DNA of 42,107 bases from Terriglobia bacterium (lineage in GTDB: Bacteria; Acidobacteriota; Terriglobia; Bryobacterales; Bryobacteraceae). The stretch spans positions 1 through 42,107 of the forward strand of contig JAIQFI010000008.1 of the NCBI GenBank assembly GCA_020073345.1, written 5' to 3'. A program made the position numbers and the translations under genes. This document shows positions 1 to 42,107 of this stretch, one piece after another. The notes under the pieces were generated by a model. The model was not told where the DNA came from and did no database searches. It worked only from the letters and a program-made list of their open reading frames with translations. Numbering within the stretch: position 1 is the first letter of the stretch; every line of letters starts with the position of its first letter.

Positions 1-406
1 CAATTCAAGCGTACAGAGCAGCATCGCAGCGGCCGGAGGGATTACCCGAGCCGTCGGTCCGCTGGCGAATCTGGCCAAGGCCGGTACGAATACCGCTCTG
101 GACGGGCAAGGCGCTACGACTCGTGATACTACTTTGACCGCGACAATTTCCGCCGTGGTGACGCAAGTCCTTCCGAACGGAAGCCTGGTGATCCAGGGCA
201 CGAAGAACGTAAAAATAAATTCCGAGAACCAGGTGCTCGGGCTGCGCGGCATCGTGCGCCCCGTGGACCTGAGCACGGCAAACCTGGTCTCGTCGGACCG
301 CGTTGCGCAGATGGAACTTCAAGTCAATGGCAAGGGCGTGGTGGCGGATTCGGTAAAGCGACCGTTCATTTTGTACCGGCTGATCCTCGGCCTGCTGCCG
401 TTCTAG
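1..406 (+). CDS. flgH: FlgH, flagellar L-ring protein (5'-truncated)
   Basis: C-terminal part of the outer-membrane L-ring lipoprotein, which with FlgI forms the bushing around the flagellar rod. The reading frame is open from base 2, so the gene starts before the window; an internal ATG at 134 is not the real start. The visible ~134 residues carry the FlgH signature: a TATISAVVTQVLPNGSLVIQG strand pair, then LRGIVRPVDL and a C-terminal GKG segment. The lipoprotein signal peptide lies outside the window. The stop TAG (404-406) overlaps the Shine-Dalgarno of flgI, so flgH and flgI are in one transcript. Identification is by family motifs and by the flgH-flgI-flgJ order. Confidence 0.93.
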   Translation, partial: NSSVQSSIAAAGGITRAVGPLANLAKAGTNTALDGQGATTRDTTLTATISAVVTQVLPNGSLVIQGTKNVKINSENQVLGLRGIVRPVDLSTANLVSSDRVAQMELQVNGKGVVADSVKRPFILYRLILGLLPF

Positions 407-419
407 GAGTCAATACAAC

Positions 420-1517
420 GTGAAAAGATACTCGGCATTACTTGGATTAACCGCGCTGCTGGCCGCGCCCGCCGGGGCTGCCACGCGCCTCAAGGAACTG
501 GTATCGCTGGAAGGCGTGCGCGACAACCAACTGATCGGTTACGGCCTAGTGGTCGGCCTCAACGGTACCGGCGATCGCAAGCAAACCTTCTTCTCCGCGC
601 AAAGTCTGGCCAATCTTCTCCAAGAGATGGGTGTTTCGATCAACCCCCTGCTGATCACGGTTCGTAACACCGCGGCGGTAATGGTAACGGCTACTTTACC
701 GGGCTTCGCACAGGAGGGCGTCCACATCGATGCCACCGCGGCGGCTATCGGTGATGCCCCTAACCTGCAAGGCGGGATGTTGCTGATGACCAGCCTGAAA
801 GGCGTCGACGGCCAGACCTACGCGGTGGCGCAAGGCGCGGTGGTCACCAGCGGGTTTGTGGCCGGCCGGTCGACAAACAGCCAGACCGTAAATCATCCCA
901 CCGTGGGCCGCGTGCCCGGTGGAGCGATCGTCGAGCGTGCCGCACCATCACTCACTCCAACCGGACGCCTGAGACTGCAACTGCGCCAGCCGGATTTCAC
1001 GACTGCGGTGCGGGTCAGCGAGATTGTCAACAAGAAGTTTCCCAGCGCGACGCCATTGGCGAAACCCGAGAATTCGGCGCTGATATCCATCAGTGTGCCG
1101 CCGGAATTCACGTCACGCGTCACTGAGTTCGTGGCGGGTATTGAAGCCCTGGAAGTGGACGTGGACCGTCCCGCGCGTGTCATCGTCAACGAACGAACCG
1201 GCACCATCGTGATGGGCAAGGAAGTGCGAGTGTCGCCGGTGGCCATTATGCACGGCAACCTCACGGTGGAAATTCAGACCCTTCTTCAAGTCTCTCAGCC
1301 TCAGCCGCTCGCACAGGGAACGACGCAGGTGGTTCCACAGCAGACGACTACCAGTGGCGAAGAGAAGGCCCGCAACCTGGTGCTCAAAGAAGGGGCCACG
1401 GTGGAGCAGTTGGTGCAGGCCCTGAGTTCGATCGGATCCACGCCGCGGGACATCGTCGCGATTCTGCAAAGCCTGCGCGCGGCCGGGGCGCTCGAAGCCG
1501 ATCTGGAAGTAATCTGA
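420..1517 (+). CDS. flgI: FlgI, flagellar P-ring protein
   Basis: Periplasmic P-ring protein that assembles around the rod in the peptidoglycan layer. It has 365 residues, normal for the family. The N-terminus is a Sec signal peptide ending near AAPAGAA (about residue 20), followed by the hallmark RLKELVSLEGVRDNQLIGYGLVVGLNGTGD. Further FlgI motifs are RPARVIVNERTGTIVMGKEVRVSPVAI in the middle and a C-terminal TVEQLVQAL..IG..PRDIVAILQ. The start is GTG at 420, preceded by AGGAG at 405-409 inside the flgH stop region. The stop overlaps the flgJ start by one base (TGATG), which suggests translational coupling. Confidence 0.97.
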   Translation: MKRYSALLGLTALLAAPAGAATRLKELVSLEGVRDNQLIGYGLVVGLNGTGDRKQTFFSAQSLANLLQEMGVSINPLLITVRNTAAVMVTATLPGFAQEGVHIDATAAAIGDAPNLQGGMLLMTSLKGVDGQTYAVAQGAVVTSGFVAGRSTNSQTVNHPTVGRVPGGAIVERAAPSLTPTGRLRLQLRQPDFTTAVRVSEIVNKKFPSATPLAKPENSALISISVPPEFTSRVTEFVAGIEALEVDVDRPARVIVNERTGTIVMGKEVRVSPVAIMHGNLTVEIQTLLQVSQPQPLAQGTTQVVPQQTTTSGEEKARNLVLKEGATVEQLVQALSSIGSTPRDIVAILQSLRAAGALEADLEVI

Positions 1518-1819
1518 TGACGATACCGTCTCTTCCCAGCGCGGGGCTTGGCATCACGGCGCCACGTACAGTGGACAGTCCGGAAAAGATTAAAGACGCC
1601 GCCTCGCAGTTTGAAGCGCTCCTGATCGGGCAGATTCTCAAAGCCGCGCACGGAGACTCGGACGAAGGATCGTTCGGTGGCGATTCGGATCCTGCCTCGG
1701 CTTCCGCTATGGACTTCGCTAACGATTACTTTGCGAGGGCGATGGCGGCGAAGGGCGGATTGGGACTCACCAACATGATCGTGGCCGGCCTGGAGAAACA
1801 GGCGACCCCGTCAAAATAG
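1517..1819 (+). CDS. flgJ: FlgJ-like rod-binding protein, no muramidase domain
   Basis: Rod-capping/scaffold protein for flagellar rod assembly. The 100 residues correspond only to the N-terminal rod-binding domain: KIKDAASQFEALLIGQILKAA, then an Asp/Ser-rich linker, then a C-terminal MDFANDYFARAMAAKGGLGLTNMI helix. The peptidoglycan-hydrolase domain found in enterobacterial FlgJ is absent; separate single-domain versions are common outside gammaproteobacteria. ATG 1517 overlaps the flgI stop by one base. It is the last gene of the visible flgH-flgI-flgJ unit and converges on fliS with a 4-bp gap. No obvious terminator lies between them. Confidence 0.9.
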   Translation: MTIPSLPSAGLGITAPRTVDSPEKIKDAASQFEALLIGQILKAAHGDSDEGSFGGDSDPASASAMDFANDYFARAMAAKGGLGLTNMIVAGLEKQATPSK

Positions 1820-1823
1820 CCCC

Positions 1824-2360
1824 TTACGCGCTCCAGCCGCGCGAGGTTACCGGAACCGCTTCCTGATAATATTCTCCCGAATGGTCGCCGGCGCTTGCGG
1901 GTTGCTCCTCCGGCTGGTCAGGTTCAAGTCGCCGCACTGGGGTCGCGACCGGTTGATTCGCCTTTGCCAGATCCAGGCAAACGCCCTTCCAGCCTTCTTC
2001 AAGAGTGCTCAGAATCCCGACGGCGCGATGTAACGCGTCCTCGGATGGTCCTGCGTGGCCCTTCAGAATCTGCTGCTGAACGTAGGCGTACAGGGAAGCC
2101 AGCGTCTGCGTGAACGAAGCGCCTACCGAGTGATCCAGGGCCGCCATCAGCTCGTTGACCGCTTCCTGCGCCCGGGTAACCTCTCGGGACCGCGCCATGG
2201 CGTCGCCGCTCTTCAGATAACCGATGGCCTTTTGCAGGCTCTGAATCGCGACCTGGTAGAGCATCTCAATCAGCTCCGCGGGCTGCGCGGAGAGGACGCG
2301 GCTCTCTAGATATTCGCGCTGGGCCTGTTGCACTGGATCAGAGCTTTGCACAGAGTTCAT
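1824..2360 (-). CDS. fliS: FliS, flagellin export chaperone
   Basis: Cytoplasmic chaperone that binds the flagellin C-terminus before export. About 178 residues from the chosen ATG at 2360 (protein MNSVQSSDPVQQAQREYLES). The family core is the REYLESRVLSAQPAELIEMLYQVAIQSLQKAI segment and the helical bundle up to about residue 125. A Pro/Glu-rich tail of about 45 residues is longer than in typical FliS (about 130 aa). The frame stays open to 2456, but the extra N-terminus is low-complexity and basic and crosses a dyad-rich regulatory region, so 2360 is preferred. No clear Shine-Dalgarno is visible. fliS is separated from fliC-fliD here and lies alone on the minus strand. Confidence 0.88.
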   Translation of the reverse strand: MNSVQSSDPVQQAQREYLESRVLSAQPAELIEMLYQVAIQSLQKAIGYLKSGDAMARSREVTRAQEAVNELMAALDHSVGASFTQTLASLYAYVQQQILKGHAGPSEDALHRAVGILSTLEEGWKGVCLDLAKANQPVATPVRRLEPDQPEEQPASAGDHSGEYYQEAVPVTSRGWSA

Positions 2361-2425
2361 ATCGCAAATGGCACGACGGTTTCGACGCTTTTTCGTGCTT
2401 CGAACTGTTTTGCCTGAGCCCCAAA

Positions 2426-2464
2426 TACCCCCAAAGGGGGGTGTTTTACCCCTCATAGGGGGTA
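2426..2464. promoter_or_regulatory. Twin TACCCC/GGGGTA dyads (candidate operators)
   Basis: Two inverted repeats of the same sequence lie in the divergent gap between fliS and the sigma-54 activator gene. The first has arms ACCCCC (2427-2432) and GGGGGT (2437-2442). The second has arms TACCCC (2447-2452) and GGGGTA (2459-2464). Their centres, 34.5 and 55.5, are 21 bp apart, close to two helical turns, as expected for a protein binding one face of DNA. The whole gap 2361-2619 has no convincing ORF or canonical promoter. Confidence 0.4.
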
Positions 2465-2619
2465 CTAAGACTTTCCTGAATACAGGCGATCTTATTCACA
2501 GGCAAGGACCTGGGTGGGGCCCTGACCGGCGGGACCAAATGTGCAGACGCCGGCATCGTGACCAAAGCCCTTCGGGTTCTAGGTATTAATCTGCTCGAAG
2601 AAAGTTGGACACAGGCGAT

Positions 2620-3993
2620 ATGCTCTGGATTGGTCCCGGCAGGGACACTACCCTCGCGGAAGAAGTGGCGCGTCACACTGGACTAAAAGCCACCTTCGCA
2701 GCCACCGACACGCAGGAGTGGAAGAAGCGGGACACGCGGCGGTGCCGGGTGATCGTACTTGAACTCCCGGCTTCTTCGGCGTTCGTACAAGAGGTGATGG
2801 CTGCGGCGCAGGACGCGGTGCGCCCGCTTCCGGTGGTGATTCTGGATCGCGAGGGCAGCCTGGACGAATCGCTCATTGGACCGTCGCTCGGCCTATTCCA
2901 GCACATAGTGGGGGACCGGTCGCCGCAGGAGATCAGTGCCCAAGTAACGGCTGCGCTCGAAGCGGCCGCGCAGAAGTGCCCCTTCGAAGCGCAGGAATCC
3001 TGGAGCAGACTGCTGATCGGCGAGAGCCAGCCGATGCGGGAACTGCGGGCGATTATCCGGCTGGCGGGCCCGCGGCAATCGACGGTGCTGATCACCGGAG
3101 AGACCGGCACGGGTAAAGAAAGAGTCGCCCAAGCCATCCACATGGCCAGCCGGCGGTCGGGAGCTCCCATCGTCGCAGTCAATTGCGGCGCGCTTCCGGA
3201 ACACCTCATCGAAGCGGAGCTGTTCGGCCACACCAAAGGCGCCTTCACCGGGGCCGTGGGACCCAGAATGGGCCGGTTCGAACAGGCTCACCGCGGCACC
3301 ATCTTCCTGGATGAGGTCGGCGAAACGCCGCTGATGTTGCAGCCCAAACTGCTGCGCGTGCTGCAGGAGCGGGAATTGCAGCGCGTGGGCAGCTCGGAAA
3401 CGCTGAAGGTGGACGCGCGCATCGTCGCGGCGTCCAACATGAATCTGGAGCAGGCGGTGGCTCAGAAGCGCTTCCGCGAAGACCTGTTTTACCGGTTGAA
3501 CGTGATTCCCATCCGCGTGCCGACGCTGCGGGAACGCCGCAGCGACATTCCCCTGCTGGCCGCGCATTTCATCGAAGCAGTGTGCCGGCGCGAGGATCTG
3601 CCGCAGAAGACCTTGACCGCAGAAGCCCTGCGCAAGCTAACGGAATTCGAATGGCCGGGCAACGTTCGCCAGCTCGAGCACGCCATGGAAATGGCCGCGG
3701 CCCTGAGCGGCGATCGCGAGACCATCTACCTGGGCGACATCGATGTGCACCTGCAGTCGCCGGCGAGGGAGCTGAGCGGAGCCGCTCTCAATGGAGACGA
3801 ATTTTCCGTGGGCGTGCCCACCGACGACCTCCCCTTCGAGGATCTCATGGGCAAGGTGGAGAAGCTTCTGCTGGAGCAAGCCCTGCGGCGCCACGGCGGC
3901 AACAAGGCCAAAGCCGCCAAGGCCCTGGGTCTCAAGCGCACCACCTTGTTGTACAAACTGAAATCGCAGGATTACGTGGCGGGTGCGGCATAG
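2620..3993 (+). CDS. Sigma-54-dependent flagellar transcriptional activator (NtrC/FleQ/FlrC type)
   Basis: AAA+ enhancer-binding protein that opens sigma-54 promoters; context suggests it controls the flagellar genes. Residues 1 to ~125 form a receiver-like domain in which the expected phospho-acceptor Asp appears as Glu (VIVLELPA), as in unphosphorylated FleQ/FlrA-type regulators. The AAA+ core has Walker A GETGTGKE (~160-167), the sigma-54-contacting GAFTGA loop (~207-212) and Walker B GTIFLDE (~226-232). The C-terminus is a Fis-type helix-turn-helix (NKAKAAKALGLKRTTLLYKL). ATG 2620 (457 aa) has AGG 4 bp upstream; a TTG at 2605 (462 aa) is the alternative. flhA follows after 22 bp. A sigma-54 site before flgB is a plausible target. 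Confidence 0.92.
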   Translation: MLWIGPGRDTTLAEEVARHTGLKATFAATDTQEWKKRDTRRCRVIVLELPASSAFVQEVMAAAQDAVRPLPVVILDREGSLDESLIGPSLGLFQHIVGDRSPQEISAQVTAALEAAAQKCPFEAQESWSRLLIGESQPMRELRAIIRLAGPRQSTVLITGETGTGKERVAQAIHMASRRSGAPIVAVNCGALPEHLIEAELFGHTKGAFTGAVGPRMGRFEQAHRGTIFLDEVGETPLMLQPKLLRVLQERELQRVGSSETLKVDARIVAASNMNLEQAVAQKRFREDLFYRLNVIPIRVPTLRERRSDIPLLAAHFIEAVCRREDLPQKTLTAEALRKLTEFEWPGNVRQLEHAMEMAAALSGDRETIYLGDIDVHLQSPARELSGAALNGDEFSVGVPTDDLPFEDLMGKVEKLLLEQALRRHGGNKAKAAKALGLKRTTLLYKLKSQDYVAGAA

Positions 3994-4015
3994 ATGCCCG
4001 TCATAACGAATTAAG

Positions 4016-6100
4016 ATGGCGCAGAGCACTTCAGCAGTGGCAGTCACGGCCCGCCCCAAACTTCTGGCGCTGCCTGGTGGCGCCCCCGTGGGTCTGAGTG
4101 AGATGGCCGTTCCGGTCGCCGTCGTGGCGATCGTGATCGCCCTGATCATGCCCATGCCGGCGATGCTGCTGGATTTCCTGATTGTGGTGGACATAACTTT
4201 ATCCGTCATCGTGCTGCTGGTCTCGGTGTATATCCGCAAAGCCGTGGATTTCAATGTATTCCCCACCACCCTGCTGTTGCTGACGCTGTACCGGCTGGCT
4301 CTGAACATCTCCTCCGCGCGCCTGATCCTGTTGAACGGTAACACCGGAATCTCGGCCGCGGGCCATGTGATCGAAGCCTTCGGAAGTTTTGTGGTGGGCG
4401 GCAACTATGTCATTGGCGCCGTGATCTTCCTGGTGCTGATCGCCATCCAGTACGTGGTGATCAACCACGGCGCGGTGCGCATCTCCGAAGTCACGGCCCG
4501 ATTCACTTTGGATGCATTGCCCGGCAAGCAGATGTCCATCGACGCCGATCTCAACGGGGGTCTGATCGATGAAACGGAAGCGCGTAAGCGCCGCAAGGCC
4601 CTGGCTTCCGAGGCCGAGTTCTACGGAGCCATGGACGGCGCCTCGCGTTTCACGCAGCGGGATGCCATCGCCAGCATCCTGATCACAGGCATTAACATCA
4701 TCGCCGGATTCCTGATCGGAGTCCTGCAGCACGGCATGGAGCTGCGAAAAGCGCTCGAGACCTATACCGTGCTCACCATTGGCGACGGTCTGGTTACGGT
4801 GATCCCCGCGCTGATGATCTCGATTTCGGGCGGCTTGATCGTCACCCGCACCGCGTCGGAGGAAACGCTCGGCGCCGAGTTTCAAAAGCAGGTGCTGGGC
4901 AGCGCCCAGCCGCTGATGCTGGCGAGCGGGGTCCTGGTGGCGCTGGCGCTTTTGCCGGGACTGCCCACTCTCCCATTCCTGCTGCTGGGAGGCGGCGTAG
5001 GCGTCGCGGCCATGCGGCTGCGTCAGAAAACTGACAGAGAAGCCGCGGTTCTGACAGCTTCCGATGTTAAACCGAAAGAAAACCTCGACGGCTTGCTGAA
5101 GCTGGAGCCGCTGTCGCTGGACGTCGGGCTCGGCCTGGTGAACCTGGTGGAACAAGGCCAGCAGTCTCCCCTTCTGCAGCGCGTGGGAGCCATTCGGAGG
5201 CAGCTCGCAACCCAGCTCGGATACCTGCTTCCGGCCGTCAAAGTGAAGGACAACGTAGCGTTGCGGTCACGCGAGTACGTGATCCAGATGCGGGGCATGG
5301 AAATCGCGCGCTTCGAGCTGATGCAAGGCCACGAACTCGCTATTTCCAGCGGAACCGCGGACACCGGGATCGCCGGCAAGCCTACGCGCGATCCGGCCTT
5401 TGGACTGCCTGCTTTGTGGGTTCGCCAGGACCAGGCCGACGTGGCCCGCGGCGCGGGATACACGGTGGTCGATCCGGTCAGCATTATCGGAACGCATTTG
5501 ACAGAAGTGGCGCGCCGCCACGCCCACGAACTCTTCACGCGGCAGGACGCCAAGAACTATTGCGACCGCGTTTCCCAGGAGAATCCCAAGCTCATCGAGG
5601 ATTTGGTACCAAAACTGCTCTCCTTAGCGACGATTCAGCGAGTATTGCAGAACCTGCTGCGGGAACGTGTGCCAATCCGTGACGCAGTGGGCATTCTGGA
5701 AGCCATGGGAGAAGCGGCGCAGACCACCAAGAACCCCGTCCTGCTGACGGAATACGTCCGCCAGGCGATCCGCCGCGCCATCACGCAGCCGCTGGTGAAC
5801 GCACACGGTGAGCTGCCGGCCTACTTACTCGAGTCCTCGCTCGACCGCGCGGTGGAAGCCTCTGTGGAGCACGGCGAATGGAACAGCGTGGCAAGCCTTG
5901 CGCCCGAAACGATCACGGACATTCTGGCGAAGCTGAAGCGCCGTGTGGACAAAGCCGAGTCCGCCGCCATCGTAACCAGTTCGGGAACACGCTATTTCCT
6001 GCGGCAGCTGGCGGAATCCAGCCTGCCTAACCTGACAGTACTCTCGCACAGCGAAGTCCCGCCGGACGTCAAAGTGCGGTCGCGCGGAGTCATTGAATGA
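4016..6100 (+). CDS. flhA: FlhA, flagellar type III export gate protein
   Basis: Inner-membrane export gate component that couples proton motive force to secretion and docks chaperone-substrate complexes through its cytoplasmic domain. It has 694 residues, normal length. Residues ~20-330 carry about eight hydrophobic segments, beginning MAVPVAVVAIVIALIMPMPA, and include the NVFPTTLLLLTLYRLALNISS and RFTLDALPGKQMSIDADL (FHIPEP-type) motifs. Residues ~340-694 are the soluble export domain. The gene lies downstream of the sigma-54 activator and overlaps flhF by four bases (ATGA at 6097-6100). The partner flhB and the fliPQR genes are not in the window. Confidence 0.97.
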   Translation: MAQSTSAVAVTARPKLLALPGGAPVGLSEMAVPVAVVAIVIALIMPMPAMLLDFLIVVDITLSVIVLLVSVYIRKAVDFNVFPTTLLLLTLYRLALNISSARLILLNGNTGISAAGHVIEAFGSFVVGGNYVIGAVIFLVLIAIQYVVINHGAVRISEVTARFTLDALPGKQMSIDADLNGGLIDETEARKRRKALASEAEFYGAMDGASRFTQRDAIASILITGINIIAGFLIGVLQHGMELRKALETYTVLTIGDGLVTVIPALMISISGGLIVTRTASEETLGAEFQKQVLGSAQPLMLASGVLVALALLPGLPTLPFLLLGGGVGVAAMRLRQKTDREAAVLTASDVKPKENLDGLLKLEPLSLDVGLGLVNLVEQGQQSPLLQRVGAIRRQLATQLGYLLPAVKVKDNVALRSREYVIQMRGMEIARFELMQGHELAISSGTADTGIAGKPTRDPAFGLPALWVRQDQADVARGAGYTVVDPVSIIGTHLTEVARRHAHELFTRQDAKNYCDRVSQENPKLIEDLVPKLLSLATIQRVLQNLLRERVPIRDAVGILEAMGEAAQTTKNPVLLTEYVRQAIRRAITQPLVNAHGELPAYLLESSLDRAVEASVEHGEWNSVASLAPETITDILAKLKRRVDKAESAAIVTSSGTRYFLRQLAESSLPNLTVLSHSEVPPDVKVRSRGVIE

Positions 6101-7317
6101 AAGACTCAAACGGCATGAAGATCAAATCCTATTTCGCCAAGTCCGTCGACGAGGCCATCGCCAAGGCGCGTGTGGAGCTGGGTTCGGAGGCGTTGCTTCT
6201 GAACACACGGAAGATCGCGGACACCGGAACAGGGCCGGGCTATGAGGTGGTGATGGGCGTGGCCGGTTCAGCTCCTGCGCGTGCAGGTGCGGCGGCGGCT
6301 CGTGCGACGGCGGCTGTGCCGGCGGAATCCGCTCGCCGTGCTGAAGTAACCCCCAAAGTGGCCACCGAGATGGAAAAGCTCCGCGCGCAAATGGACGAGC
6401 TGCAGACCTTGTTGGTGCGCTCCGCGACCAGCGCGTGGGCCGCACAGCGCTCCGTTCCCGAGATCGCCAACGTGTATACGCGCCTGATCGCGGCGGACGT
6501 CGACCCGGTTGTTAGCAAAGACATCGCCGATCGCCTGGAAGCCGCCATGGCGACCGATGCCTTCTTTCTCTATACCGGCCCGGAAGCCGAGGGGGCACAG
6601 AATCAATGGAAGATTCTGAAATCCGACCCGGACCGCGTGGAGAAATTCCTGCGGGCCGAACTGGAGAGCCGCGCGGTTCTTCGTCCGCGGCTGGGTGTGA
6701 ACGGATCCAAAGGCGCCGTGGCCTCGGTCGTGGGCCCGACCGGCAGCGGGAAGACCACCAGTTTGGCCAAGCTGGCGATGGCCGCCAGCGCACAACGTCC
6801 GGTCAGGCTGTTGTCGCTCGACACGTCGCATCCCGGAGCCCGGCAGCTGTTGAGTTCGCTCGCCACTCCGGCCATTACATTCTCAGCCGTCGATTCCGCC
6901 GAGGATCTGCCGAAGCTGGTAGCGGAAGCGCGCAAGAAAGAGTGCGTACTGATCGATACGCCCGGCTTTAGCGCCCAGCAACGGCCCGCTGCTGAAGCAT
7001 TGGCCGCCGCGCTCGCCGCTTGCGGCGACGTGGATGTGCATCTGGTCGCGCCGGCCTACATGAAAGCTCGCGATCTGCGAAATTCTATCGACAGGCACCG
7101 CCTGTTTCAACCTTCCAAGTTACTGGTCACAAGAATGGACGAAACGGAAACGTTCGGCACCGTATTCTCGGAGGCGGCCCGTGCGGGTCTGGCTCTCTCT
7201 TTCCTCTCACACGGCCCCCGGATCCCCGACGATATTCGGGCAGCCACCGCGGAGGATCTGCTGGCAATGGTGCGGGAACGTCCCCGCGAGCAGGCTGCGG
7301 CGCATAGGGCGGCATAA
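6097..7317 (+). CDS. flhF: FlhF, SRP-type GTPase for flagellar placement
   Basis: Signal-recognition-particle-like GTPase that in other bacteria sets the position and number of flagella. It has 406 residues. The N-terminal B domain begins KIKSYFAKSVDEAIAKAR..LG.EALLLNTRKI. An Ala-rich linker follows (~55-85), then an N/helical domain, then the G domain: P-loop VVGPTGSGKTT (~211-221), LLSLDTSHPGARQ, LIDTPGFSAQQ and VTRMDETETFG. The annotated start ATG 6097 overlaps the flhA stop; an in-frame ATG at 6115 (MKIKSYF) matches the usual family N-terminus and may be the real one. The usual partner ATPase gene flhG does not follow; fliA does. Confidence 0.95.
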   Translation: MKDSNGMKIKSYFAKSVDEAIAKARVELGSEALLLNTRKIADTGTGPGYEVVMGVAGSAPARAGAAAARATAAVPAESARRAEVTPKVATEMEKLRAQMDELQTLLVRSATSAWAAQRSVPEIANVYTRLIAADVDPVVSKDIADRLEAAMATDAFFLYTGPEAEGAQNQWKILKSDPDRVEKFLRAELESRAVLRPRLGVNGSKGAVASVVGPTGSGKTTSLAKLAMAASAQRPVRLLSLDTSHPGARQLLSSLATPAITFSAVDSAEDLPKLVAEARKKECVLIDTPGFSAQQRPAAEALAAALAACGDVDVHLVAPAYMKARDLRNSIDRHRLFQPSKLLVTRMDETETFGTVFSEAARAGLALSFLSHGPRIPDDIRAATAEDLLAMVRERPREQAAAHRAA

Positions 7318-7325
7318 GGTAACGA

Positions 7326-8090
7326 ATGGCCAGTCTCACACTCTCGTACTCCGGACCGGCGGCAGAGCCGTCGAGCGAACGGGAGAAGCTCATCCTGGAG
7401 CATCTGCCCCAGGTGCGCTGGGTGGCCACACGGATTCACGAGAAGCTTCCCGACTCCACGTGTCTGGAAGACTTGATTTCTATCGGCATCGTGGGCCTGA
7501 TCAACGCCATCGATAATTTCGATCCGCAATTCAACGTGAAGCTCAAGACCTACGCCGAGCACAAAATTCGTGGTGCGATTCTCGACAGCCTGCGGGGCCT
7601 GGACGGGGTTCCTGCTCACAAGCGCAAGAACCTGAAGCACATCCAGTCGACCGTGGGGGCCCTGGAGCAGCGCCTGCAGCGCGCGCCCGCGGAAGAAGAG
7701 ATTGCGGCCGCGCTGGGAATCAGCCTGCAGGCGTATCAGGAAGCGCTGCTGGAACTGCGCGGGATCAGCCTGGGCAGCCTGGATGCCGCTCCGCGGCATG
7801 AGGATTCGCGCAGCTTGATCCATTTCATCGCCACGCCCGAAGAGAACTCGCCGGCGCGCGTCCTGGAGCGCTCCGAGCTCGAAAAGCTGATCACCGAAGG
7901 CTTGAAAAAGATGCCCCGCGTGGAGGGGATGGTGCTGGATCTTTACTACCGCCAGGAACTCGGCATTCGCGAGATTGCGCCCATTCTCGGTCTGCACATC
8001 ACGCGTGTTTCCCAGATCAAGGCGCAGGCCATCCTGCGGCTGCGAAATTACCTCCAACGGCACTGGCCCACCACCAAGGGGACCTATTAA
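7326..8090 (+). CDS. fliA: FliA, flagellar sigma factor sigma-28
   Basis: RNA polymerase sigma factor for late flagellar genes. It has 254 residues with regions 2, 3 and 4. Region 2 includes LEHLPQVRWVATRIHEKLPDS, then the DLISIGIVGLINAIDNFD and FKTYAEHKIRGAILDSLRGLD-type motifs. Region 4 has ILGLHITRVSQIKAQAILRLR. AAGGTAACG just before ATG 7326 provides a plausible ribosome-binding site. It follows flhF by 8 bp and precedes the fliN-like gene by 3 bp. Its antagonist flgM lies 1 kb downstream in the same run. Sigma-28-like promoter elements are seen elsewhere in the window (flbD, the orphan gene, and weaker ones). Confidence 0.95.
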   Translation: MASLTLSYSGPAAEPSSEREKLILEHLPQVRWVATRIHEKLPDSTCLEDLISIGIVGLINAIDNFDPQFNVKLKTYAEHKIRGAILDSLRGLDGVPAHKRKNLKHIQSTVGALEQRLQRAPAEEEIAAALGISLQAYQEALLELRGISLGSLDAAPRHEDSRSLIHFIATPEENSPARVLERSELEKLITEGLKKMPRVEGMVLDLYYRQELGIREIAPILGLHITRVSQIKAQAILRLRNYLQRHWPTTKGTY

Positions 8091-8093
8091 GCG

Positions 8094-8879
8094 ATGGATA
8101 AACACGAACTCATCTCGGGATTTCTCGACGCCTTCGCGCGCGCCGTATCGGAAGCTTTGTCGGAAACGGGCCCCGAGGATATCAAAGTCGATTGGAGTCT
8201 GACTCCCGATCCAAACGATGACGCCGAAGCCTGGGCCTGGTGGTCCGGCGGACTGAGCACGCATCCGGGCGCGAATTTCTTCATGGGCGCTCCGCAAGAA
8301 ACCTGGGAAAAGCTCGGCCGGGGCGGCAGTTCGGAAAATACGCGAGAGAACGGCTTCGCGCTGACCGGCCGCTGTTTTGCAAAAGCCGTCGCGGAGCATT
8401 TCGGATCTCGCGCGGCCGCGCAGGACTCGGGGCCCTCGGGCGCTCCTTCCGACAATTGGACCCGGATTTCCATCGAAATCCGTTATCCGGCTGGACAGTG
8501 GCCGAATGCCCAGTGCGCGCTCAGCCCGGAATTCGAGGAGGCGCTCACGTCGGAGAAGATCGGCCCGCAGAAGGTGCAGCCGGCCGCCCCGCCGGTCCCC
8601 TCACACGCCGGGCCGATGAACCCGAACGACATGCTCATGCACGTGCAGGTACCGGTGTCGGTTTCCTTCGGCGCCACACAGATCCGCATGAAGGATCTGC
8701 TGAACTTGACCGCCGGATCGGTGGTGGAGCTCGACCAGGCGCTCCACGATAACGTGGAAGTCCGGGTGAACGATCGCGTGATCGCACGCGGCGAAGTGGT
8801 GGCGGTGGACGGCCACTATGGAGTTCGCGTACTGGAACTGACTTCGGGAGAAGGCCCAGGAAAGGGGATCCGGGCGTGA
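8094..8879 (+). CDS. fliN: FliN-family switch protein with long N-terminal extension
   Basis: Flagellar C-ring/export component. The C-terminal ~75 residues (about 180-255) are a clear SpoA/FliN domain: VQVPVSVSFGATQIRMKDLLNLTAGSVVELD, then NDRVIARGEVVAVDGHYGVRV. The preceding ~170 residues have no motif I recognise; they contain WAWWSGG and ETWEKLG segments. Typical FliN is about 100-140 aa, so this 261-residue version is roughly double and closer in size to FliY, although no CheC phosphatase motif is evident. Its stop overlaps the next gene (GTGA). fliM is elsewhere in the window (14526), so the two switch proteins are not adjacent. Confidence 0.85.
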   Translation: MDKHELISGFLDAFARAVSEALSETGPEDIKVDWSLTPDPNDDAEAWAWWSGGLSTHPGANFFMGAPQETWEKLGRGGSSENTRENGFALTGRCFAKAVAEHFGSRAAAQDSGPSGAPSDNWTRISIEIRYPAGQWPNAQCALSPEFEEALTSEKIGPQKVQPAAPPVPSHAGPMNPNDMLMHVQVPVSVSFGATQIRMKDLLNLTAGSVVELDQALHDNVEVRVNDRVIARGEVVAVDGHYGVRVLELTSGEGPGKGIRA

Positions 8880-9166
8880 TCAGCCGGAGCGCCATCCTGC
8901 TGTTGGTGAGCGTGGCCGCGAGCGTACTCGGAGGCCTGTGCTGGAAGCTCGCCCGCCGCGCCCGAGCGGGCCGGAAACGGCGCCTGCGCAGGCTGGAAAT
9001 GGAGCTGCGCCTGGCGGATGCGTCGGAAGCCTTTCATCAGGAGGTATTCAGGTTAGAACACTATCGAGTACTACGGCCCAACGCTTCGGAGCGGAAGGCC
9101 GGATTATTTCCCTCAACAAAAGTGAGTTCGCTGCGATATATAAAGGGGCGCCAGAATGAAGATTGA
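8876..9166 (+). CDS. Small membrane protein between fliN and flgM
   Basis: A 96-residue protein I do not recognise. It has one hydrophobic N-terminal helix (about residues 5-25, AILLLVSVAASVLGGLCW) followed by a very basic stretch (KLARRARAGRKRRLRR) and a charged helix. That layout predicts an inner-membrane anchor with a cytoplasmic C-terminus. The GTG start 8876 overlaps the fliN stop, and its 3' end overlaps the flgM start by 11 bp, so it is coupled on both sides. It is FliO-like only in having an N-terminal membrane helix. A sigma-28-like element for flgM lies inside its coding sequence. Confidence 0.6.
   Translation: MISRSAILLLVSVAASVLGGLCWKLARRARAGRKRRLRRLEMELRLADASEAFHQEVFRLEHYRVLRPNASERKAGLFPSTKVSSLRYIKGRQNED
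9113..9139 (+). promoter_or_regulatory. Possible sigma-28 promoter for flgM
   Basis: TCAA (9113-9116), a 15-bp spacer and TGCGATAT (9132-9139) share the spacing and CGATAT core with the stronger elements before flbD and the 104-aa orphan gene. It lies inside the upstream small membrane protein gene, 16 bp before ATG 9156. flgM is sigma-28-dependent in enterobacteria. The predicted transcription start would cut into the AAAGGGG ribosome-binding site, which weakens the call. Confidence 0.35.
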
Positions 9167-9446
9167 CGAGCGCAAAGCCTTGAATACTCAGAAACCCCAG
9201 TCTGAGAAGCTCTTCGAGACGAAGGCTGAAGTCTCCTCCCGGACCGGGAAGACCTCTTCCACGGCCGGGGAAGACGGCGTGGCCCTGGGAAGCCAGGATC
9301 AGCTTCGCCTCCTGGCGATGACTCCCAGCGCGGAAGAGATCAGCCGCGTCGAGCGTCTGACCCAGCTCGTGCAATCCGGACAGTACCAGGTGGATTACCA
9401 GGCACTGGGCGGCGCCATGGTCGCAGCCATGCTCAAGGGTTACTGA
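9156..9446 (+). CDS. flgM: FlgM, anti-sigma-28 factor
   Basis: Small protein that binds and inhibits FliA until it is exported through the completed hook-basal body. It has 96 residues: a low-complexity, probably disordered N-terminal half, then the conserved sigma-binding helices SRVERLTQLVQSGQYQVDYQALGGAMVAAML near the C-terminus. AAAGGGG at 9142-9148 is the ribosome-binding site for ATG 9156. It is followed by a FlgN-like chaperone gene and flgK, the usual flgM-flgN-flgK-flgL order, and lies about 1 kb downstream of its target fliA. Confidence 0.92.
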   Translation: MKIDERKALNTQKPQSEKLFETKAEVSSRTGKTSSTAGEDGVALGSQDQLRLLAMTPSAEEISRVERLTQLVQSGQYQVDYQALGGAMVAAMLKGY

Positions 9447-9459
9447 GCGCGGACTGGAC

Positions 9460-9816
9460 ATGACACTCAAAGAGCGTTGCCAAGCCGGCGAGGCCAAGTT
9501 GGAGCAGGTTTCCGCCGCACTTCTCGAGCCCCGGCCCGAAATTCTGGACCGCTGTGAGGCCGACCTCCAGGAAGTCATCGGATTGCTGCAAAACGAACCG
9601 TCCGACTCGCCGGCGCAGACCGCTGCTTCCGATCGTCTGGAGGTTCGCACCGAGCTGCTGCGTCTCCGGCACAGGATCCGGCTGCTGGCTCTGCAGGTGC
9701 AACAGGCCGCCAATCTATGCCAGGGCTGGATCCAATTGACCCTAAGCCAGGGCTACACGGATCAAGGAACGCCGGCCGTGCCGCCGAGCCAGCCGCAGGC
9801 CGCATACGAGGTCTGA
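9460..9816 (+). CDS. flgN: FlgN-like export chaperone
   Basis: 118-residue, mostly helical protein directly before flgK. FlgN proteins are small cytoplasmic helical chaperones for FlgK and FlgL. Sequence similarity is low across the family, so the name rests on size, predicted helices (residues ~3-100, many Leu/Arg/Gln) and position between flgM and flgK. The last ~15 residues are Pro/Gln-rich. It starts 13 bp after flgM and ends 6 bp before flgK. Confidence 0.7.
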   Translation: MTLKERCQAGEAKLEQVSAALLEPRPEILDRCEADLQEVIGLLQNEPSDSPAQTAASDRLEVRTELLRLRHRIRLLALQVQQAANLCQGWIQLTLSQGYTDQGTPAVPPSQPQAAYEV

Positions 9817-9822
9817 TTCGCC

Positions 9823-11244
9823 ATGAGCCTGTTTGCCAACTTAAACACCAGCGCCAACGCACTCCGTGCGTTTGAACAGTCTCTCGAGATCGCGCAGAAC
9901 AACATCTCGAACTCGTCCACCGCGGGCTACGCCAAACAGGTGCCCACGCTCGACGCGCTCCCCTTCCAGCCACAAACCGGACTTATCGGAGGAGTTCGGG
10001 CCGGCGATCCTCAATCCACGCGGAACGAATACCTGGAACAGTCGGTACGGTATCAGACCGGCCAACTGGCGAACTTCCGGGCTCAAACGCAGGCTCTAGG
10101 CGGAGTCGAACCGATCTTCGACGTCACCGGCCAGACCGGTATTGTGGCCGCGCTTAACAGCCTGTTCCAAAGTTTTTCGGCGTGGAGCGTCAATCCCGAT
10201 TCCGCGGAGTCGCGGCAGGATGTTTTGTCCAAGGCGCAGGACTTGGGCGCAAGCTTCCAGCAGGCGATGGCGGCACTTTCAAGCGTCACCAGCAACGTCA
10301 GTAATAACATCGACAGCACGGTCTCCCAGATCAACACGCTCGCAGCCCAGGTTCGCGACTACAATCTCCAGGTGAACCAGGGCCGGGGCGTCGATGCCGG
10401 GATGGATGCGCACCTGCATGACACGCTCGAAACTCTGAGCGGATTGGCCGGCATTACTGCCCGATTCGAAAGCGACGGCAGCGTCACGCTCCTGCTGGGC
10501 GGACAAACGCCGCTGGTGATCGGCGCTCGCCAGTATTCTCTGAAATCCTCCTACTTCAACACAGCCATACCGGTGAATCCGAACGCCACTCCGGCCACCC
10601 ACATTCTGGACGCCAGCGGACAGGACGTCACCGGCAATGTCGCAGGCGGCACTCTGGGCGGGTTATTGACGGTTCGCAACACCGTCCTTCCTGCTCTCCA
10701 GGGCGATAGCCAGCAGGCGGGCGCTCTGAACCAGCTCGCCAAGAAAGTCGCGGACCGGGTGAATCAGCTTTTGGGCTCCGGGTTGGATCCCGCCGGGAAT
10801 CCCGGCCTGCCGCTATTCACCTATGATGCTTCGAGCGGAGCGAACACGGCGCGCACGCTCGCCATCAATCCGAACATCACCGGCGATACTTTGGCCGCGC
10901 TCGATCCGGGTCCGCCGCAGGTCGCCAATGGGATCGCGCTGTCGCTGGCCGGATTGGGAGATTCGCAGGCGCCTGCGGACACCATCGGCGGAAAATCTAT
11001 TTTGGACTTCCTGAACGGACAGACGCAGATCATCGGGCAGCAGGTGGCGGACGCGACGGCCGGCCAGACCGTGGCCCAACAGTCCGTGGCGCAGGCCCAG
11101 GCCCTGCGAACTCAGGTATCCGGTGTTTCGTTGAATGAAGAAGCCGTCCGGGTGATGGAACTCCAGCGCGGCTACCAGGCGATTTCCAAGATGATCAGCG
11201 TAATCGACGGGCTGACCGACACGCTCTTGAACATGGTCACGTAA
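9823..11244 (+). CDS. flgK: FlgK, hook-filament junction protein 1
   Basis: Junction protein between hook and filament. It has 473 residues. The N-terminal helix and rod-type motif read MSLFANLNTSANALRAFEQSLEIAQNNISNSSTAGYAKQ, with the ANNISN..TPGY-like signature of axial proteins. The C-terminus has the matching axial helix SGVSLNEEAVRVMELQRGYQAISKMISVIDGLTDTLLNMV. The middle is variable and beta-rich. It lies between the flgN-like gene and flgL, which follows after 19 bp. Confidence 0.96.
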   Translation: MSLFANLNTSANALRAFEQSLEIAQNNISNSSTAGYAKQVPTLDALPFQPQTGLIGGVRAGDPQSTRNEYLEQSVRYQTGQLANFRAQTQALGGVEPIFDVTGQTGIVAALNSLFQSFSAWSVNPDSAESRQDVLSKAQDLGASFQQAMAALSSVTSNVSNNIDSTVSQINTLAAQVRDYNLQVNQGRGVDAGMDAHLHDTLETLSGLAGITARFESDGSVTLLLGGQTPLVIGARQYSLKSSYFNTAIPVNPNATPATHILDASGQDVTGNVAGGTLGGLLTVRNTVLPALQGDSQQAGALNQLAKKVADRVNQLLGSGLDPAGNPGLPLFTYDASSGANTARTLAINPNITGDTLAALDPGPPQVANGIALSLAGLGDSQAPADTIGGKSILDFLNGQTQIIGQQVADATAGQTVAQQSVAQAQALRTQVSGVSLNEEAVRVMELQRGYQAISKMISVIDGLTDTLLNMVT

Positions 11245-11263
11245 GGCCCGAGGAGAAACCAGT

Positions 11264-12184
11264 ATGCTGCAAAGCTTTGATCCGGTGAGGGCGCAGTTCC
11301 TGGCCGACCTTGCCTCGCTGAACAACCGCATGGCCAAGACCCAGGCCCAGCTTACCTCGGGCTTGCGAATCAGCCGGCCATCGGACGATCCGTCGGCAGT
11401 TGGCGACGTGTTGCAGCTTCAATCCGATATCGGCCGGGTCACCCAGGTAGCCACCAATCTGAATAACGTCAAAAGCGAAGTCGACTCCGCGTCGGGAGTG
11501 GTACAGGATTCCATATCTCTCCTGGATCAAGCCCGGTCGTTGGCGGCCCAGGGCGCGTCGGCCACGCTCTCGCCCGCCGTACGGCCAACGCTGGCCGCGC
11601 AAGCCGAGCAGATCCTCAGCGCGCTGGTCAACGCCAGCCGCACCACCTTCGCCGGGAGGTATCTGTTCAGCGGAGACACCTCATCGCAGCCGGCCTACGA
11701 CTTGAATCTCGCCAACCCGAACGGAGTCGACCGGCTCCTCACGGTCCCGGCCACCCGGCTCATACAGGATTCCAACGGCGTCGTCTTCGCGGTATCGAAG
11801 ACCGCGCAGGATCTTTTTGACCATCGCAATCCCGATGACAGCATCGCGGCGGATAATGTTTTTGCGGCCGTGAACAGCCTGCGCGTGGCGCTGGCTAACA
11901 ACGATCAGGCCGCCACGGCCGATGCCGCCACTTCGATTCAAAAGGCCCAGGATTATCTCTCGCTGCAGAGCACCTTTTACGGCGCAGTGCAGAATCGGGT
12001 AAGCAACGCGCTGGATGTTGCGCAGAAGTTCCAGCTCCAATGGAAGACCGCGCTCAGCAACGAGCGCGATACGGACATCGCCGCGGCCACGACGGACCTG
12101 ACTCAGGAGCAGCTCAGCCAGCAGGCCGCGATGCAAGCCGAGGCTTCCATGCCACGGAATAGTCTGTTTGATTTCCTGAAGTAA
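11264..12184 (+). CDS. flgL: FlgL, hook-filament junction protein 3
   Basis: Junction protein, flagellin-like in fold. It has 306 residues with an N-terminal D0/D1 region (RMAKTQAQLTSGLRISRPSDDPSAVGDVLQLQSDI) and a C-terminal helix (QLSQQAAMQAEASMPRNSLFDFLK). The internal TTFAGRYLFSGDTSSQPAY is typical of FlgL. GAGGAGAAACC before ATG 11264 supplies the ribosome-binding site. It is the last gene of the long plus-strand run; motB converges on it after 50 bp, with no clear intrinsic terminator in the gap. Confidence 0.95.
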   Translation: MLQSFDPVRAQFLADLASLNNRMAKTQAQLTSGLRISRPSDDPSAVGDVLQLQSDIGRVTQVATNLNNVKSEVDSASGVVQDSISLLDQARSLAAQGASATLSPAVRPTLAAQAEQILSALVNASRTTFAGRYLFSGDTSSQPAYDLNLANPNGVDRLLTVPATRLIQDSNGVVFAVSKTAQDLFDHRNPDDSIAADNVFAAVNSLRVALANNDQAATADAATSIQKAQDYLSLQSTFYGAVQNRVSNALDVAQKFQLQWKTALSNERDTDIAAATTDLTQEQLSQQAAMQAEASMPRNSLFDFLK

Positions 12185-12234
12185 GCCCTTACCGGATCGG
12201 GGCCGGGACGAGTCTCGAAACCTGTCACAGACGG

Positions 12235-13056
12235 CTATTCTTTCTTGGCAGGCTCGGTCTTCGCGGGATCGATCTTGGCGGGCTCGGTCTTGGCGATCGC
12301 ATAGTTGTTCAGAATCACCAGGTCCACGCGGCGGTTGCGCGCTCTGCCCTCGGGCGTATCGTTATCGGCCACCGGCACCGTATCCGCATAGCCGGAAATC
12401 GATAGACGTTGAGCGGGAATCTCGAAGCGGTTCGACAAAACCTCCATCATGGTAATGGAGCGCGCCGCGGAAAGTTCCCAATTACTGCGGAAGCGGGTCG
12501 TGTGGATGGGCACGGCATCGGTGTGGCCTTCAATGCGGACCGGATTCGACACCGCTTTGAGCGCCCCGGCGACTTTCTGGAGCGTCGGCATGGTGGCCAG
12601 GTCGACGGCATCGGTGCCCGAAGGGAAGAAGGCCGCCTGCTTGAGGCTCACGACGATGCCTCGGGGCGTCATACTGACCTCCACCTTGCCCTGCTTGATC
12701 TCTTCTTCCAGTTCCGCCGACAGCGTCTTGAGAGAGACGCTCAGCTCCATCACTTCCTGCTGTGCTTCCTTGGCGGCCTTCTGCACTCCGCCCGGACCGT
12801 GCATCTGAGCGTTCCCCTGACCCCTGTCGTCCACGGTGCCGCCCAGCACTTTGGCGACGGCCGGCGGCATGCTGACGGAATGACCTTCCTTGAGCGCCTT
12901 CTCGACCGCTTCGGAGATCTGCTTGGCTTTGGACTTATCGGTCTGCGAGGAAGCGAACATCACCACGAAGAAGGCGAACAACAGCGTGATGAAGTCGGCA
13001 TAGGAAACCAGCCAGCGCTCGTGATTCTCATGCTCGGCGTGCTTGGGACGCGGCAT
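12235..13056 (-). CDS. motB: MotB, flagellar stator protein (OmpA-type)
   Basis: Stator subunit that anchors the motor to peptidoglycan. It has 273 residues. One N-terminal membrane helix contains the proton-binding Asp in WLVSYADFITLLFAFFVVMFASS (Asp at about residue 21). A linker/plug follows, then an OmpA-like peptidoglycan-binding domain (~130-250) with IEGHTDAVPI, SNWELSAARS and GYADTVPVADN..EGRARNRRVDL. The C-terminus is a small repeat of (T/I)(E/D)PAK units (TEPAKIDPAKTEPAKKE). It starts 2 bp after the motA stop, so motA and motB are cotranscribed. Confidence 0.95.
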   Translation of the reverse strand: MPRPKHAEHENHERWLVSYADFITLLFAFFVVMFASSQTDKSKAKQISEAVEKALKEGHSVSMPPAVAKVLGGTVDDRGQGNAQMHGPGGVQKAAKEAQQEVMELSVSLKTLSAELEEEIKQGKVEVSMTPRGIVVSLKQAAFFPSGTDAVDLATMPTLQKVAGALKAVSNPVRIEGHTDAVPIHTTRFRSNWELSAARSITMMEVLSNRFEIPAQRLSISGYADTVPVADNDTPEGRARNRRVDLVILNNYAIAKTEPAKIDPAKTEPAKKE

Positions 13057-13058
13057 GC

Positions 13059-13922
13059 CTAACCTTTGGCCGCCGCCGGGGCCGCAGCGCCGCTGGCCTG
13101 CGCTTCGGCTTTGTTCTTGCTCTTACCGGCATGCTGGAGGAAGGCTTCCAGTTTCACCCGGATCAGTTTCGGGTTCATGCCCTCCACGATGCTGCAGACG
13201 CCCTCCAGCAGGAGTTCTTTGTCCTGCGCGTCCTGGCGAATGCGGGCCTTCAGCTTGTTGGCCGCCGGGAGGAGAACCAGGTTGGAGACCGCTACGCCAT
13301 ACACCGTGGCCACGAAAGCGACAGCGATTCCCTTCCCTACCTCTTCGATGTTCTCCAGGTGCTTCATCACCTGGATCAGGCCCAGGACGGCGCCGATGAT
13401 GCCGATGGTGGGTGCGTATCCCCCGGCCCCTTCGAACACCTTGGCGGCGGATTCGCGGTGATGTTCGGACTGCGCAATCTCCAGCTCCATCATCTTGCGC
13501 AGCTCCTGAAGATCGGTGCCATCGACGGCCAATGACAGCGCCTTCTGGAGAAACCTATCGCCTATCTTCTCCAGATCCTCTTCGAGCGAAACGATGCTGC
13601 TTTTGCGGGCCTTGGTGGCGTAGGCGATGATCTCTTCCACGGCCGCCGCGGGGTCCAGCTTTTCTTCGAAGAATACGCTCTTGAGCCCCCCTACCGCGGC
13701 CAGGAGCGAGGAGAGCGACGAAGTCACCATCACCGCGCCAAGGGTTCCGCCGAGCACGATGATCGCCGCCGAGATCTGCACAATATCGCTGATCTTGCCG
13801 CCTTCCCACATGAGTCCGCCGATGATGCCGCCCAGGGCAATCAGCAGACCCGCAAAGCTCGCGATGTCCGGCTTCGAGCTCTTGAGATTGGATTTGGGAG
13901 CCGCTGCTTCCTTGTCTGCCAT
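13059..13922 (-). CDS. motA: MotA, flagellar stator channel protein
   Basis: Ion-conducting stator subunit. It has 287 residues with four membrane helices: two near the N-terminus (~22-40 and ~47-68), then a cytoplasmic loop with the charged torque-generating segment (KARKSSIVSLEEDLEK), then two more in APTIGIIGAVLGLIQVM and GKGIAVAFVATVYGVAVSNLVLLPAA. The C-terminus is Ala/Lys-rich. No residue check for proton versus sodium use was made. It lies downstream of flbD with a 10-bp gap and upstream of motB in one minus-strand unit. Confidence 0.95.
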   Translation of the reverse strand: MADKEAAAPKSNLKSSKPDIASFAGLLIALGGIIGGLMWEGGKISDIVQISAAIIVLGGTLGAVMVTSSLSSLLAAVGGLKSVFFEEKLDPAAAVEEIIAYATKARKSSIVSLEEDLEKIGDRFLQKALSLAVDGTDLQELRKMMELEIAQSEHHRESAAKVFEGAGGYAPTIGIIGAVLGLIQVMKHLENIEEVGKGIAVAFVATVYGVAVSNLVLLPAANKLKARIRQDAQDKELLLEGVCSIVEGMNPKLIRVKLEAFLQHAGKSKNKAEAQASGAAAPAAAKG

Positions 13923-13932
13923 GGGAGCTGTG

Positions 13933-14178
13933 TTACCTGCTTTGCGACTCGGATTCTGAACTATGTTCGCGCGGCGCGGTCAACCTGGCCAGATCAGGAC
14001 TGAGCAGCTTTTGACGAAAAACGATCACTTTGTCCACGACCTCCTCGGCCGATTCAAGCACCATGAACTTCTGCCCGGATGTAAGCGTCACGACTGTGTC
14101 AGGTGTCATGTCGATGTGTTCGATCAGGTCCGAGTTGACGATCAAGGGAACGTGATTCAGCCTGGTTAGTCGTATCAT
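13933..14178 (-). CDS. flbD: FlbD-family flagellar protein
   Basis: 81-residue protein of the small FlbD family often found next to motA (not the unrelated Caulobacter sigma-54 activator also called FlbD). The family pattern is clear: MIRLTRLNHVPLIVNSDLIEHIDMTPDTVVTLTSGQKFMVLESAEEVVDKVIVFRQKLL, then a Ser/Glu-rich tail. Its molecular role is not known to me. It is the first gene of flbD-motA-motB. A sigma-28-like promoter lies at 14208-14234, and a hairpin covers the ribosome-binding region immediately before the ATG. Confidence 0.88.
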   Translation of the reverse strand: MIRLTRLNHVPLIVNSDLIEHIDMTPDTVVTLTSGQKFMVLESAEEVVDKVIVFRQKLLSPDLARLTAPREHSSESESQSR

Positions 14179-14181
14179 CGG

Positions 14182-14204
14182 CTCTGCCCGGGTTGTGGGC
14201 AGAG
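14182..14204 (-). promoter_or_regulatory. Hairpin over the flbD ribosome-binding site
   Basis: In the minus-strand RNA, CTCTGCCC pairs perfectly with GGGCAGAG (8 bp, 7-nt loop). The 3' arm ends 3 nt before the flbD ATG and contains the only Shine-Dalgarno-like bases (GGGCAGAG). There is no U-tract, so it is not a terminator. It may limit translation of flbD unless opened. Confidence 0.45.
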
Positions 14205-14207
14205 TCC

Positions 14208-14234
14208 ATATCGATGAAAAATCAGGAAAGTTTA
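14208..14234 (-). promoter_or_regulatory. Sigma-28 (FliA) promoter for flbD-motA-motB
   Basis: On the minus strand TAAA (14231-14234), a spacer of exactly 15 bp, and ATCGATAT (14208-14215). The known sigma-28 consensus is TAAA-N15-GCCGATAA, so the -35 and the CGATA core match. The same two boxes with the same spacing recur before the 104-aa gene at 15772-15798. The -35 sits in an imperfect palindrome (TCAGG at 14222-14226, CCTGA at 14235-14239) that could be an operator. Confidence 0.6.
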
Positions 14235-14481
14235 CCTGAAGTTATGCACCCGGGCCGCCCGTGGAAATAGGGAACTAGCCCTAAGAGATCGCTAGGTAAC
14301 TACCCGGCGGTTACTTCAGTCCCTCACGCGGTTGGATGTTGCGGAAGAGGAACACCGGGGTCGTTTACCCGGCGTATCCAGGCACGATTCGGGAGCATCT
14401 CATATCGAGAAGTATGGAAAGCTTGCTCACCGCTTCGCCTATTTCTACTCCACGCCGCTCCGGTTCCTGCCACGGCAGCAC

Positions 14482-14509
14482 TAAAGCAATCCCCTTAGTC
14501 CGCCGATCT
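14482..14509 (+). promoter_or_regulatory. Possible sigma-28 promoter for fliM
   Basis: TAAAG starting at 14482 and GCCGATCT (14502-14509) match both boxes of the FliA consensus, but the spacer from TAAA is 16 rather than 15 bp. The predicted start near 14516 would leave a leader of about 10 nt beginning at AGGAAAGG, the fliM ribosome-binding site. Confidence 0.4.
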
Positions 14510-14525
14510 GTTCTCAGGAAAGGCC

Positions 14526-15416
14526 ATGCTCTCCACACTTCCGTCATCTGGCGCAAAACAGTTTGAAGTCGGCCAGCCGGATTCCGCCAATCCGCGTTTC
14601 AAAACCCTGCGGTCGGTCCACGAACGGTATGCGGCCAGCGTGGCCACGGCCCTGTCGGCGTTTCTACGCTCGGACTTCCAGGTGAGCTTCAAGGATCTCT
14701 CGGTTCAGACCAGTGGCGGCTTTCGCGCTGCCCTGCCGAGTCCCACCTGCCTCATGGTCTTCCGGCTTCACCCGCGTGACGAGCGCATGTATCTGCACCT
14801 GGACTGCGCCACCGTGTTTGGGTTACTCGAACTCCTGTTGGGTGGCAAGTGTGGTCCCGACCCAGTCGCGCCGCGAAACCTGACCGAGATCGAATGGAGC
14901 CTGCTGGAGGAAATTGCCCGGGTGATGGTGCGTCCCTTGGGCGAGGCCTGGCAGCTCTTTGCGACCGTCGAGTTCGAGGTGGAATCCCTGGTCAGCGAAC
15001 CTGCCTTGTTGGCGCCGAACGATCCGAATCAGCCTTCCAGCCAGCCGATGATCCGCCTGGCCTTCGATCTGGGATGCGGGGAACACTCGGGCGCGCTGGA
15101 GATAGCGGTGGCACAGTCGTTCTTCGACACTGTGGGAACCGCTCCGGACCAGAAAGGGACGCCCGATGCCCTGGAGCCTGATGCGCGTCAGAAATTAGCG
15201 CTGTTGGACGAAGCCGGCGTGTCTCTGGAAGTCCGTCTGGAAGGACCTCTCCTGCCGGTCGGTGACCTCATGAGCCTAAAGACGGGGCAAGTAATCAAGC
15301 TGAACCATCCTTTGGATCAGCCCTTGCGCGGAGTGCTCAACGGAGCGCTCTCCATGGAGGGCACTGTGGTCGGCTCCGGGAAAAAGCGGGCGTTCCAGAT
15401 CGCGGCCTTGCCCTAA
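14526..15416 (+). CDS. fliM: FliM-family flagellar switch protein
   Basis: C-ring switch component. It has 296 residues. The middle domain (~40-205) contains LRSVHERYAASVATALSAFLRSDFQVSF and TVFGLLELLLGG.., followed by NLTEIEWSLLEEIARVM. The C-terminal SpoA domain (~215-290) has SLEVRLEGPLLPVGDLMSLKTGQVIKLNHPLDQPL. It is shorter than usual (~330 aa), and the N-terminus lacks the LSQ-EIDALL peptide that binds CheY-P in typical FliM. AGGAAAGG precedes ATG 14526. It is separated from the fliN gene by 5.6 kb, and an orphan gene converges on its 3' end. Confidence 0.87.
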   Translation: MLSTLPSSGAKQFEVGQPDSANPRFKTLRSVHERYAASVATALSAFLRSDFQVSFKDLSVQTSGGFRAALPSPTCLMVFRLHPRDERMYLHLDCATVFGLLELLLGGKCGPDPVAPRNLTEIEWSLLEEIARVMVRPLGEAWQLFATVEFEVESLVSEPALLAPNDPNQPSSQPMIRLAFDLGCGEHSGALEIAVAQSFFDTVGTAPDQKGTPDALEPDARQKLALLDEAGVSLEVRLEGPLLPVGDLMSLKTGQVIKLNHPLDQPLRGVLNGALSMEGTVVGSGKKRAFQIAALP

Positions 15417-15438
15417 GAGTGACGGGAAGTCTCCCGAA

Positions 15439-15753
15439 TCAAATCCGGTTTTCACGCCACAGAGATTGAACTCCGGCCAGGTGCTGCAGCAGCTGAACGG
15501 AAACCTGCAGATCCTCGGCGGGCGACTCGCCTCCGCACCGCAGCCAGTTGCGCATCGCGTCCGCGATGGTGGCCAGCATTTCCATTCGCTCCCGCTCGTC
15601 TTCTCCCGTCAGAGGCCAGCCGGCCGGCTCAGCGGAGATCCAGGCGAGCGTCAGAGTCTCTCGCAGACGGCGCAAGTCGCCACTGTTCCAGGCGGAAAGA
15701 AGGAGCCGCGCACACTGTTCTGAAGCGGGAGCCGATTTCGTTTTCATCATCAT
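15439..15753 (-). CDS. Orphan 104-aa protein in the flagellar cluster
   Basis: I do not recognise this protein. It is predicted almost all-helical, with no signal peptide or membrane segment: ASEQCARLLLSAWNSGDLRRLRETL, then ERERMEMLATIADAMRNWL, then EDLQVSVQLLQHLAGV. Three ATG codons in a row (15745-15753) leave the exact start open by two residues, and no strong Shine-Dalgarno is visible. It lies between fliM and fliC on the opposite strand. A sigma-28-like promoter identical in both boxes to the flbD one lies 18 bp upstream, which argues that it is a real late flagellar gene, possibly a chaperone or regulator. Confidence 0.6.
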   Translation of the reverse strand: MMMKTKSAPASEQCARLLLSAWNSGDLRRLRETLTLAWISAEPAGWPLTGEDERERMEMLATIADAMRNWLRCGGESPAEDLQVSVQLLQHLAGVQSLWRENRI

Positions 15754-15771
15754 GCGGATGGACTGCAGGAC

Positions 15772-15798
15772 ATATCGATCGGCCCGGTGCGCAGTTTA
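15772..15798 (-). promoter_or_regulatory. Sigma-28 (FliA) promoter for the 104-aa orphan gene
   Basis: On the minus strand TAAA (15795-15798), exactly 15 bp, then ATCGATAT (15772-15779). Both boxes and the spacing are the same as in the flbD-motAB element at 14208-14234. The start codon is about 18 bp downstream of the -10. An overlapping GCCGAT adds to the resemblance. Confidence 0.6.
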
Positions 15799-15869
15799 AA
15801 ATTTTTTGGGACCCTCGGGCGCCAAGTACCAAAAGTGGCCTGTTTGCACTTTCTTAACAAAAAAAGTCT

Positions 15870-15897
15870 GAAATACTTCGCGGGCTTTGCGAGATGA
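15870..15897 (+). promoter_or_regulatory. Weak sigma-28-like element upstream of fliC
   Basis: GAAA (15870-15873), 16 bp, CGAGATGA (15890-15897). Only the AAA and GAT cores match the consensus. fliC is normally sigma-28-dependent and no better candidate was found in 15754-15975, so this is listed at low confidence. Confidence 0.22.
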
Positions 15898-15929
15898 ATA
15901 GCACGCTCCTGGAAGTTGGACCGAGCGGA

Positions 15930-15946
15930 TTCGGCAGGATGCCGAA
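15930..15946 (+). other. Hairpin in the fliC leader
   Basis: TTCGGCA-GGA-TGCCGAA is a perfect 7-bp stem with a 3-nt loop, 30 nt before the fliC ATG and just upstream of AAAGGA. There is no U-tract. A 5' hairpin of this kind can stabilise an abundant mRNA; that role is inferred. Confidence 0.5.
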
Positions 15947-15975
15947 GATTTCAATTAGAAAAAGGACGTGACGCA

Positions 15976-16815
15976 ATGTCATATTCGTTTCAGACAAACG
16001 TGACCTCTTTGGTAGCCCAGCAGAATCTTCGGGTGAACAGCGACTTTCAAAGCCGAACCATCACTCGCTTGACCTCCGGTTATCGAATTAATTCTTCGGC
16101 GGATGACGCCGCGGGCCTGGCAGTTGCCAATAAGTTCCGCAGCGACGTGGCCGAGTTGCAACAGGGCGTTCGGAACGCCAACGACGGTGTCAGCATTCTC
16201 CAGATCGTCGATGGCGGCCTCAACAACGTTTCGAACATTCTGGACCGGCTCAAGACGCTGGCCACGGAATCGGCCTCGGATACGTTCAGCGGCGACCGCG
16301 CCACTCTGGATACCGAGTTTCAGGGCTTACTGGCTGAAATCGACCGCCAGGCAGCCAACATCGGGTTGGCCAGCGGCGGCGGCACGGGCGGCCGGTTCAA
16401 CGTGAGCCTGGATGTGTACATCGGCGGCGGCGACACGCAGGCGCACGCCAAGGTGACCATCGACCTGAGCGGCGCTGGGAATCAGGTGGATACCTCCGGT
16501 CTGGGAATCAGTACCGACGCGGTCGATACCAAGGCCCACGCGCTCACCGCTCTTACCGACATTACTACGGCCATCTCCAACCTCGGCTTGGTCCAGGGAG
16601 CTGTCGGAACCGGGGAAAACGAGCTAAACTACGCCGTCCAATTGGCGCAATCGCAGATTTCCAGCTTCTCTGCGGCGCAGTCGTCGATTCGCGACGCGGA
16701 CGTCGCTACCGAAGCGGCCAACTTGACCAAGGCGCAGATCCTGGAGCAATCCTCCGTGGCCGCCCTGGCACAGGCCAACGCCGCGCCGCAAGCGCTGTTG
16801 AAACTGCTCCAATAA
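15976..16815 (+). CDS. fliC: FliC, flagellin (compact)
   Basis: Filament protein. It has 279 residues from ATG 15976, which has AAAGGA 10 bp upstream; the frame is open further up to 15916, but the flagellin N-terminus is at 15976. The N-terminal D0/D1 domain includes NVTSLVAQQNLRVNSDFQSRTITRLTSGYRINSSADDAAGLAVANKFRSDV. The C-terminal D1/D0 has SSIRDADVATEAANLTKAQILEQSSVAALAQANAAPQALLKLL. The central part is short and Gly-rich (GLASGGGTGG, then VYIGGGD), so the D2/D3 surface domains are almost absent. No cysteine was seen. A strong terminator follows. The export chaperone gene fliS is 13.6 kb away. Confidence 0.96.
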   Translation: MSYSFQTNVTSLVAQQNLRVNSDFQSRTITRLTSGYRINSSADDAAGLAVANKFRSDVAELQQGVRNANDGVSILQIVDGGLNNVSNILDRLKTLATESASDTFSGDRATLDTEFQGLLAEIDRQAANIGLASGGGTGGRFNVSLDVYIGGGDTQAHAKVTIDLSGAGNQVDTSGLGISTDAVDTKAHALTALTDITTAISNLGLVQGAVGTGENELNYAVQLAQSQISSFSAAQSSIRDADVATEAANLTKAQILEQSSVAALAQANAAPQALLKLLQ

Positions 16816-16843
16816 AGCGGTTAGTCCTAATGCTCTGAACAAT

Positions 16844-16884
16844 CTGGGCCGATTCTCTACCGAGAACGGCCCAGTTTTGTATTT
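16844..16884 (+). terminator. Rho-independent terminator after fliC
   Basis: CTGGGCCG (16844-16851) pairs with CGGCCCAG (16867-16874), extended by TTCTC/GAGAA around a TACC loop with one bulged A, followed by TTTTGTATTT. The stem is long and GC-rich with a U-tract, placed 29 bp after the fliC stop. Confidence 0.88.
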
Positions 16885-16944
16885 AAGGGCACGAAGCGTC
16901 CGCAGCGCTCCGTTTTGCGCGGAAGAAGCGGAAGAAGAAGATAG

Positions 16945-18282
16945 ATGAGCGACAACTCCACGATTTTCACGGGCAGTAGCCGATACTCCAGCGACCTGCA
17001 GCAGGTGCTCAATCGCTCCATCGCGATCGCCTCCCTGCCGCTGGACCAGCTAAACAATCAGCTAACCACTTTGCAGAATCGCTCCGCGGCTTTAGATGCC
17101 CTGGACGGGAAGTTCACCGCGCTTCTGACGGCTTTGCAAGGGGTTTCCTCCGCGACAGTCTCCAGCTCCGCTCAAGTGTCCGACACCAGCGTGCTTTCCG
17201 CCTTGAGCGATTCCACGGCTATGCCGGGCACCTACGCCATTCACGTGGTGAGCCCCGGGGCGCCTACAAGTGCGCTCAGCAACAGCAGCCTGCCGGCGGT
17301 TCAGGATCCTTCCACACAATCAATCTCGGCGGCCGGTTCGTTCACTCTGACGGTGGCGGGCACTCCTGTCACGATTACTCCATCCAGCAATACCCTCAGC
17401 GCTCTGGCGGAAGCCATCAACTCGTCCGGCGCGAATGTCACGGCGACCATCATCAACTTGGGCTCGCCCTCTGCGCCGGATTACAAACTATCGCTGCAGA
17501 GCACCAAGCTAGGCAACATCGCCATTCAGCTCAATGACGGGTCCCAGGATCTGCTCAGCACTCTGTCGACCGGATCGCAAGCCCAATACCAGGTCAATGG
17601 GCAGCCCGCCACCCCCATTTCCTCGGACTCCAGCACGGTGACGATCGCCCCCGGCCTGACCGCGGATCTGCTCGCGGCCGGCGATGCGGACGTGGTGGTC
17701 ACGCGCAGCGGCTCCGCTCAATCGAACGCCCTATCCTCGTTTGTGGGCGCCTACAACGCGGCTATGGACCAACTCAGCCAGAACCGTGGCCAAGGCGGAG
17801 GTCCCCTTACGGGAGATCCGCTCATCAACACCCTTTCGCAATCGCTCCGGGATCTGACTGGATTCACCGGCGGCGCCGGCTCGGTTCAGAATCTGACCGA
17901 TCTGGGTCTCACCTTCGATAAAACCGGGCATCTGTCCTTCGACCAAACCGTGTTCGACAATGTCCTGGCGGCTCATCCCAGCGATGTTAGAGCCTTCCTC
18001 GGTTCGCCCTCCACCGGCGGGTTCTTGAAGGCTGCGACCGACACCCTCAACACTCTGGAAGACCCCAGTACCGGCACCATCGAAACCACACGGGCTAGCG
18101 CACAGACGGCGATCACCAACCAGAACCAGAAGATCGCCGACGAGCAGGATCGCATCGACATTCTTCAAAACAACCTGATCGCCCGCATGTCCGCCGCGGA
18201 CGCGCTGATCGCTTCCCTGGAGCAGCAAGTCAACTACTTCACCAGCCTTTTTGCGAGCATGAATGGAACCAAAACTAACTGA
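16945..18282 (+). CDS. fliD: FliD, filament cap protein
   Basis: Cap protein at the filament tip that promotes flagellin folding. It has 445 residues. The N-terminal helix region has SSRYSSDLQQVLNRSIAIASLPLDQLNNQLTTLQNRSAALDALDGKF. Hydrophobic beta segments fill the middle. The C-terminal helical region has NQKIADEQDRIDILQNNLIARMSAADALIASLEQQVNYFTSLFASM. ATG 16945 follows a purine-rich GAAGAAGAAG tract. The end overlaps the fliT-like gene by 20 bp. No promoter was found between the fliC terminator and fliD. Confidence 0.94.
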   Translation: MSDNSTIFTGSSRYSSDLQQVLNRSIAIASLPLDQLNNQLTTLQNRSAALDALDGKFTALLTALQGVSSATVSSSAQVSDTSVLSALSDSTAMPGTYAIHVVSPGAPTSALSNSSLPAVQDPSTQSISAAGSFTLTVAGTPVTITPSSNTLSALAEAINSSGANVTATIINLGSPSAPDYKLSLQSTKLGNIAIQLNDGSQDLLSTLSTGSQAQYQVNGQPATPISSDSSTVTIAPGLTADLLAAGDADVVVTRSGSAQSNALSSFVGAYNAAMDQLSQNRGQGGGPLTGDPLINTLSQSLRDLTGFTGGAGSVQNLTDLGLTFDKTGHLSFDQTVFDNVLAAHPSDVRAFLGSPSTGGFLKAATDTLNTLEDPSTGTIETTRASAQTAITNQNQKIADEQDRIDILQNNLIARMSAADALIASLEQQVNYFTSLFASMNGTKTN

Positions 18283-18556
18283 TCGCCTCCACGCCGCGAT
18301 TCAGACCGGCGCGTGGAGCACAGCGCAGGAGCTGCTCGCGTCGTTTCGTGTGGAAGTGGAAGCCGCCTGGCGAGCCGCCGCCACCGAGCAGGAACGCCGT
18401 GAGATTGCCGAGAACGTGACCGGCTTCTTGCAGTGGGCGCGTGCGATGACCATAACCAGCCGCGAGCATGCGCGCGGGAATCTGAACCGTCTGAACCGCC
18501 GGCTGGCGTACGCCGGGCCGCATCCTTCCAATCCCCATCGGGGCCTGGACGCGTAA
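18263..18556 (+). CDS. fliT: FliT-like small protein after fliD
   Basis: 97-residue, mostly helical, soluble protein that starts inside the 3' end of fliD (20-bp overlap). FliT is a FliD chaperone of similar size normally encoded right after fliD, but sequence conservation is too low for me to assign it from motifs. The visible segments are TDRLHAAIQTGAWSTAQELLASFRVEVEAAW and EQERREIAENVTGFLQWARAMTI. The assignment rests on position, size and helical character. Confidence 0.6.
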   Translation: MEPKLTDRLHAAIQTGAWSTAQELLASFRVEVEAAWRAAATEQERREIAENVTGFLQWARAMTITSREHARGNLNRLNRRLAYAGPHPSNPHRGLDA

Positions 18557-18562
18557 CCAAAG

Positions 18563-18578
18563 CGTCAGGGATCTGACG
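18563..18578 (+). promoter_or_regulatory. Dyad upstream of the flgB sigma-54 promoter (candidate enhancer site)
   Basis: CGTCA-GGGATC-TGACG is a 16-bp inverted repeat centred near 18570.5, about 96 bp before the predicted transcription start at 18667. That is the usual distance for a sigma-54 activator site. A wider AGCGTC (18561-18566) / GACGCT (18595-18600) pair surrounds it. Confidence 0.4.
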
Positions 18579-18640
18579 GGATCGTCTGATTTGCGACGCT
18601 CCGCCTAAATCATTCCGCTTGGAATCAATGGCTTACACCT

Positions 18641-18656
18641 TGGCACGGGAACTGCT
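18641..18656 (+). promoter_or_regulatory. Sigma-54 promoter for the flgB-fliJ operon
   Basis: TGGCACGGGAACTGCT: the -24 TGGCACG and -12 CTGCT boxes have the required 10 bp between GG (18642-18643) and GC (18654-18655). Consensus is TGGCACG-N4-TTGCW, one mismatch. Predicted +1 is 18667, only 4 nt before the flgB GTG. The window encodes a matching activator at 2620. Confidence 0.75.
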
Positions 18657-18670
18657 TTAGGGCAGGCATC

Positions 18671-19030
18671 GTGTTTGAAGCTGTCGCCGGAAATCTCGAA
18701 CGGTATATGAATCTGCTGAGCACCCGGCAGAAGCTGGTAGCGTCCAACATCGCCAATGCCGACACGCCCGGATACCACACGCAAGACATCGATTTCCGCG
18801 CCGAGTTCGCCCAGCAAATGCAGGCGCAGGATTGCGGGGGCTCCCAAACGACCGGCCCTCAAACCATCGAACCGGATGGCCTGCCGGTGAAAGCCGACGG
18901 CAACAACGTCAGCCTGGACCGCGAGTCTCGCATGCTGGCCGAGAACGCGATGCGCTTCCAGGTGGCAGCCAGCCTGGCCCAATCCGAGCTGCACTCCATA
19001 AAAAGCGCCATGGAAGGTACCAACGCATGA
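18671..19030 (+). CDS. flgB: FlgB, proximal rod protein
   Basis: Proximal rod protein. It has 119 residues starting MFEAVAGNLERYMNLLSTRQKLVASNIANADTPGY, the standard FlgB N-terminus with the axial-protein NIANxxTPGY motif. The C-terminal axial helix is RMLAENAMRFQVAASLAQSELHSIKSAM. The GTG start at 18671 fixes the expected N-terminus. AGGGCAGG (18659-18666) would be a good ribosome-binding site, but it lies upstream of the start predicted from the sigma-54 promoter. Its stop overlaps flgC by four bases (ATGA). It heads flgB-flgC-fliE-fliF-fliG-fliH-fliI-fliJ. Confidence 0.95.
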   Translation: MFEAVAGNLERYMNLLSTRQKLVASNIANADTPGYHTQDIDFRAEFAQQMQAQDCGGSQTTGPQTIEPDGLPVKADGNNVSLDRESRMLAENAMRFQVAASLAQSELHSIKSAMEGTNA

Positions 19031-19464
19031 GCCTTTTCTCAGCCCTCTCTGTAAGCGCCTCGGGCATGTCCGCCCAGCGGGCGCGCACCGAACTGCTGGT
19101 GGAAAACCTCGCCAACGCCGACACTACACGGACTCCGGAAGGCGGTCCGTATCGCCGCAAGGATGCCGTGTTCGCATCGGATCCCGCGGTGGGCCAGTTT
19201 TCGGCGCTATTTGAATCCCAGGTCAATCCGTCCAGTTCAGGCGTGCGCGTGGCTCAGGTGGTCACCGATCAGCGCGATCCGGAAATGCGCTATATGCCCG
19301 GTCATCCGGACGCGAACAAGGACGGCTACGTGGCGTATCCCCGCATGAATCCGGCCGAGGACATGGTGGATCTTCTGAGCGCCTCGCGTGGATATCAGGC
19401 CAACGTGGCCGCCATCAGCGCGGTGAAAGACATGATCCAGCATTCGCTTGATTTGTTCAAATAG
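19027..19464 (+). CDS. flgC: FlgC, proximal rod protein
   Basis: Proximal rod protein of 145 residues. It begins SLFSALSVSASGMSAQRARTELLVENLANADTTRTPEGGPYRRK, the FlgC N-terminus. The middle carries the family GVRV..VV.D.RDPEMRYMPGHPDANKDGYVAYP segment, and the C-terminus the DLLSASRGYQANVAAISAVKDMIQHSLDL axial helix. ATG 19027 overlaps the flgB stop. The longer frame open from 18832 only shadows flgB. Confidence 0.96.
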   Translation: MSLFSALSVSASGMSAQRARTELLVENLANADTTRTPEGGPYRRKDAVFASDPAVGQFSALFESQVNPSSSGVRVAQVVTDQRDPEMRYMPGHPDANKDGYVAYPRMNPAEDMVDLLSASRGYQANVAAISAVKDMIQHSLDLFK

Positions 19465-19488
19465 AGAACTTCCCGATAAACGATCGCT

Positions 19489-19794
19489 ATGAACATTTCC
19501 GCCATCCAGCCGTCCAGCATCCGGCCCATTGGAACGCCGATAGAAATCGGCGGTCCGGCTCGCCCGTCCGGGAGCAGCGAATTCGGCAACATCCTGCAAG
19601 GAGCGATCGACCAGGTGGAAGGCGCCAGCAGCAACGCCAAGCAGAGCGTTCAGAATTTTCTGTCGGGCGATGGCGAAGACCTGCATACCACGGTGCTCGC
19701 CGTGCAGCGTGCCAGTCTCGAATTCGACATGCTGATGCAGGTGCGCAATAAAGTTGTTTCCGCTTACCTGGAAGTCATGCGCATGCAGATGTAG
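19489..19794 (+). CDS. fliE: FliE, MS-ring/rod junction protein
   Basis: Export-gate-proximal protein joining the MS ring to the rod. It has 101 residues. The conserved C-terminal half reads DGEDLHTTVLAVQRASLEFDMLMQVRNKVVSAYLEVMRMQM, which ends as FliE proteins normally do. The first ~30 residues are Pro/Ser-rich and variable. It follows flgC by 24 bp and precedes fliF by 27 bp. Confidence 0.94.
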   Translation: MNISAIQPSSIRPIGTPIEIGGPARPSGSSEFGNILQGAIDQVEGASSNAKQSVQNFLSGDGEDLHTTVLAVQRASLEFDMLMQVRNKVVSAYLEVMRMQM

Positions 19795-19821
19795 CAGCGC
19801 GTTGACGGACCTATTACTCCC

Positions 19822-21492
19822 ATGGACCAAGTCAAACGAATCGTAGGAACCCTCTCAGGCCGTCAGTTGACGACCATCCTCCTGGTGGCCGCGCTGGTAG
19901 CGGGAGGAATATACGGGCTGACCCAGTGGCAGCGCGAAGCTGGATTCCGCCCGCTATACACCACCGCCCTGGCGCCGGAAGATGCCGCTCTCGTGGTGCA
20001 ACACCTGAAGGAAAGCAGTGTTCCCTATCGTCTGTCGGCGAACGGCACGATTGTTTCCGTTCCCGAAGAAAGAGTCGCCGAGCTGCGTCTGGATATGGCG
20101 GCCGCCGGCCTGCCCAAAAGCGGGCGGATCGGCTTCGAGATCTTCGACAAGACTAATCTCGGCATGACCGATTTCGCCGAGCACGTGAATTACCGCCGCG
20201 CGCTGGAGGGCGAGCTGGAACGCTCGGTCATGGCGCTGACCGAAGTCGAGCAGGCCCGGGTTCACATTTCGTTTCCCCAGGAATCGGTGTTTCAGGAAGC
20301 CCGCCAACCCGCCAAAGCCAGTGTGCTGGTGCGTCTCCGCGGCGGATCGCAACTGCCCGAGACCGCCATCCCGGCCATCACGCACCTGATCTCGAGCGCA
20401 GTGGAAGGCCTGGCTCCAGACGCCGTTTCGGTGCTGGATATGCGCGGCAATCTTCTGAATCGCGCCAAGCAGGTGAGTGCTGATTCCGGTTCTAGTTCGG
20501 GAACATCCGAGGCAGCGCTGGAGTACCGGCACAGCGTGGAACAGGATCTAACCGCCAAGCTGGATGCCACGCTCGAGCCTCTGGTGGGCGCGGGCAGATT
20601 CCGCGCCGCGGTCTCCGCCGACACCGACCTCACCAGCGGCGAGCAAAGCGAGGAACACTTCGATCCGACCCAGTCCGTCATGGTGAATTCCCAAAAGACG
20701 GAAGATGTTTCGTCGCCGGCGCGCACCGCCGGCGGAATTCCAGGAACAGCTTCGAATCTCCCGGATCCCGCGCCTGCCCCCGTGACCGTGGGGGGCGGCT
20801 CTTCCCGCAAGACGGAAAGCGTCAATTACCAATCCAGCCGGACGGTGAAACGCACCGTGCTTCCGCAGGGCGGCATCAAGCGGCTTTCGGTCTCCGTCTT
20901 GATCGACCAGGAAGTGCATTTCGAAGGCTCGGGCGCGCAGGCCAAGCGGGTTCTGACCGCCCCGCCACCGGAACGCATCAAAGTGATACACGATCTGGCC
21001 GCCGCCGCCGTAGGATTGAACACCGAGCGCGGCGACCAGTTGATCGTGGAAAGCCTCCCGTTTGAATCGACCGTCAACCTGGAGCCGCCGGGACCAGCGC
21101 CCGCGGCGCCTGCCCCGCCGCTCACGCCCCTCGAGCAGCTCAAAAAGAATCCGAAAATGCTCTACGGGGCGGCCGGCGGCGCGGCTGTGCTTCTCGCTGG
21201 CCTGTTCTTCCTGGTGTTCAAGATGATCAAGAAGTCACCGCCTCCGCCGGCGCAGGTGCGCCAGCCAGAATCTCTGCCTCAGGCGGGCGCCGAGCCGGCA
21301 GCCGCGCCAAGAGTAGCGGGGGCCGACAGCTGGGCGCCTTCGGCACTCTCCTCGATGGGCGCATCGCCGCTGCCCGCGCTGGCTCCGGCCCGGATCGAAG
21401 TGCTGACCAATCAGATTCGCGAGACCGCGCAGAAAGACGGAGAAGTCTGCGCCGGCGTGTTGCGCGGATGGCTCCGCGAGGAGCAAGCCTGA
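19822..21492 (+). CDS. fliF: FliF, MS-ring protein
   Basis: Inner-membrane MS-ring protein, the base on which the motor is built. It has 556 residues. Membrane helix 1 is near the N-terminus (LTTILLVAALVAGGIYGL, ~17-35). The periplasmic ring-building domains have the motif LRLDMAAAGLPKSGRIGFEIFDKTNLGMTDFAEHVNYRRALEGELERSV. Membrane helix 2 is MLYGAAGGAAVLLAGLFFLVFKMI (~445-470), followed by a cytoplasmic tail that binds FliG. It is followed by fliG after 3 bp. Confidence 0.96.
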   Translation: MDQVKRIVGTLSGRQLTTILLVAALVAGGIYGLTQWQREAGFRPLYTTALAPEDAALVVQHLKESSVPYRLSANGTIVSVPEERVAELRLDMAAAGLPKSGRIGFEIFDKTNLGMTDFAEHVNYRRALEGELERSVMALTEVEQARVHISFPQESVFQEARQPAKASVLVRLRGGSQLPETAIPAITHLISSAVEGLAPDAVSVLDMRGNLLNRAKQVSADSGSSSGTSEAALEYRHSVEQDLTAKLDATLEPLVGAGRFRAAVSADTDLTSGEQSEEHFDPTQSVMVNSQKTEDVSSPARTAGGIPGTASNLPDPAPAPVTVGGGSSRKTESVNYQSSRTVKRTVLPQGGIKRLSVSVLIDQEVHFEGSGAQAKRVLTAPPPERIKVIHDLAAAAVGLNTERGDQLIVESLPFESTVNLEPPGPAPAAPAPPLTPLEQLKKNPKMLYGAAGGAAVLLAGLFFLVFKMIKKSPPPPAQVRQPESLPQAGAEPAAAPRVAGADSWAPSALSSMGASPLPALAPARIEVLTNQIRETAQKDGEVCAGVLRGWLREEQA

Positions 21493-21495
21493 TCC

Positions 21496-22518
21496 ATGGC
21501 TGCTCCCGCACACGCTCCGGTTCTTTCCGGCATTCAGAAAGCCGCGATACTGTTGATCTCCGTCGGCGATCAGACTTCCGCGGAGTTGCTCAAACGCCTG
21601 GGCGACGACGAAGTCCAGGCGGTCACGGCCGCCATCGCCAGTCTGCCGGCCATTTCCCGGGAACAGGCGGAGGCGGTACTGGAGGAATTCCGTTCCGCTA
21701 CTTCGCACTCCGGACAGGGACACGGCGGCGTGGATTTCGCCCGGCGCATTCTGACTTCCGCATTCGGGGCCGAAGGCAGTAAGAAACATGTGGAACGGTT
21801 ACCCAAAGCAGCGGGCCGCAGCTCCGACGCCGGCCAGCGCTTGCAACGGCTCGATCCGCAACTGCTCGCCCGGTTCGTCGAAAGCGAGCATCCGCAGACC
21901 ATAGCGCTGGTTCTGGCGCACTTGAGCGCGGGCCAATCAGCCGCCGTGCTTCGTTCGATGCCGGCCGAACTGCGGGCGGACGTCACCATCCGGCTCGCGA
22001 GCCTGGACCAGATTTCGCCGGTGGTGATGAACAAAATCTCCGCCGTCATTTCGCGCAAACTGCAGACAGTGGGCGAGGTCAAGCGCGAATCCTCCGGCGG
22101 CTTGCGCGCCGTAGCCGAGATTTTCAACCAACTCGATGGTGATATGTCCAACGAAATTCTGGCGCAAGTAGGCGAGCGCGACGCCGGACTGGTGGAATCC
22201 ATCCGCCAGAAGATGTTCGTGTTCGACGATCTGATGATGATCGACGCCAATGGCATCAAGGAACTGCTGGGCCGCGCCGACCGCCGCCAGCTCACCGTCG
22301 CCCTCAAGGGCAGCAGCGACGAGCTGCGCAAACACCTGCTGCAGGGCATGTCCCAGCGCGGCGCCTCCATGCTTCTGGAAGACATGGAAGCCCTGGGTCC
22401 CGTGAAGATCCGGGAGGTCGAAGACGCGCAACAAATGATGATCGCCCTGCTTCGCCAGCTCGAGATGGAAGGCGTCGTGAGCCTGAAGGGGGGCGGCGAT
22501 GAGCAATACATCGTCTAA
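21496..22518 (+). CDS. fliG: FliG, motor switch protein
   Basis: C-ring switch and torque protein attached to FliF. It has 340 residues with N-, middle and C-terminal armadillo-type domains. Visible motifs include GIQKAAILLISVGDQTSAELLKRLGDDEVQAV, then SEHPQTIALVLAHL, and the C-terminal torque region MFVFDDLMMIDANGIKELLGRADRRQLTVALKGSSDELRKHLLQGMSQRGASMLLEDMEALGPVK. The charged torque residues are retained. The 3' end overlaps the fliH start by 20 bp. Confidence 0.97.
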   Translation: MAAPAHAPVLSGIQKAAILLISVGDQTSAELLKRLGDDEVQAVTAAIASLPAISREQAEAVLEEFRSATSHSGQGHGGVDFARRILTSAFGAEGSKKHVERLPKAAGRSSDAGQRLQRLDPQLLARFVESEHPQTIALVLAHLSAGQSAAVLRSMPAELRADVTIRLASLDQISPVVMNKISAVISRKLQTVGEVKRESSGGLRAVAEIFNQLDGDMSNEILAQVGERDAGLVESIRQKMFVFDDLMMIDANGIKELLGRADRRQLTVALKGSSDELRKHLLQGMSQRGASMLLEDMEALGPVKIREVEDAQQMMIALLRQLEMEGVVSLKGGGDEQYIV

Positions 22519-23143
22519 GATCCTTCGGGATGGCGACTCTTCTACTGTGACGCCGATGGCGTGGCGCACCACCAGCACGCCGCCTCCTCCTCAACCGCGG
22601 CCTGCCCAGGCTCGGGCCGTGGATGCGGGCGCCGCACCAGATTCGCGGCAGGACGAAGCCCAAAAAGAATCCTATCAGCGCGGATTTTCCGAGGGCCGCA
22701 CCATCGGCCACGATCAGGCCGCCGCGGAACTCCAGCCGGTGATGGACCGGCTTTCGCGCTCGCTGGCCGACCTTGCTTCCGTCCGGTCCCGCGTGCGCAA
22801 AACGGCCGAATCGGATCTGCTGAAGCTGGCCATCGCGATCGCGCGCCGCGTGCTTCATCGCGAGCTGACGCTCGACCCTGGTTCCATCGAAGGGCTCATT
22901 CGGGTGGCTCTGGAGAAGCTGGAATCGCGAGAATTGTGCCGCGTGCGCGTGCATCCCGACCAGGAGCCCGTGATCCGGACGTTGCTGGCCCGGTTCTCCG
23001 CGGCGCCCGTGGAATTAATCCCCGATCCCGCGCTGCAGTGCGGGGACGTTCTGTTCGAGACGGCGCATGGCACTCTGGACGGCTCGATCGAAGCCCAGCT
23101 TCAGGAAATCGAACGCGGTTTTGCCGACAGGTTGCGCCGGTGA
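22499..23143 (+). CDS. fliH: FliH, flagellar export ATPase regulator
   Basis: Stator of the export ATPase that binds FliI. It has 214 residues: a Pro-rich N-terminal ~45 residues, then a helical segment (QKESYQRGFSEGRTIGHDQAAAELQPVMDRL) and a globular C-terminal domain with LLKLAIAIARRVLHRELTLDPGSIEGLIRVALEKL and RVRVHPDQEPVIRTLL. ATG 22499 lies inside the end of fliG. The stop overlaps the fliI GTG. Confidence 0.92.
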   Translation: MSNTSSKILRDGDSSTVTPMAWRTTSTPPPPQPRPAQARAVDAGAAPDSRQDEAQKESYQRGFSEGRTIGHDQAAAELQPVMDRLSRSLADLASVRSRVRKTAESDLLKLAIAIARRVLHRELTLDPGSIEGLIRVALEKLESRELCRVRVHPDQEPVIRTLLARFSAAPVELIPDPALQCGDVLFETAHGTLDGSIEAQLQEIERGFADRLRR

Positions 23144-24483
23144 ATTTTATGCGTGCCGAAGTTCCCGATCAAGACGTCCTGGCGCCGTACCTGGAAGATC
23201 TGGAGCAGCTCGATCTGCTGCCGTGGTGCGGCAAAGTCACCGCCACCGTAGGCCTGCTGATCGAATCGCAAGGGCCGGCCGTGGCCATCGGCGACTTTTG
23301 CGAAGTGTTCACGACGAAAGGGCACAGCATCCGCACGCAGGTGATCGGATTCCGCAACGGGCGAGTGCTGTCGATGCCCCTGGAAGAACCCGAGGGTTTG
23401 CAGCTAGGCAGCCGCGTGATCGCGCGCGTACAGGACGCCCGGCTGGCGGTTGGACCGGGCCTGCTGGGCCGTGTGCTGGACGGATTCGGACAACCCATGG
23501 ACGGCGGTCCTCCCGTGGAAGCCGCGAATTCGTACCCGCTCTATGCCCCGCCCCCGAACCCGCTCAAGCGGAAGCATATTACCGAACGCCTGGTCACCGG
23601 CATCCGCTCCATTGACAGTCTCCTGACGTGCGGGAAAGGCCAAAGAATCGGCCTGTTCGGCGGCAGCGGCGTCGGCAAGAGCACGCTGCTGGGCGCCATG
23701 TCGAGAAAGAATTCGGCCCAGGTCAGTGTGATCGCACTGATCGGCGAGCGTAACCGCGAGGTCAAGGCGTTTCTGGATCAGGAACTGGGCCCCGAGGGCA
23801 TGCAACGTTCGGTGGTGATTGCCGCGACCTCCGACCGTCCCGCGCCGCTCCGAATCCGCGCGGCATTCGTGGCGCTAGCTGCCGCCGAATACTTTCGCGA
23901 CCAGGGCCTGGACGTGCTGCTGGTGATGGATTCGGTGACACGCCTAGCCATGGCGCAGCGCGAAATCGGATTGGCCGCCGGAGAGCCGCCCAGTCAGAAA
24001 GGCTATCCGCCTTCGGTGTTTACGCTCCTGCCCAAAATCTTCGAGCGCGCCGGGAACTTCGAGTCCGGCTCGATCACCGGCTTCTTCACCGTCCTGGTGG
24101 AAGGCGACGACTTCAACGAACCCATTTGCGACGCCTCTCGCGGCATTCTGGATGGCCACTTGATTCTTTCCCGCGATCTGGCCGCGATGGGGCATTACCC
24201 GGCCATCGATGTACTGAGCTCCGTCAGCCGCCTGGCCAGCAAAGTCGCGAGCCCCGAGGAAACCGCGGCCGCGCAGAAGATTCGCGAGGCCCTGGCGATC
24301 TATCAGCAATCCGCGGATTTGATCCAGCTCGGAGCGCACGTGCAGGGCACGAATCCGAAGCTGGATCAGAGCATTCGCCTGCGCCCGCAGGTTCTCGACT
24401 TCCTCAAGCAGTCCCCGGATACGCACACATCCCAGCAGGAGACCACGAGTAGGCTGTTCGCCCTGGCCAAGGAACTGGCATGA
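23140..24483 (+). CDS. fliI: FliI, flagellar export ATPase
   Basis: F1-like ATPase that energises type III export. It has 447 residues from GTG 23140, which overlaps the fliH stop (GTGA); an ATG at 23149 is the alternative. The frame is open upstream to 22561, but that part is only the shadow of fliH. P-loop GGSGVGKST is at ~174-182. Other motifs are VIALIGERNREVKAFLDQ, LLVMDSVTRLAMAQREIGLAAGEPP and the C-terminal helical region. Its product works with FliH and FliJ from the same operon. Confidence 0.96.
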   Translation: MNFMRAEVPDQDVLAPYLEDLEQLDLLPWCGKVTATVGLLIESQGPAVAIGDFCEVFTTKGHSIRTQVIGFRNGRVLSMPLEEPEGLQLGSRVIARVQDARLAVGPGLLGRVLDGFGQPMDGGPPVEAANSYPLYAPPPNPLKRKHITERLVTGIRSIDSLLTCGKGQRIGLFGGSGVGKSTLLGAMSRKNSAQVSVIALIGERNREVKAFLDQELGPEGMQRSVVIAATSDRPAPLRIRAAFVALAAAEYFRDQGLDVLLVMDSVTRLAMAQREIGLAAGEPPSQKGYPPSVFTLLPKIFERAGNFESGSITGFFTVLVEGDDFNEPICDASRGILDGHLILSRDLAAMGHYPAIDVLSSVSRLASKVASPEETAAAQKIREALAIYQQSADLIQLGAHVQGTNPKLDQSIRLRPQVLDFLKQSPDTHTSQQETTSRLFALAKELA

Positions 24484-24944
24484 AGACCTTCCGGTTTCCT
24501 CTCCAGCGGGTTCTGGAATGGCGCGCGCTGCAGTTGCGCGTGGAAGAGGAAAAGCTCGCGGGCTTGCAGCAGCAACTCGCTTCCCTGCTCAAGTTGCGCG
24601 AAAAACTGGCGTCGGAGCGGACCCGCTCCGAATCACACCTGTTCGCCTCCGGCACGGCAGCCGGATCCGACCTGCAGTCCTGGGCCCTGTATCAGGCGCG
24701 CCTGGCCAAGCAGCAGGAGCTCCTGAAGACGCAGTTCGCGCAATGCGAGAAACTGATCGCCGAACAGCGCCAGCGCCTGCTCAAAGCCCGCACGGACCAT
24801 CGCGTTCTCGAAAGACTCAAGGAAAGGCGCTGGAGACAGTGGGTGTTTCTCAATGACCGTGAAGTGGAAGATACCGCCGCCGAGGTGTACCTGGCCAAGT
24901 GGGGCCGCGAGGACTTGGAAAACAAGACGGCAGAGACGGCATGA
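24480..24944 (+). CDS. fliJ: FliJ, flagellar export coiled-coil protein
   Basis: Central stalk of the export ATPase. It has 154 residues and is predicted to be one long antiparallel coiled coil: FPLQRVLEWRALQLRVEEEKLAGLQQQLASLLKLREKL at the N-terminus and KQQELLKTQFAQCEKLIAEQRQRLLKARTDHRVLERLKERR at the C-terminus. ATG 24480 overlaps the fliI stop, and its own stop overlaps the next gene (ATGA), which links a glycosyltransferase to the export operon. Confidence 0.9.
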   Translation: MKTFRFPLQRVLEWRALQLRVEEEKLAGLQQQLASLLKLREKLASERTRSESHLFASGTAAGSDLQSWALYQARLAKQQELLKTQFAQCEKLIAEQRQRLLKARTDHRVLERLKERRWRQWVFLNDREVEDTAAEVYLAKWGREDLENKTAETA

Positions 24945-26029
24945 ACATCTTCTTCCTCACGGAAACGGAAAGCGGCTGCTATAAATGGCGCGGCGCCATC
25001 CCCGCGAAATACTTGCGCAAGCGGGGGCACACGGTCCAAGTCTTTTCGGACACATTCCAGGGGTATGAGTCTCCGGACGTTCTGGTCGTTTTTCGCACCC
25101 ACTACCCCGATGTCTTCAAACTGGTGAAGTGGTGCAAGCAGCGTGGGATTCGTGTGGTCTTCGATACCGACGACGCCCTGGATCTGGTGCCCCGGCAAAA
25201 CGTCAATTATCGCGGCCTGCAGGACCGGCTGGATCTTTATGACTTTCTGATCGAACAAGCCGACGTCGTGACCACCACGACTCCCGTTCTCGCCGCCGAT
25301 CTCCGGGAGCGGAATCCCGATGTCGTGGTCCTTCCCAACAGCGCTGATCCCGAGGAATGGCGAGTGCTGCCGCGGCAGGCCGGCGTTCGCATCGGCTGGA
25401 CCGGAAGCGCCACGCACTTTCACGACTTGGCCGTAGCTCTTCCCGCCATTCGAGACCTGCAGAAACGGCATCCCTTCACCTTCGTGCTGCAAGGAATTTG
25501 TGCCGACGCCAGCCTGGAAGAGTTTTACGCGAGTCTGCTCGTAACGCACGGCAAGTCGTTTTCGAATTCGCCACTTGGTAAATCCATGAAGCGATTCATG
25601 GAAGGGCTGCGGGGCATTCGTTACGAGTTTCACCCCATGGTTGGGCTCGAGCGGCACGCCGAGAAAGTCTGCGAGCTCGGGCTGGATATCGGCATCGCAC
25701 CACTGGTGGACGACTCGTTCAACCAGCACAAAAGTTGCATCAAGTACTACGAATACGCCCTCTCAGGCGCGATCACGGTGGCCTCCCGCGTTTTGCCGTA
25801 TTCGGCGGAAGTGCCCATCACCGCCAAGAACAGCCGTCAGTCGTGGAAGGATACGCTAGAGCCGTTGCTCGATGCCGATAGCAAGGCCGAGCGCGACCTG
25901 CTGTGGGGCCAGCAGCGCGACTGGGTTCTGACTCACCGCAACATACAGCGGAATGTGGAACTGTGGGAGCAGGTGTATCGAGGCGAGCTGACCAGCTCGA
26001 CCGCCGCGACGGATCAGAACGCCGCGTAA
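24941..26029 (+). CDS. GT-B (GT4-like) glycosyltransferase coupled to fliJ
   Basis: Putative cytoplasmic glycosyltransferase of 362 residues starting at ATG 24941, overlapping the fliJ stop by four bases. The N-terminal half has a Rossmann-like VVFDTDDALDL and a TTTPVLAADLRERNPDVVVLPNSADPEEW segment. The C-terminal donor domain starts near GVRIGWTGSATHFHDL, and DIGIAPLVDDSFNQHKSCIKYYEYALSGAITVASRV is the sugar-nucleotide site pattern of GT4 enzymes. Donor and acceptor cannot be read from sequence. Coupling to the export operon suggests flagellin or another exported flagellar protein as acceptor. It is the last gene of the operon and converges on the GGDEF gene after 10 bp. Confidence 0.82.
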   Translation: MNIFFLTETESGCYKWRGAIPAKYLRKRGHTVQVFSDTFQGYESPDVLVVFRTHYPDVFKLVKWCKQRGIRVVFDTDDALDLVPRQNVNYRGLQDRLDLYDFLIEQADVVTTTTPVLAADLRERNPDVVVLPNSADPEEWRVLPRQAGVRIGWTGSATHFHDLAVALPAIRDLQKRHPFTFVLQGICADASLEEFYASLLVTHGKSFSNSPLGKSMKRFMEGLRGIRYEFHPMVGLERHAEKVCELGLDIGIAPLVDDSFNQHKSCIKYYEYALSGAITVASRVLPYSAEVPITAKNSRQSWKDTLEPLLDADSKAERDLLWGQQRDWVLTHRNIQRNVELWEQVYRGELTSSTAATDQNAA

Positions 26030-26039
26030 GCGTAATCCT

Positions 26040-27071
26040 CTAAGCCGCCGGCTTATTCTCCGGACCCGCCATGGCCGCCGCCATCTGCTCGAGTTTCCGA
26101 TAGAACTTCGGCGCGTCCGAATCCCTGCGGCGATCCACGATGCCGGTGGAGGTTTCGATGGTCAGCATCTGCGCCACACCGCTGGTCCAGACCGGGTAGG
26201 ACATCGAGAGCTTGCGGTTAATTTCAGTGGAAAGCGCCATGGCGTCGGACGGGTCCATTTCCAGAATCGCGCTAAAGATGTCCTCGCTCCACCGTCCGAT
26301 CATGGCTTCCCCGCCCAGGACGCCGTCGAACTGCTGCACCAGACCTCGGAGAGCCTCCGTGATCACACCCGGCGAATACTGCCGTTCTAACCTTCTCAGG
26401 TTGCGGGCGCTGACCAACAGCACGCAGAACGGATCGTTATGCTGCAGCAGATGTTCGATGCGCTCATTCAGCTTCTGCCGGTTCCACGCACCCGAGGCGT
26501 GGTCCCGTTCCATCCGGCTGCGCTCATTGTCCATGGCCTGATGCAGAGTGCGGATTTCGTCTTGAAGTTGCGTCACCACCAGTTGATGATTGCGGCGCAG
26601 TTGGCCGTAGCTGTGCAGGATCGCGCCGGTCGCGGATTCAATGCCGCAACGGATCTGTTCGATGTCGTCACTCGAAGCCAGGGCTTCCAGCTGGTCGATT
26701 TCCTGGCGAAGCTGGAGTTCGCAGTTCTCTCCGCTGCTGGAGACGGTTTCCGCAAACACTCTCATGGCGGCAGCAGCGTTTTGCAGATCCTTGCGCATTC
26801 GCGACATCTGTTCGCGAGCCTGGTCGCGATAGTTGCGGAGTTCCCCCCGCAGGGAGGCTTGCACGGCGCTGTAATGCTCGGGTGCGGAGGCCTGGCCGCA
26901 CTGCGAATCCAACAATTGTAGCCGCTGCCGGAAATACTCAGTGCTGTGAGGGTCCAATTCCACGGCGTATTCCGCGGAAGATTTGATGGCCAACCCGTAG
27001 CACTTCGCCAGCGTCTGCTTCAGTTCTTCCAGACGCTCCAGTTCCGTCGCCGCCTTGCGCAAAGAGATCAT
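26040..27071 (-). CDS. Protein with degenerate GGDEF domain
   Basis: 343 residues. The first ~190 form a helical/coiled-coil region (YRDQAREQMSRMRKDLQNAA, QLQDEIRTLHQAMDNERSRMERD). The C-terminal ~140 match a diguanylate cyclase fold (GAWNRQKLNERIEHLL...CVLLVSARNL), but the active-site GG(D/E)EF appears as RWSEDIF (~260-266), so catalysis is unlikely. It may instead bind nucleotide or partners. No phosphodiesterase or sensor domain is seen. A sigma-28-like element precedes the start, suggesting late flagellar control. It ends convergently with the glycosyltransferase gene. Confidence 0.8.
   Translation of the reverse strand: MISLRKAATELERLEELKQTLAKCYGLAIKSSAEYAVELDPHSTEYFRQRLQLLDSQCGQASAPEHYSAVQASLRGELRNYRDQAREQMSRMRKDLQNAAAAMRVFAETVSSSGENCELQLRQEIDQLEALASSDDIEQIRCGIESATGAILHSYGQLRRNHQLVVTQLQDEIRTLHQAMDNERSRMERDHASGAWNRQKLNERIEHLLQHNDPFCVLLVSARNLRRLERQYSPGVITEALRGLVQQFDGVLGGEAMIGRWSEDIFSAILEMDPSDAMALSTEINRKLSMSYPVWTSGVAQMLTIETSTGIVDRRRDSDAPKFYRKLEQMAAAMAGPENKPAA
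26041..26055. terminator. Possible weak bidirectional terminator between glycosyltransferase and GGDEF genes
   Basis: TAAGCC-GCC-GGCTTA is a perfect 6-bp hairpin over the 3' end of the minus-strand gene, between two convergent genes. No real U-tract follows on either strand. Confidence 0.25.
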
Positions 27072-27083
27072 AGCCTTCTGAAT

Positions 27084-27111
27084 TAATCGGCGGAAAGATT
27101 CTTGGACTTGA
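27084..27111 (-). promoter_or_regulatory. Possible sigma-28 promoter for the GGDEF gene
   Basis: On the minus strand TCAA (27108-27111), 16 bp, GCCGATTA (27084-27091); the -10 matches seven of eight consensus bases. The predicted start would leave only about 6 nt of leader, similar to the fliM candidate. Confidence 0.35.
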
Positions 27112-27115
27112 GGTT

Positions 27116-28210
27116 CTAAGGTGAAGCGAAAACAAGGGATACCGGCGACGGGATCTGAACGACTTGACCGGTTGGACTCAGACCCCCGGTCTTCGGATCG
27201 ATCGCGAAAACGACGACGGTGCCTGAATCCTGGTTGGCTGCCAGCAGGTACGCGCCCGTAGGATCGATCGCGAAGTTGCGGGGCGTCTTGCCCTGGGTCG
27301 GAGCATGACCCGCAGCCGTCAACGTGGCCTTACTCGAATCGATGCGAAACACCGCGATGCTGTCGTGCCCACGATTCGAAGCATAGAGGAACTTACCGCT
27401 GGGATGCACCGCGATCTCAGCCCCGCTCTTCGCTCCAGCGAAATCGGCGGGAAGCGTCGAGATCGTCTGTAACTCGTTCATGCTCCCGTTTTCGTAACGG
27501 AAGGTGGTAATCGAAGCTGCCAGTTCGTTCAGCACGTAGACGAACTTGCCGTCGGGCGCGAATGCCAGATGCCGCGGTCCCGCACCTGGCGCGGCCTTCA
27601 CGAACGCGGGCGTACCCGGTGCGAACGTGCCCTTGGCCGCATCGAAGCGATAGATCACCACCCGATCCGCGCCCAGATCGGGAACCAGCACGAACTGGTT
27701 GTCGGCTGAAACCACGACTTCATGGGCGTGCGGACCCTCCTGCCGTTCCCGGTTCACACTCGATCCGGAGTGCTGAACTACTGTGGATGCATCTCCCAGC
27801 TTGCCGTCGGCGCCCACGGGAAACACCGCAACGCTGCCGCTGTTGTAGTTTGCCGCGAACAGCCATTTCCCGGTGCGATCTAGAGAGACGTGGCACGGAC
27901 CGGCCCCGCGCGACGACACCGAGTTCAACAGCATCAGCTTCTCGCCGGTCGCGAACGCGCTCAACATGCCGTTCGCATTTTCGTTCGCCGAGTATAGAAA
28001 CCGGCCACTCGGATGCAGCGCCAGAAAAGCCGGATTCGAGCTCTCCACGGCGAGGATGGGCTCGGTCGTTTTCCCGGTGGAGGAATTCAATCGAAAGGCG
28101 TAAATTCCCTTGCTTGCGCCGCTTGTGTACGTGCCCACGTATACGATCCGGTCCTGGGCTAGGAGCATCGTGGTCGCCGCAAGCATCAAAGCTGTCGAAT
28201 AAGGCTTCAC
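27116..28210 (-). CDS. Secreted lactonase-type seven-bladed beta-propeller (6-phosphogluconolactonase-like)
   Basis: 364 residues from GTG 28210, with AAGGG upstream and a short signal peptide (STALMLAATTMLLAQ). The frame is open to 28285, but that part crosses the upstream terminator hairpin, so 28210 is chosen. Beta-propeller repeats of the 3-carboxymuconate cyclase/YbhE (Pgl) family run through the protein: RIVYVGTYTSGASKGIYAFRL, SNPAFLALHPSGRFLYSANE, GPCHVSLDRTGKWLFAANYNSGSVAVFPV and EIAVHPSGKFLYASNRGHDSIAVF. A signal peptide argues for an extracytoplasmic lactonase rather than pentose-phosphate function. It lies after the htrA terminator. Confidence 0.82.
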   Translation of the reverse strand: MKPYSTALMLAATTMLLAQDRIVYVGTYTSGASKGIYAFRLNSSTGKTTEPILAVESSNPAFLALHPSGRFLYSANENANGMLSAFATGEKLMLLNSVSSRGAGPCHVSLDRTGKWLFAANYNSGSVAVFPVGADGKLGDASTVVQHSGSSVNRERQEGPHAHEVVVSADNQFVLVPDLGADRVVIYRFDAAKGTFAPGTPAFVKAAPGAGPRHLAFAPDGKFVYVLNELAASITTFRYENGSMNELQTISTLPADFAGAKSGAEIAVHPSGKFLYASNRGHDSIAVFRIDSSKATLTAAGHAPTQGKTPRNFAIDPTGAYLLAANQDSGTVVVFAIDPKTGGLSPTGQVVQIPSPVSLVFASP

Positions 28211-28231
28211 TGCCCTTTGTAACACGCGTCC

Positions 28232-28283
28232 AAACAAAAAAGGCCGGCCCGAGCTCTTACCTGAGGCAAGAGCCGGACCGGCC
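28232..28283 (-). terminator. Rho-independent terminator after htrA
   Basis: Minus-strand GGCCGGTCCGGCTCTT pairs with AAGAGCTCGGGCCGGCC (one mismatch, one bulge) and is followed by TTTTTTGTTTGG. It is a long GC-rich stem with a good U-tract, placed about 23 nt after the htrA stop. Confidence 0.9.
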
Positions 28284-28305
28284 ACTCAAAAGGGACTGTT
28301 GTGTC

Positions 28306-29796
28306 TTAGACGCCCACGTAAACCGTGTGCCCGTCTCGATTCACAAGCAGAAGGGTTCCGTCTTTGGAGTTTCGAACCGCCGCTTCAAACTCGGCGACGT
28401 TTTTCACCGGCTTCCGGTTGACTTCCTGGATCACGTCGCCTTGCTTCAAGCCGGCGCTGGCCGCAGCACTGCCCGGGCTGACCTCGTTCACCACCACACC
28501 GGCGGTGCCGGCGGGCAGGTTGAGGCCGCGCGCGACTTGCGAAGTCAGGTTTTCGACCGAGACTCCCTCCAGCGCGTCGGCGGAGCCGCTATCGTTGCGT
28601 CCGCTGCCGCCCCGATTGCGAGCTTCCTCAGGATTCAGCTCGCCCAGCGTGACCGGGAGTGTGCGCTGCGCGCCATCCCGCCAGATTTTCAGGTTCACAT
28701 TCGATCCTGGCTGCATGCTGGAGATCATGTTTCTCAGCTGGTTGGCATCATAAACCGAATGGTCGTTCACATCGAGGATGATGTCGCCAGTCTTCAGGCC
28801 GGCCCTGGAAGCCGGGCTGCCGGATTCTACTTCGCCCACCAGCGCGCCCTGCGAGTCTTTCACTCCGAACTGACGGGCGATAGTGGGCGTCACATCCTGC
28901 GGAAGGATTCCCAACCGTGCGCGGGTCACCTTGCCGTTCTTCAGGATCTGGTCCATGATGTTGCGGGCCAGGTTCACCGGCACCGCGAATCCAATGCCCT
29001 GGTTGCCTTCCGACCCATGCGCGATGATGGCCGTGTTGATACCGATCAGCTCACCGCGATCGTTCACCAGTGCGCCGCCCGAGTTGCCGGGGTTGATGGC
29101 GGCATCGGTCTGGATGAAGTCCTCATAACCCTCGATTTCGTTGCGCATCCCGCGATGGGTGGCGCTCACGATTCCCAGCGTCACGCTCTGGCCCACGCCA
29201 AACGGATTGCCGATGGCCAAGGCGTAATCGCCGACTTCAACCTTCTCAGAGTCCCCGATGGTGATAGCGGGCAGATTTCCGGCATCGATCTTCACCACTG
29301 CGACGTCGGTCTTGTCATCTTTGCCGATCACGCGCGCCTTAAACTCGCGGCGGTCCGAAAGAACCACTTGCACGCTGGTGGCTCCATCCACCACATGGTT
29401 GTTGGTCAGGATGTAGCCTTCTGGACTTACGATCACGCCCGAACCGAGACCTTCAGAACGCTGTTCATCCGGAATATTCGGAATGTTGAACTGGCCGCCG
29501 AACTGATCGCCAAAGAACTGGCGGAATGGGTCCAGTTGCCCCTGTCCGCGGCGCTGTCCGGTCTTGACGACCATGGACGATTTGATGCTGACCACGGTCG
29601 GCACCACGGCCTTCACCACCGGCGCAAATCCCGTCCGGCTCGGCCCAACCTTACCCTCCGTGAATTTGAACGTCGCCGGCGGATTTGCCTGCGAACTTTT
29701 TTGGGCATGAACGACACTCAGGCCGCCCAATACCAACCCCAATGCGACAACTACGGCGGCGACCACTCGCCCCCGCCCAAACGCATCTCGACTCAT
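28306..29796 (-). CDS. HtrA/DegP-family periplasmic serine protease
   Basis: Periplasmic quality-control protease of 496 residues. The N-terminal membrane/signal segment covers ~11-31. The trypsin-like domain has the catalytic triad His134 (TNNHVV), Asp164 (TDVAV) and Ser239 (GNSGGAL). Two PDZ domains follow (~285-375 and ~410-496), with GSPASRAGLKTGDIILDVN and GSAAASAGLKQGDVIQEVN. The ATG at 29796 is preceded by GGAGGTGAT, an excellent ribosome-binding site. A dyad lies in the leader. A terminator follows the gene, so it is probably monocistronic. DegP, DegQ and DegS-type functions cannot be separated from sequence alone. Confidence 0.95.
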   Translation of the reverse strand: MSRDAFGRGRVVAAVVVALGLVLGGLSVVHAQKSSQANPPATFKFTEGKVGPSRTGFAPVVKAVVPTVVSIKSSMVVKTGQRRGQGQLDPFRQFFGDQFGGQFNIPNIPDEQRSEGLGSGVIVSPEGYILTNNHVVDGATSVQVVLSDRREFKARVIGKDDKTDVAVVKIDAGNLPAITIGDSEKVEVGDYALAIGNPFGVGQSVTLGIVSATHRGMRNEIEGYEDFIQTDAAINPGNSGGALVNDRGELIGINTAIIAHGSEGNQGIGFAVPVNLARNIMDQILKNGKVTRARLGILPQDVTPTIARQFGVKDSQGALVGEVESGSPASRAGLKTGDIILDVNDHSVYDANQLRNMISSMQPGSNVNLKIWRDGAQRTLPVTLGELNPEEARNRGGSGRNDSGSADALEGVSVENLTSQVARGLNLPAGTAGVVVNEVSPGSAAASAGLKQGDVIQEVNRKPVKNVAEFEAAVRNSKDGTLLLVNRDGHTVYVGV

Positions 29797-29813
29797 ATCA
29801 CCTCCACAAGTAA

Positions 29814-29829
29814 TTCCAAAGACTTGGAA
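29814..29829. promoter_or_regulatory. Palindrome in the htrA leader
   Basis: TTCCAA-AGAC-TTGGAA has perfect 6-bp arms and lies about 18 bp before the htrA start, just upstream of the ribosome-binding site. It could be a repressor operator or an RNA hairpin. The remaining bases in 29797-29949 show no clear promoter. Confidence 0.35.
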
Positions 29830-29949
29830 CCGGCCGCAGTCTCCGGTTTCAGCCGGGATTGTGGTCTCGCCTTATTGGACGCAAGGACGGCAAAAAGGTT
29901 AGCGGGGTCCAGGAACTGTCGAAATGACCCGCGGAAATGTAGAGAAATA

Positions 29950-30348
29950 TTAACGTTTCGGAGCCGGTTCGATCTTCGCCCCGAGGTTGATCCAGGCGCG
30001 GATCAAAGCCAACTGCTCCTCGGTCAGCGTACTCGCCGGCGGCATCCGCTTTGCCGTCGTGTCCGTCAAGCGCGTGTAGAGCAAGCTGCGCTGAGCCTTA
30101 CCGGGAATCACCGCCGGGCCGGACGCCCCGCCCTGCAACACGTTCTCCGGCGCGTCCACCCTCAGTCCGCCGGCCGCCATCGCCGCCTGGTGGCAGGATA
30201 CACAGTTCGCCGTCAGAATCGGCTCGATGTCGCGATAGTAGTTGACCGCTTCGGCCTTAGGCTTCCTGGGAGGCGCTTTTTTACCAGACTCTTGCGCGTT
30301 CACAATCGCCATTCCACTCAGCAGCAGTAGGAGGATTCTCTTGGGCAT
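29950..30348 (-). CDS. Small secreted c-type cytochrome-like protein
   Basis: 132 residues from ATG 30348, which has GAGAGG upstream; the longer frame to 30456 lacks support. Signal peptide MPKRILLLLLSGMAIVNAQ, a Lys/Pro-rich linker, then one haem-attachment motif CVSCH (in ILTANCVSCHQAAMAAGGLRVD) and a downstream Met in MPPA as possible sixth ligand. This matches the single-haem planctomycete/acidobacterial cytochrome c domain often attached to larger proteins. The end, TEEQLALIRAWINLGAKI, is typical of that domain. Redox partner unknown. It lies upstream of htrA on the same strand with a 153-bp gap. Confidence 0.82.
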   Translation of the reverse strand: MPKRILLLLLSGMAIVNAQESGKKAPPRKPKAEAVNYYRDIEPILTANCVSCHQAAMAAGGLRVDAPENVLQGGASGPAVIPGKAQRSLLYTRLTDTTAKRMPPASTLTEEQLALIRAWINLGAKIEPAPKR

Positions 30349-30576
30349 TCGGTCCCTCTCGATTATCCCATGTGCAGTCGCCGGGCCATTCTCTGCAAAC
30401 ACGGAAATCGATGATAGCTTTACGTGGGATGCGTCAACTCGCCCGCGGCCACCCACTCTGCCTGCGCGATTTCACACAGGCAGGAGCCACTCCCCAAGCG
30501 TGCTCGTTCATTTTCAAGCGTTCGGTTTTGGATCGAAAAGTGCTGATTATCCACCGACGATCGCGAGGTAAAGCAT

Positions 30577-31761
30577 ATGGGAAAAATCGTGGCAGCCATG
30601 GCCACCATGCACGCTCCGCAACTTTTCACGCGGCCTCCCGAGGAGGATCCGAAACAGCTCGACGCGGGAATTGCAGCCATGCGGAAGCTGGGCGAGATTC
30701 TGGATGAGACCAAGCCTGACGCCCTGGTGATCTTCGCCAGTGACCATCTGGAGACGTTTTTCCTGCAATCCGTGCCGACCTTCGCGGTGATTGCTGGAGA
30801 GCGCGCAAAGACTGCCTTCGCCGGCCGAACCTGGAATCCGGCGATTCACCAGGGGTTGGCCGAGGACCTTCTGGAAGGTCTGGTCCGCCGCGATTTCGAC
30901 ATGGCGTACTCGCAGGACGCGGTGCTGGGACACTCCTTCGCCGCGCCCTTCGAATGGATCCTGGGTACGCGGGACATTCCCGTGGTGCCGATTTTCGTGA
31001 ACACGTATCTGCCACCCTTGCCACGGCCTCAGCGCTGTGCCGCTTTGGGCCGGGCGGTCGCGGAAATCGTGGCTGCCAAGCCGGAGCGCGTCGCGCTTCT
31101 CGCCAGCGGCGGAATGTCCCACTACCCTGGTACTGCAAAGTACTATCAACCCGCGTACGATTTCGACCGGTGGTGCATCCGCGAGCTGGAGAACAGCCAT
31201 ACGGGTTCGTTCCTGAATCTGACGCCGGAGCAGTTGGACGAGGTAGGCAATACCGAGATGCTGCCCTGGGCCATCGTGCTGGGCGCGGCCGGCGCACAGC
31301 ATATGGAACTGTTGTCGTACCAGGAAACCTCGCATCATGGCCATGCGGTGGCGCGCTTCCTGCCCGGCGAAAAGCGGAATGCGGAACCGTCGCAGCCCTA
31401 TCAGTTCCAGAGCCATCCGTTTCATTACTACGACCACCCTCCGATCTCGGCTTACCGGTTGAACAAGCTGCTGTATGAGTCGCGCCATAAACCGGCGCTG
31501 CGACAACGAATGTTCCGCGACCTGGATGCCGTATGCGCCGAGTACGGCCTGGGAATGGCGGAGGCCAGCGCGATGCGGGCGGTCTTCGAGTTTCGGCACC
31601 TCGATGGAGACCGCCCCGCGCTGGACGCGGAGCCTGCTGTAGGCGTGGGCGCCCATCCGGTGGGTGCGTTGATGGCGGTCCACGTTCTGCAGCAGGAGAA
31701 GCGGGCCATGCGCAAGCCCGCGTTGGTCTCGCACGACGTCGCGCTAGCGGTTACGCACTGA
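30577..31761 (+). CDS. LigB-LigA fused class III extradiol dioxygenase
   Basis: Fe(II)-dependent ring-cleavage dioxygenase of 394 residues. The N-terminal LigB-type domain (1 to ~285) retains the likely iron ligands His12, His57 (ASDHLE) and Glu244 (QHMELL), and the catalytic His182 (GGMSHYPG). The C-terminal ~90 residues (RLNKLLYESRHKPALRQRMFRDLDAVCAEYGLGMAEASAM) resemble the LigA small subunit. This domain order is that of fused gallate dioxygenases, so a gallate/protocatechuate-like substrate is plausible but unproven. GAGG lies before ATG 30577. It stands alone, with no visible catabolic neighbours, and its 3' end overlaps the convergent kinase gene by 11 bp. Confidence 0.82.
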   Translation: MGKIVAAMATMHAPQLFTRPPEEDPKQLDAGIAAMRKLGEILDETKPDALVIFASDHLETFFLQSVPTFAVIAGERAKTAFAGRTWNPAIHQGLAEDLLEGLVRRDFDMAYSQDAVLGHSFAAPFEWILGTRDIPVVPIFVNTYLPPLPRPQRCAALGRAVAEIVAAKPERVALLASGGMSHYPGTAKYYQPAYDFDRWCIRELENSHTGSFLNLTPEQLDEVGNTEMLPWAIVLGAAGAQHMELLSYQETSHHGHAVARFLPGEKRNAEPSQPYQFQSHPFHYYDHPPISAYRLNKLLYESRHKPALRQRMFRDLDAVCAEYGLGMAEASAMRAVFEFRHLDGDRPALDAEPAVGVGAHPVGALMAVHVLQQEKRAMRKPALVSHDVALAVTH

Positions 31762-32275
31762 TCGTTCGGCTATCGATCAGCGTCGCGATGATACGGCGCG
31801 CAGCGCTCTCCGGCCGCTCCTGATCGCCGTGAATCACCAGGTCCGGATACAGAGGAGGCTCATATGCCGCCTGCAGCCCCGGCACCGCGCGTCCGTCACG
31901 ATAGATGCCCTTGGGATCGCGGCTCATGCAAACCTCGAGCGGCGTATCCACATGCACTTCGAGAAACCGTGGGATCTGTTGCCGTGCCCTGTCGCGATAC
32001 GTGCGAAGGTTCGCGGTTGCATCGAAGATCACCGCAACGCCATGCCGCGCCAGCAACGCTCCTATATAGGCGATCTGTCTGTAGAACGCGTCGCGTTCAG
32101 CTTCATCGTAGCGCGGCTGCGGCGTGAAAATCCGCCGCAGGACGTCGGACTCGAGGACCTCCACATCGACGCCGCGGGTACGCAGTTCTGATGCCAGCGC
32201 GGCCGCCACGGTTGATTTTCCGGATGCCGGCAACCCGGTAATCCACACCGCAAATCCGTGTTTCGGCTCACTCAC
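31751..32275 (-). CDS. APS-kinase-like P-loop kinase
   Basis: 174 residues from GTG 32275, which overlaps the stop region of the upstream phosphotransferase gene. The P-loop GLPASGKST is at ~14-22. The GVAVIFDATANLRTYRDRARQQIPRFLEVHVDTPLEVCMSRDPKGIY segment closely follows adenylylsulfate kinase (CysC) motifs, but no sulfate-assimilation genes are nearby and the usual CysC DGDN motif is changed to ESDVLR. It may phosphorylate another substrate. The longer frame to 32416 only overlaps the neighbouring gene. It is the last gene of the copA-USP-phosphotransferase-kinase group. Confidence 0.72.
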   Translation of the reverse strand: MSEPKHGFAVWITGLPASGKSTVAAALASELRTRGVDVEVLESDVLRRIFTPQPRYDEAERDAFYRQIAYIGALLARHGVAVIFDATANLRTYRDRARQQIPRFLEVHVDTPLEVCMSRDPKGIYRDGRAVPGLQAAYEPPLYPDLVIHGDQERPESAARRIIATLIDSRTISA

Positions 32276-33377
32276 CGCAGTAGGCGCCCGCCATCGCCGG
32301 ATCGAATTCATCCTTGGCCAGAACCGCCTGCACGAACGCCAGCAGCTTGCCGCGGACGTCGTCGGAAAGTGCCGGATACCACACCGGGCTGGCCAGCACC
32401 AGTCCGCGGAACGCAAAGAACGGCGCCGCTACTTTCAGGATTTCGCGGTCGCCGCTTTTCTCCAGATAACGCGTCCAGAAGCGCTCGAACAGGATCTTCC
32501 ACGGGTCCTCGCATCGCCCGCTGCATTGCAGCGAGAAGAAAAGATAGTTCAAGCTCAGGCAGGTAACATCGTCGGCAGGCTCGCCCCACTCGCCGCGTGA
32601 GCGGTCCAGGACCCCGAACTCGACCCCCTCCTGAAACAGGATGTTCCACGGATGAAAATCGCCGTGCACCTGCCGGAGCCGGTGCGTCAATGGCTTCAGC
32701 TTCCAGCGCCAGCGAACGCACTGGTGTTCGATCTCCTCCAGCAGCGTCGCCGGAAACAGCGCGTGGGGCGGATACGAATCGGTCAGGCCCATGATGCATT
32801 CGCCGTGCCCCACCAGCTCGCGGATGCGGCGCGTATACAAGCCGGGTTCCGGGCCCGGCGTTTTATGGATCTGCACCAGGTAGTCGCACAGGGCGTCTGC
32901 TCGTGCCAGGTCGAGATCGCTCAGTACCCGAGTGCTGAGCACCCGCTCCAGATCCTTTGCATAAGGCGTTCCCTGCGCATATTCGGTAAGCAGGCAGAAC
33001 TCTTCCGCCCGGCCGGCCGAGATCAGGCTTCCGTCGAACTGGAACGCGCCGACATCCAGCGACCGCACGTGCCGCGGCAGCCGATTGAACGCCCGGTGTT
33101 GCCACAGCAGGATCTGGGCCCGGTCCGGCATGTGTTCATGCCCGAACCGATTCGCGCTCATGGTGTGGAACACGGCGCTGCGGCATGCCTCGCCTGCCGG
33201 CTGATAGTCGATCCGAATCGGAGTCCCGTAGCCATAGGCTTTGAGATCGCCGTTGCCCGTTTCGCCCAGCAGGGTCAGCCCCAGCACGTGGACCTTTTTG
33301 CCCAGCAGCCCGCCCAAGTACCGCTCCATCGCCTCCTTGCTCAACCTCGTGTTTAGCTGGGGGCTCGGCTCCGGCAT
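32268..33377 (-). CDS. APH-fold phosphotransferase
   Basis: 369 residues. The C-terminal half carries the aminoglycoside-phosphotransferase/choline-kinase core: VHGDFHPWNILF (catalytic HGD and N at 238-245) and the metal-binding Asp in VLDRSRGEWGEPADD (Asp258). The N-terminal lobe is less conserved. Substrate unknown; antibiotic resistance is not implied. It starts 6 bp after the universal-stress-protein gene and overlaps the following P-loop kinase. I recall APH-like plus P-loop kinase proteins beside universal stress proteins in the hypoxia (DosR) regulon of Mycobacterium, so a stress role is possible; this is recall, not checked. Confidence 0.75.
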   Translation of the reverse strand: MPEPSPQLNTRLSKEAMERYLGGLLGKKVHVLGLTLLGETGNGDLKAYGYGTPIRIDYQPAGEACRSAVFHTMSANRFGHEHMPDRAQILLWQHRAFNRLPRHVRSLDVGAFQFDGSLISAGRAEEFCLLTEYAQGTPYAKDLERVLSTRVLSDLDLARADALCDYLVQIHKTPGPEPGLYTRRIRELVGHGECIMGLTDSYPPHALFPATLLEEIEHQCVRWRWKLKPLTHRLRQVHGDFHPWNILFQEGVEFGVLDRSRGEWGEPADDVTCLSLNYLFFSLQCSGRCEDPWKILFERFWTRYLEKSGDREILKVAAPFFAFRGLVLASPVWYPALSDDVRGKLLAFVQAVLAKDEFDPAMAGAYCGE

Positions 33378-33383
33378 ACCGGC

Positions 33384-34268
33384 TTAACGGATCACTTCGA
33401 CCGAACAGTGCGCATGCAGCGCGACGCCTTCGGACACGCTGCCCAGCAGGAAGCGCTCGATGCCGCGATGCCCGTGCGAACCGAGCACAATCAAGTCCGC
33501 GTGGCTCTGGTCGGCTCCCTCGATGATCACGGTTTTCGGTCCACTCAGCAGCACGGAGACCGATTCGGAAACCTTGGGAAAGGTCTTCGAGAGAATTTCT
33601 ACGGCTGCGGCTACTGCATTCTGGGCGCGCTTCATAGCTTCTCCCCGCACTATTTCCAACTGCTCGGAATCCACGTAAGGCGGCTCGAACAAGGCCTGCG
33701 CGGATCCCATCACCAGTTCCACTACGCTCAGCACCCCGACCTCGGTACCTGCGGGCCAAGGCCGCTCCGCGATCGATCGTGCGGCGCGCTCGGCAAACTC
33801 GGAGCCATCCGTCGCCAGGAGGATCTTGTGAACGCCCGGCGGCTTGCCCGGCATCTTACTATCATGGGCCCTTACAATCTCTACCGAGCATGGAGCGTGG
33901 CGCACAACCGCCGACGCGACATTCCCCAGGAAAAAGTGCGTCAGCGCGGAAACACCCTGCGAGCCGACGAAAACGAAATCCGCTTTCGTCTCCTTGGCCC
34001 GGTCCAGAATCACGCGTTTCGCATCTCCCTTGAGCGAGACGCCCCCCGCTTCCATGTCCCAGGCGCGAAGCTCTTCCGCTGCGCGATGCACCAGGTCGGA
34101 GGATCGCCGGACGGCCTCTTCGGCAGTCTGGGATACGGTCCACAAATGAGCCGGCTCCACTACATTAAGAACTTCCACGCAGGACTTAGGTGGCCAGGGC
34201 CGGGCCGCAACTTCCTTAAGTACGGCTTGGCTCGCCTCGGAATGATCAACAGCAACGAGTACTTTCAT
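33384..34268 (-). CDS. Tandem universal stress protein (two UspA domains)
   Basis: 294 residues from ATG 34268; AAGGAG at the correct distance selects this ATG over two in-frame starts upstream (34274 and 34289). The first UspA domain begins MKVLVAVDHSEASQAVL and ends FVFVGSQGVSALTHFFLGNVASAVVRHAPCSVEIVR. The second begins KILLATDGSEFAERA and ends LIVLGSHGHRGIERFLLGSVSEGVALHAHCSVEVIR. Both keep ATP-binding-type G-x2-G-x9-G(S/N) motifs. It is located between the copper-type ATPase gene and the phosphotransferase gene on the same strand. Confidence 0.92.
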   Translation of the reverse strand: MKVLVAVDHSEASQAVLKEVAARPWPPKSCVEVLNVVEPAHLWTVSQTAEEAVRRSSDLVHRAAEELRAWDMEAGGVSLKGDAKRVILDRAKETKADFVFVGSQGVSALTHFFLGNVASAVVRHAPCSVEIVRAHDSKMPGKPPGVHKILLATDGSEFAERAARSIAERPWPAGTEVGVLSVVELVMGSAQALFEPPYVDSEQLEIVRGEAMKRAQNAVAAAVEILSKTFPKVSESVSVLLSGPKTVIIEGADQSHADLIVLGSHGHRGIERFLLGSVSEGVALHAHCSVEVIR

Positions 34269-34335
34269 GTCCATGCTCCTTCCGGGCATTTGCCTTCCGG
34301 GCCGCCCACCGGAGTTACTGCACGTACACTGCCGA

Positions 34336-36606
<2,271 letters not shown>

Positions 36607-36653
36607 GGCAAGCCGCCCATAATTGATGTTCGCACGGTCAGTTCAGTAACGCC

Positions 36654-36682
36654 TTGACTTCGTATGTGTTTGAATGTACGAT
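36654..36682 (+). promoter_or_regulatory. Sigma-70-like promoter for the secreted array
   Basis: TTGACT (36654-36659), 17 bp, TACGAT (36677-36682): close to TTGACA-N17-TATAAT. ACGAT (36678-36682) and ATCGT (36693-36697) form an inverted repeat over the -10 and start region, a possible operator. The start of array gene A is downstream at 36736. Confidence 0.7.
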
Positions 36683-36699
36683 CAATTCCGGTATCGTGT

Positions 36700-36717
36700 A
36701 CCCGCGGCGCTGCGGGT
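36700..36717 (+). other. Hairpin in the array leader
   Basis: ACCCGC-GGCGCT-GCGGGT, a 6-bp stem with 6-nt loop, sits just upstream of the GAGGAG ribosome-binding site (36721-36726) of gene A. Only TTTA follows, too little for a terminator. Confidence 0.4.
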
Positions 36718-36735
36718 TTAGAGGAGACTGCCAAG

Positions 36736-37578
36736 GTGCAAATCCAGTTGCGGAATCGGTTGGGAACTTGTTTGCTGGCTGCAATGGCGGGAGTGGCGCT
36801 TCTTTCGCTGGCAGTAGTACCGACCCCGGCGCAGGCTCCGGCCTACAAAGCCCCCAAGACCAAGGACGGAAAGCCCAATCTGAACGGCATCTGGCAGGCG
36901 ATGAATGAGGCCAATTGGGACATCCGGCCGCACGCTGCTTCTCAGGGTCCCGTATACGCGCTCGGCGCCGCCTATTCGGCGCCCGCCGGACTGGGCGTGG
37001 TCGAAGGCAACGAGATCCCCTATAAGCCCGAAGCGGCCGCCAAGCAGAAGCAAAACTTCACCGACCGTTTGAAGCTGGATCCGGAGATCAAGTGCTACAT
37101 GGGTGGCGTTCCGCGGTCCACGTACATGCCGTATCCGTTTCAGATTGTCCAAGGGACCGGCACTGTCATGATCGTTTACGAATATGCCGGCGCCGTGCGG
37201 GTTATTAATATGGGTGCGCCGACCAAGGCCCCGGCCGATAGCTGGATGGGTTGGTCGAATGGTAAATGGGATGGGGAATCACTGGTGGTGGATGTCACCA
37301 GCCTCAACGATTCGACCTGGTTCGACCGCGCCGGGAACTGGCACAGCGATGCGCTGCACGTGATCGAGCGCTATACCGCCATCGGGCCGGACGCGCTACA
37401 GTATGAGGCCACCATTGACGATCCCAAAGTATTCACGCGCCAATGGAAGATGAGCATGCCGCTCTACCGCCGCCTGGAAAAGAACGCGCAGTTGTTGGAA
37501 TATAAGTGTGTGGAGTTCGCCGAAGAGGTCCTGTACGGACATCTTCGAAAGCAGCCTTTAAAAGGAGACCTTAAATGA
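36736..37578 (+). CDS. Array gene A: secreted protein, divergent member of the PDG-x-PDLQGVW family
   Basis: 280 residues from GTG 36736 (GAGGAG 9 bp upstream); the longer frame from 36664 would start inside the promoter. Signal peptide to about residue 34 (CLLAAMAGVALLSLAVVPTPAQA). Family marks are weaker than in B-E: KDGKPNLNGIWQ, KCYMGGVPR, FQIVQGTGTVMIVYEY, NGKWDGESLVVDVTSLND and ERY..IG.DALQYEATIDDP.VFTRQWKM. Two cysteines (IKCY, YKCVEF) align with those conserved in B-D. Function unknown. Its stop overlaps the start of gene B (ATGA). Confidence 0.7.
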   Translation: MQIQLRNRLGTCLLAAMAGVALLSLAVVPTPAQAPAYKAPKTKDGKPNLNGIWQAMNEANWDIRPHAASQGPVYALGAAYSAPAGLGVVEGNEIPYKPEAAAKQKQNFTDRLKLDPEIKCYMGGVPRSTYMPYPFQIVQGTGTVMIVYEYAGAVRVINMGAPTKAPADSWMGWSNGKWDGESLVVDVTSLNDSTWFDRAGNWHSDALHVIERYTAIGPDALQYEATIDDPKVFTRQWKMSMPLYRRLEKNAQLLEYKCVEFAEEVLYGHLRKQPLKGDLK

Positions 37579-38603
37579 GACGACACCTTCTCGGTTCACT
37601 GATCGCTCTGGTCGCCGTCGTAGCGTTTGTCGCGCAAGTGAGCGCTCAGTCCCAAGTGGCTGCGAAACCGGCTCCAGCCGCCAAGGCCTGGACCATGCCG
37701 CGAACTCCTGATGGCAAACCGGACCTGCAGGGCGTATATTCGAACGCCACAACCGTTCCCGTGGCGCGGCCCGCGTATCTGGGCGCGAAAGAGTTCTACA
37801 CCGACGAAGCCGATAAGACGGCTTCTGCCGCGCAAGCGCAAGCCGCCGGCGGCCGAGGCGGACGCGGAGGAGCGGCGCGCCCCGCAGCTGCCGCGGACCC
37901 CGAAGGCAACGGGCTCGCCGTGCACTATGACACCAGCCAGTTTGGTCTCGGCGGACCCACTGTCAAGAGAGCCGCAAGCCTGCGGACCTCCATCATTACC
38001 GGGCCCGAAGGCCGAGTGCCGGCCCTGACACCGGAAGCACAGAAGGCCGCCGCGGATCGCCGAGCATTCCAGCAGGAGCACCAGTGGGACAGCGCTCAAA
38101 CCCGCCCGATCGCCGAGCGGTGCATCACGTGGGGATTTGAAGGTCCTCCGATGATGCCGGTGGGCTACAATTCCACGTTGCAGATCGTGCAGGGTCAAGG
38201 TTACGTAGCTATCGTCCAGGAAATGATTCATGACACCCGCGTCATCCCGACCGACGGCCGCCCGCACGGACCGGCGCAGATCAGGCGTTGGATGGGCGAT
38301 TCAGTCGGCCATTGGGACGGCGACACGCTCGTGGTCGAAACCGTCAACTTCGAGCCCCGGACACCCTTCCAGCAAAACCCGTTCAGTGACGTCGCCAAGG
38401 TCACCGAGAGGTTCGCGCGTGTCGATGCTGATACGGTGCAGTATCAATTCACGGTCGACGATCCCAAGACTTGGGTGAAACCCTTCTCGGGCGAGTACAA
38501 TATGGTCCACATCGACGGCAACGTCTATGAGTATGCCTGCCATGAAGGCAACTACGGCATGGCCAACAACCTTAGCGGCGCCCGCGCCACTGAGAAGAAG
38601 TAA
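37575..38603 (+). CDS. Array gene B: secreted PDG-x-PDLQGVW-family protein
   Basis: 342 residues, signal peptide to ~22. The family motif PRTPDGKPDLQGVYSNAT is followed by ERCITWG, NSTLQIVQGQGYVAIVQEMIHDTRVIP, DGRPHGPAQIRRWMGDSVGHWDGDTLVVETVNF, ERFARVDADTVQYQFTVDDPKTW and YEYACHEGNYGM. A low-complexity insertion (GGRGGRGGAARPAAAADPEGN) interrupts the N-terminal part and is not seen in C-E. AAAGGAG at 37560-37566 serves as ribosome-binding site. Function unknown. A DUF6152 gene follows after 20 bp. Confidence 0.72.
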   Translation: MRRHLLGSLIALVAVVAFVAQVSAQSQVAAKPAPAAKAWTMPRTPDGKPDLQGVYSNATTVPVARPAYLGAKEFYTDEADKTASAAQAQAAGGRGGRGGAARPAAAADPEGNGLAVHYDTSQFGLGGPTVKRAASLRTSIITGPEGRVPALTPEAQKAAADRRAFQQEHQWDSAQTRPIAERCITWGFEGPPMMPVGYNSTLQIVQGQGYVAIVQEMIHDTRVIPTDGRPHGPAQIRRWMGDSVGHWDGDTLVVETVNFEPRTPFQQNPFSDVAKVTERFARVDADTVQYQFTVDDPKTWVKPFSGEYNMVHIDGNVYEYACHEGNYGMANNLSGARATEKK

Positions 38604-38623
38604 AGAAGTAAAGGAGCGATCCG

Positions 38624-39037
38624 ATGCGAACGAAACTGGCTCTTGTTATTGCTGGGGCGGGGATGCTCCTCGCTGCGGTGCCCGTGTGGGCGCACCACGC
38701 TTTCGCGGCGGAATTTAACGAGAAGGCGCCGCTCAAACTGCAGGGCGTCGTCACCAAATGGGAACTGGTCAATCCCCATTCCTGGATTCATCTGGATGTG
38801 AAGGGTCCCGACGGCAAGATCACCAAGTGGATGGTGGAAGGCGGCAGCCCCAATTCGCTGTTCCGCAACGGATTCACCAAGGAATCGCTGCCGGAAGGAA
38901 CCGAGATCATCGTCGAAGGCTACCGTGCCAAGGATGGAGCGGATCGCGCGGTGGGCGCCAATCTCACCTACGCCAAGGACGGCAAGCGCCTGTTCATGGG
39001 CGGCTCCGCGCCGGGCGCCAACGGCGACGGCAAGTAA
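38624..39037 (+). CDS. DUF6152 secreted protein 1
   Basis: 137 residues. Signal peptide ~1-23 ending PVWA, so the predicted mature protein begins HHAFAAEF. The DUF6152 pattern follows: LKLQGVVTKWELVNPHSWIHLDVKGPDGK, TKWMVEGGSPNSLFRNGFTKESLPEGTEIIVEGYRAKDG, and GANLTYAKDGKRLFMGGSAPG. Conserved histidines are the N-terminal pair and those in NPHSWIH. AAGGAG precedes ATG 38624. It is closely similar to the second copy at 41043. Function not known to me; an exported, possibly metal-binding protein is one option. Confidence 0.78.
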   Translation: MRTKLALVIAGAGMLLAAVPVWAHHAFAAEFNEKAPLKLQGVVTKWELVNPHSWIHLDVKGPDGKITKWMVEGGSPNSLFRNGFTKESLPEGTEIIVEGYRAKDGADRAVGANLTYAKDGKRLFMGGSAPGANGDGK

Positions 39038-39041
39038 CCCG

Positions 39042-40031
39042 ATGTCCCAGCGAATCGCTGGCGTGAATTTGTGGGCGGCTGCAATCGCAGCCGCCTTTCT
39101 CATTTCAGGAACCGCCGCCGGCCAATCTGCGAAGGTTAAGAGTGCATCAAAGCCCTGGGCCGTTCCCCGCACTCCGGACGGCCAGCCCGATCTTCAAGGC
39201 GTCTGGACCAACGCCACCATCACACCTTTGGAACGGCCTGCCGAGCTAGCCGGCAAGGAGTTCCTGACCGAAGCCGAAGCCCGCGATTTTGAGAAGAGCG
39301 CGTTCGCGCAGATCAACAGCGAACGCCGCGACGGCGGCCCCGAAGTGGACGTCGGCCGGTCTTACAACGAATTCTGGCGCGACCGGGGGACCAAGGTCGT
39401 GGCCAACCGCAGAACCTCGCTCATCACCGATCCGCCCGATGGAAAAATTCCGCCGCTGACCCCGGCTGCGCAGAAAATACAAGCCGACGCGCGTGCATAT
39501 CAGCGTCTCCATCCCGCCGACGGACCCGAAGACCGCAACCTGTGGGAGCGCTGCCTCACCCGCGGTGTTCCCATGATCCCGGGCCCTTACAACAATGATT
39601 TTCAGATTATCCAGGCTCCCGGATACGTGGTCATCTTTCACGAGATGATTCATGAGGCCCGCATCGTTCCTCTGGACGGCCGCCCGCATGTAGAAAAAGA
39701 AATTCGTGAGTGGACCGGAGACCCGCGCGGGCACTGGGAAGGCGACACGCTGGTGGTCGAATCCACCAACTTTTCCGAAAAAAGCAATTTCCGCGGGTCG
39801 AGCGCCGGGTTGAACCTGGTGGAACGCTTTACTCGCACCGGACCGGACACGATCCTCTATCAATTCCGGGTCGATGACCCGTCCACGTTCACCAAACCCT
39901 GGTCGGCGGAGATGCCCATGACCACTTTGGACAGTCCGATCTACGAGTACGCCTGCAACGAAGGCAACTACGCCATGCTGGGGCTGTTGGGTGGCGCTCG
40001 CGCCGACGAAAAGAAGAAGGGGGCGAAATGA
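39042..40031 (+). CDS. Array gene C: secreted PDG-x-PDLQGVW-family protein
   Basis: 329 residues from ATG 39042; the frame is open to 38925 but that overlaps the DUF6152 gene. Signal peptide to ~28. The full family pattern is present: PRTPDGQPDLQGVWTNATITPLERPAELAGKEF, RTSLITDPPDGKIPPLTP, ERCLTRG, NNDFQIIQAPGYVVIFHEMIHEARIVPLDGRPH, WTGDPRGHWEGDTLVVESTNF, ERFTRTGPDTILYQFRVDDPSTFTKPW and YEYACNEGNY. Closest relatives in the window are D and E. The stop overlaps gene D (ATGA). Function unknown. Confidence 0.74.
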   Translation: MSQRIAGVNLWAAAIAAAFLISGTAAGQSAKVKSASKPWAVPRTPDGQPDLQGVWTNATITPLERPAELAGKEFLTEAEARDFEKSAFAQINSERRDGGPEVDVGRSYNEFWRDRGTKVVANRRTSLITDPPDGKIPPLTPAAQKIQADARAYQRLHPADGPEDRNLWERCLTRGVPMIPGPYNNDFQIIQAPGYVVIFHEMIHEARIVPLDGRPHVEKEIREWTGDPRGHWEGDTLVVESTNFSEKSNFRGSSAGLNLVERFTRTGPDTILYQFRVDDPSTFTKPWSAEMPMTTLDSPIYEYACNEGNYAMLGLLGGARADEKKKGAK

Positions 40032-41008
40032 AAACCAGACTTGCCGCGATGATCGCGTCCATGCTGCTCGCCGCCGTGTTTGCCGCCAGCCAGACCGGAC
40101 CTGCGAGGCCCGCGGGCAAGAGCTACGCCCCGCCGCACACGCCCGAAGGGCAACCAGACTTGCAAGGCATCTGGTCCAACGCCGTTCTTACGCCGCTCGA
40201 GCGGCCCGCGGATCTCAAGGACAAAGCGTTCTTCACCAAAGAAGAAGAGGCCGCCTACGTCAAGCGGATGATCGAGCAAGGCAACAAAGACAGCCGCGCC
40301 GGCGCTGGGACAGATGCGGATGTAGCGCGCGCCTACAACGACTTTTGGTGGGACCGGGGAACCGGTATCGTCAAGACTCTCCGCACCTCGCTGATTACCG
40401 ATCCTCCCGACGGCAAGATCCCCGCACTGACGCCGTTAGCCGAGAAGCGCGCCGCTCAAGTGAAGGAAGCCAGACGTCTCCATCCCGCCGATGGCCCCGA
40501 GGATCGTCCCGTGGGAGAGCGCTGCATCCTGTTGAATAGTGCCGGGCCGCCGATGATGCCCAGCGCGTATAACAACAACTACCAGGTGGTCCAGACGGCC
40601 CAAAACTTCGTAATTCTGAATGAAATGGTCCACGACTCGCGCGTCATACCGTTGGACGGCCGCCCGCACGTTCCGCAGAGCATCCGCCTGTGGATGGGAG
40701 ATTCGCGCGGCCATTGGGAAGGCAACACGCTGGTGGTGGACACGACGAATTTCACCAGCCAGGCGCCGTTCCGGGGATCGGGCGAGAACCTGCACCTGAC
40801 CGAGCGGTTCACGCGCATGGATGCAGAAACGCTGCTCTACGAATTCACCGTCGACGACCCCGAGTCATTCACCAGACCCTGGAGCGCGGCCATCCCCAGC
40901 ACCAGGACCACCGGCCCGATTCTCGAGTACGCGTGCAACGAGGGGAATTACGGCATGACGGGACTCCTGTCGGCCGCTCGTTCCGAGGAAAAGAAAAGCC
41001 CAAAGTAG
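40028..41008 (+). CDS. Array gene D: secreted PDG-x-PDLQGVW-family protein
   Basis: 326 residues, signal peptide to about residue 20 (AMIASMLLAAVFAAS). Same ordered motifs as C: TPEGQPDLQGIWSNAVLTPLERPADL, WWDRGTGIVKTLRTSLITDPPDGKIPALTPL, ERCILLNSAGPPMMPSAYNNNYQVVQ, EMVHDSRVIPLDGRPH, WMGDSRGHWEGNTLVVDTTNF and EYACNEGNYGM. ATG 40028 overlaps the gene C stop. AAGGAGAG precedes the next gene, DUF6152 copy 2, after 34 bp. Function unknown. Confidence 0.74.
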   Translation: MKTRLAAMIASMLLAAVFAASQTGPARPAGKSYAPPHTPEGQPDLQGIWSNAVLTPLERPADLKDKAFFTKEEEAAYVKRMIEQGNKDSRAGAGTDADVARAYNDFWWDRGTGIVKTLRTSLITDPPDGKIPALTPLAEKRAAQVKEARRLHPADGPEDRPVGERCILLNSAGPPMMPSAYNNNYQVVQTAQNFVILNEMVHDSRVIPLDGRPHVPQSIRLWMGDSRGHWEGNTLVVDTTNFTSQAPFRGSGENLHLTERFTRMDAETLLYEFTVDDPESFTRPWSAAIPSTRTTGPILEYACNEGNYGMTGLLSAARSEEKKSPK

Positions 41009-41042
41009 TAGGATAGTCTGAAGCGCCAAGGAGAGAAATCTT

Positions 41043-41453
41043 ATGCGTAAGAAACTTGCAGTTCTGTTGGGGATCGCCGGCTTATTGATGGCCGCGGCGC
41101 CGATGTGGGCGCATCACGCTTTTGCCGCGGAATTCGACGCGCAAAAGCCGGTGAAGCTGAAAGGGACCGTCGCCAAGGTCGAGTTCATCAACCCGCACTC
41201 CTGGATTCATATGGATGTGAAGGACGCCGACGGCAAGGTCACGCGCTGGATGGTCGAAGGCGGCAGCCCCAACGCGCTGTTCCGTCGCGGCGTCACCAAG
41301 GACGCCCTGCCCCAGGGAACTGAGATTATGGTCGACGGCTATCAGGCCAAGGACGGGTCAAATCGGGCAAACGGCAGGGACATTACATTCGCCGACGGCA
41401 GGAAGCTGTTCGTGGGCGGATCGAATCCGGACGAACAGCCGAACGCGAAATGA
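41043..41453 (+). CDS. DUF6152 secreted protein 2
   Basis: 136 residues, signal peptide ~1-23 ending PMWA; predicted mature start HHAFAAEF, identical to copy 1. The rest parallels copy 1: LKGTVAKVEFINPHSWIHMDVKDADGK, RWMVEGGSPNALFRRGVTKDALPQGTEIMVDGYQAKDG, and RDITFADGRKLFVGGSNPD. AAGGAGAG lies before ATG 41043. Its stop overlaps the next array gene E by four bases (ATGA), tying it to that transcript. The two copies look like products of duplication of a larger unit. Confidence 0.78.
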   Translation: MRKKLAVLLGIAGLLMAAAPMWAHHAFAAEFDAQKPVKLKGTVAKVEFINPHSWIHMDVKDADGKVTRWMVEGGSPNALFRRGVTKDALPQGTEIMVDGYQAKDGSNRANGRDITFADGRKLFVGGSNPDEQPNAK

Positions 41454-42107
41454 GCAGCAAAGTACTGGCGCTGGCCACGTTGATTGTCGCCAGCACGGTG
41501 TTGGCGCAGACGAAGAACTACACTCCACCGCGAACGCCCGACGGTCAACCCGACCTTCAAGGCGTCTGGACCAACATCACCATCACGCCGCTGGAGCGCC
41601 CCGCCAATCTCGCGGGTAAGGAGTTTTTCACTGCGGCGGAAGCGCGCCAGTATGAGAAAGACACCGTCGAGCGCAACAACGCCGATCGCCGGGACGGCGG
41701 CGCGCAGGCAGATCTCAGCCGTGCGTATAACGACGCGTGGTACGACCGCGGCACCCGAGTGGTCGAGACGCTGCGGACCTCGCTAGTCATCGATCCGCCC
41801 GATGGACATATTCCCCGAATCGCCCAGGGTCAGCAAGCAGCTCTGCCTCCGGGTGGATTTGGCAGGCCTCCGGAAGGTCCGGAAGACCGGGCTCTGACCG
41901 AGCGCTGCATCCTGTGGCCTACCGCCGGGCCGCCGATGATGCCGAGTTTTTACAACAACAACTACCAGATCGTGCAGGCGCCGGGATACGTGACCATCCT
42001 GGTCGAAATGATCCACGACGTCCGGATCATTCCGGTTAGTGGGCCGGTCGGCGCGCGTCCGCACGTGGACGCGAGTGTTCGCCAATGGATGGGCGATCCG
42101 CGCGGAC
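41450..42107 (+). CDS. Array gene E: secreted PDG-x-PDLQGVW-family protein (3'-truncated by window)
   Basis: About 219 residues are visible before the window ends. ATG 41450 overlaps the DUF6152 copy 2 stop. Signal peptide to ~20 (MSSKVLALATLIVASTVLAQ). The family pattern continues: PRTPDGQPDLQGVWTNITITPLERPANLAGKEFF, AYNDAWYDRGTRVVETLRTSLVIDPPDG, ERCILWPTAGPPMMPSFYNNNYQIVQAPGYVTILVEMIHDVRIIP, then a small insertion before RPH, and WMGDPRG at the edge. The conserved Cys in ERC is present. Function unknown. More array genes may lie beyond the window. Confidence 0.72.
   Translation, partial: MSSKVLALATLIVASTVLAQTKNYTPPRTPDGQPDLQGVWTNITITPLERPANLAGKEFFTAAEARQYEKDTVERNNADRRDGGAQADLSRAYNDAWYDRGTRVVETLRTSLVIDPPDGHIPRIAQGQQAALPPGGFGRPPEGPEDRALTERCILWPTAGPPMMPSFYNNNYQIVQAPGYVTILVEMIHDVRIIPVSGPVGARPHVDASVRQWMGDPRG

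Follow-up and report, generated by a model that had tools for sequence, protein, structure and literature searches.

An amplified pairing of an uncatalogued exported protein family with DUF6152 proteins in Acidobacteriota, with a putative histidine metal site

The window analysed here, a 42,107-nucleotide stretch from a Terriglobia bacterium, ends in a tandem gene array in the order A-B-DUF6152-C-D-DUF6152-E (Table 1), which extends beyond the window as A'-F'-DUF6152 and occupies contig C23:36736-45227. The first-pass annotation had described at least five exported paralogues, A-E, interleaved with two DUF6152 proteins, and this order and strand were borne out, both small proteins (P0003 and P0006) matching PF19649 (E 2.8e-31 and 1.4e-33; 107.9 and 115.3 bits) well above its curated Pfam cut-off of 27 bits. 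Export of A-E and of the DUF6152 proteins was read by eye from the N-termini and is a prediction. Three ATGA overlaps, as also described, join A to B (37575), C to D (40028) and DUF6152-2 to E (41450), and the GTG start of A coincides with the beginning of the whole-genome profile match. A single promoter driving A-E is plausible, the candidate upstream of A being a consensus match in a scanned region where six promoter-like sites were found against 2.4 expected in shuffles (by consensus only), and a second promoter-like site lies upstream of A', past the window end.

Table 1 Features of the array within the window.
Feature	Position	Strand	Basis and remarks
Sigma-70-like promoter match, upstream of A	36654..36682	+	TTGACT-17-TACGAT; consensus match only
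A: short-type (S) F protein, predicted export, Cys pair	36736..37578	+	GTG start; stop overlaps B; S clade in tree
B: long-type (L) F protein	37575..38603	+	ORF, family comparison, tree
DUF6152-1 (PF19649)	38624..39037	+	Predicted mature N-terminus HH 38693-38698; NPH histidine 38777-38779
C: long-type F protein	39042..40031	+	ORF, family comparison, tree
D: long-type F protein	40028..41008	+	Modelled structure, mean pLDDT 89.4; C166 and C303 conserved
DUF6152-2 (PF19649)	41043..41453	+	Predicted mature start 41112 (HH 41112-41117); NPH histidine 41196-41198; OB-fold model
E: long-type F protein	41450..42107	+	Cut by window end; stop at contig C23:42406

The five larger proteins are related, sharing 56% (C), 54% (the part of E present), 46% (B) and 33% (A) identity with D, and belong to a family, here called F, of two types, short (S) and long (L). 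An ordered set of motifs had been ascribed to all five; A lacks several of them in the form described and falls with the other subtype in the tree. The two DUF6152 copies, previously called near-identical, are 62% identical. The duplication of a module, proposed from the repeating gene pattern, was rejected as a recent event by the tree, in which several forks are open and long branches flagged: orthologues of the array genes occupy corresponding positions in other genomes, so the modules are old rather than recent duplicates.

A match of A-E to a characterised family had been named as evidence against a new system, and none was found by sequence in Pfam, NCBIfam or the PDB: A-E gave no match above cut-off in the first two, F had no PDB relative below E 0.1 (best match E 0.13), and among 131 F members compared with Pfam seven models each matched one member, none being common to the family. 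Judged by sequence, F is an exported family with no Pfam model and no domain name, uncatalogued in the libraries searched. The family alignment was built from 152 of 184 ORFs that passed a length filter, which also excluded the array's own locus, 130 non-redundant ORFs plus P0005 making up the 131 rows. The two conserved cysteines first noticed in the array hold across the family (C166 in 100% and C303 in 99% of the 131 rows, D numbering), the second cysteine of E being present beyond the window, and G47 and W49 are near-invariant. The AlphaFold2 model of D (mean pLDDT 89.4, pTM 0.85) is a calycin-like barrel with a helical N-terminal extension and a C-terminal helix, on which the cysteine pair probably forms one disulfide clamping the barrel; the best Foldseek match is the iFABP structure 3akn (E 1.3e-3, TM by target 0.53), with none at E ≤ 0.001.

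A profile search of the 6.2 Mb genome of the window listed at least 150 F places and 73 DUF6152 matches, the F counts being lower bounds because scoring covered 150 of the 318 candidate places, with 210 matches, 150 of them listed. With distances taken between match starts, 48 of the 73 DUF6152 genes have at least one of the 150 listed F places within 1.5 kb, against 8.3 expected and a maximum of 19 in 2000 random placements; conversely, 63 of the 130 listed F places on DUF6152-bearing contigs have a DUF6152 gene within that distance. F also occurs in runs lacking DUF6152, for example nine in a row on contig C60 (genes called, like those of the neighbour clusters below, with a simple in-house caller). 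More than 200 genes of one genome thus fall in two partner families, a few of the F places sharing an ORF. This genome-wide scale, and the N-terminal histidines of DUF6152 described below, lay beyond the view of the first-pass annotation.

The first-pass annotation had staked its proposal on linkage between the two families in other genomes, and this linkage recurs. Among 199 genomes of the phylum, 21 hold both families and three only one (one DUF6152, two F, one of the latter borderline at E 7.5e-4); by genus, both families occur in 12 of 119, DUF6152 alone in one, F alone in one (the borderline match) and neither in 105. These scans scored at most 23 and at most 11 candidates per genome, with a few rows higher, and presence alone was used. 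Of nine genomes reached through individual loci, the three titled Bryobacterales or Bryobacteraceae had 51, 47 and 57 DUF6152 copies and the remaining six had 2-12. Outside the Acidobacteriota, a search for DUF6152 alone covered 274 genomes of the class to which genome G199 (contig titled Gammaproteobacteria) belongs; six gave a match, five of them weakly (E 2e-7 to 2e-10), while the remaining one was a genome that the F scan had already found. At the level of single loci, 42 of 79 F loci (78 from the scan plus the array's own) showed no DUF6152; the loci were retrieved with a long-type F pattern, and the L type is over-represented among them.

The commonest neighbour in other genomes is a cluster represented by a PQQ dehydrogenase (14 of 79 loci), and the window's genome holds 100 PQQ profile matches at about 66 places (reduced by hand), which could be taken to mean that F and DUF6152 are accessory to PQQ-dependent periplasmic oxidation and serve many quinoprotein dehydrogenases. 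Placement trials in the window's own genome gave no excess at gene range (2 of 73 DUF6152 genes within 1.5 kb of a PQQ place against 2.9 expected; 7 against 5.4 within 3 kb), and we reject the link on that account; a weak excess appears at 6 kb only (17 against 10.2, a value that 36 of 2000 trials attained). The idea is therefore largely refuted among gene neighbours, and we regard it as very improbable overall. None of the neighbour clusters scanned suggested a dedicated transporter partner. As for gene order, the S-L-DUF6152 arrangement seen in other genomes is not the rule in the window's genome (SL 4, LS 4; LD 9, DL 10), according to counts in regions likewise retrieved with the long-type pattern, in which S and L were told apart by the ExxHxxR motif rather than by the tree.

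The most constant feature of DUF6152 lies at its predicted mature N-terminus, where, copies selected as fusions aside, 118 of 119 have His-His (71 of 72 in the window's genome, 47 of 47 in others), preceded directly by Ala in 65 of 71 and 44 of 47 copies respectively, and by a hydrophobic run in at least 69 of the 71. A third histidine, H29, is His in all 128 aligned HH-bearing rows, a set defined by H1 and H2, whose own completeness there holds by construction, 118 of 119 being the fair figure for the pair. One of the 139 rows in this tally was set aside because its HH is misaligned. The ten HH-less rows, a group of fusion proteins, have Gln at position 1 in nine cases and keep H29 in four, yet they retain fold residues (W46, P28 and G18 in ten of ten, D9 in nine, E49 in eight). 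Loss of HH and loss of H29 go together (Fisher 2.4e-8); as the HH-less proteins form one group (99/99) and are not independent events, this value does not count independent losses. AlphaFold2 predicts an OB-fold for DUF6152, its best Foldseek match being weaker than E 1e-3, and no Met occupies an invariant or near-invariant column of the DUF6152 family alignment, into which 39 of the 47 ORFs from other genomes went. We read the three histidines as a putative histidine-brace-like metal site.

On this basis we propose, tentatively and with a little less than even confidence, that the exported F and DUF6152 proteins work together as a metal-site OB-fold and a ligand-binding barrel in one complex, diversified by duplication. 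The F barrel, probably clamped by its disulfide, would bind a small ligand or substrate. The signal peptide of DUF6152 would be cut immediately before His1-His2, and a transition metal, most probably copper, would be bound by the free N-terminus together with His1, His2 and His29. A precedent is given by DUF4198 and DUF6702, exported metal-binding proteins that often have a mature N-terminal His (PMC12537917). If F and DUF6152 share one complex, sometimes one polypeptide, the ligand held by F would be what the metal serves, either as a redox centre or in the capture of a metal-ligand pair, and repeated duplication may have adapted this one machinery to a large number of ligands. The earlier suggestion that F is a substrate-diversified binding family would fit both the calycin-like barrel and the copy number.

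Natural fusions add evidence that the two families act together. Three single ORFs in the window's genome carry both F and DUF6152, and 20 more, each one ORF with both domains, come from nine genomes of the same genus, these stretches having been selected by their matches to both parts of a fused query. Fusions and linkage prove a partnership only, and would serve equally well if F and DUF6152 were metal-free exported partners binding ligands or surfaces, with the conserved histidines forming a contact between the two proteins. One fusion group has lost His-His and mostly H29 while its fold residues are kept, as might be expected of a contact made needless within one chain; but HH is retained in 11 of the 20 fusions from other genomes and in two of the three from the window's genome, which means that being fused is not enough to render the pair superfluous. 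Nor would a contact patch usually be expected to contain three histidines under such strong conservation, of which two sit at what is predicted to be a free N-terminus. We consider this explanation unlikely, albeit one to be taken seriously.

A further alternative accepts the metal and assigns it a different role, DUF6152 being a metal chaperone or scavenger of the CopC or anglerase kind and F its clients or carriers, with the copies differing in regulation rather than in substrate. The study just cited (PMC12537917) groups DUF4198 and DUF6702 with CopC among N-terminal-histidine proteins that carry or capture metals. A gene for a YHS/HMBD heavy-metal P-type ATPase also lies divergent from the array. 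The ATPase is kept at only three of 79 loci, all closely related, making the copper ATPase link weak, and 73 copies would exceed the expected need for a metal carrier; we judge this alternative distinctly improbable.

Returning to the proposed metal-site complex, if the histidine reading is true, three histidines define DUF6152 as a family with a metal site, and much of what these bacteria export becomes assignable in a way testable through one 113-residue protein. Should the metal prove wrong, there would still be no explanation for the amplification to this extent of an exported pair that is co-inherited and in places fused. What was first put forward as an undescribed exported two-family system is supported in its core by the recurrent linkage, the lack of a known-family match and the fusions, though the DUF6152 copies are not near-identical and the duplication is not recent. 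A soil-type bacterium that encodes an uncatalogued exported barrel protein in far more than a hundred copies, often beside DUF6152 or fused with it, presents an undescribed, testable protein system. A bolder version, which we think improbable, would make DUF6152-F a new class of exported copper-dependent enzyme, in which an OB-fold with a three-histidine N-terminal copper site is joined by a substrate-presenting calycin barrel and which Bryobacterales-type Acidobacteriota would have multiplied into dozens of versions, each specific for a substrate, the HH-less fusions having reverted to binding only. LPMOs are likewise amplified in fungi.

Several known systems resemble parts of this pair. Among calycins, FABP/CRABP and similar chains are the best matches to the barrel of the F model (Foldseek E from 1.3e-3 upwards, TM by target near 0.5), and the near-invariant G47 and W49 recall the GxW motif that marks lipocalins; F differs from these proteins in its helical N-terminal extension, C-terminal helix and conserved Cys pair. 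As a very large exported paralogue family F recalls the Bug/TctC binding proteins of Betaproteobacteria, which are thought to be diversified by ligand and have a different fold. In being small, exported and predicted to adopt an OB-fold, and in its suspected link with metal, DUF6152 resembles CusF, a periplasmic OB-fold copper protein with a His/Met/Met/Trp copper site; CusF is, however, absent among the best 50 Foldseek rows and DUF6152 has no invariant Met. Our literature search returned no paper naming DUF6152 or PF19649 (function unknown in Pfam) and none combining a histidine brace with an OB fold, and the matching passage of a Solibacter paralogue paper (PMC3174227) does not concern F or DUF6152. 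In its histidines DUF6152 resembles the histidine-brace metalloproteins (LPMO, CopC and the pMMO CuB site; defined in PMC12537917), together with DUF4198, DUF6702 and anglerases: it would share with them export, a His right after its predicted signal-peptidase site and a further conserved His. DUF6152 differs in its predicted OB-fold, where LPMOs are immunoglobulin-like, in a second His at position 2, and in having a beta-barrel partner with which it is linked and in some cases fused.

The array in the window comprises seven plus-strand open-reading frames (ORFs), A, B, DUF6152-1, C, D, DUF6152-2 and E, the last cut by the window end but complete on the contig. The first-pass annotation had described exported paralogues alternating with near-identical DUF6152 (PF19649) proteins, joined by ATGA overlaps behind one promoter; the array and its order hold and continue past the window, and the overlaps were seen at three junctions, whilst DUF6152-1 and DUF6152-2 share only 62% identity. 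Downstream of E an opposite-strand 115-aa ORF is followed by a second unit, A', F' and DUF6152-3. Promoter-like hexamers lie upstream of A, as proposed, but also of A', and the six sites found vs. 2.4 in shuffles are no strong evidence for either. A heavy-metal P-type ATPase gene diverges from the array; this pairing occurs in only three closely related loci (L052 and L061 among them), a restriction that does not fit the picture proposed below. Some kilobases upstream of the array are a cytochrome and a dioxygenase gene, and the left half of the window holds flagellar genes.

No Pfam or NCBIfam model matched A–E above cut-off, a Pfam scan of 131 members gave seven models with one member each, and a PDB sequence search with the profile returned nothing under E 0.1; judged by sequence, these predicted exported proteins are an uncatalogued family, which we refer to as F. 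The cysteine pair noticed earlier is conserved across the 131 rows (C166, 100%; C303, 99%), E259 is likewise invariant, and R205 and D277 reach 99%. In the model of protein D (131 sequences, mean pLDDT 89.4, pTM 0.85) the N-terminal part is helical, the strands lie between residues 184 and 294, and a helix follows at the C-terminal end. Its best PDB matches, to FABP, CRABP and chains like them (E values from 1.3e-3 upwards, TM by target ~0.5), make a calycin-like fold likely, not proven. The mature-form DUF6152-2 model (mean pLDDT 83.5) matched chains of the OB-fold proteins SSB, PriB and lysyl-tRNA synthetase, with E values from 2.6e-3 upwards. In the F tree a short type, S (A, A'), stands apart from a long type, L (B–E, F'). 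S came first in 27 of 31 S/L neighbour pairs from other genomes and L in 29 of 36 L/DUF6152 pairs, proportions biased by retrieval of these loci with an L-type pattern; own-genome regions had no prevailing order (with D for DUF6152: SL 4, LS 4; LD 9, DL 10; DS 18, SD 16). Two ORFs carry two F domains per chain, and in three MAGs F shares an ORF with a GDSL lipase domain, a possible hint to substrate chemistry.

Locations of the array and of associated or related features (L numbers, loci; C numbers, own-genome contigs)
Feature	Location	Strand	Remark
Array A to E	window 36736-42107	+	E cut
Second unit A', F', DUF6152-3	ends C23:45227		
115-aa ORF	L021:6423-6770	-	between the two F/DUF6152 units; no Pfam match
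P-type ATPase (heavy-metal)	window 34336-36606	-	YHS + HMBD domains; divergent from array
PSCyt1 (planctomycete-type) cytochrome + LigB-type dioxygenase gene	window 29950-31761		
Flagellar genes	window 4016-21492		FHIPEP, FlgK, FliF matches
F tandem	L182 (G000:C60:62000-81999)		last nine genes
HH-less DUF6152-F fusion group	L165:8419-9552 and L194-L202		H29 partly lost too
Two F domains	L185:2200-3876	-	559 aa
Two F domains	L160:5819-7273	+	485 aa
F + GDSL lipase	L085:819-3620		COS4
F + GDSL lipase	L082:4279-6903		COS2
F + GDSL lipase	L087:6828-9131		COS1
PQQ dehydrogenases (examples)	C67:56818-64331, C37, C79		

In the own genome (6.23 Mb, 97.5% complete) F occupies at least 150 places with at least 210 matches at E <= 1e-3, a lower bound from scoring 150 of 318 candidates, and DUF6152 gave 73 matches, all above cut-off; DUF6152 was found in none of 14 control genomes. 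Three genomes titled Bryobacterales or Bryobacteraceae held 51, 47 and 57 DUF6152 copies, the six remaining of nine genomes reached via named loci 2 to 12. Of 199 phylum genomes, 22 had DUF6152, 23 had F and 21 had both (exceptions: G171 with DUF6152 alone; G080, 75% complete, with F alone; G049 with F at threshold, E 7.5e-4), and 12 genera had both, one only DUF6152, one only F and 105 neither (Fisher 1.8e-14), so the co-occurrence that the first-pass annotation proposed as a check does recur. A listed F match lay within 1.5 kb of 48 of the 73 own-genome DUF6152 genes, vs. 8.3 expected (maximum 19) from 2000 random placements on the same contigs. Of the sequence evidence for the families acting as a pair, fusions are the strongest: three own-genome ORFs (383, 378 and 427 aa) contain DUF6152 and F in a single chain, and querying 40 relatives with the first of them yielded more matches spanning both parts. 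The 20 of these that were retrieved, from nine same-genus genomes, were all single ORFs with both domains; having been picked for their fused look, these confirm fusions and give no frequency. Joint action of the two families is well supported and highly probable.

The link is absent from over half of 79 loci (78 from a scan plus the own locus), as DUF6152 was present in 37 and 53 of 184 F ORFs adjoined a same-strand DUF6152. On C60, nine consecutive F genes (254–285 aa) form a tandem without DUF6152, therefore F can be amplified alone; such runs do not fit the proposed picture. PQQ dehydrogenases were the commonest neighbour cluster in other genomes (14 of 79 loci), and their own-genome linkage, at gene-neighbour range, showed no excess over chance, which does not fit either. 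The own-genome set (100 profile matches, ~66 places) is by itself a sizeable expansion.

B, C, D and E each cluster with the positionally corresponding gene of L052. The L061 counterparts of A, B and E cluster with these genes as well, C and D being missing from that locus. In L054, L055 and L065 the order is S-L-DUF-L-DUF, and genes resembling B and E take the matching places. DUF6152-1 and DUF6152-2 fall in separate groups (support 100/97 and 87/85) of a tree in which many forks are open. From these counterparts, the separate groups and the 62% identity, we infer that the array modules are older than the divergence of these lineages. The L065 contig (CALQCC020000009.1) is titled Bordetella parapertussis, a title that looks wrong, its F and DUF6152 genes grouping among Acidobacteriota ones.

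Two histidines (H1, H2; HH) form the predicted mature N-terminus of DUF6152 in 71 of 72 own-genome copies, 47 of 47 from other genomes and 11 of 20 fetched fusions. Ala is the residue immediately before HH in 65 of 71 own-genome and 44 of 47 other-genome copies. H29, in the NPH motif, is His in all 128 aligned HH-bearing rows (one further row failed to align and was set aside), topping every tabulated position other than the defining H1 and H2 (P28 and G60, 127; N27, 126; G69, 125). The ten HH-less proteins, all fusions, form a single group, supported at 99/99 in the tree built from 23 fusions. Nine have Gln at position 1, the residue also present close to the predicted start of most F proteins (Q22, 90%). 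They keep W46, P28 and G18 (10/10), D9 (9/10) and E49 (8/10), with H29 in just 4/10 (Fisher 2.4e-8, the rows being phylogenetically non-independent). H29 loss is thus confined to proteins without H1 and H2, and these fusions offer natural 'dead-site' versions, useful as controls. The histidine pattern points to a likely metal site on DUF6152.

As a tentative working hypothesis, F and DUF6152, both predicted to be exported, would sit side by side as separate chains or in one chain, F contributing a pocket clamped by a predicted disulfide and DUF6152 an N-terminal metal. Copper is the usual metal in histidine braces, and is for that reason favoured here by analogy. A simple metal carrier would be unlikely to require 73 copies; dozens of versions suggest a task varying by ligand, for which oxidation, capture or sensing by the F-DUF6152 pair are options. 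Our literature search found no mention of DUF6152 or PF19649. In a study on related sites, copper is given as the usual metal of known histidine braces, chelation by a free N-terminal histidine is described as fold-independent, and metal binding is reported for exported proteins found through their N-terminal His (DUF4198, DUF6702 and two anglerase types), with nickel for DUF4198 (PMC12537917).
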